Shown piece by piece: positions 1 to 42,142 of a stretch of DNA of 42,142 nt (position 1 is its first letter; each line of letters opens with the position of its first letter). The notes below the pieces were generated by a model. The model saw only the letters and a list, made by a program, of their open reading frames with translations, searched no databases and had not been told where the DNA came from. The position numbers were made by a program, and so were the translations under genes. The DNA is from an uncultured Bacteroidales bacterium (GTDB lineage Bacteria; Bacteroidota; Bacteroidia; Bacteroidales; UBA932), in contig ONSU01000002.1 in the NCBI GenBank assembly GCA_900320545.1, positions 1 to 42,142 on the forward strand, read 5' to 3'.

Positions 1-309
1 ATCAATCAACCGCTTCTCCAACTTCTTGTTGTGGGAACGGTGGGCAAACTCGATGGCGTTAACCCAAAGGCTTACCACGGAATAATTCATTTCCTTGCCG
101 CCCCGTCCATAATTATAGGGTGCCTGATACCCCGGAAGATTATTTCCATAGTCCAGCGGATCAGAGGCAAGGAGCTGCTCCGCAACGCGATTTCCAATGG
201 TCTCCACGCGGATGTCCTCGGGGAGGTCTTTAAAATTACTGAGGGCGAGCCGGGTTCCGCAGGAAGCGAATAGCAAGGACACAGCCAGGATGCCAATCTT
301 TAATTTCAT
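1..309 (-). CDS. Lipoprotein, N-terminal fragment, GH88/GH105-like (partial)
   Basis: The first 103 codons of a minus-strand gene that runs off the left edge of the window. It starts with a lipoprotein signal (lipobox FASC, Cys17), followed by a segment rich in Tyr, Asn and Gly (GYQAPYNYGRGGKEMNYSVV, then SLWVNAIEFAHRS) that resembles the start of the alpha/alpha barrel in unsaturated glucuronyl/rhamnogalacturonyl hydrolases (GH88/GH105). That family cleaves the unsaturated uronic acid left by pectin or glycosaminoglycan lyases. The assignment is by overall resemblance only; no catalytic Asp region lies inside the window. The gene begins 10 bases after the stop of the upstream dehydrogenase gene on the same strand, so the two probably share a transcript. 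A different alpha/alpha-barrel lipoprotein is possible. Confidence 0.5.
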   Translation of the reverse strand, partial: MKLKIGILAVSLLFASCGTRLALSNFKDLPEDIRVETIGNRVAEQLLASDPLDYGNNLPGYQAPYNYGRGGKEMNYSVVSLWVNAIEFAHRSHNKKLEKRLID

Positions 310-319
310 GACTACTTAT

Positions 320-1375
320 TTAACGGAAGGATTCGAAGGTGAATGCCTCCCAGGGGAGGTCGGCGTCGGCCGCACCCTTGTCAAGGATATCGACGATGTG
401 CATCAGGAGCGGGAAATTCTTCAAATCGACGAGCCCGAGCTCGGCCTTGCGGCGGATGGCCTGTCCCATCACACGGGTGATGACGAGGCTCTCCAGGGTA
501 ATGCCCGCCAGCGCTTCGGTGACCTGGTCATAATTGAGACCTTCGCCCATCAGGACGCCGCAGCGGCGGGTACGGCCGGAGAAGATGGTCACATACAGGT
601 CGCCCAGTCCGATGCATTCGCTCTCGAAGGTACCGCCCTGCATCTGCATCAGCGCGTGGGTCTCGCGGACGGCCTGGGTGAAGGTGCCCGCCTGGGAATT
701 GTAGTGCTGCGGCTCGTCCGGTCCGTGCCAGCGTGTATTGAGGCCGACAGCCAGCGTGACCGCCATCGCATAGGCGTTCTTAAGGGCTACGGCGCTCTCC
801 AGGCCGATCACGTCGTCCGTCAGCGAGATATGGTAATAAGGCCGCTGCATCGCTTCTTTCATCATCCGGAGCGTCGCCCGGTCGCGTCCGCAGAAGCCCA
901 CTTCCGAAGGATCCTTGAATACGAGTTCGTACGAGGTGCAGGGGCCGCCGATCGCACAGATTTCGCGGTGAATTCCCCGCTTGGCGAGCTCGCTCTCCCA
1001 GAATCCGGGATATGAGAGCAGCGTACCGTCCTCCGTCGCACGGAGGCCCTTGGTGACGCTCAGCACCGGCATCTTGGGATCGAGTTGCGTCAGGATCTCC
1101 TCCAGGAACCAGTCCACGCCGAAAGAGGAAACGCCGCCGATCATGAAGTCGGCGCCTTCCGCCACCTTCTTCCAGTCCTTGAAATAATGGAACTGTACGT
1201 TCTCCGGGAAGGGACGGCAGAATTTCTCGTGTTTCCGGGTGGCGATGTACCCGTCGATGATGCTGTCGTCAAGGCAGGTACCCACAATGTGAACTTCGTT
1301 TCCGTTCTCTGCGGCCGGGAAGGCCAGGGCGGAGCCCATCATGCCGGCTCCGAGGATAATGATTTTCTTTGCCAT
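320..1375 (-). CDS. NAD(P)-dependent glycerol-3-phosphate dehydrogenase-like protein (GpsA family)
   Basis: 351 residues. The protein begins with a Rossmann fold (GAGMMG at residues 9-14) and carries the family's two conserved lysines in SVTKGL (K109) and LKNAYAM (K199), plus GGPCTSYELV around 143-152 where classical GpsA has a GPSFA-type motif, and the GLGDLYVT signature near the C-terminal domain. The known family reaction is reversible reduction of dihydroxyacetone phosphate to sn-glycerol-3-phosphate for phospholipid synthesis. The divergent GPCTSYELV motif and slightly greater length suggest a subfamily that may use another phosphorylated polyol or ketose; this is inference. I chose the ATG at 1375 because the glycine motif follows at once; an upstream in-frame ATG at 1408 adds 11 residues with no homology. 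A TAnnTTTG box lies 49 bases upstream, with a hairpin in the leader. It precedes a GH88/105-like gene by 10 bases. Confidence 0.8.
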   Translation of the reverse strand: MAKKIIILGAGMMGSALAFPAAENGNEVHIVGTCLDDSIIDGYIATRKHEKFCRPFPENVQFHYFKDWKKVAEGADFMIGGVSSFGVDWFLEEILTQLDPKMPVLSVTKGLRATEDGTLLSYPGFWESELAKRGIHREICAIGGPCTSYELVFKDPSEVGFCGRDRATLRMMKEAMQRPYYHISLTDDVIGLESAVALKNAYAMAVTLAVGLNTRWHGPDEPQHYNSQAGTFTQAVRETHALMQMQGGTFESECIGLGDLYVTIFSGRTRRCGVLMGEGLNYDQVTEALAGITLESLVITRVMGQAIRRKAELGLVDLKNFPLLMHIVDILDKGAADADLPWEAFTFESFR

Positions 1376-1397
1376 ATCTAATACTATTTCAAGTTTC

Positions 1398-1413
1398 GCA
1401 AGTCTCAACTTGC
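1398..1413 (-). promoter_or_regulatory. Perfect 6-bp hairpin in the dehydrogenase leader
   Basis: GCAAGT-CTCA-ACTTGC, a perfect stem of 6 bp with a 4-base loop, lies between the leftward -7 box (1425-1432) and the start codon at 1375. It would be part of the mRNA leader. Function unknown; it could be an operator or a leader hairpin. Confidence 0.4.
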
Positions 1414-1424
1414 TGTTTTCAATT

Positions 1425-1432
1425 CAAAATTA
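1425..1432 (-). promoter_or_regulatory. Putative -7 box (TAATTTTG) for the GpsA-like gene
   Basis: Read on the minus strand this is TAATTTTG, matching the Bacteroidota -7 consensus TAnnTTTG. I see no good TTTG at the -33 distance. The predicted leader is about 45 bases. Confidence 0.4.
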
Positions 1433-1495
1433 TCAATACGCCAATATCGTGCAGTTGCCCACGCACTTTTTTTCCACGTTACCCTTTTTCCTAAA

Positions 1496-1518
1496 TCCCT
1501 TTTCCTCGGGAAAAGGGA
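1496..1518. promoter_or_regulatory. Perfect 10-bp inverted repeat, 3-base loop
   Basis: TCCCTTTTCC, loop TCG, GGAAAAGGGA. The 23-base element is exactly symmetric. Neither strand follows it with a clean T-run (the plus side has CTTTCTTTCG), so a terminator is a weak explanation in this divergent region; an operator or cruciform-forming site is possible. Confidence 0.5.
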
Positions 1519-1552
1519 CTTTCTTTCGCCTTTCAGGCTCTAAATAAGGTTG

Positions 1553-1570
1553 TTTCGCAAAAATGCGAAA
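1553..1570. promoter_or_regulatory. Perfect 7-bp inverted repeat (TTTCGCA-AAAA-TGCGAAA)
   Basis: Two exact 7-base arms separated by AAAA, 16 bases left of the LacI-type operator candidate. The size and symmetry suit a dimeric regulator. The target regulator is unknown. Confidence 0.45.
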
Positions 1571-1586
1571 CTAAACGCATGATTTA

Positions 1587-1602
1587 GCGTGCACGTGAAC
1601 GC
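1587..1602. promoter_or_regulatory. Candidate LacI-family operator
   Basis: GCGTGCACGTGAACGC is a 16-base palindrome with a single mismatched pair and a central CG. That length, symmetry and central CpG are typical of LacI/PurR-family operators. It lies 74 bases before the -33 element of the LacI-type gene, so autoregulation or control of the leftward gene is likely (inference). Confidence 0.5.
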
Positions 1603-1676
1603 AATGCAAATGTACGGAAACTTTTCCATTAAAACAACCCCTCAGCCCCGACCGCATCCTGAAACCCGCCCGGCCT

Positions 1677-1708
1677 TTTGCAATCCTTCGTAAAAAGTCT
1701 TATTTTTG
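1677..1708 (+). promoter_or_regulatory. lacI-type gene promoter: TTTG-N20-TATTTTTG
   Basis: TTTG at 1677-1680, a 20-base spacer, and TATTTTTG at 1701-1708 match the Bacteroidota consensus TTTG-N19..21-TAnnTTTG exactly. Transcription would begin about 5-7 bases later, which is at or next to the ATG at 1714, so the mRNA may be leaderless. Confidence 0.7.
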
Positions 1709-1713
1709 CGAAG

Positions 1714-2760
1714 ATGGAAGGACCGGAACGCATACCGACCGTATTTGATATCGCGCGCGAGGCGGGCGTGTCCCGCGGGACCGTGGACCGCGTGCTGCAC
1801 AACCGGGGACGGTTCTCCCCGAAGACTGCAGCGAGGGTACGCGAGGCCGTGAAGCGGCTCGGTTACAGCGCCAATCCGAACGCTTCCCTCCTCGCTTCCA
1901 GAAGGGCGCTTACCCTCGCCTGCCTGCTTCCGTCCTACCGGGACGGAGAATACTGGCAACTCATCCACCAGGGCATAAAAGAGGGCATTGAAGCGCTGGA
2001 AGGGTACGGTCTCAAGGCGACGATGTTCTTCTACGACCAGACGGACGTGGCATCCTTCCGGGCACAGTGCAAGGCCATCCTGAACGGTGACAAGCCCACC
2101 GCCGTCCTGCTCAACACCGTATTCAAGGAGGAAATCCGGACATTTACCGTCCTTCTGGAACAGGCCGGCATTCCGTACGCCTTCATCGACAACAAGGTGG
2201 ACGGTCTCGGCAACTTCCTTTATGTGGGCATCGACCCTTACCGGAGCGGCCAGCTGGGAGCCTTTCTGCTGACGATCTCCTCCGCTCCGCAGGAAATCGG
2301 TCTGGTCCGGATCCTGCGCGACAAAGGGCATCAGGGCGACCCGAACGAGCCCCGTCGTCAGGGTTTCATCGACTACATTTCGACCCATTTCCCGCAGTGC
2401 GCCATACAGACGGTCTTCATCGACCCGGGCCGGCCGGACAGCATTCTCGCCACCCTGAAAGAATTCCGCCGGAAGCATCCCGACATACGCCACTATGCGA
2501 CGACCAACTCCCGCGTCCACCTCATCGCCCCCTTCCTGGCCCTCCATCCGGAAATGACGGCCGTCGGCTTCGACGACCTGGAGAAGAACCTGCAGGCGCT
2601 CCGGAACGGCTCCGTCGACTTCCTCGTCACGCACGGCATCCTCCGCCAGGCGGCCCTGACGGTGGAACTCATCGGGAAATATCTGATTTCAGGCACCCTT
2701 CCCGGGCCCCGCAACCACTATGTCCACCTCGACATCCTTCACCGGATGAATCTGGACTGA
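1714..2760 (+). CDS. LacI-family transcriptional regulator with periplasmic-binding-protein-like effector domain
   Basis: 348 residues. The N-terminal helix-turn-helix is typical of LacI (PTVFDIAREAGVSRGTVDRV, residues 8-27, followed by hinge residues near 45-60). The rest is a two-lobed sugar-binding domain (for example AVLLNTVFKEEIRTF, GFDDLEKN). The protein should be a cytoplasmic dimeric repressor or activator whose DNA binding changes with a sugar or sugar phosphate. I chose the ATG at 1714 because it sits directly before the HTH and just behind a consensus promoter; a longer frame from 1678 would include the promoter. It is the only regulator in the window and ends one base before the convergent GlpT/UhpT-type gene. 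Candidate targets are the divergent region 1376-1713, the antiporter and the starch locus; no site proves any of them. Confidence 0.88.
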   Translation: MEGPERIPTVFDIAREAGVSRGTVDRVLHNRGRFSPKTAARVREAVKRLGYSANPNASLLASRRALTLACLLPSYRDGEYWQLIHQGIKEGIEALEGYGLKATMFFYDQTDVASFRAQCKAILNGDKPTAVLLNTVFKEEIRTFTVLLEQAGIPYAFIDNKVDGLGNFLYVGIDPYRSGQLGAFLLTISSAPQEIGLVRILRDKGHQGDPNEPRRQGFIDYISTHFPQCAIQTVFIDPGRPDSILATLKEFRRKHPDIRHYATTNSRVHLIAPFLALHPEMTAVGFDDLEKNLQALRNGSVDFLVTHGILRQAALTVELIGKYLISGTLPGPRNHYVHLDILHRMNLD

Positions 2761-2761
2761 A

Positions 2762-4198
2762 TTACCCCTCGTGGATATACCCGTCGTCCTTCATCTTCCA
2801 CAGCGGAAGCACGACAAGGCCGCCGATAACGGCGACGCCGGCCATGATGAGGAATAGGTTGTTCCAGAAAGCCTCGTGGAAGATCTTTGACAGAAGACCT
2901 ACGCCGAAGCCCGTGAAAATCGTACTGACATAGCTCATCAGACCGATGAGGCCGACCGCTGATGAGGCGGCTTTCTTGGTCACGTGGTTGGATGCGATCA
3001 CTCCGAGAAGCGCCTGCGGGCCATAAAGGAAGAAACCCGAGACGGCCAGCAGGACCAGCATCGCCACGGGATGGCCCTTGGGCAGCAGCCACAGGCCGAC
3101 GAGACAGATGGCGGTGATGATCATCTCGATGACGCACATCCGCTGGCCTTTGCTCCTGAGGAGTTTGTCCGTCGCCCACCCGGCGAAAATCATTCCGGCG
3201 CAGCCGGCCACCTCGAAGATGGCGATCGTCCAGCCGGCAAGCTGCGGCGAGAGTGCGCTCTCACCCTGCTGAAGAAACTTCGGGCCCCAGTCGAGCACCG
3301 CGAAACGGACGATGTATACGAACAGATCGCAGATGGCGAGCGCCCACACCACGGGGCTGCTCAGGACGCGCTTCTTGACGAACTTGCGGTATTCCTCTCC
3401 GGTATCGTTGTCGTCCAGTGTCGTCTTGGTCCCTTCCAGCTCGGGCAGGCCGACTGACTTCGGCGTATCCCGCAGCGTAAACAGGATGAAAAATACGCCG
3501 ACCGCACCGATGATGGCCGGAATCCAGAAGCACCACTGCCAGGCCCCGACGTGCGAGGCCGCCTGGATGACGACAGGGTCGTCCGCGGCCTTGCCCAGGT
3601 TGGCGGCAATCTGCTCCACGGTGGCCGGCTCTCCGGCCATATTCATTCCCATCCCGCCGATAATCGCTCCGCAAAGGATCGAAACGATGCCCGCACCGAT
3701 ACTGTGGGAAGTATTCCAGATGCTCATTTTGGTCGCCAGTTCCTTCGGCGGGACCCAGTGTACCATCAGGCGGTTGCACGGGGCGAAACCGCAGCCCTGG
3801 AAGACATTGTTGAGGACCAGGAGGATTCCGATGGTCCAGACCATCGAATTGACAAAGTCCGGGCCGCCCTCGGCGCCGGAAATCCACGCGCTGAGTCTGG
3901 CGCTCCATCCGAAGATGAAGTTCAGCAGGACACACACACTGAGGCCGATGACCAGATGCCAGCGGGCGTTGGCCCTGTCGGCGATGAATCCGTTGACAAA
4001 CTTGGAAATGCCATAAATGACACCCACCGCCGTCAGGATGGTACCCAGCTGAAGGTCTCCGATGCCGTATTCGGCCGAAAGGGCCGGCATCGCGAAGGAA
4101 AAATTTTTCCGGACAAAATAGAAGATGGAGTAGCCGATCATCGAACAGATGATCACACGCCACTGCCAGTATTTGAAACTATGCCGGGTCGGTTTCAT
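2762..4198 (-). CDS. MFS organophosphate:phosphate antiporter (GlpT/UhpT family)
   Basis: 478 residues with 12 predicted membrane segments. The N-terminal region (YFVRKNFSFAMPAL) and the conserved loop SKFVNGFIADRANARWHL near residue 75 are typical of the OPA family, as is the stretch NVFQGCGFAPCNRLMVHW. Family members in the inner membrane exchange glycerol-3-phosphate or hexose phosphates for inorganic phosphate. The exact substrate cannot be read from sequence. The start at 4198 is set by MKPTRHSFKYWQW and by a -7 box 19 bases upstream. A much longer open frame extends upstream to 6109 but is antisense to malQ and not part of this gene. The gene converges on the LacI-type gene with a single base between stops and is divergent from malQ. 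Confidence 0.87.
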   Translation of the reverse strand: MKPTRHSFKYWQWRVIICSMIGYSIFYFVRKNFSFAMPALSAEYGIGDLQLGTILTAVGVIYGISKFVNGFIADRANARWHLVIGLSVCVLLNFIFGWSARLSAWISGAEGGPDFVNSMVWTIGILLVLNNVFQGCGFAPCNRLMVHWVPPKELATKMSIWNTSHSIGAGIVSILCGAIIGGMGMNMAGEPATVEQIAANLGKAADDPVVIQAASHVGAWQWCFWIPAIIGAVGVFFILFTLRDTPKSVGLPELEGTKTTLDDNDTGEEYRKFVKKRVLSSPVVWALAICDLFVYIVRFAVLDWGPKFLQQGESALSPQLAGWTIAIFEVAGCAGMIFAGWATDKLLRSKGQRMCVIEMIITAICLVGLWLLPKGHPVAMLVLLAVSGFFLYGPQALLGVIASNHVTKKAASSAVGLIGLMSYVSTIFTGFGVGLLSKIFHEAFWNNLFLIMAGVAVIGGLVVLPLWKMKDDGYIHEG

Positions 4199-4217
4199 AA
4201 TGACTTTTTTATAAACA

Positions 4218-4225
4218 CAAAGATA
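4218..4225 (-). promoter_or_regulatory. -7 box (TATCTTTG) for the antiporter gene
   Basis: On the minus strand TATCTTTG fits TAnnTTTG. It lies back to back with the malQ -7 box (4238-4245), so the two divergent promoters are only 12 bases apart and probably share control. No clear -33 element. Confidence 0.5.
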
Positions 4226-4237
4226 GAAAGAATTTAT

Positions 4238-4245
4238 TATATTTG
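4238..4245 (+). promoter_or_regulatory. -7 box (TATATTTG) for malQ
   Basis: TATATTTG fits TAnnTTTG; predicted transcript start near 4251, leaving a leader of about 20 bases before the malQ ATG. The -33 position is AT-rich without a clear TTTG. Confidence 0.5.
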
Positions 4246-4270
4246 CATTTGCTAACACAATGAAAACACT

Positions 4271-6706
4271 ATGACCGTACACTTTTCTCTGAAGTACAAT
4301 ACCGTCTGGGGCGAGCAGCTCATCGTCCGCATCGGAAAGCGCAGTTTCGGCATGCGCTATACGGGAGACGGGATGTGGGAAGCCGAACTCTCCGGCTATG
4401 AGATCCGTAAAGGACAGAAATATACATACGAGGTCGTCCGGGACGCCACCTCCGTCCGGAAGGAATGGCGCGAGCACACCTTCCTGCCGCCCGAGGGTGC
4501 GGTCCGGGACCTGTTCATCCGCGACCGCTGGTTCGCGCGTCCCGCGAATTCGGCCTTCTATTCGTCGGCCTTCAGGGATGTCATCTTCGGCCGGGAAGCC
4601 GGCGCTCCGAAACCCGTAAAAGGGAATGTCATCCTCCGCACCGTCGCGCCCGAAATCCGTCCCGACGAAGTCCTCGCCATCACCGGCAGCGGCAAGACGC
4701 TGGGCGGCTGGAAGAAGATCAAAGTATTGGACGACAGCTGTTTCCCCTGGTGGAGTCTGACGCTGGAAACCCGGGATCCGTTCGAATACAAATATGTCAT
4801 CGTCGACCGGAAGACCAAGGGCGTCATCCTCTGGGAAGAGGGCCGCAACCACTATTCCGGCGAAATCCCCCCGAAAGGGGCGGCGCTCGTGGTCGGCGAC
4901 GTGGTTCCCGAATTCAAGATCCTGCCCTGGCGGGGCGCGGGAACGGCCGTTCCGGTCTTCTCGCTCCGCACCGCCGACAGTTTCGGCGTCGGCGAATTCC
5001 ACGACCTCAAGAAGATGGTGGACTGGGCGGTGGCCACGGGCCAGAATTTCATCCAGCTGCTGCCCGTCAACGACACGATGATGACCGACTCCTGGCAGGA
5101 TTCCTACCCGTACAACGCCGTCTCTTCCTTCGCCCTGCACCCGCAGTTCCTCTATCTGCCGGACGCCGGCGTACGCGTCGACAAGGCCTACCGCGAGATG
5201 CGCGACAGTCTCAACGCCCTCCCCCGGATCGACTATGAAAAGGTGAACCGGGAGAAACTCCGCCTGCTGCACAGGGTTTTTGACGCCCGGAAGGAAGACC
5301 TGACGGACAATCCCGAGTATCAGGCCTTCGTCAACGCCAACAGTTTCTGGCTGATCCCCTACGCGGTTTTCTGCTGCCTCAGGGACGAAAAGGGCACCGT
5401 AGACTTCTCCAAGTGGGGCGCCTACGCAAAGTATTCCAAGAAAAAAGCCGAAGAATACGCCCTGTCGCACGAGGCGGAAGTCGCCTTCTGGTGCTGGCTC
5501 CAGTTCTGTCTGGACGTCCAGCTGAAGGAGGCCGTCGCCTACGCCCACGCCAACAAGGTGGCCATCAAGGGCGACCTTCCGATCGGCGTGAGCCGCACCA
5601 GCGCGGACGCCTGGACCAACCCGCAGCTGTTCAACCTCGACATGCAGGCGGGCGCGCCGCCCGATGCCTTCAGCGCCGACGGCCAGAACTGGGGCTTCCC
5701 GACCTACAACTGGGACAAGATGGCCGAGAACGGCTTCGCCTGGTGGAAGGAGCGCCTCCGCAAGATGAGCGAATACTTCGACGCCTACCGGATCGACCAC
5801 ATCCTGGGATTCTTCCGCATCTGGGAGATTCCCGCGAAATACAAGAGCGGCCTGATGGGCCATTTCGCCCCCGCGCTGCCCTACAGCGCAGACGAGCTCC
5901 GCGAGAAAGGATTCGACATCTCCGGAGGGATGTACATCACCCCGTCCCCGGAAGACGAAACGGATGTCCTCTTCCTCGAAGACCCCCGGCAGAAAGGCCA
6001 CTACCATCCGAGAATCTCCGCGCAGAACACCCGCACCTACGCGATGCTGGACGGCTGGCAGAAAGACAGTTTCAACGACCTCTACAACGACTTCTTCTAC
6101 CGCCGCCACAACGAGTTCTGGCGGGAGAGCGCGATGCGCAAACTGCCTTCCCTGCTCCGCTCGACGGGAATGCTTTCCTGCGGCGAAGACCTCGGCATGA
6201 TTCCGGACTGCGTCGCCTCCGTGATGGAAGATCTCAACATCCTATCCCTCGAAATCCAGCGGATGCCGAAGGATCCGAAGCAGGACTTCGCCGATCCTTC
6301 CCGCTATCCGTACTACTGCGTCTGCGCGACCGGTACGCACGACACCTCGCCGCTGCGCGCCTGGTGGGAGGAAGACCGCGCCCTGACACAGAAATTCTAC
6401 AACCGGATGATGTTCTGCAGCGGCGACGCCCCCTATTTCTGCGAGCCCTGGGCGGCGGAGATGATCGTCCTCGAGCACCTCAAGTCACCCGCAATGCTGG
6501 CCATACTCCCGCTGCAGGATTACCTCGCCATCGACGGTGAGGTGCGCTATCCCGGCGACCCCGCCGACGAGCGGATCAACATCCCCGCCAACCCCCGCCA
6601 CTACTGGCGCTACAGGATGCACGTGAAGATCGAAGACCTGCTTGCCGACGAGGATCTCTGCGGGCATATCCGCGCGCTCGTGCGGGATTCCGCACGCGGA
6701 GTATAG
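4271..6706 (+). CDS. malQ: 4-alpha-glucanotransferase, DPE2-type (CBM20-CBM20-GH77)
   Basis: 811 residues, no signal peptide, cytoplasmic. Two N-terminal CBM20-like starch-binding modules (about 1-108 and 118-214) precede a GH77 amylomaltase domain (about 225-800). Catalytic residues are visible: nucleophile D509 in YRIDHILGFF, acid/base E639 in CGEDLG, and transition-state Asp D691 in THDTSPL. Two CBM20 modules before GH77 is the plant DPE2 arrangement, also usual in Bacteroidota MalQ; such enzymes move glucosyl units from maltose to longer glucans. It opens the plus-strand starch locus and is followed after 97 bases by the sugar importer gene. The ATG at 4260 is out of frame, so 4271 is the start. 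Confidence 0.95.
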   Translation: MTVHFSLKYNTVWGEQLIVRIGKRSFGMRYTGDGMWEAELSGYEIRKGQKYTYEVVRDATSVRKEWREHTFLPPEGAVRDLFIRDRWFARPANSAFYSSAFRDVIFGREAGAPKPVKGNVILRTVAPEIRPDEVLAITGSGKTLGGWKKIKVLDDSCFPWWSLTLETRDPFEYKYVIVDRKTKGVILWEEGRNHYSGEIPPKGAALVVGDVVPEFKILPWRGAGTAVPVFSLRTADSFGVGEFHDLKKMVDWAVATGQNFIQLLPVNDTMMTDSWQDSYPYNAVSSFALHPQFLYLPDAGVRVDKAYREMRDSLNALPRIDYEKVNREKLRLLHRVFDARKEDLTDNPEYQAFVNANSFWLIPYAVFCCLRDEKGTVDFSKWGAYAKYSKKKAEEYALSHEAEVAFWCWLQFCLDVQLKEAVAYAHANKVAIKGDLPIGVSRTSADAWTNPQLFNLDMQAGAPPDAFSADGQNWGFPTYNWDKMAENGFAWWKERLRKMSEYFDAYRIDHILGFFRIWEIPAKYKSGLMGHFAPALPYSADELREKGFDISGGMYITPSPEDETDVLFLEDPRQKGHYHPRISAQNTRTYAMLDGWQKDSFNDLYNDFFYRRHNEFWRESAMRKLPSLLRSTGMLSCGEDLGMIPDCVASVMEDLNILSLEIQRMPKDPKQDFADPSRYPYYCVCATGTHDTSPLRAWWEEDRALTQKFYNRMMFCSGDAPYFCEPWAAEMIVLEHLKSPAMLAILPLQDYLAIDGEVRYPGDPADERINIPANPRHYWRYRMHVKIEDLLADEDLCGHIRALVRDSARGV

Positions 6707-6709
6707 TGC

Positions 6710-6726
6710 GATTTCCGGCCGAAATC
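6710..6726. promoter_or_regulatory. Inverted repeat (GATTTC-CGGCC-GAAATC) next to the importer/susC promoter
   Basis: Perfect 6-base arms around CGGCC, ending exactly at the -33 TTTG (6727-6730). It is not followed by a long T-run. The position immediately upstream of a promoter fits an activator or repressor site for the starch genes (inference). A second perfect hairpin (GTGCGG-GATT-CCGCAC, 6680-6695) lies in the last codons of malQ. Confidence 0.45.
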
Positions 6727-6757
6727 TTTGCCAATTCAAAAAAGTTCAGTAAATTAG
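6727..6757 (+). promoter_or_regulatory. Putative promoter TTTG-N19-TAAATTAG for importer-susC-susD
   Basis: TTTG at 6727-6730, a 19-base spacer, then TAAATTAG at 6750-6757, one base off TAnnTTTG. The leader of about 40 bases contains a weak stem (6761-6769 with 6778-6786, two G-U pairs) before the ATG at 6804. Confidence 0.5.
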
Positions 6758-6803
6758 CACTCCTTTTTCCAGACCACGGGAAAGGAACGGACACTAAAAC
6801 GAA

Positions 6804-8144
6804 ATGAACAGAGACAAGCACCTTTCTTTCCGGCAGATGGTGGATCTGAGCTTCGGATTCTTCGGAGTACAGATCGCCTATGCCCTGCAGAGCGCCAACA
6901 TTTCCCGGATTTTCGCGACGCTGGGAGCGGATCCCCACACACTCTCGTTCTTCTGGATCCTGCCGCCCCTGATGGGGATGATCGTCCAGCCGCTGATTGG
7001 CAAATGGTCCGACCGGACCTGGTGCCGGATGGGCCGCCGCAAGCCGTATCTGATCGTGGGCGCCGTCATCGCCGTCCTGGTGATGGCCTTCCTGCCGAAT
7101 GCGGGCAGCCTGCATTTCTCCACCCGGGTCTTCCTCGGGCTCAATATGGCGATGTGGTTCGGCCTCTTTTCGCTGATCTTCCTCGACACCAGCATCAACG
7201 TGGCGATGCAGCCCTTCAAGATGATGGTCGGCGACATGGTCGGCGAAGAGCAGAAGACCACCGCCTATTCCATCCAGAGCTTCCTCTGCAACGCCGGGTC
7301 GCTGATGGGCTACATCTTCCCCATCTTCTTCACCTGGATCGGCATTAAGAACACCGCCCCCGAGGGCGTCGTCCCCGACAGCGTCATCTATTCCTTCTAC
7401 ACCGGCGCGGCCACCCTCATCCTCTGCGTGATGTACACCTTCCTCCGGGTGAAGGAAATGCCGCCGAAGGAATACGCCGAATTCCACGGCATCGACCTCG
7501 AAGCGCAGAAAGAGGCCCCGAAGGAGGGCCTTCTCACCCTGCTCCGGAAAGCCCCCGCCACCTTCTGGACCGTCGGTCTCGTACAGTTCTTCTGCTGGGC
7601 CGCCTTCCTCTATATGTGGACCTATACCAACGGCGCCATCGCGCACAATGTATGGAATACCTCCGACACCGCGTCCGAAGCCTATCAGGCGGCAGGCAAC
7701 TGGGTCGGAGTCCTTTTTGCCGTGCAGGCCGTCGGGTCCATCCTCTGGGCCGCCGTCCTGCCGCGCTTCAAGAGCATCCGGCTCGCTTATGTGCTCAGTC
7801 TGCTGCTGGGCGCCGCCGGGTTCGCCTCCGTGATGTTCATCCACAACCAGTGGGTGCTCTTCGGGAGTTTCTTCCTCATCGGCTTCGCCTGGGCCGCGAT
7901 GCTCGCCCTGCCGTTCACGCTCCTTACGAACGCCCTGGAGGGCAATCCCTATATGGGATCCTATCTGGGACTGTTCAACTGCACCATCTGTCTGCCGCAG
8001 ATCGTGGCGGCAGCCACCGGCGGCTTCGTCCTGAAGGCCGTCGGAGGCGGTCAGAGCGCCATGTTCATCGTGGCCGGCGTGTTCCTCGTGCTGGGTGCGC
8101 TGAGCGTGCGGCTGATTCAAGTCAAACCATTAAAACAACAATAA
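6804..8144 (+). CDS. Maltose/maltodextrin-type sugar importer, MFS (SLC45/GPH-like)
   Basis: 446 residues with about 12 membrane segments. The loop after segment 2 (PLIGKWSDRTWCRMGRRKPY, residues about 55-74) is the signature of the SLC45/plant sucrose carrier and GPH-type sugar:proton symporters. In starch loci of Bacteroidota this family carries maltose or short maltodextrins across the inner membrane. The substrate is inferred from its place between malQ and susC. It ends 13 bases before the susC start and probably shares its transcript. Confidence 0.85.
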   Translation: MNRDKHLSFRQMVDLSFGFFGVQIAYALQSANISRIFATLGADPHTLSFFWILPPLMGMIVQPLIGKWSDRTWCRMGRRKPYLIVGAVIAVLVMAFLPNAGSLHFSTRVFLGLNMAMWFGLFSLIFLDTSINVAMQPFKMMVGDMVGEEQKTTAYSIQSFLCNAGSLMGYIFPIFFTWIGIKNTAPEGVVPDSVIYSFYTGAATLILCVMYTFLRVKEMPPKEYAEFHGIDLEAQKEAPKEGLLTLLRKAPATFWTVGLVQFFCWAAFLYMWTYTNGAIAHNVWNTSDTASEAYQAAGNWVGVLFAVQAVGSILWAAVLPRFKSIRLAYVLSLLLGAAGFASVMFIHNQWVLFGSFFLIGFAWAAMLALPFTLLTNALEGNPYMGSYLGLFNCTICLPQIVAAATGGFVLKAVGGGQSAMFIVAGVFLVLGALSVRLIQVKPLKQQ

Positions 8145-8157
8145 TCAATTGCGATTC

Positions 8158-11100
8158 ATGAAAAGATTTTTAACCGCAGTGGCTGCGGTGCTCCTTTTGG
8201 GAGCTTTCCTCAGCCCGACAATTTCCGCTCAGGACGGATATCAGGTTAAAGGTGTTGTCGTCGATGCCCAGGGTCCCGTCATCGGGGCTACGGTCATCGA
8301 GCAGGGGACTGCGAACGGTGCATCCACCGGGCTCGACGGCGACTATGTCCTTACCGTCTCTTCCGCCCAGGCCAAGGTGGAGGTGAGCTGCATCGGCTAC
8401 GCAACGCAGGTCTTCACCGCCTCCGAGGTTCCCGCGACCGTCACCCTCCTGGAGGATACCGAATTCCTCGACGATGTGGTGGTGATCGGCTATGGTACGG
8501 TCAAGAAGAGCGATATGACCGGCTCGGTCGTCGCTATCAAGGCCGACGAGATCAACCGCGGCGCCGTCAACTCGCCCGAGCAGATGCTCATGGGCAAGGT
8601 GGCCGGCCTCCTGGTGACCCCTGCTACCGGACAGCCCGGCGCATCCGCGACGATCCGCATCCGCGGCGCCGCATCCCTCAACGCATCCAATGACCCGCTC
8701 ATCGTCATCGACGGCGTTCCGATCACCTCGGAAGGCGGTGCCGGAATGGGCAATCCGCTTGCGTCGGTAAACCCGAACGACATCGAGAGCTATTCCGTCC
8801 TCAAGGATGCTTCCGCGACCGCCATCTACGGTTCCCGCGCTTCCAACGGTGTTATCATCATCACCACCAAGAAGGGCTCCCAGGGCGGCGGCAAAGGTGT
8901 CAAGGTCCGTTACGACGGCTCCGTCTCCGTGAAACAGAACTACCAGTTCTTCAACATGATGACCGGACCTCAGTTCGCCGACTTCATCAACGCTACGCCC
9001 CAGTATGCCGGTGCGGCCGCGCTGCTCGGTTATGACGGGACGGTTTACAACACCAACTGGCAGAAAGAGATCTACCGTCCGGCCATCCAGACCGACCACA
9101 ACCTCTCCGTCTATGGCGGCGGCAAGGTCCCGTTCCGCGTCAGTGCCGGTTACAACCTCGACCAGGCGACCCTGAAGGTCGGTGAGAACCAGAAGGCCAA
9201 CCTCGACTTCAGCCTGGCTCCGAAGCTCTTCAAGGATCACCTGAGCATCAACCTCAATGTGAAGGGAATCTATCAGGCTACCAAGTGGGCCAACGGCGGC
9301 GCCGTCGGCAATTCGATGTCCTTCGACCCGACCAAGCCGGCTTACTTCCCCGAGGATGTGACAAAGGGCGACGTTACCTTCGCCAAGGGGACCATCTGGA
9401 ACTGGTATGACAATGTCGGCTCTCCCAACACGATGGCCTCCGTCAACCCGCTCTCCAACCTCTATGAGTGGATCGACAACAACCGCGCGCTCCGTTCGAT
9501 CGGCAACCTGCAGGTCGACTACAAGATCCACGGTTTCGAAGATCTGCGCCTCAACGCCAACTTTGGCTATGACGTCGCGAAACTCGACGGCTACAAGTAC
9601 AACAAACTCGGTTCCCGCAGCGCCCGTGCATCTTCTCCGGATATCGCGACGCAGTACGGCAACTTCGTGTACAATACCGTATTCGAGGCCTATGCCGATT
9701 ACAGCCACGTCTGGGGCATCCATAACCTGGATGTGATGGCCGGTTATTCCTGGCAGCACAACTACAACAAGTACCTCAACACGGATTACCTCAACATGGA
9801 TCCGAAGTGGCAGGATGCCGATCTTTACAAGGACGACCCGGTGAACCAGAGTGAATACTATCTCGTCTCTTTCTTCGGCCGTCTGAACTACAACCTGATG
9901 GACCGCTACCTGTTTACCTTCACCGTCCGCGAGGATGCTTCTTCCCGTTTCAGCCCGAAGAACCGCTGGGGCTTCTTCCCTTCGGCCGCCTTCGCATGGA
10001 ACATCAAGAATGAGAACTTCCTCAAGGGAGTGGATGCAGTCGACGCCCTCAAGTTCCGCCTCGGATGGGGCCGGACCGGCCAGCAGAACGGCATCGCCTA
10101 CTATCCTTACCTGGCCCGCTATACCTTCAGCACCAACCCGTATATGCAATATAATATGGGTAACGACCGTTATGCGACCCTTTCTCCGCAGGCATACAAC
10201 CCGAACCTGAAGTGGGAGACCACCGAGACCTTCAATGTCGGCGTGGACTTCGGCTTCCTCGGCGAGCGCCTTACCGGTAGCATCGAGGCCTATTACAGAA
10301 GGACCTTTGACTTGCTGAACGAAGTGGCGGCCCCGCTCGGAACCAACTTCTCCGACCGCGTCATCACCAACGTCGGTACGATCGCCAACAAGGGTATCGA
10401 ACTCAACCTCAACGGCGTCATCATCGAGACCAAGGACTGGCACTGGAGCGTCGGCGGCAACGTCACTTTCCAGGACATCAAGATCACCAAACTCCTTCAG
10501 GACGGCGGCGATGAGAAGAACTATCAGGTGGAAGTCGGACAGACGATGGGAGCCAACGAAGGTTACAGTTCGGTTTACAAGACTGGCTATGCCCCTTATA
10601 CTTTCTATCTCTACAAACAGGTCTACTACAAGGGTGAACCCGTATTCAACGCCGTTGAGACGGATCAGGCGACCCCGACCGAGAGCGACCGTTACCTGAC
10701 CGGCAAGAGCCCCAACCCCTGGATGTTCTTCGGTCTCAACACCCGCCTCAGCTGGAAGAACCTCGACTTTTCCATCAACTGCCACGGCAGCATCGGCAAC
10801 TATGCCATCAACAAAGTCCGCAAGGGTTATGCATCCGCCTACGGCCTGCTCGACCAGGTCTCCAAGGGCTATGTGAATAATCTCCACAACGACTACCTGA
10901 TGCGCGAGTGGAACGAGCCGATGAAGGTCTGGCAGGAATATTCCGACTTCTGGATCGAGAATGCGTCCTTCTTCAAAATCGACGACATCAACCTCGGCTA
11001 TACCTTTAAGCTCAACAAGAAGTGGATGGAATCCCTCCGCGTCGCGGCCTCTGTGCAGAATGTCGTGACCTTCACGAAATACTCCGGCCTCGACCCGGAA

Positions 11101-11181
11101 CTTCCTTCCATCGACGGCGTGGACAGCAACTTCATCCCGCGTCCGAGGCTTTACACGCTCCGTCTCAGCATCAACTTCTAA
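8158..11181 (+). CDS. susC: SusC-family TonB-dependent outer-membrane transporter
   Basis: 1007 residues. Signal peptide (ends near ISAQ, residue 23), a carboxypeptidase-regulatory-like domain (VKGVVVDAQGPVIGATV and on, about 25-105), a TonB-box-like segment (DDVVVIGYGT), a plug domain with the SusC motifs IRIRGAASLNASNDPL and SVLKDASATAIYGSRAS, then a 22-strand barrel ending in SINF. The protein imports oligosaccharides into the periplasm using TonB energy, with SusD as its lid. The ATG at 8158 starts a normal signal peptide; an ATG at 8149 is an alternative. It lies 12 bases before susD. Starch as substrate is inferred from the surrounding GH13/GH97/MalQ genes. Confidence 0.95.
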   Translation: MKRFLTAVAAVLLLGAFLSPTISAQDGYQVKGVVVDAQGPVIGATVIEQGTANGASTGLDGDYVLTVSSAQAKVEVSCIGYATQVFTASEVPATVTLLEDTEFLDDVVVIGYGTVKKSDMTGSVVAIKADEINRGAVNSPEQMLMGKVAGLLVTPATGQPGASATIRIRGAASLNASNDPLIVIDGVPITSEGGAGMGNPLASVNPNDIESYSVLKDASATAIYGSRASNGVIIITTKKGSQGGGKGVKVRYDGSVSVKQNYQFFNMMTGPQFADFINATPQYAGAAALLGYDGTVYNTNWQKEIYRPAIQTDHNLSVYGGGKVPFRVSAGYNLDQATLKVGENQKANLDFSLAPKLFKDHLSINLNVKGIYQATKWANGGAVGNSMSFDPTKPAYFPEDVTKGDVTFAKGTIWNWYDNVGSPNTMASVNPLSNLYEWIDNNRALRSIGNLQVDYKIHGFEDLRLNANFGYDVAKLDGYKYNKLGSRSARASSPDIATQYGNFVYNTVFEAYADYSHVWGIHNLDVMAGYSWQHNYNKYLNTDYLNMDPKWQDADLYKDDPVNQSEYYLVSFFGRLNYNLMDRYLFTFTVREDASSRFSPKNRWGFFPSAAFAWNIKNENFLKGVDAVDALKFRLGWGRTGQQNGIAYYPYLARYTFSTNPYMQYNMGNDRYATLSPQAYNPNLKWETTETFNVGVDFGFLGERLTGSIEAYYRRTFDLLNEVAAPLGTNFSDRVITNVGTIANKGIELNLNGVIIETKDWHWSVGGNVTFQDIKITKLLQDGGDEKNYQVEVGQTMGANEGYSSVYKTGYAPYTFYLYKQVYYKGEPVFNAVETDQATPTESDRYLTGKSPNPWMFFGLNTRLSWKNLDFSINCHGSIGNYAINKVRKGYASAYGLLDQVSKGYVNNLHNDYLMREWNEPMKVWQEYSDFWIENASFFKIDDINLGYTFKLNKKWMESLRVAASVQNVVTFTKYSGLDPELPSIDGVDSNFIPRPRLYTLRLSINF

Positions 11182-11187
11182 TCAGGA

Positions 11188-12822
11188 ATGGATATGAAAA
11201 AGATATTTGCAATCGCTTCGCTTTCGGCCACCCTCCTTGCCGTCTCCTGCGTCAAGGACCTGAATACGCTGCCGCTGAACGACTACGACCTGACTTCCGA
11301 GTCCGCCTATGTGGATGAAGCCAGTTATCTCAAAGGCCTGGCTTACATCAATGCCTACTATAGCTTCGTGAGCCAGAATGACGCCGGCTCCTCCGACCTC
11401 CCTTCCTTCACGGATGCAGGACAGAGCGAATTGCTCCGCCAGTGGACGGTCCTCAACGACCTTCCGACCGCCGCGATGGATATCAGTTGGGGTGACTCCT
11501 ATGTGGAGCCCATCGAGAACCAAAGCTGGACCAATGCCGCCAATACGGCCATCACTGCAGTCTATACCCGTGCGCTGAAGGGCGTTGTCCTGGTGAATGA
11601 GTACCTCCTCCAGACGGCGGATGACAAACTGGCCGCCCGCGGCCACAATGCCATCAAGGCTGAAGTCGCGCAGTTCCGTGCCGAAGCCCGTTTCCACCGG
11701 GCGATGTTCAACTACATCCTGCTCGACATATTCGGCAATCCTCCTTACTGCACCCCCGAGAACATCGGCGGCGAACTGCCGAAACAGCTGGGCCGCACCG
11801 GTTTCTTCAACGAGTTGGAGAAGGAACTTCTCGATCTGATCTCCGACGGCAGCGCACTGCCCGCCAAAGGTGCCGTTTCGTATCCCAGGCCGACGAAGGA
11901 TGCCGCCAAGGCCCTCCTCGCCCGTTTGTACCTGAATGCCGGGGTCTATACCGGCACCGACCGCTGGGCTGATGCCAAGACCTATGCCAAGCAGGTGATA
12001 GACAACGGCTATTCCCTCCACCCGGTGTATGCGGAATTGTTCTATCAGGACAACAGCGAGACCTGCTCGGGCGACGAATTCATCTTCGCCATCGACTACG
12101 ACAGTGAAAAAGCCCAGAGCTGGGGCGGCTCGACAACCCACTCTTCCGGCGCCTTCAACGATTCGATGAACTCCGCCGTGGCTAAATATCTGGGCGTGTC
12201 GGTCGGCTATGTTTCCGCCGAATCCTGGAATGGCTACCGTATCAATCCTTCCTTCATTAAGGACAATGCGGAAGGCATCACCTATGATTCGTCCAAGCCG
12301 CTCGGCTATGATCCGACCGTGGGCGACCAGCGGCTCCGTCTCTATATCGAGGAAGACCCCACCGCCGCTTCTTACAAGTATGACCGTGCCGCTGCTACGG
12401 CCGGCTGGCGCCTCTGGAAGTGGGCCCTCCTCGATTCCAAGGGCAATGTCTATGAGCGTGAGGATCCCGGCAGGAACTGGAAACTCTCCAGCGCCGATGT
12501 CGCCATCTTCCGTCTTCCGGAGATGTATTATATTTATGCGGAGGCTGACGCCCGCCTGAATGGCGGCACGACGACCGATGCCCTGGCTGTCGGTTACATC
12601 AACTCGCTTCGCGATCGTGCCGGCCTGAGCCACGATGCGTCTTCCTACACTGTCGAGGCTATCCTCAAGGACAAGGCCATCGAGATGCTTTGGGAGGGCC
12701 AGCGCCGTCAGGATGAAATCCGTCTCGGGATCTTCAATACCGACAAGAACCGCTATGTCTATCCGATTCTCGAGACCGACCGCAGTGTAAATCCGAATCT
12801 CGAACAGAATCCCGGTTATTGA
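11188..12822 (+). CDS. susD: SusD-family starch-binding outer-membrane lipoprotein
   Basis: 544 residues from 11188, or 542 from the ATG at 11194 (MKKIFAIASL), which has a more usual lipoprotein signal; GGA at 11186-11189 suits the second start. Lipobox AVSC followed by VKDLN, where a Lys-Asp after the cysteine resembles a lipoprotein surface-export signal. The body has the SusD/RagB TPR core (FRAEARFHRAMFNYILLDIFG; EADARLNG; AIEMLWEGQRRQDEIRLG). SusD proteins sit on SusC and capture glycan at the surface. The length matches SusD of the classical starch system. Confidence 0.93.
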   Translation: MDMKKIFAIASLSATLLAVSCVKDLNTLPLNDYDLTSESAYVDEASYLKGLAYINAYYSFVSQNDAGSSDLPSFTDAGQSELLRQWTVLNDLPTAAMDISWGDSYVEPIENQSWTNAANTAITAVYTRALKGVVLVNEYLLQTADDKLAARGHNAIKAEVAQFRAEARFHRAMFNYILLDIFGNPPYCTPENIGGELPKQLGRTGFFNELEKELLDLISDGSALPAKGAVSYPRPTKDAAKALLARLYLNAGVYTGTDRWADAKTYAKQVIDNGYSLHPVYAELFYQDNSETCSGDEFIFAIDYDSEKAQSWGGSTTHSSGAFNDSMNSAVAKYLGVSVGYVSAESWNGYRINPSFIKDNAEGITYDSSKPLGYDPTVGDQRLRLYIEEDPTAASYKYDRAAATAGWRLWKWALLDSKGNVYEREDPGRNWKLSSADVAIFRLPEMYYIYAEADARLNGGTTTDALAVGYINSLRDRAGLSHDASSYTVEAILKDKAIEMLWEGQRRQDEIRLGIFNTDKNRYVYPILETDRSVNPNLEQNPGY

Positions 12823-12842
12823 TTCAATGTACTAAAACAAAT

Positions 12843-12861
12843 ATTTATTTATTTATTTATT
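12843..12861 (+). repeat. Tetranucleotide repeat (ATTT)4-ATT in the leader of the SusE/F-like gene
   Basis: Four ATTT units plus a partial one, 15 bases before the ATG at 12877, inside an AT-rich leader. Such leaders are common before Bacteroidota genes without a Shine-Dalgarno site; slippage could alter the leader length. Confidence 0.6.
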
Positions 12862-12876
12862 AATCAACAACACAGT

Positions 12877-14760
12877 ATGAAAAGACTCTTTTCTATTTTT
12901 GCAGCAGGGCTGATGGCCGCAGCGGTCATTGTTTCCTGCAACAAGGATCCCCAGGAAGGGGGAGGAGAAGGCGATGAGAAAGCGCCTGTTCTGAAGGCTA
13001 TCGACGGTGCCGTCCTTGACGCCAAGGGTGCTCCTATCACCACTACATTTGAGGCCGCCGACTTCGGTGTCGCCACCAGCATCGGTTACGAACTCGCTGT
13101 CGCCAAGGCGGGTACCGATATGAAGGATGAGGCCGTCGTCAACGCCGACATCGCTGCCGGTAACATCTCGATGAAGCAGGGCAACCTGAGCCTCGCTATC
13201 CAGAAACTTGGTTTCGCGGTCGGTGATGAGGCCGAGGTCGAATTCGCCCTCTATGCCTACATCGGTTCTTCCCGCGGCAAGAACTCTCTTCGTTCCAACC
13301 TCGTGAAGGCGACCTTCACCGTCTGCGCCGCCAAGCCGGACGACAGCGCGCTCGACAAGATCGAGGTGATCGGTGACTTCGACGGCTGGAGCAGCGACGG
13401 TGTCGCCAAAGCCGGTGCTTACATCTACAAGTATGGTGAGGACAATGTCTACACCGGTCTCGTTTACTACAATGCCAAGGCTGTCAATGGCTGGAAACTC
13501 CGTATCCCTACGGCCGACGGCAACTGGGATGACAGCGCCAACTGGGGTATCGACGAGAACGAACTAACCAATGTCAACGCCCAGGCCAAGGAACTCTACG
13601 ATTCCGATCCTACCCATCCGGAGATTAAAGAGATCACGCTTGCCTGCGCCGGTTCCTCCAAGGATATGAAGATCTTCAACCACAACTTCTACTATTGGAT
13701 CTTCGACCGTACCTCCAATAAACTGAAGGTTGACCAGCACGATACCTGGGCAACCCAGAACCAGCCGATGGCATTCGACTATATGTACCTCGTAGGCGAC
13801 TTCAACAGTTGGAAAGAATTCGATGAGAACTCGAAGATGAAGTATATCCCGAAGCAGCACACCTTCTATCTCGACGTAACGCTCGAGGAAGGCAAGGGCC
13901 TCAAGTTCCTGGCCGACGGTCAGGCTGCTGACAAGTGGTATCTCCAGTGGGGTATCGGTGCCGAAGACGGAAAGGCAGCCTACCGGGGTGACAATATCAC
14001 TACGCCTGCAGGCAACGTCCGTGTTTACTTCGACTACAACCATATGGAGTACAGCTTTGACGCGTCTGCCTATGGCACCGAGGAAGAAGGCGGCGTCGAT
14101 GTTGCCGAGCGCGCACTCGACCGTCCGGACGAGTACTTCATCGTCGGCAGCGTCATGGGCAAGACCTGGGATGACCTCGATCTCTCGCTGGGCCTCAACT
14201 CCGAGACGGGCATCTACACCTACTCCGGTCTCTCCTACAAGGTCGGTGACGCCTTCAAGGTCGTCAAGAACCAGAAGGCCGAGTGGTACGGCGTCGGTGC
14301 GATGGAGCCTTACACGGGCACTCGCAACACCCTGACCGGCACTGACAACTTCGAGTTCCAGAAGGCCAGCGGCTTCGACGTCTCCTTTAACCCGACCACC
14401 GGCAAGGTCACCATCGCCGACTGCGCGATCCCTGGCTGGGGCGTCAAGGGCAACATCATGAAAGATGGAAAGGATGACGCGTGGAACTCCACCTTCCCGA
14501 TGAAGCTTGAGGGTGGTATCTGGGTCAGCGACGAACTCGAGATCCTCTATGACGGTGCCAACACCTGGGGCTTCAAGCTTTGTCTCTACGGCAACTGGGA
14601 TGCTGGTGACATCGGCGTCGCCGACGGCACGACTCCTCAGAAGGGCGTGGCCATGCAGGCTGTCAACAAACTTGAAGCCGGGGCCAACTCCAACATCAAC
14701 TTCAATGGCAAGGGCAAGGTCAAATTTGACCCGACCGCTATGACCATTACCATCGAGTAA
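12877..14760 (+). CDS. SusE/SusF-like outer-membrane starch-binding lipoprotein with four CBM modules
   Basis: 627 residues. Lipoprotein signal (VSC, Cys21, then NKDPQ), a short acidic linker, an N-terminal SusE-type Ig-like domain (about 36-150), then four carbohydrate-binding modules: 161-285 (begins KIEVIGDFDGW), 301-394 (MYLVGDFNSW), 418-513 (YFIVGSVMGKTWDDL) and 521-627 (GVKGNIMKDG...). SusE-type proteins usually carry two such modules after the Ig domain and SusF three, so four is high; no second SusE/F gene follows, and this one may do the work of both (inference). Trp residues such as W171, W312 and W431 are candidates for sugar stacking. A terminator follows 14 bases after the stop. 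Confidence 0.85.
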   Translation: MKRLFSIFAAGLMAAAVIVSCNKDPQEGGGEGDEKAPVLKAIDGAVLDAKGAPITTTFEAADFGVATSIGYELAVAKAGTDMKDEAVVNADIAAGNISMKQGNLSLAIQKLGFAVGDEAEVEFALYAYIGSSRGKNSLRSNLVKATFTVCAAKPDDSALDKIEVIGDFDGWSSDGVAKAGAYIYKYGEDNVYTGLVYYNAKAVNGWKLRIPTADGNWDDSANWGIDENELTNVNAQAKELYDSDPTHPEIKEITLACAGSSKDMKIFNHNFYYWIFDRTSNKLKVDQHDTWATQNQPMAFDYMYLVGDFNSWKEFDENSKMKYIPKQHTFYLDVTLEEGKGLKFLADGQAADKWYLQWGIGAEDGKAAYRGDNITTPAGNVRVYFDYNHMEYSFDASAYGTEEEGGVDVAERALDRPDEYFIVGSVMGKTWDDLDLSLGLNSETGIYTYSGLSYKVGDAFKVVKNQKAEWYGVGAMEPYTGTRNTLTGTDNFEFQKASGFDVSFNPTTGKVTIADCAIPGWGVKGNIMKDGKDDAWNSTFPMKLEGGIWVSDELEILYDGANTWGFKLCLYGNWDAGDIGVADGTTPQKGVAMQAVNKLEAGANSNINFNGKGKVKFDPTAMTITIE

Positions 14761-14774
14761 TACAATATTTATGT

Positions 14775-14813
14775 GGAGCGTCGGAGGAATAGGCCGCCGG
14801 CGCTCCTTTTTTT
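14775..14813 (+). terminator. Rho-independent terminator between binding and enzyme genes
   Basis: GGAGCGTCGG (14775-14784) pairs with CCGGCGCTCC (14797-14806) over 10 bp including one G-U pair, and seven T follow (14807-14813). It separates the SusC/D/E-like genes from the enzyme genes and may let only part of the transcription through. Confidence 0.75.
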
Positions 14814-14839
14814 ATTTATCCTTAAACTACAGCGCTGAT

Positions 14840-16531
14840 ATGAAGACCGTATTCCATTTCATGACGGCGACGCTCCTGATGCTGTCGCTATCCTGCACCC
14901 CTTCCGACCAACCCGGCAAAGGCGGGAAACAGACCCCCGCCGGAGAAGGCGGCATCACCTATCAGCTGCTCGTCTATTCTTTCGCCGACGGCATCAAGAA
15001 CGATAAAATCGGCGATATCCAGGGCATCATCGACCACCTGGATTACATCGAGGCGCTCGGGGCAAGCGCCATCTGGCTCTCCCCGATCCACCCCTGCACT
15101 TCGTATCATGGTTACGACGTGACGACAACGGCGGCGTCCCTCGCGGAAGGCCATATCGGCTACGACGAGGTCAACGCAAGATTCGGCAACGACGGAGATG
15201 TGTATCTCCTCTGCCAGGCTGCGCACAAGAAAGGCATCAAGATCTACCTCGACTATGTGCTCAACCACACTTCGAGCCAGCATCCCTGGTTCCTGGACGC
15301 GAAAAAATCCGCGACTTCCAAGTATCGCGACCATTATATTATTTCCTCCAACCCGCAGGCGGATATCACCGCCGGCAAGATCGCCATGATTGCCCGGGAA
15401 GGCAGCAATGGATATGAGGCCAGCCAATGGTACGGAACCGGTGTCGGGTCCGAGAAATATCATTCCCACTTCTGGACGGGCGCTTTCGCCGATCTCAACT
15501 ACGGCGCGGCGGCAACCTGTGAGCAGTCCGCTGCTTTCCAGGCGGTCTGCAAGGCGGCCGAACACTGGATCGATCTCGGCGTGGACGGATTCCGTCTCGA
15601 TGCGGTCCGCCACATCTACCATCACGCCACGACCGATGAGAATCCGATCTTCCTGAAGAAGTTCTACGACTATTGCAATAATTATTATAAGACGAGCGGC
15701 CACGCCGGTGACTTCTATATGGTCGGTGAGAATTTCGAGGGAATCAATTATGTGGCCCCGTATTATGCGGGTCTCCCGGCGCTGTTCGATTTCAGTTTCT
15801 GGTGGAACCTGCGCGATGCCATCAATGCAGGCTCCGGCGCTTCCTTCCCGAAAAAAGTGCTGGATAATCAGGCCAAATATGCCCAATATGCCGCTTCCGC
15901 CGGTTGGAATGCCATCGATGCGACCAAGCTCTCCAACCACGACGAGCAGCGGGTCGGCAGCGATTTCAACAAGGACATCGGCAAAATGAAACTGGCGGCC
16001 TGCGTGCTGCTGACCGCATCCGGAGAACCCTATGTCTATCAGGGCGAAGAACTCGGCTACTGGGGCGTCAAGGAAGGCCGCGGGGACGAATATGTCCGCG
16101 CGCCGATTAACTGGCTCGAGAGCGGCGCCGGCAATGCGACCGGATCGCTGGGTGGCAAGATCGAGCCGGGCATGCTGAACGCAGCCCAATCCGTGGAGAA
16201 TCAGGAGAAGGCTGAAGACTCCATTCTCAACTTATATCGCAAGTTCGGCAAACTCCGGAATCAGTACGCTTCGCTCGGCAAGAACGGCGCGATGTCACAG
16301 CATCCGATATACGGAAGCAGTTCCAAGATTCCGGCGGTGGCCGCCTGGTACCGGACCAGCGGCAGCGAAAAGATGCTGGTGCTGCACAATTTCTCCGCTT
16401 CCGCCGTCTCGCTGACGCTGGAAGATGATGACCTTTCTAACCTGGTCGGTTCCAACGGCCTGGTTCTGGCAATGCCGAAGTACAGCGCAGTCGAACTGGG
16501 CCCCTATGCCTCGGCCGTATTTAAGCAATAA
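14840..16531 (+). CDS. Alpha-amylase lipoprotein, GH13 (SusG-like without CBM58)
   Basis: 563 residues. Lipobox LSLSC (Cys19). GH13 barrel with region I DYVLNH, nucleophile D254 in GFRLDAVRH, acid/base E297 in MVGENF, and D368 in LSNHDEQR; a small all-beta C-terminal domain follows. It cuts alpha-1,4 bonds in starch or maltodextrins. The region FADGIKN...IWLSPIHPCTSYHGYDV closely parallels the amylase domain of the large enzyme at 18935-22387, but there is no inserted CBM58 and no added binding modules. The ATG at 14840 begins a proper signal peptide; an in-frame ATG at 14771 would run through the terminator. It is first in a chain of enzyme genes spaced by 12 bases or fewer. Confidence 0.92.
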   Translation: MKTVFHFMTATLLMLSLSCTPSDQPGKGGKQTPAGEGGITYQLLVYSFADGIKNDKIGDIQGIIDHLDYIEALGASAIWLSPIHPCTSYHGYDVTTTAASLAEGHIGYDEVNARFGNDGDVYLLCQAAHKKGIKIYLDYVLNHTSSQHPWFLDAKKSATSKYRDHYIISSNPQADITAGKIAMIAREGSNGYEASQWYGTGVGSEKYHSHFWTGAFADLNYGAAATCEQSAAFQAVCKAAEHWIDLGVDGFRLDAVRHIYHHATTDENPIFLKKFYDYCNNYYKTSGHAGDFYMVGENFEGINYVAPYYAGLPALFDFSFWWNLRDAINAGSGASFPKKVLDNQAKYAQYAASAGWNAIDATKLSNHDEQRVGSDFNKDIGKMKLAACVLLTASGEPYVYQGEELGYWGVKEGRGDEYVRAPINWLESGAGNATGSLGGKIEPGMLNAAQSVENQEKAEDSILNLYRKFGKLRNQYASLGKNGAMSQHPIYGSSSKIPAVAAWYRTSGSEKMLVLHNFSASAVSLTLEDDDLSNLVGSNGLVLAMPKYSAVELGPYASAVFKQ

Positions 16532-16534
16532 CCT

Positions 16535-17587
16535 ATGAAGAAATTTTTGTTTTTCCTGCCGGCGGTCCTGTTCCTCGCCTGCTGCGGCAAGACGCATGAC
16601 GGCCCCACGGAGCCGGAAGGCCCCGAAGTAATTCATACGCCGGTCCCGGAATTCGCCAAGGGTGCTGACATCAGCTGGGTGACCGAAATGGAGTCGAAGA
16701 ATTATAAATTCTATGCCCAGGACGGCACGCAGACGGAGTGCACGCTGCTGATGAAGCAGCTTGGCTGCAACGCCGTCCGCTACCGCGTCTGGGTAAATCC
16801 GGCAGGCGGCTGGTGCAACAAGACGGATGTCCTCGCAAAAGCCCGCCGCGCCCAGGCCCTGGGACTTGCCATCATGATCGACTTCCATTATTCCGATTCC
16901 TGGTGTGACCCGGGCAAGCAGCCGGTCCCCGCAGCATGGGCGGGAAAGAATCTCAACGAAATGATCACAGCCGTGTCGGAGCACACGACCGATGTGCTGA
17001 CCCTGCTCAAAAACGAGGGAATCGATGTCGCCTGGGTACAGGTCGGCAACGAGACCAATACGGGAATGCTCTGGGAGACAGGCCGCCTCAGCAGCAGCAA
17101 TTATTCTAATTTTTGCCTGCTGACCAATGCCGGGTACAGTGCTGTCAAGGCTGTCTATCCCGATGCCCTTGTCATCCTGCATCACTCCAATGCGCAGGAC
17201 CTGAACGGCAACAAGTGGTTCTACAATCTTGTCAAGGCCGGTAAAGCCAATTACGATATGATCGGCCTGTCGCTCTATCCGTCGTATTGGAATGACGGCG
17301 GCTATCCGGACTGGACGCCGTACTGCACCTCCGCCGTAGCAAATTTCAAGACCCTGCACGATACCTATTCCAAGCCCGTGATGCTGGTCGAATTCGGTAT
17401 GCCGGCCAGCGAGCCTGCCAAAGCCAAGGCCGCCCTGCAGTTCGTGCTGGACGGCGTGAAGGATTACGACTGGTTCAAAGGCGTATTCTACTGGGAACCC
17501 GAGTCCGAGCAGAGCCGCAACAATTATGGCTACGGCGCCTTCAGCAGCGGAAAACCCACGGCTGCACTGGATCCTTTCAAGAATTAA
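16535..17587 (+). CDS. Endo-beta-1,4-galactanase, GH53, lipoprotein
   Basis: 350 residues. Lipobox-like LAC (Cys16). A single GH53 TIM barrel: GADISWVTEME near 44-54, acid/base E173 in VQVGNETNTG, nucleophile E286 in MLVEFGMP, and FYWEPE near the end. GH53 enzymes cut beta-1,4-galactan, the side chain of rhamnogalacturonan I (type I arabinogalactan). I know no starch role for this family, so its place between two GH13 genes, 3 and 12 bases from its neighbours, is odd. The GH2 beta-galactosidase-like gene at the end of the same operon is a natural partner. Confidence 0.92.
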   Translation: MKKFLFFLPAVLFLACCGKTHDGPTEPEGPEVIHTPVPEFAKGADISWVTEMESKNYKFYAQDGTQTECTLLMKQLGCNAVRYRVWVNPAGGWCNKTDVLAKARRAQALGLAIMIDFHYSDSWCDPGKQPVPAAWAGKNLNEMITAVSEHTTDVLTLLKNEGIDVAWVQVGNETNTGMLWETGRLSSSNYSNFCLLTNAGYSAVKAVYPDALVILHHSNAQDLNGNKWFYNLVKAGKANYDMIGLSLYPSYWNDGGYPDWTPYCTSAVANFKTLHDTYSKPVMLVEFGMPASEPAKAKAALQFVLDGVKDYDWFKGVFYWEPESEQSRNNYGYGAFSSGKPTAALDPFKN

Positions 17588-17599
17588 ACAGCAACCTAT

Positions 17600-18925
17600 A
17601 TGAAGAAATTTTTTGCTTTTGCCATTGTCGCGCTTGCCGCATTTGCGTGCTGCAAGAAGACGCAGACCGCGCATCATCCGGAATGGACCTACGACTCCGT
17701 GATGTACGAAGTAAACATCCGCCAGTTCTCCCCGGAGGGGACTTTCGCCGGTGTGGAAGCCCAGCTCCCCCGCCTCAAGGAACTCGGCGTGGACATCCTG
17801 TGGCTGATGCCGATGTATGAGATCGGCACCGAGGGCCGCAAGGGTACGCTCGGGTCCTACTATGCCATCTCGGACTACTGCAAGGTCAATCCGGAATTCG
17901 GAACGATGGAGGATTTCGACCGCCTGCTTGCCAAGGCCCACGAGCTCGGGTTCAAGGTCATCCTCGACTGGGTCGCCAATCAGACGGCCCCCGACCATAT
18001 CTGGATGACGCAGCGCTCCGCCGACTTCTACGAGCGCGACTCCCTCGGCAACGCCATTTATGAATACGACTGGACCGACACCCGGAGCCTCAACTACGAG
18101 AACGAGGCCGTCTGGGCAGCTCAGGACAGCTGCATGCGTTTCTGGCTGCAGAAGGGCGTGGACGGCTTCCGCTGCGACGCAGCCGGCGAAATGCCTGCCA
18201 AATTCTGGCAGAGCGTGATGCCGAAGCTGAATGCCGACTATCCGGAGGCCTACTTCCTCGCCGAAGCGGAACGGGAGAACCTTTCCAATCCGGACAGCAC
18301 CTTCGACGCCAATTACGCCTGGGAACTGCACCACATCCTCAACGATGTGGCCAGCCATAAGAAGACCGTCACGGACATCAAGGATTATCTCTCGCGCGAT
18401 GCGCAGAAATTCCCCGAGACGGCCTACCGCCTGACCTTCACCTCCAACCACGATGAGAATTCCTGGGCCGGTACCGAATTCGAGCGCATGGGCGAGGCGG
18501 CCAATGCCTGCGCCGTTCTGTGCTTCACCCTCCCGAAGAGCCAGCCGCTCATCTACACCGGACAGGAGATCGGTCTGAGCCGCCGTCTGGCCTTCTTCGA
18601 GAAGGACCCCATTACCGACTGGAGCGACAATGAATACACGGAATTCTTCAAGAAACTCGTGCAGCTCAAGCATGACCATCCCGCGCTGGATGCCGGCGAG
18701 CGGGGAGGCGTTTACGCCGAGATCGAGGCCCCGGAGGGCGTGATGGCCTTCTCCCGCGAGAAGAAGGGCGACAAGGTAATCGTCTTCGCCAACTTCAACG
18801 AGACCGACGCCTCCGTCACGCTCCCGTCGGACGGGAAATACACGGAACTCTTCACCGGCAACCCCGTCGAGGGCGGCTCCGCCCAAGTTGTCCGTCCCGG
18901 CGGCTACCTTGTATTTTGTAAATAA
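17600..18925 (+). CDS. GH13 alpha-amylase-family lipoprotein with altered region I
   Basis: 441 residues. Lipoprotein-type signal (FACC near residues 15-18). Compact GH13 barrel: nucleophile D193 in GFRCDAAGE, acid/base E222 in FLAEAE, D285 in TSNHDENSW; all three catalytic acids are present. Region I reads DWVANQTAPDH, with Gln128 where nearly all amylases have the His that contacts the -1 sugar. The C-terminal beta domain is short. Activity on alpha-glucan is expected from the family, but the Gln may change specificity or efficiency. It lies 12 bases after the GH53 gene and 9 before the giant amylase. Confidence 0.88.
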   Translation: MKKFFAFAIVALAAFACCKKTQTAHHPEWTYDSVMYEVNIRQFSPEGTFAGVEAQLPRLKELGVDILWLMPMYEIGTEGRKGTLGSYYAISDYCKVNPEFGTMEDFDRLLAKAHELGFKVILDWVANQTAPDHIWMTQRSADFYERDSLGNAIYEYDWTDTRSLNYENEAVWAAQDSCMRFWLQKGVDGFRCDAAGEMPAKFWQSVMPKLNADYPEAYFLAEAERENLSNPDSTFDANYAWELHHILNDVASHKKTVTDIKDYLSRDAQKFPETAYRLTFTSNHDENSWAGTEFERMGEAANACAVLCFTLPKSQPLIYTGQEIGLSRRLAFFEKDPITDWSDNEYTEFFKKLVQLKHDHPALDAGERGGVYAEIEAPEGVMAFSREKKGDKVIVFANFNETDASVTLPSDGKYTELFTGNPVEGGSAQVVRPGGYLVFCK

Positions 18926-18934
18926 ACTTTTCAT

Positions 18935-21900
18935 ATGAAAAAGTTGTGGATCGTCGCCCTGGCGGCGTGGTTACCGTTTGTCCTCTCCTGCAACCGTGAG
19001 AACGAAGTGCAGGGGTCTTTGGTCTTTGATGAAAATCAGCTGACCATCCCCGCATCGGGCGGCGAGAAGACCGTGTCGCTGACGACGGATCTGGTCTGGA
19101 CCGGCGAGAGTTCCGCGCCCTGGCTGACCCTGGAGCCCCGTTCCGGCAAAGGTTCCGCCTTGCTGACCGTCCGGGCGGAGGCCAACACGACGGGCGAGGT
19201 GCGCAAGGCGACGGTGTTGCTGAAGGCAACGGGCAACACCCGCATTACGGGCAGCGTTTCCGTCTTGCAGGAGGCAGGGAGCGGAGAAGATCCCGTCGAC
19301 GTGATCCTCGGCGACGAAACGGCCTATGCCGTCATCGGAAGCTGGGACTGGGACCATGGCGACAAGCCCATGCGGGAATTCGGCAACTGGGTGGTATACC
19401 AGAATCTGCATCTGACGCCTACCCTGAAATTCAAAATCCGCAAGGACGCATCCTGGACCGAGAACTGGGGTGCCGGCGTGCAGGGCGAACCGGGCGACGG
19501 CCAGGAGGTCCCGGTCGACAAGCGGATCACCATGGGACAGGACGGGAAAGACATGCATGTCGGAGCGGAAGGAGACTATGATCTCTATTTCAGTCCCCGG
19601 GCGCTGATCCTGTATTTGATGCCCGCCGGAGCCCCCTGGACGCACAACAGCGAAGGGGATGCCGAGCCCGACGAGCCGGGAGATGACCCGGAAGACCGCC
19701 CGGTCCCGGATAAGCCGGGAGCCCCTACCGGCTGGTCGCTGATCGGCTCCTGGGATGAATGGGGATCGGATATCGAACTCCTGGATTATGGCAATTTCGC
19801 CATGGCGAAAAGTGTGGAATGGCCCTCGAACGTGAGCTTCAAGATCCGCAAGAATCACGGCTGGGACGAGAGTTTCGGCAGCGGAAAATATGTAGACGGC
19901 GGGAAGACGGAAATACAGAAGGAGACCCGCGTCAACCTCACCCCCGAAGGCAACAACATCCTGCTCAAGGCGGCAGGCACCTACGACGTTTATTTCTCCG
20001 AAGCGGCCCGCATCCTCTATGTGATGCCGGAAGGCGCGGAGTGGACCCACAACAGCGAGGGGACCTTCATCAACCGCGCTCCGGACGAGAGTCCGTGGTC
20101 CATCGTCGGAACGCACGTCTCATGGGATGCCACTGTCGGTACGAAGATGTATGTCGACGGCCACTGGCATATCGCCAAAGAGGTGTCACTGACTTCCACG
20201 GATCAGTTCAAGTTTGTCTGCAACGGCTCCTGGGACGTAAATCTCGGCTACGGTAACTACGTTGACGGCTCTTCGACCCGGGTCGGGACAGACACCAGAC
20301 TGGAACTGAACCAGGGCGGCAACAATATGACCCTCGGCGCGGCCGGTTCCTATGACTTCTACCTCTCCCCCGAGAACAACATCGCCTACATCCTTCCCGC
20401 CGGGGCGGAATTCTCCCACGTGGCGGAAGGAAAGGCAGGGTTCCTGCTCGGCGGAAGCGCTCTGACAGAAACCGTCACAACCAAGCGATCCGGGCTGACT
20501 TATCAAATCAATGTTTACAGTTTCGCCGACAGCAATGGCGACGGCTGGGGCGACTTCAAAGGCATCGAGCAGCATCTCAATTACATCGACGCGCTCGGCT
20601 GCACGGCGATTTGGCTCTCTCCCATCCATCCGGCGCAGTCCTATCATGGCTATGACGTGAAGGACTACACCAAGGTCAATCCACGCTTCGGCACGGAGGC
20701 CGATTTCCAGAGTCTGGTGACGGCTGCCCACGCAAAGGGCATCAAAGTGTATCTCGACTATGTGGTGAACCATACCGGCAACGAGCACTTCTGGTTTGAA
20801 GACTGCAAGAAAAACGGACCGGAGAGTCCTTATTGGAGTTACTATACCTTCTCGAAGAATCCTTCGACGGAATGGAGGACCCTTCCCCAGACGGCTTCCA
20901 GCGGCTATGACAGCGGACAGTGGTTCCAGGTCACCGTCGGCGTGGGCGGCAAGGTCCGCTACCGGCTCGACCTGGACTGGACCAGTCCCGCAACTCCCAA
21001 ACTGACGGCTACGAAGACCACCGAAGCCGTCACCTCCGGCGGCCATAGCGGCTACTATCTCTGGTGGGGAGACTCCCAGTGCACGGAGTTCCTCCAGGGA
21101 TCCGGTGCCGGACTCTATTATATGGTGCTCGACTTCGAGTCCGAATGGGGTTGCCTGATCCGCGAAGGCGAAAACGGCGGCACCTGGACCCCGGGCAAGA
21201 AATGGGGGGTCCAGAGTCCTTCCGATCAGCTTGAGGACGGGGTTCCGATGACACTTTACCACAATGTTTCCGACAACGATGCGGTTTACAACATCATGAT
21301 GCCCCAGGGCGAAACCTGGCAGTATCATTCCTCGCAGTACACGGGCGTATTCGCCGACATCAGCTACGGTCCCGTCTCGTCCTGCGAGACTTCCGGCGCC
21401 TTCAAGGATATTACCGCCAGCGTCGACAAGTGGCTAGGCCTCGGCGTGGACGGCCTCCGGCTCGATGCCGTGAAGCACGTTTACAACAACTCCACTTCCG
21501 ACGAGAATCCGGAATTCTGGCGGAAGTTCTATGACCGGGTCAATCAGACCTACCGCACGAACCATTCGGAGGATATCTTTATGGTAGGAGAGAACCTGTC
21601 CTGGGCCGGTGACTGCGCGCCTTACTACAAAGGCCTCCCGTCGCTGTTCAACTTCAGTTTCTGGTGGGATCTGAGGAATGTGCTCAACAACGAGAATGCC
21701 TTTGTGGAAGGCAAGAAGTTCGGCGCCCGCCTCTCCGAGATCCGCGGCTGGTTCGAGGGGGTCCGGCCGGGCAAGTGGGTTGATTCCATCAAACTTTCCA
21801 ACCACGATGAGGACCGTACCGCGTCTTCGCTCGGCAAATTTACGCCGAAAATCGGTCTCGCGGCCTGCTTCCTGCTGACTTCCGGCGGCAAGCCGTTCAT

Positions 21901-22387
21901 TTATCAGGGCGAGGAACTCGGCTACTGGGGCACAAAGGGCAACGGGGATGAATTTATCCGCACCCCGATCATGTGGAAGGCCGACGGAACCGGTATGGCC
22001 AGGGCCGGCGTCAACAACAAGGTGGATGCCGCAATGCTGACTTCCGAAATCTCCGTGGAATCGCAGGCGGCCGACAACAATTCCATCCTCGCGCTGTACC
22101 GCGCCTTCGGCAAGGCGATGAACCTGTCGCCCGCCCTCGCGGACGGCTGGATCGAAAACGACGACAGCAACAGCGACAACCGTATCGCCTCGTGGTACAT
22201 CCACCAGAACGGTGTCGACAAAGTTTGCCTTGTTATCCACAATGTCACCGGCAGTACTGTCACGGTGGACCGGAGTGCGCATCAGAACAACCTCTCGAAC
22301 ATCCTTATCTCCAACGGAAAAGTCTCCGTAAGCGATTACTCCGTCACGATGGGACCGTACAGCTCGGTTGTCTTCGCGCTCAATTGA
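18935..22387 (+). CDS. Giant modular amylase: BACON + three SusE/F-type CBMs + GH13 with inserted CBM58 (SusG-like)
   Basis: 1150 residues, against about 690 for classical SusG. Order: lipobox LSC (Cys19, then NRENE), BACON domain (about 28-115, with APWLTLEPRSGKG), three related binding modules (131-241, 267-376, 387-498), each opening VIGSWDW / LIGSWDEW / IVGTHVSW and closing with a P-A/E-G-A-x-(W/F)-(T/S)-H motif, then a GH13 amylase (519-1060) with a CBM58-like insertion (about 656-795, rich in Trp and Tyr: SGYYLWWGDS) in the position known from SusG, and a C-terminal beta domain. Catalytic D844 (LRLDAV), E886 (MVGENL), D958 (LSNHDED). Acidic residues after the lipid Cys suggest surface exposure. 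It should bind and cut insoluble starch at the cell surface. The added modules look recruited from SusE/F-type proteins. Confidence 0.92.
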   Translation: MKKLWIVALAAWLPFVLSCNRENEVQGSLVFDENQLTIPASGGEKTVSLTTDLVWTGESSAPWLTLEPRSGKGSALLTVRAEANTTGEVRKATVLLKATGNTRITGSVSVLQEAGSGEDPVDVILGDETAYAVIGSWDWDHGDKPMREFGNWVVYQNLHLTPTLKFKIRKDASWTENWGAGVQGEPGDGQEVPVDKRITMGQDGKDMHVGAEGDYDLYFSPRALILYLMPAGAPWTHNSEGDAEPDEPGDDPEDRPVPDKPGAPTGWSLIGSWDEWGSDIELLDYGNFAMAKSVEWPSNVSFKIRKNHGWDESFGSGKYVDGGKTEIQKETRVNLTPEGNNILLKAAGTYDVYFSEAARILYVMPEGAEWTHNSEGTFINRAPDESPWSIVGTHVSWDATVGTKMYVDGHWHIAKEVSLTSTDQFKFVCNGSWDVNLGYGNYVDGSSTRVGTDTRLELNQGGNNMTLGAAGSYDFYLSPENNIAYILPAGAEFSHVAEGKAGFLLGGSALTETVTTKRSGLTYQINVYSFADSNGDGWGDFKGIEQHLNYIDALGCTAIWLSPIHPAQSYHGYDVKDYTKVNPRFGTEADFQSLVTAAHAKGIKVYLDYVVNHTGNEHFWFEDCKKNGPESPYWSYYTFSKNPSTEWRTLPQTASSGYDSGQWFQVTVGVGGKVRYRLDLDWTSPATPKLTATKTTEAVTSGGHSGYYLWWGDSQCTEFLQGSGAGLYYMVLDFESEWGCLIREGENGGTWTPGKKWGVQSPSDQLEDGVPMTLYHNVSDNDAVYNIMMPQGETWQYHSSQYTGVFADISYGPVSSCETSGAFKDITASVDKWLGLGVDGLRLDAVKHVYNNSTSDENPEFWRKFYDRVNQTYRTNHSEDIFMVGENLSWAGDCAPYYKGLPSLFNFSFWWDLRNVLNNENAFVEGKKFGARLSEIRGWFEGVRPGKWVDSIKLSNHDEDRTASSLGKFTPKIGLAACFLLTSGGKPFIYQGEELGYWGTKGNGDEFIRTPIMWKADGTGMARAGVNNKVDAAMLTSEISVESQAADNNSILALYRAFGKAMNLSPALADGWIENDDSNSDNRIASWYIHQNGVDKVCLVIHNVTGSTVTVDRSAHQNNLSNILISNGKVSVSDYSVTMGPYSSVVFALN

Positions 22388-22397
22388 CGCACGTTGT

Positions 22398-24284
22398 ATG
22401 AGAATAAGACCCTTCATTCTTGCATCGCTGGCCTTTCTTATGGCGGGGTGCAATGTCGTATCGACTCCCCCGGACGTGCCGGATGCCGCTCCGGGCCGCA
22501 TCGAGCGGGTGGAGCCGCCTTCGTGGTGGACCGGAATGCAGACACCCCTTCAAATCCTTGTCAAAGGAGAAAAGATTTCCGCTTATAACGTATCGATTGC
22601 CGGAGGGAAAGGCGTACGGGTAAAGTCCGTCACGCCGGGCGACAGCCCCGACTATGTGTTTGTCGATGTCACCGTCTCCGCATCGGCCAGTCCCGGGACG
22701 TATTGGCTGATATTTGAAACCCGGGAAGAATCCTTCAAGATTTCCTATGAGATTGGCGCGCGCTCCCGGGAGCCTCGGAAGAGCTTTTCCTCCGAAGACA
22801 TGATCTACCTGATCATGCCCGACCGGTTTGCGAACGGGGACCCTGCCAATGACACGGTGGAAGGCCTTCCTGACGGGGCGGACCGCAGTGCGGATTTTGG
22901 CCGGCACGGGGGAGACCTTCGGGGAATGATGGATCATCTGGACTATATCGAAGGGCTTGGCGCCACGGCCGTGTGGTCCACGCCACTGCTGCTCGATAAC
23001 CAGCCGGAGGCCTCCTATCACGGTTATGCCTGCTGCGATTACTATCAGATCGATCCCCGCTACGGTGACAATGAACTGTACCGTGCGTTTGTGGACTCCT
23101 GCCATACGCATGGGTTGAAGGTCGTGATGGATGTGGTTACCAATCATTGCGGAACCTGTCACTGGTGGATGGAAAACCCGCCGTTCAAGGACTGGTATCA
23201 CGTCTTTCCGACTTATACCGGGACTAATGTCCTCTTCTCGGCCTATATGGATCCGCACGCTTCCGAATATGACCGCAACCTGCAGGAAAGCGGCTGGTTC
23301 GTCCCTTCGATGCCCGACATGAACCTGGACAATCCGTTCGTACTCAAGTATTTCCAGCAATGGGCCGTCTGGTGGACGGAATACGCGGGCCTGGACGGAT
23401 TCCGCGTGGATACCTATCCGTACAACGAGCCCGGGCCGATGAGCCGCTGGTGCGAGGCCGTCCGGAAGGAATATCCGTGGATGAATATCGTCGGCGAATG
23501 CTGGGATACCGAAGTGAGCCAGCTGGCCTACTGGCAAAGCGGCGCGAAGAACCACGACGGCTTCGACAGTCATCTGCCCTGTATCATGGACTTCCCGCTC
23601 CGGGAATCGCTGGTCGCGGCCCTCAACGAGGATACGCCCGGATGGGGACAGGGAATGGCGCGGGTCTATGGTTCCATAGCCCACGATTTCGCGTATGCGG
23701 ATCCGGAGAATATGATGATTTTCCTCGCCAACCACGACCACTCCCGGATGGCGGACGTCCTGCAGCACGATCCGGCACGGATGAAGATCGGACTGGCGCT
23801 TCTCGCTACGCTCAGGGGTATTCCGCAGTTGTATTACGGCGATGAAATGTTTTTCGCGGCCGACGGCGGAAGGGACAATGACGGTGCCAAACGGATCGAT
23901 TTCCCGGGAGGCTGGGAGGGAGATCCCGTGGATTATTTCACGCCGGAAGGGCGTGAAAAAGGTGGCGTGTCGGACCTCTATGAATATACGGCCCGCCTGT
24001 TCAACTGGCGCAAGGGATGTCCGGTCATCCATCACGGCAAGACCCTTCATTTCCTGGGAAGGGACAATACCTACGCTTATTTCAGGTACAATGAAACGGA
24101 CAAGGTTTTTGTTTTTGTCAATAACGCGACGGAAGAAGTGACCGTTCCCTGGTCGCACTATGCCGAAATCGTTCCCGGCCCGGCTGAAGCGACGGATGTG
24201 CTGACAGGAGAGAAAATCCTTCTTTCCGACGAAATGCGGATTCCCGCCAAGTCAGTTATTGTGGCAGAATTACTATCTTTGTAA
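22398..24284 (+). CDS. susA: Neopullulanase/cyclomaltodextrinase-like GH13 (SusA type)
   Basis: 628 residues. Lipobox MAGC (Cys18) followed by NVVSTP without acidic residues, so probably periplasmic-facing. An N-terminal cyclomaltodextrinase-type beta domain (about 35-130: PPSWWTGMQTPLQILVKG) precedes the GH13 barrel (IYLIMPDRFANGDPAND; region I DVVTNH; nucleophile D338 in FRVDTYPYNE; acid/base E367 in IVGECWD; D447 in LANHDHSR) and a C-terminal beta domain. The family hydrolyses pullulan, cyclodextrins and maltodextrins. Length and architecture match SusA. The ATG at 22398 gives a normal signal; an earlier in-frame ATG at 22368 lies inside the previous gene. Confidence 0.92.
   Translation: MRIRPFILASLAFLMAGCNVVSTPPDVPDAAPGRIERVEPPSWWTGMQTPLQILVKGEKISAYNVSIAGGKGVRVKSVTPGDSPDYVFVDVTVSASASPGTYWLIFETREESFKISYEIGARSREPRKSFSSEDMIYLIMPDRFANGDPANDTVEGLPDGADRSADFGRHGGDLRGMMDHLDYIEGLGATAVWSTPLLLDNQPEASYHGYACCDYYQIDPRYGDNELYRAFVDSCHTHGLKVVMDVVTNHCGTCHWWMENPPFKDWYHVFPTYTGTNVLFSAYMDPHASEYDRNLQESGWFVPSMPDMNLDNPFVLKYFQQWAVWWTEYAGLDGFRVDTYPYNEPGPMSRWCEAVRKEYPWMNIVGECWDTEVSQLAYWQSGAKNHDGFDSHLPCIMDFPLRESLVAALNEDTPGWGQGMARVYGSIAHDFAYADPENMMIFLANHDHSRMADVLQHDPARMKIGLALLATLRGIPQLYYGDEMFFAADGGRDNDGAKRIDFPGGWEGDPVDYFTPEGREKGGVSDLYEYTARLFNWRKGCPVIHHGKTLHFLGRDNTYAYFRYNETDKVFVFVNNATEEVTVPWSHYAEIVPGPAEATDVLTGEKILLSDEMRIPAKSVIVAELLSL
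24274..24281 (+). promoter_or_regulatory. Possible internal -7 box (TATCTTTG) before the GH97 gene
   Basis: TATCTTTG fits TAnnTTTG and ends 6 bases before the GH97 ATG, inside the last codons of the susA-like gene. There is no TTTG at the expected -33 distance, so it may be chance. Confidence 0.3.
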
Positions 24285-24287
24285 GTT

Positions 24288-26540
24288 ATGAAAAAGATGA
24301 TACTTTGGGTGGCGGCCGCCCTTCTTCTGGCCATTTCCTGCGGCGAAACGGTCCGCAGCCTGGATGAAACCCTCCTGACCAGCCCGGACGGAGGACTGAC
24401 GCTCCAATTCGGACTCTCCGGATCCGGAAGGCCTTACTACGCCCTCAAACGGGGCGGGGAGGATGTCATTCTCCCGAGCGGACTCGGATTCGACCTCACG
24501 GACGGCACCTCGCTCAAAGATGGATTCGCCGTTGTAAGCGTCGAGAAGGACAGTCTGGACGAGACCTGGACGCCCGTATGGGGCGAAGAGGACAAGATCC
24601 GGAATCATTACAACGAAGCCCTGGTTTCCCTCAAGGACAGCCTCGGCAACGCGATGAACATCCGGTTCCGCCTGTATGACGACGGCCTCGGTTTCCGCTA
24701 CGAATTCCCGCTGGAGAACAAACTGGTGTACTTCAACATCCGGGAAGAACTGACCGAATTCGCCCTCACCGGCGACCATACGGCCTGGTGGGTGCCCGGC
24801 GACTACGATTCGCAGGAATACAACTTCAAGGAGTGCCGCCTTTCGGAGATCAGCCGCTACTGCGAGGAGATGCGGATCCCGAACGCCTCGCAGGAGGGTT
24901 ACTCCCCCTGGGGCGTGCAGACGGCCATCCAGATGAAGACCGACGCGGGTCTGTACCTGAATATTCACGAGGCGGCCGTGCTGGATTACCCCGCCGCCAA
25001 CCTGCTGTACGATCCGGCCCGGAAGACCTTCCAGATTCACCTGACTCCGGATGCGCAGGGCGTCAAGGGCCGCCTCCAGGCCCCTTGCAAGACCCCGTGG
25101 AGGACAATGATGGTATGCCCCAGTGCTACCGACGTACTCGCCTCCCGTCTGATCCTCAATCTCAACGACCCCTGCGTCATCGAGGACGTGAGCTGGATCC
25201 ATCCCGTCAAATATGTCGGCGTATGGTGGGAGATGATCACCCACAAGACGAAGTGGTCTTATACCGATGACTATCCCTCCGTGCAGCTCGGTGTCACCGA
25301 CTATGCCGCCTCGACTCCGCACGGGAAGCACGGTGCCAACAACGAGAATGTCCGCCGCTACATCGACTTCGCCGCCGAGAACGGCTTCGACGCCGTCCTG
25401 GTGGAGGGCTGGAACGAAGGCTGGGAGGACTGGTTCGGCAAGAAGAAAGACTTTGTCTTCGACTTCCTTACGCCGTATCCCGACTTCGACCTGCCGGCGT
25501 TGAACGCCTACGCGCACCAGAAGGGTGTCCGGCTGGTGATGCACCACGAGACCTCCTCATCCACGCTGAATTACGAACGCTGGATGGAGAAGGCCTACAC
25601 GCTGATGAACCAGTACGGCTATGACGCGGTGAAGAGCGGCTATGTCGGGTTCATCATTCCCTACGGCGAGCGCCACAACAGCCAGCCGACTATCAATCAT
25701 TATCACTATGCCATTACGGAGGCGGCGAAGCACCACATCATGGTGAACGCCCACGAGGCCGTCCGCCCGACGGGCCTGTGCCGCACCTGGCCGAATATGA
25801 TCGGCAACGAATCCGCGATGGGAACCGAATTCCGCGCGCGGATCAACCCCGGCCACACCGCCGTCCTGCCGTTCACCCGTCTCCAGGGCGGTCCGATGGA
25901 TTACACCCCGGGCATCTTCGAGCAGGATATGTCCATCACCGCACCCGGCCAGGAGGGCAAGATGCACCATACGCTCTGCAACCAGCTGGGTCTCTATGTG
26001 ACCTTCTACTCGCCGCTGCAGATGGCGGCCGACCTCCCGGAGAATTACGAGCGCTTCCCGGACGCCTTCCAGTTCATCAAGGACGTCGCGGTGGACTGGG
26101 ACAGAAGCATTTATCTCCAGGCGGAGCCCCGGAAGGTCATCGTGACAGCACGTCATCCGAAACTCTCGACGCTGAATGCATCCGCCGAATCGCTAGCAAA
26201 ACTCCCGGACGGCCGGAAGGATGTCATCAGCGGTGCCGCACGCTTTGTCTACGCCCTGCCGGAAGATGCGAAATCACTTAAGGGCGCCACGCCCCACGAC
26301 GTGTGGTATGTCGGCGGTGTCGGCGGTCCCGAGGAGCAGACGGTGACCTTTACGCTCGATTTCCTCAAGCCGGGCGCGCAGTATGAGGCGACGGTCTATG
26401 CCGACGCACCGGAGGCCGATTACGAGACGGCACCGCAGGCCTACACCATCACCCGCGAGACGGTGGACGCTTCCAAACAGTACACCCTCCGCATCGCACG
26501 CGGCGGCGGATTCGCCATTTCGTTGCGCGAGATCCTATGA
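24288..26540 (+). CDS. susB: GH97 alpha-glucosidase (SusB type)
   Basis: 750 residues. Lipobox AISC (Cys18). N-terminal GH97 beta-sandwich (about 25-290: DGGLTLQFGLSGSGRPYY), TIM barrel (WWEMITHKTKWSY onward) and C-terminal beta domain. The glutamates of the inverting subgroup are present: E421 in HHETSS, E490 in NAHEAVRPTG and E514 in MGTEF, each 18 positions before the SusB residues E439, E508 and E532 that I recall as base, base and acid. Inverting GH97 enzymes release glucose from maltooligosaccharides. It starts 3 bases after the susA-like stop and overlaps the next gene by 4 bases. Confidence 0.93.
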   Translation: MKKMILWVAAALLLAISCGETVRSLDETLLTSPDGGLTLQFGLSGSGRPYYALKRGGEDVILPSGLGFDLTDGTSLKDGFAVVSVEKDSLDETWTPVWGEEDKIRNHYNEALVSLKDSLGNAMNIRFRLYDDGLGFRYEFPLENKLVYFNIREELTEFALTGDHTAWWVPGDYDSQEYNFKECRLSEISRYCEEMRIPNASQEGYSPWGVQTAIQMKTDAGLYLNIHEAAVLDYPAANLLYDPARKTFQIHLTPDAQGVKGRLQAPCKTPWRTMMVCPSATDVLASRLILNLNDPCVIEDVSWIHPVKYVGVWWEMITHKTKWSYTDDYPSVQLGVTDYAASTPHGKHGANNENVRRYIDFAAENGFDAVLVEGWNEGWEDWFGKKKDFVFDFLTPYPDFDLPALNAYAHQKGVRLVMHHETSSSTLNYERWMEKAYTLMNQYGYDAVKSGYVGFIIPYGERHNSQPTINHYHYAITEAAKHHIMVNAHEAVRPTGLCRTWPNMIGNESAMGTEFRARINPGHTAVLPFTRLQGGPMDYTPGIFEQDMSITAPGQEGKMHHTLCNQLGLYVTFYSPLQMAADLPENYERFPDAFQFIKDVAVDWDRSIYLQAEPRKVIVTARHPKLSTLNASAESLAKLPDGRKDVISGAARFVYALPEDAKSLKGATPHDVWYVGGVGGPEEQTVTFTLDFLKPGAQYEATVYADAPEADYETAPQAYTITRETVDASKQYTLRIARGGGFAISLREIL

Positions 26541-28927
26541 GCGGGAGGGCGTTGCTGATTCCCCTGCTGCTTGTCAGTCTGACGGCCTTTTCCCAGCCTT
26601 CGGGCCGTGTGTCGTGGAATGAGGGGTGGACTTTTGAAAAGGATGGAACGGAGCGCGTCCTCGACCTGCCGCACGACTGGGGCGTGGAAGGACCTTTCCG
26701 CCAGGAATATCCCGGAGAAACCGGCAAACTCGCGTGGTGGGGCGAAGCGACTTACCGCAAGACCCTGCAGGTCACCGAAACCCAGCTCTCCGGACGCATC
26801 AGTCTGGAAGTTGACGGTGCGTTTTCCAACGCCGTGGTGAATGTAAACGGTACCCCTGCCGGCGGATGGCCTTACGGCTACTCGTCCTGGTCCGTCGATC
26901 TGACATCCCGCCTCCGTCCCGGAGAGAACCGGATCGAAATCCGTCTTGACAACAAGCCGGAGAGTTCCCGCTGGTATCCCGGCGGCGGCATTTACCGCAA
27001 CGTATGGCTTCGTTATAGTGGCAAGTTGTCGGTCGCACATTGGGGCACTTTTATCACGACAAAAACCGAGGGAGACAAGGCTGTGGTTACCCAGCGAGTC
27101 ACCGTCGCGACGGACAAGCCCCGGATGGCGAAGATCACGACGCAGATTCTCCGGGATGGGAAAGTGATCACCGCGAAGACTAGTGAGGAACCGGTCTATG
27201 ACGGCCGCATCGTAATGCAGGAATTCGAAATCGATCATCCGCAGTTATGGACCCCGTCCTCGCCCGAAATGTATATCGCCCGTACGACGATCGCCGGGGA
27301 TGGCGCGGACGGCGAAGTCTATGAAACCCCCTTCGGCATCCGCGACGCGGAATTCAGGGCGGACGGATTCTACCTCAACGGAGAGAAAACCTTCCTGAAA
27401 GGCGTCTGTCTTCATCACGACGCCGGCGCGCTGGGCGCAGTCTGGAACGAAGACGCCTGGATCCGCCGGTTCCTCAAACTCAAGGAGATGGGCTGCAACG
27501 CCATCCGCTGCAGCCACAATCCGCCCGCACCGGAACTCCTGGACCTCTCGGACCGGATGGGCTTCCTGGTGATGGACGAACTCACCGACACCTGGACCTG
27601 GCCCAAGAAAGACAACGGCTACGCCTCCCTGTTCGGGGAATGGGCCGAGAAAGACCTCGTCGCGATGATCCGCCGCGACCGGAACCATCCTTCCGTCATC
27701 CTGTGGAGCGTCGGGAACGAATGCGGCGAACAGGGCGACAGCACCCGCTGGTGGATCCCGCAAATGCTGACGGATATCTGTCACCGCGAAGATCCGACCC
27801 GCCTCACCACCGCCGGCAACGACAACCCCTGGGCGGCCGGCCAGCCTTACGCCGCCACTCTGGACGTCTATGGCTTCAATTACAAGCCGCACTTGTATCA
27901 GGAGTTCGTGGAGAGCCATCCGGGACAGCCCGTACTGGGTTCGGAAACGTCTTCCTGCATTTCGACCCGGGGCTATTACCGCTTCCCGGTGGAGCAGGAC
28001 AAGGGCCGCGGATGGGCGATGGAGCCGCCTTTCCAGGTAAGTTCCTACGACCTCTACGCCCCGGGCTGGGCTTCGTGCCCGGACTATGAATGGGCGTATG
28101 AGGACAAAGTTTCCGCCTGCGCCGGCGAATTCGTCTGGACGGGTTATGACTACCTCGGAGAGCCGACTCCCTTCAATATGGATCCTTCCGTGTTTACGAA
28201 CTTCCATACGGAAGAGGAGAAAGAGGCCTACCGCCGGATGGTGGAGAGCTGGGGGCAGACCATCAGCGACGTCCCCCTCCCCTCCCGCAGCAGTTATTTC
28301 GGCATCCTGGACCTGGCCGGCTTCCCCAAGGACCGCTTCTGGCTGTATCAGGCCCGCTGGCGTCCCGACCTGCCGTCGGCCCATATCCTGCCGCACTGGA
28401 CATGGCCCGGCCGCGAAGGCGCAATCACCCCGGTCCATGTCTACACCTCTGGGGATGAGGCGGAACTGTTCGTGAACGGAAAGTCACAGGGTCGCAAGGC
28501 GAAAGAAGGTTACCGGATCGTGTGGAACGATGTCCGCTATGCTCCCGGCACGGTGGAGGTCGTCGCATACAAAGACGGCCGGGAATGGGCGCGCGACAAA
28601 GTGCGCACCGCCGGGAAGGCCGCCAGGGCGGCTGCTTCCGTCGACTACGACGGAACGGACCTGATCTATGTGACGGTGGATATTCTCGACAAAGCCGGCG
28701 TGCTTGTTCCGGATGCGGCCCCTGTCCTTTCATTTGAAGTGAAAGGGCCGGGCATTATCCTCGCCACCGATGCCGGCGACCCGACTTCACACATTCCTTT
28801 TTACAGTCATTCCCTGCCCGCTTTCCACGGCAAGGCATCCGTGATTGTCCGCCGGACGGCCCCGGGCGCCCTTACCGTGAGAGCCCGCGCGGCGGGGCTG
28901 AAACCGGCCGTGCTCATCATTCCATAG
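26537..28927 (+). CDS. GH2 beta-galactosidase-type hydrolase with DUF4982 domain
   Basis: 796 residues. Signal peptide without lipobox (LTAFSQ, about residue 20), so periplasmic or exported. Sugar-binding N-terminal domain (residues 20-150), Ig-like domain, GH2 TIM barrel with acid/base E395 in SVGNECGEQ and nucleophile E470 in LGSETSS, then a DUF4982-type domain (about 615-690: HVYTSGDEAELFVNGKSQGR) and a final Ig-like domain. This layout is usual for exo-beta-galactosidases, though GH2 also includes glucuronidases and mannosidases. It would release galactose from products of the operon's GH53. ATGA overlap with the GH97 gene implies translational coupling. Its end overlaps the convergent GH28-CE15 gene by 11 bases. 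Confidence 0.85.
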   Translation: MSGRALLIPLLLVSLTAFSQPSGRVSWNEGWTFEKDGTERVLDLPHDWGVEGPFRQEYPGETGKLAWWGEATYRKTLQVTETQLSGRISLEVDGAFSNAVVNVNGTPAGGWPYGYSSWSVDLTSRLRPGENRIEIRLDNKPESSRWYPGGGIYRNVWLRYSGKLSVAHWGTFITTKTEGDKAVVTQRVTVATDKPRMAKITTQILRDGKVITAKTSEEPVYDGRIVMQEFEIDHPQLWTPSSPEMYIARTTIAGDGADGEVYETPFGIRDAEFRADGFYLNGEKTFLKGVCLHHDAGALGAVWNEDAWIRRFLKLKEMGCNAIRCSHNPPAPELLDLSDRMGFLVMDELTDTWTWPKKDNGYASLFGEWAEKDLVAMIRRDRNHPSVILWSVGNECGEQGDSTRWWIPQMLTDICHREDPTRLTTAGNDNPWAAGQPYAATLDVYGFNYKPHLYQEFVESHPGQPVLGSETSSCISTRGYYRFPVEQDKGRGWAMEPPFQVSSYDLYAPGWASCPDYEWAYEDKVSACAGEFVWTGYDYLGEPTPFNMDPSVFTNFHTEEEKEAYRRMVESWGQTISDVPLPSRSSYFGILDLAGFPKDRFWLYQARWRPDLPSAHILPHWTWPGREGAITPVHVYTSGDEAELFVNGKSQGRKAKEGYRIVWNDVRYAPGTVEVVAYKDGREWARDKVRTAGKAARAAASVDYDGTDLIYVTVDILDKAGVLVPDAAPVLSFEVKGPGIILATDAGDPTSHIPFYSHSLPAFHGKASVIVRRTAPGALTVRARAAGLKPAVLIIP

Positions 28928-31358
28928 CCCTGTCGGCGAAATCGAGCATCCAGGTCCAGTCCTGGGCGGAGATTCCGTGGGAGCCGTGACGGCGGACATA
29001 GCCGAGGTCGCGGCCGACGGCATCCGTCGCATTCTCTTCGGGCCAGGCCACGTCCGGAAGCCCCGACGCGCCCAGGAATTCCCAGACGGGTGATGCCGCC
29101 TTCAGCGACAGGAACTCCCCGTAGGTGTCGAACCAAGGGTTGTTGAACCCTTCTATCAGCAGCGGACGGGGCGCGACGCAGGAGAGCAGAAGATGCTGGT
29201 CGAAAGGCATTTTCTTCTCCTCGCCCGCATATTTGTCGTAGGCCCGGCAGAACCAGTGCGGAAACTTGATCACCTCCGATGCGACCGTTTCCCCGAAATT
29301 CCGTTTCGACAGCGGGACGCCGCCTCCCCCGCTCTGGTTGATGACGGTAACGGCGAAGCGCGTATCGAACGCGCTCGCGAGAAGGGCCGCTTTCCCCAGG
29401 CGGGAACTGCCCGTCAGGACAATCCTGGAAGCATCCAGCTCCGGCATTTCCCCAATCATATCCACGCCCCGCTGCAGGGCCCAGGCCCAGGCGGCAAGCG
29501 ACGTCGTATTGTCCTTCCGGGCAGGGTCACGCGGCCCCCATAGATCGAAGATGCGGTGATATGCATCCGACTCCTGCTGAATAGGGTCCGGGTCCGGGGA
29601 CACATCCTCATAACAGGCCGTCACGAAGGCATACCCCCGGGCGAGCAGCATATCCACGGGATAGATGGTCCGGCCGCCGGTGCGGCTCAGCACACCCCGC
29701 TCCTTGAGCGGCTCGTCCTGCGGATAGTCCGGCAGGAGTATCTCCTCGTCCGGCAGGACCGTATGGTTGCCGTAATAATTCAGTGTCAGGATGACCGGGA
29801 CGGGGCCCTTCGCATAGCGGGGCATTACGATGAGCCAGTCGATTTTCGGGCCCTTCCCGTCCGGAGAAAACCGCATCCGGACCTGACGCCGGACGGCCGA
29901 TTTCTCGATGGAATACCCTTCCTCGAGCTTTTCCAGATAAATCTTTGCGGCCGGGGGCATCTGCCCGTACATTTCCCGCTGGAATATCGAAAGGATCTCC
30001 TCCCGCCGCTCCGGCCACCGGAAGGAGGTCTCCACCTTCCGTCCGTCCGCGAAAGTAAGCGGATCCTCCAGCGTGTAGGGTTTTACCTTTTTCTCCTCCT
30101 TGTTGAAGAGGAATTTCAGTTTATTTCCGCGCGTCGAGATATCCGACAGTTCATACTGGTCGGGCGCCTCTTCGATCCGCCGGAGCTGCCGGCAACGAAG
30201 ATCGCAGTCGCGGACAGTGATATGGGAAGCATACGATTTCGGAATCTCTTTCTCTCCCTTGAGGTCAAAGAACTGGGTCCAGGGCTTGGCGTAGATCACG
30301 CTGCCCACGTCTCCGCCCACTCGCTCCACGAGGATGTACTCGTACCGCTGCGGCGTGTCGGGCCGCATCTTGAGCCAGACAAGCCGGTCATTTCCGGTCA
30401 CCCGGCAGTCGCGAAGGATTACATTCCGCGCCCCCACGCATTCGCTGCCGAAAACCAGTACGCCCGGTCCGTAGCCGAAATCGCAGTTCTCCACCAGGAT
30501 GCGGGCGTTGGTGCCGTTGGCGGATTCTTTGTCGGCGTGCGGGCCCTTGCCGCCCTTGATGGCGATCAGGTCGTCCCCCGCCTGGATGTCCGCCCCGGAA
30601 ATATGCACGTCCGTGCAGGCGTCGAGGTCGATGCCGTCCGAACTGGGGGCCTTGACGGGATACTTCGGTGCGGAAATCCGGGTGTCACGCACCCGCACGT
30701 GCGAGCATTTGTAGAGATGGATGTTCCAGAAACCGGGATTGAGGAATTCATTCCCCTCGATGAGGACATCCCGTGAATTGCAGATATACACCAGCCGGGG
30801 CCGCCGGACCTCGAGGTTGGTGCAGGCGGGATTTTCCTTGCGGCGGGCCCAGAAGGCATCCCAGAAGGGGGCGCCTTCCCCGTCGATGATTCCCTCTCCG
30901 GTGATGCTGAATCCGTCCACGCCGTAGGCGTTGATCAGCGCGGCGGGATAGGGCTGCAGGACGCCCTCGATATGCACTTCCGCATCGGGATAATCCCGGA
31001 TGTCCTGACTCCCCTTCAGCACTGCGTCCGGGCAGAGGTAGAGATGCGTATGCGGCTTGAAGAACAACGCGCCGGTGCGGTACCATCCGGTCGGGACGAC
31101 CACCGTGCCGCCGCCCGCGGCCGCAGCCGCATCGATTGTCCGCTGGATAGCCTCCGTCTGCAATCCGTCCACTCCGGGAGTCGCGCCGTAATCCAGCACG
31201 GAAAACCGGCGCGCTTCCTTGCCGGAAGGTCCTTTCGGCTCCCGGGTGAACCATTTGTCCACGGGCGATCCGTCCGGCCAGGTGAATTTCTGACCTTTCG
31301 CTTCACAGGCAAGGGAAAGGGCCGTCAGGGCGGTCAGGACAAGGAAGAAGCGTCTCAT
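28917..31358 (-). CDS. GH28 polygalacturonase-like + CE15 glucuronoyl-esterase-like fusion lipoprotein
   Basis: 813 residues; lipobox SLAC (Cys18). N-terminal half (about 50-410): GH28 right-handed beta-helix, with SDGIDLD (D241, D244, D246) and GDDLIAIKGG (D262, D263). The usual GHG is GYGPG (295-299) and the usual RIK is WLK (328-330), so two conserved active-site positions differ. C-terminal half (about 445-813): CE15-type alpha/beta hydrolase with nucleophile S652 in GSSRLGK, NQSGGGGVPLSKRNFGETV, FPHWFC, FDQHLLL, APRPLL, and probable His794 in GSHGISAQDW. GH28 enzymes act on pectic galacturonan or related glycans; CE15 cleaves glucuronic-acid esters. One polypeptide doing both suggests attack on esterified uronic-acid polymers (inference). 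Its start overlaps the Dcu stop (ATGA). Confidence 0.85.
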   Translation of the reverse strand: MRRFFLVLTALTALSLACEAKGQKFTWPDGSPVDKWFTREPKGPSGKEARRFSVLDYGATPGVDGLQTEAIQRTIDAAAAAGGGTVVVPTGWYRTGALFFKPHTHLYLCPDAVLKGSQDIRDYPDAEVHIEGVLQPYPAALINAYGVDGFSITGEGIIDGEGAPFWDAFWARRKENPACTNLEVRRPRLVYICNSRDVLIEGNEFLNPGFWNIHLYKCSHVRVRDTRISAPKYPVKAPSSDGIDLDACTDVHISGADIQAGDDLIAIKGGKGPHADKESANGTNARILVENCDFGYGPGVLVFGSECVGARNVILRDCRVTGNDRLVWLKMRPDTPQRYEYILVERVGGDVGSVIYAKPWTQFFDLKGEKEIPKSYASHITVRDCDLRCRQLRRIEEAPDQYELSDISTRGNKLKFLFNKEEKKVKPYTLEDPLTFADGRKVETSFRWPERREEILSIFQREMYGQMPPAAKIYLEKLEEGYSIEKSAVRRQVRMRFSPDGKGPKIDWLIVMPRYAKGPVPVILTLNYYGNHTVLPDEEILLPDYPQDEPLKERGVLSRTGGRTIYPVDMLLARGYAFVTACYEDVSPDPDPIQQESDAYHRIFDLWGPRDPARKDNTTSLAAWAWALQRGVDMIGEMPELDASRIVLTGSSRLGKAALLASAFDTRFAVTVINQSGGGGVPLSKRNFGETVASEVIKFPHWFCRAYDKYAGEEKKMPFDQHLLLSCVAPRPLLIEGFNNPWFDTYGEFLSLKAASPVWEFLGASGLPDVAWPEENATDAVGRDLGYVRRHGSHGISAQDWTWMLDFADRAME

Positions 31359-32731
31359 TGCGCGAAGGAGGCGAAATAATGTACGAATAGGACGTTGGTA
31401 ATCAGATAGCCGATGACCGTCGACACGAAGGTGCAGATCAGTCCCGGCATCATGAAACTATGGTTCAGCAGATACTTGCCGATAACCGTCGTGCCCGAAC
31501 GGTCGAAGTTGACCGTGGCGATATCGGAGGGGTAATTCGGAATGAAGAAATACCCGTATACGCTCGGGAGCACACCCAGCAGGACCGGCCCGGCGATGCC
31601 GAGCTTGTAGGCCAGCGGCAGCATCGCCACCACCACGGCGCCCTGCGAGTTGATCAGCACCGAGACGAGGAAGAAGACAAACGCGATGGTCCAGGGATAA
31701 TTCGTGACTAGCCCGGTCAGCATCGCCTGCATCTCTTCCATATAGTTGCTGAAGTAGGTATCCGCCAGCCATGCGATGCCGTAGATGGCGATCACCGCGA
31801 CCATACCCGACTTCCAGACCGATCCCGACACCGTATTGGGCAGGTTGACCTTGCAGAAAATGATGTTCAAAGCCGCGGCCATCAGCATGATGATCTGGAT
31901 GCAGATGTTCATCTTGGGAAGATTGATCGCTTCGGCGAAGCTCCGGCCGTCGGCGGTGTGGAACATCTGGCAGAACGCGAAGCAGACGATCACAAGCAGC
32001 GCGCCGAGGAAGATGAACACCGACGCCTTGGCCGACTTGCTGATCTCCTTGTCAAGGGTGGTCGCAGAATTGCCGTACATATACTTGTGGATCTTCGGAT
32101 CGGCCTTTCTCTTCTGGAATTCGGGATCCTTGTCGAGGTCCTTGCCCCGCTTGTAGGAGGCCAGGGAGGCGCACATCAGGCCGATGAGGCAGGCCGGGAT
32201 GGTCACGATGAGCACCTGCGGGATCGACACCATATAGCCGTTGGCGTTGGAGATGGTCACGAAGGCCACGACGGCCGCCGCGATCGGCGAACAGGTGATA
32301 CCCACCTGCGAGGCGATCGAGGCCACGCCGCAGGGCCGCTCGGGACGGATGTTCTTCTTGAGGGCGATGTCGCAGATGATCGGCATGATCGTGTAGACGA
32401 CGTGGCCGGTACCGACGAGCACGGTGAGGAAGAAGGTCACGAGCGGAGCGAGGAAGGTGATGTGCGCGGGATGCCTTCGGAGCAGGCGCTCCGCGATCTG
32501 GATCATCCAGTCCATACCCCCCGACGCCTGCAGGGTGCCGGCGCAGGTGACCGCCGCGATGATGATGTAGATGACGTCCGTCGGCGGCTTTCCGGGCTCG
32601 AGCCCGAATCCGAATACGAGAATGGCGAGGCCGATGCCGGAGATGGCCCCCAGCGCGAGACTGCCGTAGCGTGAACCCACATACAGGGCGGCCAGCACGA
32701 TCAGCAGTTCGAGAATCATTACAAATGTCAT
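31355..32731 (-). CDS. Anaerobic C4-dicarboxylate transporter, DcuA/DcuB family
   Basis: 458 residues, about 10-12 membrane segments. Strong family signatures: GFGLEPGKPPTDVIYIII, TLQASGGMDWMIQIAERLLRR, GTGHVVYTIMPIICDIALKKNIRPERP, and ASQVGITCSPIAAAVV. Dcu proteins exchange fumarate, aspartate or malate for succinate in anaerobic metabolism, fitting a fermentative gut-type Bacteroidales. The start at 32731 follows a -7 box; M at 32719 (MILELLIVLA) matches the N-terminus of family members better and is an alternative. The stop overlaps the start of the GH28-CE15 gene by 4 bases, an unusual partner. Confidence 0.92.
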   Translation of the reverse strand: MTFVMILELLIVLAALYVGSRYGSLALGAISGIGLAILVFGFGLEPGKPPTDVIYIIIAAVTCAGTLQASGGMDWMIQIAERLLRRHPAHITFLAPLVTFFLTVLVGTGHVVYTIMPIICDIALKKNIRPERPCGVASIASQVGITCSPIAAAVVAFVTISNANGYMVSIPQVLIVTIPACLIGLMCASLASYKRGKDLDKDPEFQKRKADPKIHKYMYGNSATTLDKEISKSAKASVFIFLGALLVIVCFAFCQMFHTADGRSFAEAINLPKMNICIQIIMLMAAALNIIFCKVNLPNTVSGSVWKSGMVAVIAIYGIAWLADTYFSNYMEEMQAMLTGLVTNYPWTIAFVFFLVSVLINSQGAVVVAMLPLAYKLGIAGPVLLGVLPSVYGYFFIPNYPSDIATVNFDRSGTTVIGKYLLNHSFMMPGLICTFVSTVIGYLITNVLFVHYFASFAQ

Positions 32732-32750
32732 AGTCCCAGTGTTTGTTCTG

Positions 32751-32758
32751 CAAATATA
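32751..32758 (-). promoter_or_regulatory. -7 box (TATATTTG) for the Dcu/GH28-CE15 operon
   Basis: On the minus strand TATATTTG fits TAnnTTTG, 19 bases before the start codon at 32731 and directly behind the terminator of the flippase gene. No clear -33. Confidence 0.5.
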
Positions 32759-32759
32759 G

Positions 32760-32797
32760 CAAAAATCCCGGGGTTTGTCTCGCGACGGACCCCGGGA
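32760..32797 (-). terminator. Rho-independent terminator of the flippase gene
   Basis: Perfect 9-bp stem (TCCCGGGGT at 32766-32774 with ACCCCGGGA at 32789-32797). Read on the minus strand it is followed by ATTTTTG, so it ends transcripts from the flippase gene. Confidence 0.7.
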
Positions 32798-32856
32798 ATA
32801 AATTACTGTATCAATATTTATGTCTCTGCCTTTTTAACTGCAAGTCCCGTGCCAGT

Positions 32857-34356
32857 TCAGGCCAAAGTTCCGATTTTCTTATACTGGCCGAAGAGCAGCG
32901 CGACGCAGATGCCGCAATAAAGAAGAATCAGGGACGTATTGACTCCCAGCTGGGCCCAGTGGATGCCGGGAGAAGGCCAGAAGCGGACGCCGAGGCCGTA
33001 TGCGACGCCGTAGAAAACGCCCATCAGGCCGAAGAACAGCAGGATCCGCCCCCAGCGGTAGGGAATCGGATAATACTTCTGTCCGAGGACCGTGCTGAAG
33101 ATGAACATCACTACATAGCTCGCCAGGTGTCCGAACGCCGCCGCCCAGTAGGAGAACTTCGGCATGAAGACCACATTCACGACGGTCGTGACCACCAGGC
33201 CGGCCAGGGTGATCCAGATTGCCATATTGGTCTTCTCCGACAGTTTATACCACATCGAGACATTGAAATTCATCCCCAGTATCATATAGCTCAGCAGCAT
33301 CACCGGCACGACGCCGATCCCGCTCCGGAAATCCCGCCCGAGGATCAGCGAGAATACGTCGATGTAGAGAATCACCCCTAGGAAAATCAAGCCGCAGAAG
33401 GCCGTGAAGAATTCCATCACGATGGCGTACATTTCCTTGGACTTCGGGTCCCGGGCCCGCTGGAAGAAGAACGGCTCCGCCGCGAATCGATACATCTGGA
33501 TGAACAGATTCATTATGACGCTCAACTTCACCGCTGCCTGGAAAACGCCGAGACTGGAGCGCCAGGCCTCCGCATTGGTGTCGAGGAAGCGGAACAGGAT
33601 CCGGTCGAGGAAGTCGTTGACGACGCCGGGAAGCGCCGCGACCATCAGCGGCAGGGAGTAGAACAGCATCCTGCGGAGCAGTTTTCCGTCATAGGAAAGC
33701 CGCAGCCGGAAGATATCGGGCAGGAACAGCACCAGACACAGCACACAGCTGACGAAGATGGCGAAAATGGCATAGGAAAAATCCGGTGTCGGAGGAACGA
33801 AGGTCGTCAGCACATTGCCGGGATGGCGCTCGCAGTAACCGGGGAACCATAAGAACAGCAACAGATTGCCGCCCAGTTCGGTGAGAATCTTGAGGGTTTT
33901 AATCACGGCGAAACGAACCGCCGCATGATCCTGCCGCAACCGTGCGAAAAGGATGGCCGTGATACTGTCGCAGAAAAGGATGCCGCCGATATACATTATC
34001 ACGGACTCGTAACCCGCATACCCCAGCATCCCGGCGAGCGGTCTCGCAAAGATGATCATACAGGCCAGGAAAGCCGCGCTTATCCCGAAAACCGCAACCA
34101 GCGCACTGGAATAAACCTTCCTCTGATCGGCGCCTTCCTTATTGGCAAACCGGAAACAGCCGGTCTCCAGGCCTAGCACCAGCAAGACCTGCAGGATCGC
34201 GATGTATGCCATGAACTCGGATACCACGCCATAACCCGACGTGCTGAGCACCCGGGTATAGATGGGGACGAAACAGAAATTGACGATACGGGCAAGGACG
34301 GTGCTGAGGCCGTAGATGCCGGTCTCCCCTGCCAATTGTTTGAGCGGATTTGCCAT
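32857..34356 (-). CDS. Polysaccharide/lipopolysaccharide flippase (MOP superfamily, Wzx-like)
   Basis: 499 residues with about 12-14 membrane segments. The N-terminus (LKQLAGETGIYGLSTVLARIVNFCFVPIYTRVL) is typical of oligosaccharide flippases common in Bacteroidales. Such proteins move lipid-linked oligosaccharides across the inner membrane for surface polysaccharide or lipid A-linked glycan assembly. No glycosyltransferases are next to it, so the substrate is unknown. Start at 34356 follows a -7 box by 8 bases; a longer upstream frame is antisense to the PPIase gene and rejected. It is divergent from the PPIase gene, with promoters almost overlapping. Confidence 0.88.
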   Translation of the reverse strand: MANPLKQLAGETGIYGLSTVLARIVNFCFVPIYTRVLSTSGYGVVSEFMAYIAILQVLLVLGLETGCFRFANKEGADQRKVYSSALVAVFGISAAFLACMIIFARPLAGMLGYAGYESVIMYIGGILFCDSITAILFARLRQDHAAVRFAVIKTLKILTELGGNLLLFLWFPGYCERHPGNVLTTFVPPTPDFSYAIFAIFVSCVLCLVLFLPDIFRLRLSYDGKLLRRMLFYSLPLMVAALPGVVNDFLDRILFRFLDTNAEAWRSSLGVFQAAVKLSVIMNLFIQMYRFAAEPFFFQRARDPKSKEMYAIVMEFFTAFCGLIFLGVILYIDVFSLILGRDFRSGIGVVPVMLLSYMILGMNFNVSMWYKLSEKTNMAIWITLAGLVVTTVVNVVFMPKFSYWAAAFGHLASYVVMFIFSTVLGQKYYPIPYRWGRILLFFGLMGVFYGVAYGLGVRFWPSPGIHWAQLGVNTSLILLYCGICVALLFGQYKKIGTLA

Positions 34357-34382
34357 AGTAAAAGCAAAATTAGTTATTTTTG
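34349..34382 (+). promoter_or_regulatory. PPIase operon promoter: TTTG-N22-TATTTTTG
   Basis: TTTG at 34349-34352 and TATTTTTG at 34375-34382; the ATG follows only 4 bases later (34387), so the transcript is probably leaderless or nearly so. The spacer is slightly long. Confidence 0.55.
34365..34372 (-). promoter_or_regulatory. -7 box (TAATTTTG) for the flippase gene
   Basis: On the minus strand TAATTTTG fits TAnnTTTG, 8 bases before the start codon at 34356. It sits within the spacer of the divergent PPIase promoter, so the two should compete for polymerase. Confidence 0.5.
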
Positions 34383-34386
34383 CGTT

Positions 34387-35163
34387 ATGAAACGAATTAT
34401 TTTGACGCTCTTCTGCATTTTGGCCGTACTGACCGGATGCAACAACGAGGCCCGGAGGGCCCGCAGGGAAGCCGCCGCCGAGCAGGCGCGGGCAGATTCC
34501 ATCGCCGCCGTCGAAAAGGCGCAGGCGGAAGCCAAGGAACTGGAAAAGAAAGAAAAAGAAGCCGCCGTCACTGCCGCTTCCCTCCCCGAGGAGCCGGTGT
34601 TCGACATGAACACGTCTCTCGGCACCATCCGCATCAAACTCTACAAGGCCACCCCGAAGCACCGGGACAATTTCGTCAAACTGGCCCTTGCGGGCTATTA
34701 CGACGGGCTGCTCTTCCACAGGGTCATCCCGGGATTCATCATCCAGGGCGGAGATCCCCTCACCAAGGACGCTTCCAAACTGGCTGAATTCGGCACCGGC
34801 GGCCCCGACTATACCATCCCCGCCGAGATCGAGCAGGGCGTCAAGGCCGGCTACACCCATAAGAGAGGGGCCCTTGCCGCCGCCCGGATCGGCGACGAGG
34901 CCAATCCGTACCGCGAATCCTCCGGCTCACAGTTCTACTTCGTCGTGGACGCCGACGCCTGCGCCCCCCTCGACGGCGGATACACGGTCTTCGGCGAGGC
35001 CGTCAGCGGCCTGGATGTCATCGACAAGATCTCGATGGTCAAGCGCGACAACCGCGACGTCCCCCTCAACCCGGTCCGCATCGAAAGCGTCAAACCCGAC
35101 CCTTCCCAGCTGAAGAAATCCGAACCTGAAACGCCGGCGGAGCCGGAAAAAGCCGAAGAATGA
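34387..35163 (+). CDS. Cyclophilin-type peptidyl-prolyl cis-trans isomerase lipoprotein
   Basis: 258 residues. Lipobox LTGC (Cys18), an Ala/Arg/Glu-rich helical, probably coiled-coil stretch (about 20-65), then a cyclophilin domain (about 73-235) with LGTIRIKLY, FHRVIPGFIIQGGDP and SGSQFYFVV. The tail is rich in Pro, Glu and Lys. It should catalyse proline isomerisation during folding of envelope proteins. The ATG at 34387 starts the lipoprotein signal directly after a consensus promoter. Its last bases overlap the next gene by 4 (ATGA), indicating coupling. Confidence 0.93.
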   Translation: MKRIILTLFCILAVLTGCNNEARRARREAAAEQARADSIAAVEKAQAEAKELEKKEKEAAVTAASLPEEPVFDMNTSLGTIRIKLYKATPKHRDNFVKLALAGYYDGLLFHRVIPGFIIQGGDPLTKDASKLAEFGTGGPDYTIPAEIEQGVKAGYTHKRGALAAARIGDEANPYRESSGSQFYFVVDADACAPLDGGYTVFGEAVSGLDVIDKISMVKRDNRDVPLNPVRIESVKPDPSQLKKSEPETPAEPEKAEE

Positions 35164-36007
35164 AAAACGATTTCTCCAAAGCCGCCAGCGTCGCGATCAT
35201 TGCCGCGGTCTATGCCTTAGCCACTGTCGCAGGCATCCTTCTCTTCGCCGGAATCCGGGAGCGGATGCCGGAAATGTGGGCCCTTCTCGTGGCCGACGTC
35301 GTGGCGACCGTCATCGTCTGGGGCTTCGGACTCCTGTTCCGGAACGTGTCTGTCTATGATCCGTACTGGAGCGTCGCCCCGCCCGTGATGTTCACCGCCT
35401 GGGCCTTCTACAAAGGATGTTGGTCTCTTCCCGTCATCCTCCTGCTGATCGCGGTATGGTACTGGGGTGTCCGCCTGACCGGCAACTGGTACTTCACCTT
35501 CAAGGGCCTCGCCCACGAAGACTGGCGCTATTCCAAGTACCGGACGACGATGTCTCCGGCGCTTTTCCACCTGACCAATTTCGGCGGGCTGAACATGATG
35601 CCGACCCTGCTGGTCTTTGCCTGCATGCTGCCCGGATTCGGCCTGTTCGACCCCTGGGCGGGAGCCAATCTCGTCACCTGGCTGGGCTTTGCGGTCTGCC
35701 TTTCCTCGGCCACGATCCAGCTCGTCGCCGACACGCAGATGCACCGCTTCCGGGCGGCCAATCCCGGGAAGATCTGCGAGGCCGGCCTCTGGAAACACGG
35801 CCGCCATCCCAACTATTTCGGCGAAGTCCAGATGTGGTGGGGACTCTGGATCATGTACGCTTCCCTGAACGGAGTGGACTGGCTGATTCTCGCGCCCCTC
35901 GCGATGACCGCCCTCTTCCTTTTCATCAGCATCCCCCTGATGGAGCGCCGCCAGCTGCAAAACAAGCCGGGATACGCCGAATACCGCAAAAAGACACGAA
36001 TCCTGAT

Positions 36008-36011
<4 letters not shown>
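35160..36011 (+). CDS. DUF1295 membrane protein (steroid 5-alpha-reductase-like)
   Basis: 283 residues, about 6-7 membrane segments. C-terminal signature of the DUF1295/ICMT/steroid-reductase superfamily: LWKHGRHPNYFGEVQMWWG followed by FISIPLMERRQLQNKPGY. Members are integral membrane enzymes that probably reduce or modify isoprenoid or steroid-like lipids with NADPH; no specific reaction can be given. Overlaps by 4 bases at both ends with its neighbours, so it is translated as part of a coupled three-gene unit. Confidence 0.88.
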
Positions 36012-38122
<2,111 letters not shown>

Positions 38123-38135
38123 GCGCCTACCGGGT

Positions 38136-39092
38136 ATGGAGAAAAGCGGAATAGTGCTATGGTTGCGGCGGTGGATGCTGCCCGTCGCGATGGTGACGGG
38201 GATCAGCGTCTATCTGATCCTGCATTTCGTGCCCGCCTTCGAAGAGAGCGGGTACATCGGGGTGGCGAGGTGGCTGCAGCCGACGCTTGTGAGCGTGATG
38301 CTGTTCCTGCAGCTCAACGTGGTGGCTCCGGCGGACCTCAAACTCCATAAGTGGCACTTTGTGCTGCTCGCCGTGCAAGCCGTGCTCTTCGGGGCGCTGG
38401 CGCTTGCGGCCACGCGGATTCCGCACGGGGCGGGCAGGATCCTGCTGGAATGCGCGATGCTCTGCTTCATCTGTCCGACGGCGGCGGCGGCCGGAGTCAT
38501 TACCCGTAAGATCGGCGGGAGCCTGCCGGGCATCATGACCTATATCGTCCTCGCGGATGCGCTTGCCTGTCTGCTCATTCCGCTGATGATTCCGATGGTG
38601 CATCCCTCCACGGACGTGTCCTTCCTGGCCGCGTTCTGGGCCATCGTCAAGAAGGTTTTCGCCATCCTCGTGCTGCCCTGCGTCCTGGCGTGGACCATCC
38701 GGTACCTGCTGCCCGGAGTACAACGGTGGCTGGAGCGTTTCGTCGACTGGGCGTTCTACATCTGGGGCTTCTGCCTGACGATGGCGATGTCGCTGGCGAC
38801 CTACGCCCTCGTCACGAGCGGCATCGGCGTCCTCGTGGCGCTCGGCATCGGGCTCGTTTCCCTCGTCTGCTGCCTAATTCAGTTCATCCTCGGGCGAAGG
38901 GTGGCCCGCCGCTACGGGCGCAGCGAATCCATCACCTCGGGCCAGGCCCTCGGACAGAAGAACACCGCCTTCATCATCTGGCTGGGATTCAACTATATGA
39001 CGCCCGTTACCTCCGTCGCCGGCGGCCTTTACGCCATCTGGCAGAACCTCGTCAACGCCTGGGAACTCGCCCACACGGAAGAAAAACACTGA
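38136..39092 (+). CDS. Bile acid:sodium symporter (BASS) superfamily transporter
   Basis: 318 residues, about 9-10 membrane segments. Features of the family include CFICPTAAAAGVITRKIGGS in the middle and SGQALGQKNTAFIIWLGFNY near the end. BASS proteins move organic anions with sodium; the substrate is unknown here. Starts 13 bases after the peptidase gene and ends 8 bases before the ThrE gene. Confidence 0.78.
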   Translation: MEKSGIVLWLRRWMLPVAMVTGISVYLILHFVPAFEESGYIGVARWLQPTLVSVMLFLQLNVVAPADLKLHKWHFVLLAVQAVLFGALALAATRIPHGAGRILLECAMLCFICPTAAAAGVITRKIGGSLPGIMTYIVLADALACLLIPLMIPMVHPSTDVSFLAAFWAIVKKVFAILVLPCVLAWTIRYLLPGVQRWLERFVDWAFYIWGFCLTMAMSLATYALVTSGIGVLVALGIGLVSLVCCLIQFILGRRVARRYGRSESITSGQALGQKNTAFIIWLGFNYMTPVTSVAGGLYAIWQNLVNAWELAHTEEKH

Positions 39093-39100
39093 CCTGTAAG

Positions 39101-40375
39101 ATGGAAGACCGGTTTCAAGACGTTCTGGAAGTCGCATCGGAGGCGGGACATATCCTGCTCGAGAACGGTGCGGAGATTTCCCGCGTGGAGGATATCATGG
39201 CGCGGATCGCCACGCATTTCGGGGTGAGTTCGGGCAATTTCTTCGTCCTCTCCAACGGCATCTTCACCACGGGCCGGGAGCCCGGAAAGGTGCGGAGGGA
39301 CGGCGGACAGGCCTCCACCTACGCCAACGTGGAATTCATTCCGATCCGGGGCATCCGGCTCTCGAAAGTGACCGCCGTCAACCGGCTCAGCTATGACATC
39401 GCCGCCGGAAAATGCACGCTGGAAGAAGCCCGGAGCCGCCTGGAAGCCATCCGAAACGCCCCCGCGAAACCTTTCTGGGAGCAGGTGGCCGGATCGGCCT
39501 TCGGCGCCGCCGGATTCTGCGCGGTGTTCGGAGGCGGATGGACGGACTGCGCCGCCGCCCTTGTCGTCGGAATGCTGCTCTATATCTTCACGCTGAGCGT
39601 CAGCGCACGATACCTCAGCAAGATCGTGGGCGGCATCGCCAACGCCCTGCTCGCCACCCTGCTGTGCATCGCTTCCTGGAGAATCGGCTTCGGAGCAAGT
39701 CTCAGCAACATCATCATCGGCGCCATCATGCCGCTGATTCCGGGCGTGCCCTTCGTGAACGGTGTCCGCGACCTGGCGAATTCGGACTACCTCGCCGGCA
39801 TCACCCGGCTGACGGATGCGATGCTGGGCTTCTTCTGCATCGCCCTGGGCGTCTCCCTGGCTTTCATCCTGGACGGAGGTATCTTCAAGGGCGTGATCCA
39901 GCTCAGCGGAATGTCCGTCGACCCCGGAACGGCCGGACTCGGCTGGCAGGCCCTGGCGGCCTTCATCGGAACCGCCGCCTTCGCCATCCTCTTCGGCACC
40001 GACCGGCGGGAATACCTTTCCACCGGCATCATCGGCTCCGTCGGCTGGATCTGCTACCTGCTGCTTTTCCGCTTCGCAGGAATGTCACCGGCGGTCGCGA
40101 CGCTGTTCGCCGCCCTGCTGGTCTGCCTGCTTTCCCGCCTCGCCGCCGTTCCGTTCCGGTGCCCCGCGCAGGTCTTCCTGCTGTGCGGCATCTTTCCGCT
40201 CGTCCCCGGCGCGGGCATCTTCTGGTTTACCTATTATCTGACTTCCGGATCCTTCTCCCTGTCCCTCCATAGCGGATTCGCCGCGGCCAAGGCCGCCATC
40301 GCCATCGTACTCGGCATCATCCTCGCGATGGAGCTCCCGCAGCGCTTATTCTCCCGCCGCAGGGGGACGCACTGA
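39101..40375 (+). CDS. Threonine/serine exporter, fused ThrE (YjjP-YjjB) type
   Basis: 424 residues. N-terminal soluble ThrE domain (AGHILLENGAEISRVEDIM, about 15-33; SNGIFTTGREPGK) followed by about 10 membrane segments; the second half (about 280-415) corresponds to the YjjB/ThrE_2 unit, so both halves are in one chain as in actinobacterial ThrE. The family exports threonine and serine or small organic acids. Convergent with the MATE gene with 14 bases between. Confidence 0.9.
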   Translation: MEDRFQDVLEVASEAGHILLENGAEISRVEDIMARIATHFGVSSGNFFVLSNGIFTTGREPGKVRRDGGQASTYANVEFIPIRGIRLSKVTAVNRLSYDIAAGKCTLEEARSRLEAIRNAPAKPFWEQVAGSAFGAAGFCAVFGGGWTDCAAALVVGMLLYIFTLSVSARYLSKIVGGIANALLATLLCIASWRIGFGASLSNIIIGAIMPLIPGVPFVNGVRDLANSDYLAGITRLTDAMLGFFCIALGVSLAFILDGGIFKGVIQLSGMSVDPGTAGLGWQALAAFIGTAAFAILFGTDRREYLSTGIIGSVGWICYLLLFRFAGMSPAVATLFAALLVCLLSRLAAVPFRCPAQVFLLCGIFPLVPGAGIFWFTYYLTSGSFSLSLHSGFAAAKAAIAIVLGIILAMELPQRLFSRRRGTH

Positions 40376-40389
40376 CATCATTCCGGGAT

Positions 40390-41724
40390 CTATTTCTCCG
40401 ACAGAATATACTTCCGCCAGAAAACCGTCTGATACAGCGTCCGTACGGCCAGATGGACGAAATAGGCCGCCATCAGCAGATGGATGGCGGCGGCTCCGGA
40501 AGGATGTCCCGCCGCAAGGCCGGTCAGCCAGACGGCGAAGAAGCCCGCCGCGGAGAGCAGGGAAGTATTCCGGCAGGCCCCGGACGCGGTCGCGCCCAGG
40601 TAGATACCGTCCCAGGTGAAAGCCGGGCAGCCGAGCAGCGGCATCACCAGCAGCCACGGGAGGAATTCCCGCGCCGCCTCTACGACAGTGGTGTCGGAAG
40701 TCATCAGACGGAACAGCGGCACCCCGGTCACGGCGTAAATTCCGATAAAGACCACCGCGATCGACATGCTCCATATGAAGGTATACCGGATGGTGCCGAG
40801 CAGCAGATCCCGGTCCCCCATCCCGATCGCCTTCCCGGTAAGGGCCTCTCCCGCATAGGCGAAACCATCCGTGAAATAAGAGAAGATCAGCAGAATTTTC
40901 ATGACGATCGAGCTCACGGCCAGCAGCGTATCGCCGTACCGGGCCGAAATGACCGTGAAGCCGATATAGACGGCAATGAGGCCCAGCGAACGCAGCACCA
41001 GATTGCCGTTCATCGCAAAGAAACGGCCAAGTCCCCGCAGGGAAAGCCGCCCTTGCGCAAACGCCACGCGGCGGTACTTTGTCGCCAGCATCGCGAACGA
41101 GAACAGGAATCCCGACCACTGGGCGATGACCGTGCCCCAGGCGACACCGTCGAATCCCATCCCCAGCCCGAAAGCAAGGCCGACGCTCAGGAGCATATTG
41201 CCGATATTCACGATAAGGTCTGCCGCCATCGCGCTCACCGTATCCTGCATGCCGATAAACCAGCCTTTGAGCGCAAAAAGTGAAAGTGTCGCGGGCGCGG
41301 CCCAGATGCGGATATAAAAATACCGCGTCGCAAGCGACTGCACCTCCGGCGTACACGTCACAAAGAGGAAGGCCGCCTTGACGACCAGCCACTGGATGGC
41401 AATCATCAGAAGGGCGCTTATCCAGGCAAGGAGCAGGGCCCGCCAGAGAATATTCTTGCTCTCCGCCATATCGCCCCGGCCGAAAGCCTGCGCCGTGAGC
41501 CCGCCCGTACCGACCCGGAGGAAGGAAAAATTCCAGTACAGCAGGTCGAATAGCATCGTGCCGATGGAGATGCCGCCGATGAGCGCCGCGGCGCCGCCGG
41601 CACCGGCTGTAAGGTGCCCTGCAACGGCAATATCTACCATCCCCACCAGCGGCACCGTCAGGTTCGCCAGGATACTGGGCACCGCGAGCCGCAGGATTTC
41701 CCGATTGAGAGCTTTTATTTCCAT
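40390..41724 (-). CDS. MATE-family efflux transporter (DinF-like)
   Basis: 444 residues, 12 membrane segments in two related halves. LAVPSILANLTVPLVGMVDIAVAGHL at the N-terminus is characteristic; FYIRIWAAPATL and GDRDLLLGTIRYTF follow. MATE proteins expel cationic or hydrophobic compounds using sodium or protons. The start at 41724 follows a TATCTTTG box by 7 bases; a frame extending further upstream overlaps the rdgB gene and was rejected. Confidence 0.9.
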   Translation of the reverse strand: MEIKALNREILRLAVPSILANLTVPLVGMVDIAVAGHLTAGAGGAAALIGGISIGTMLFDLLYWNFSFLRVGTGGLTAQAFGRGDMAESKNILWRALLLAWISALLMIAIQWLVVKAAFLFVTCTPEVQSLATRYFYIRIWAAPATLSLFALKGWFIGMQDTVSAMAADLIVNIGNMLLSVGLAFGLGMGFDGVAWGTVIAQWSGFLFSFAMLATKYRRVAFAQGRLSLRGLGRFFAMNGNLVLRSLGLIAVYIGFTVISARYGDTLLAVSSIVMKILLIFSYFTDGFAYAGEALTGKAIGMGDRDLLLGTIRYTFIWSMSIAVVFIGIYAVTGVPLFRLMTSDTTVVEAAREFLPWLLVMPLLGCPAFTWDGIYLGATASGACRNTSLLSAAGFFAVWLTGLAAGHPSGAAAIHLLMAAYFVHLAVRTLYQTVFWRKYILSEK

Positions 41725-41731
41725 TTCCCTG

Positions 41732-41739
41732 CAAAGATA
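41732..41739 (-). promoter_or_regulatory. -7 box (TATCTTTG) for the MATE gene
   Basis: Minus-strand TATCTTTG fits TAnnTTTG and lies 7 bases before the start codon, predicting a leaderless or nearly leaderless mRNA. A TTG lies 23 bases upstream. Confidence 0.5.
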
Positions 41740-41746
41740 ACCGCTT

Positions 41747-41781
41747 TTTGGTGCAATACTGGCAATTATTCCGTATTTTTG
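41747..41781 (+). promoter_or_regulatory. rdgB promoter: TTTG-N23-TATTTTTG
   Basis: TTTG at 41747-41750 and TATTTTTG at 41774-41781, with the ATG 4 bases later (41786). Spacer is long by about 2-3 bases. Confidence 0.5.
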
Positions 41782-41785
41782 CAGT

Positions 41786-42142
41786 ATGAAACTAGTATTT
41801 GCCAGCGGCAATCCGGGTAAAATCCGGGAAGCCAACGAGATTCTCTGCGGACGATTCGACGTCGTAGCGGCCGCGGAAGCGGGAGTGACGGAAGACATCC
41901 CCGAAACGGGAGCAACCATCGAAGAAAATTCTCTTCAGAAAGCCCTGTACTTGTACGAGCATACGGGACTGGACTGCTTTGCGGATGATACCGGCCTGGA
42001 GGTGGAGGCTTTGAACGGCGCTCCGGGCGTACATACGGCCCGCTATGGCAATCCTTCCGGAAAGGATTTCAACGCCAACATCGACCGCCTGCTCCGGGAA
42101 ATGGAGGGCATCGAAAACCATCGGGCGCGCTTCCATACCTGC
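41786..42142 (+). CDS. rdgB: Non-canonical purine NTP pyrophosphatase (partial, runs off the right edge)
   Basis: The first 119 codons. FASGNPGKIREANEIL at the N-terminus is the nucleotide-binding motif of the RdgB/HAM1 family and CFADDTGLEVEALNGAPGVH contains the catalytic and metal-binding acids. The enzyme hydrolyses dITP, XTP and similar nucleotides to monophosphates, keeping them out of DNA. About 75 further residues are expected beyond the window. Confidence 0.95.
   Translation, partial: MKLVFASGNPGKIREANEILCGRFDVVAAAEAGVTEDIPETGATIEENSLQKALYLYEHTGLDCFADDTGLEVEALNGAPGVHTARYGNPSGKDFNANIDRLLREMEGIENHRARFHTC

Follow-up and report, generated by a model that had tools for sequence, protein, structure and literature searches.

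A GH53 endo-β-1,4-galactanase-type gene recurs in sus-type starch loci

A PUL is commonly interpreted as a locus dedicated to a single glycan. The sus locus of Bacteroides thetaiotaomicron (SusA-G) contains, to our knowledge, no GH53, no GH2 and no extra GH13. In the galactan PUL of this species, BT4667-BT4673, the GH53 BT4668 and a GH2 are found together with a dedicated SusC/D and an HTCS regulator (PMC5238430). BT4668 is active on potato galactan and yields mainly galactobiose from suitable galacto-oligosaccharides (PMC5238430). For Xylanibacter ruminicola KHP1, a GH53 is listed in the table entry of the starch PUL (PMC11107044, Table 1), without comment in the accessible portion of that paper. 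According to the same source, the whole starch PUL of KHP1 is induced exclusively by starch, and pectic galactan induces the arabinan PUL. A GH53 in a starch PUL has thus already been published, as an entry of that table (PMC11107044). In the open literature searched, we found no paper that discusses GH53 in starch loci. Judged against this literature, the recurrence of the arrangement, its repeated and separate recruitment, the probable exchange of importers and the arginine-bearing motif described here are new.

The window, i.e. the whole stretch of 42,142 nucleotides that was analysed (G000:C29:1-42142), belongs to a MAG of 2.55 Mb in 58 contigs that is 93% complete. It carries a sus-type starch operon recognised by its SusC/SusD pair, SusE-like protein, SusG-type GH13, SusA-like GH13 and GH97. 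All the genes, from GH77 (4271) to GH2 (end 28927), are in the same direction and in the order given in the Table, with a single SusC/D pair (8149-12822). A sequence-only reading of positions 16535-28927 had described intact GH53 and GH2 genes interleaved with GH13, GH97 and SusA-like genes of a starch operon and separated by 3-12 bases or by a 4-base overlap. Pfam confirmed these genes and the spacing was borne out: 3 bases upstream and 12 bases downstream of GH53, 9 bases before the SusG-type gene (18935), 3 bases before GH97 and a 4-base overlap between GH97 and GH2. The GH2 gene is indeed in the operon, but it is not interleaved with the starch genes since it is the last gene, fifth after GH53. 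The run of genes starts further upstream, at the MFS gene (6804) or perhaps at GH77 (4271). Between MFS and GH2, no intergenic gap exceeds 54 bases and all but one are of 12 bases or less, when 22398 is taken as the start of the SusA-like gene. GH53 is probably cotranscribed with the starch genes. The operon unit is closed by a convergent GH28 fusion gene.

Table. Features of the window (positions on the 42,142-nucleotide stretch)
Feature	Position	Strand	Basis
LacI-family regulator, possible regulator of the locus (putative role)	1678..2760	+	Pfam LacI, Peripla_BP_4
GH77 4-alpha-glucanotransferase with CBM20	4271..6706	+	Pfam
Promoter-like site 5' of the MFS gene	6728..6755	+	Consensus scan; weak (10 sites vs 5.9 in shuffles)
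MFS sugar transporter	6804..8144	+	Pfam
SusC-like TonB-dependent importer, lineage A of two starch-locus lineages	8149..11181	+	NCBIfam OMP_RagA_SusC; tree
SusD-like glycan-binding lipoprotein	11188..12822	+	Pfam; PDB 3jys, 3ck7
SusE-like surface glycan-binding protein	12877..14760	+	Pfam PF14292
GH13 SusG-type alpha-amylase, immediately 5' of GH53	14771..16531	+	Pfam
GH53 endo-beta-1,4-galactanase-type lipoprotein; acid/base E173, nucleophile E286, signature WEPESEQSRN with R328	16535..17587	+	
GH13 alpha-glucan hydrolase, lipoprotein-like leader	17600..18925	+	Pfam; sequence
SusG-like GH13 with BACON and CBM58	18935..22387	+	Pfam
SusA-like cyclomaltodextrinase/neopullulanase, start probably the ATG at 22398	22398..24284	+	Pfam; PDB 1h3g, SusA 9fyz
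GH97 alpha-glucosidase type	24288..26540	+	Pfam
GH2 beta-galactosidase type, outside the clade adjoining GH53 in other loci	26537..28927	+	Pfam; PDB 5t98, 9bey; tree
GH28 polygalacturonase-type domain fused to glucuronoyl-esterase-like domain (PF22244)	28917-31358	-	Pfam

The operon resembles the B. thetaiotaomicron sus locus by its SusC, SusD, SusE-like protein, SusG with CBM58, SusA-like GH13 and GH97, and differs from it by the adjoining LacI-type regulator, MFS and GH77. At the level of families, it shares GH13, GH53, GH77, GH97 and CBM20 with the list given for the KHP1 starch PUL (PMC11107044). Unlike the window, the latter is split by a 114.6 kb insertion and is listed with CBM26 and with no GH2. 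With BT4667-BT4673 (PMC5238430), the window shares a GH53 whose closest match among solved structures is BT4668 and the presence of a GH2. However, its SusC falls on the starch side, and its GH2 is of a clade different from that of the GH2 adjoining GH53 in other loci.

The GH53 reading frame is intact, without stops, and the protein matches PF07745 with 265.6 bits (cutoff 24; E 7e-79) over profile positions 2-309 of 340. Its acid/base and nucleophile, E173 and E286, correspond in the alignment to E165 and E266 of IaGal, and the catalytic and -2 subsite residues are all kept. The predicted fold is the GH53 barrel, with structure matches to GH53 and to other barrel enzymes. BT4668 is both the closest solved structure and the nearest characterised enzyme. 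The protein is a predicted beta-1,4-galactanase with a lipobox-like leader and a putative location at the cell surface. The GC content of the gene (0.569; 0.741 at third positions) is similar to that of its neighbours. The profile search detected no second GH53 in the genome, within the limits of a MAG that is 93% complete.

A synteny search for GH53 inside sus-like loci, which the sequence-only reading had proposed as a check, retrieved 21 loci, window included. The 20 others are L035, L036, L044, L050, L056, L060, L064, L066, L072, L073, L074, L075, L076, L078, L079, L084, L150, L181, L200 and L262. Context was called by blastp against the window proteins for 40 regions around GH53 matches of the genus, for the best 80 named loci of a longer scan, for 20 further regions (19 from a 249-genome family search, among 57 matches listed) and for 15 of the 19 GH53 matches of an order search over 393 genomes. 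Eight remaining GH53 matches of the genus were also checked: one, L262 (G051), is a starch locus encoding the motif described below, and the seven others are not starch loci or lie on short contigs showing no starch gene. As labels reflect similarity to the window proteins, loci labelled as other may hide divergent starch neighbours; the starch context of L050 and L074 was recognised solely by Pfam, through adjoining GH13 genes. Duplicates (L071, L077, L223 and L202) were excluded from the counts. Nine of the loci come from named records (L072, L073, L074, L075, L076, L078, L079, L084 and L150), six of which have titles referring to the herbivore gut: roe deer abomasum (twice), goat omasum, horse feces, water buffalo rumen and yak omasum.

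A SusG-type GH13 lies directly 5' of GH53 in 18 of the 21 loci, with gaps of at most 137 bases; the exceptions are L074 (another GH13), L150 (an X25-domain protein) and L050 (contig end). The neighbourhood of L150 is also of starch type, with a SusA-like GH13, the X25-domain protein and a GH13 with CBM48. Among 61 sampled genomes of the same genus, a GH53 match was found in 35, a SusA-like C-terminal domain match in 41 and both in 31. The two lie within 10 kb of each other in 8 genomes against 0.53 expected under uniform placement (P 1e-7), or in 7 genomes when the window is excluded (P 1.5e-6). Chance placement near the SusA-like gene is thereby rejected, under a null that is generous since sugar genes cluster anyway. 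A starch-locus GH53 was found in 11 of the 61 genomes (G000, G008, G009, G015, G019, G030, G043, G051, G054, G057 and G059) and is the sole GH53 match in eight of these 11. It was not found in the 50 others, many of which are incomplete MAGs. GH53 is therefore an optional part of the starch locus. Moreover, 44 SusA-like matches lie away from GH53. In four of the 20 such regions examined (L248, L249, L250 and L251), the next starch gene comes at most 173 bases after the SusG-type gene, with no GH53 between them. In L254 (10235-11631), a piece of a CotH-like protein lies between the SusG-type and SusA-like genes, i.e. in the slot that GH53 occupies in related loci.

Twenty starch-locus GH53 were placed in a careful tree of 46 rows; L262 is in no tree. 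Eighteen of them form one clade with three stand-alone relatives (bootstrap 100, SH-aLRT 98), and those of L044 and L150 are placed outside. A quick tree of 120 rows (six of 126 GH53 being dropped by length) agrees, with 14 of the 16 rows then labelled as starch in one clade of 19 rows (99). A single origin, tested with the clade taken to include its three stand-alone relatives, is rejected by AU tests (p 3e-47 for L044 and L150 with the clade, 9e-50 for L044 alone, 3e-11 for L150 alone), these values presupposing groups named before the tree. Together with the position of L044 and L150, this indicates at least three recruitments of GH53 into starch loci. In the available stretch around the three clade members found outside starch loci (L067, L069 and L070), no gene resembling the starch or SusC/D genes of the window was detected. 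The two neighbours scanned in L070 encode a PPDK-type protein and an S41 peptidase.

The sequence-only reading had also noted a single SusC/D pair that looks starch-type, and the trees agree. SusC of 16 GH53-bearing starch loci are split from SusC of 23 other GH53 loci, hand-chosen among those without starch genes (SH-aLRT 99), which separates the window SusC from the BT4667-4673 type. The SusD tree is less clean, weaker at its base and requiring two changes because L091 moves, and also places the window SusD on the starch side. This SusD is nearest to PDB entry 3jys, then to B. thetaiotaomicron SusD, and reaches 187 bits with the NCBIfam SusD model, whose cutoff of 725 is far higher. Furthermore, the starch SusC/D fall into two lineages, B and a lineage A that includes the window, L066, L075, L181 and, by its SusD, L073. 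GH53 occurs with both lineages. The GH53 of lineage A loci are not one clade (AU p 1.5e-116, with the same presupposition). For instance, L181 has an A importer, and its GH53 is nested among those of L056, L076, L084 and L200, with which it shares the gene order SusG, GH53, SusA-like, GH97. This is most simply explained by an exchange of importers, GH53 having remained with the enzymes.

GH2 is variable. It is present in operon direction in eight of the 21 loci, window included, and on the other strand only in L073. We found none in the 12 others, within 4.5 to 10 kb downstream of GH53 for 11 loci and 1.1 kb for L262. In a quick tree of 91 rows with some long branches, the GH2 of five starch loci make up a clade (99) nested among those of other GH53 loci, suggesting that GH53 and GH2 arrived as a pair; the GH2 of L074 was too short for this tree. 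The window GH2 groups with those of L044 and L073 (100), outside the main group formed by the GH2 of GH53 loci. Grouping with the GH2 of galactan-type loci, which had been expected of this gene, is thus not observed in this tree, so that it was replaced or gained separately. At E 1e-220, its relatives in a 149-genome family search are two besides its own genome (G144 and G082), with no window-like starch genes detected beside them by blastp.

These data bear on the proposal that the locus harvests both starch and pectic galactan, GH53 producing galacto-oligosaccharides outside the cell, the single SusC/D pair importing them and GH2 completing their degradation. This keeps some weight because of the window GH2, with its beta-galactosidase relatives, the galactokinase encoded by the genome and the lack of any other detected GH53, as in eight of the 11 genus genomes that carry a starch-locus GH53. 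The five loci whose GH2 lie among those of other GH53 loci also agree with it. In addition, when the galactan-locus SusC of L195, the one SusC used as query, was searched for a galactan-type importer elsewhere in the genome, none was found: its best match is the window SusC (39%), followed by one at 35% over full length. Such absences are soft since the MAG is incomplete. However, the separation of starch-locus SusC from SusC of other GH53 loci, the two importer lineages, the 12 loci without detected GH2 and the exclusive induction of the KHP1 starch PUL by starch (PMC11107044) leave the dual locus, or a wider SusC/D specificity, less supported. We consider dual harvest rather unlikely, and less likely than a role of GH53 in unmasking starch.

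Of the initial proposal, we retain two parts: a galactan-type enzyme is built into a starch operon and recurs in such operons, and the stripping of galactan around starch is also our best explanation. In this reading, to which we give a probability of about one half, the GH53 lipoprotein would be produced together with the starch enzymes of the cell surface upon contact with starch. It would cleave pectic beta-1,4-galactan in the walls that surround starch-storing plant cells, and the SusG-type amylases and SusC/D would thereby reach the starch. Feeding on galactan would be secondary: in loci with a GH2 in operon direction, this enzyme may use, in the periplasm, galactose from entering galacto-oligosaccharides. 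A role outside the cell is favoured because the KHP1 locus is induced by starch only, GH53 occurs without GH2 and it is indifferent to the importer lineage. Cassava provides the physical logic: its walls are strongly labelled for beta-1,4-galactan, and a wall-degrading mixture, not galactanase alone, raised glucose release by alpha-amylase by about 17% (PMC6626134). Unmasking accounts less well for the 50 same-genus genomes without detected starch-locus GH53 and for the three clade members that stand outside starch loci. The patchy presence of GH53, as well as the variable GH2 of two clades, could instead reflect shuffling of carbohydrate genes, which cluster, GH53 being carried in without any role in starch use. 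This is very unlikely given the conserved slot 3' of the SusG-type gene, the intact reading frames and conserved catalytic residues, the repeated recruitments and the occurrence with two importer lineages.

Another possibility arises from the GH53 sequences themselves. The motif WEPE[SA]ExxR[NC]xY is found in all 20 fetched members of the tree clade, including the three stand-alone relatives, as well as in the window and L262. It is absent from the 139 other GH53 rows compared (135 distinct; 130 with the WEP strand). R328 is located in the loop that follows strand 8. In all 37 other GH53 compared, hand-chosen and mostly from loci with GH2 or SusC/D, this position is Trp (29) or Tyr (8). In IaGal, the matching loop carries the Trp of the -3 subsite (PMC8447715), to which R328 would be equivalent, judging from its distance to the WEP strand. 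Since Arg replaces the Trp or Tyr of all these other GH53, specificity may have moved in the starch-locus clade. The clade would then be a starch-dedicated subfamily with a rebuilt distal subsite, not general galactanases: instead of plain galactan, its members would cut a different beta-galactoside or a mixed glycan associated with starch, for instance with the granules or their cell walls, or would act partly by docking on starch itself. A GH53 of Cellvibrio japonicus without CBM did bind corn starch in a pulldown, which its authors considered spurious (PMC4978508). However, the catalytic and -2 residues are all conserved, a motif shared by a clade may be passed on without any function attached to it, and three clade members are outside starch loci. 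The separate recruits L044 and L150 lack the motif, so that a GH53 can reside in a starch locus without it. A changed specificity is thus unlikely, for the clade as for its proposed rebuilt subsite, and unmasking remains our preferred reading.

The repeated uptake of a cell-wall enzyme suggests that such loci can be built around food as it comes, i.e. starch inside walls, and not around a single polymer. This is also a warning that GH53 counts in rumen or gut metagenomes are unsafe for calling galactan use. The motif provides a sequence mark separating main-clade starch-locus GH53 from others. Moreover, the existence of starch-locus GH53 makes the C. japonicus pulldown (PMC4978508) worth another look. 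A pectin-type enzyme, the GH28 fusion, adjoins the starch operon of the window; blastp detected none in the other starch loci examined. Finally, tandem GH53 were observed, with two matches each in L051 (1633-3801; 723 aa) and L052 (8926-10893; 656 aa).
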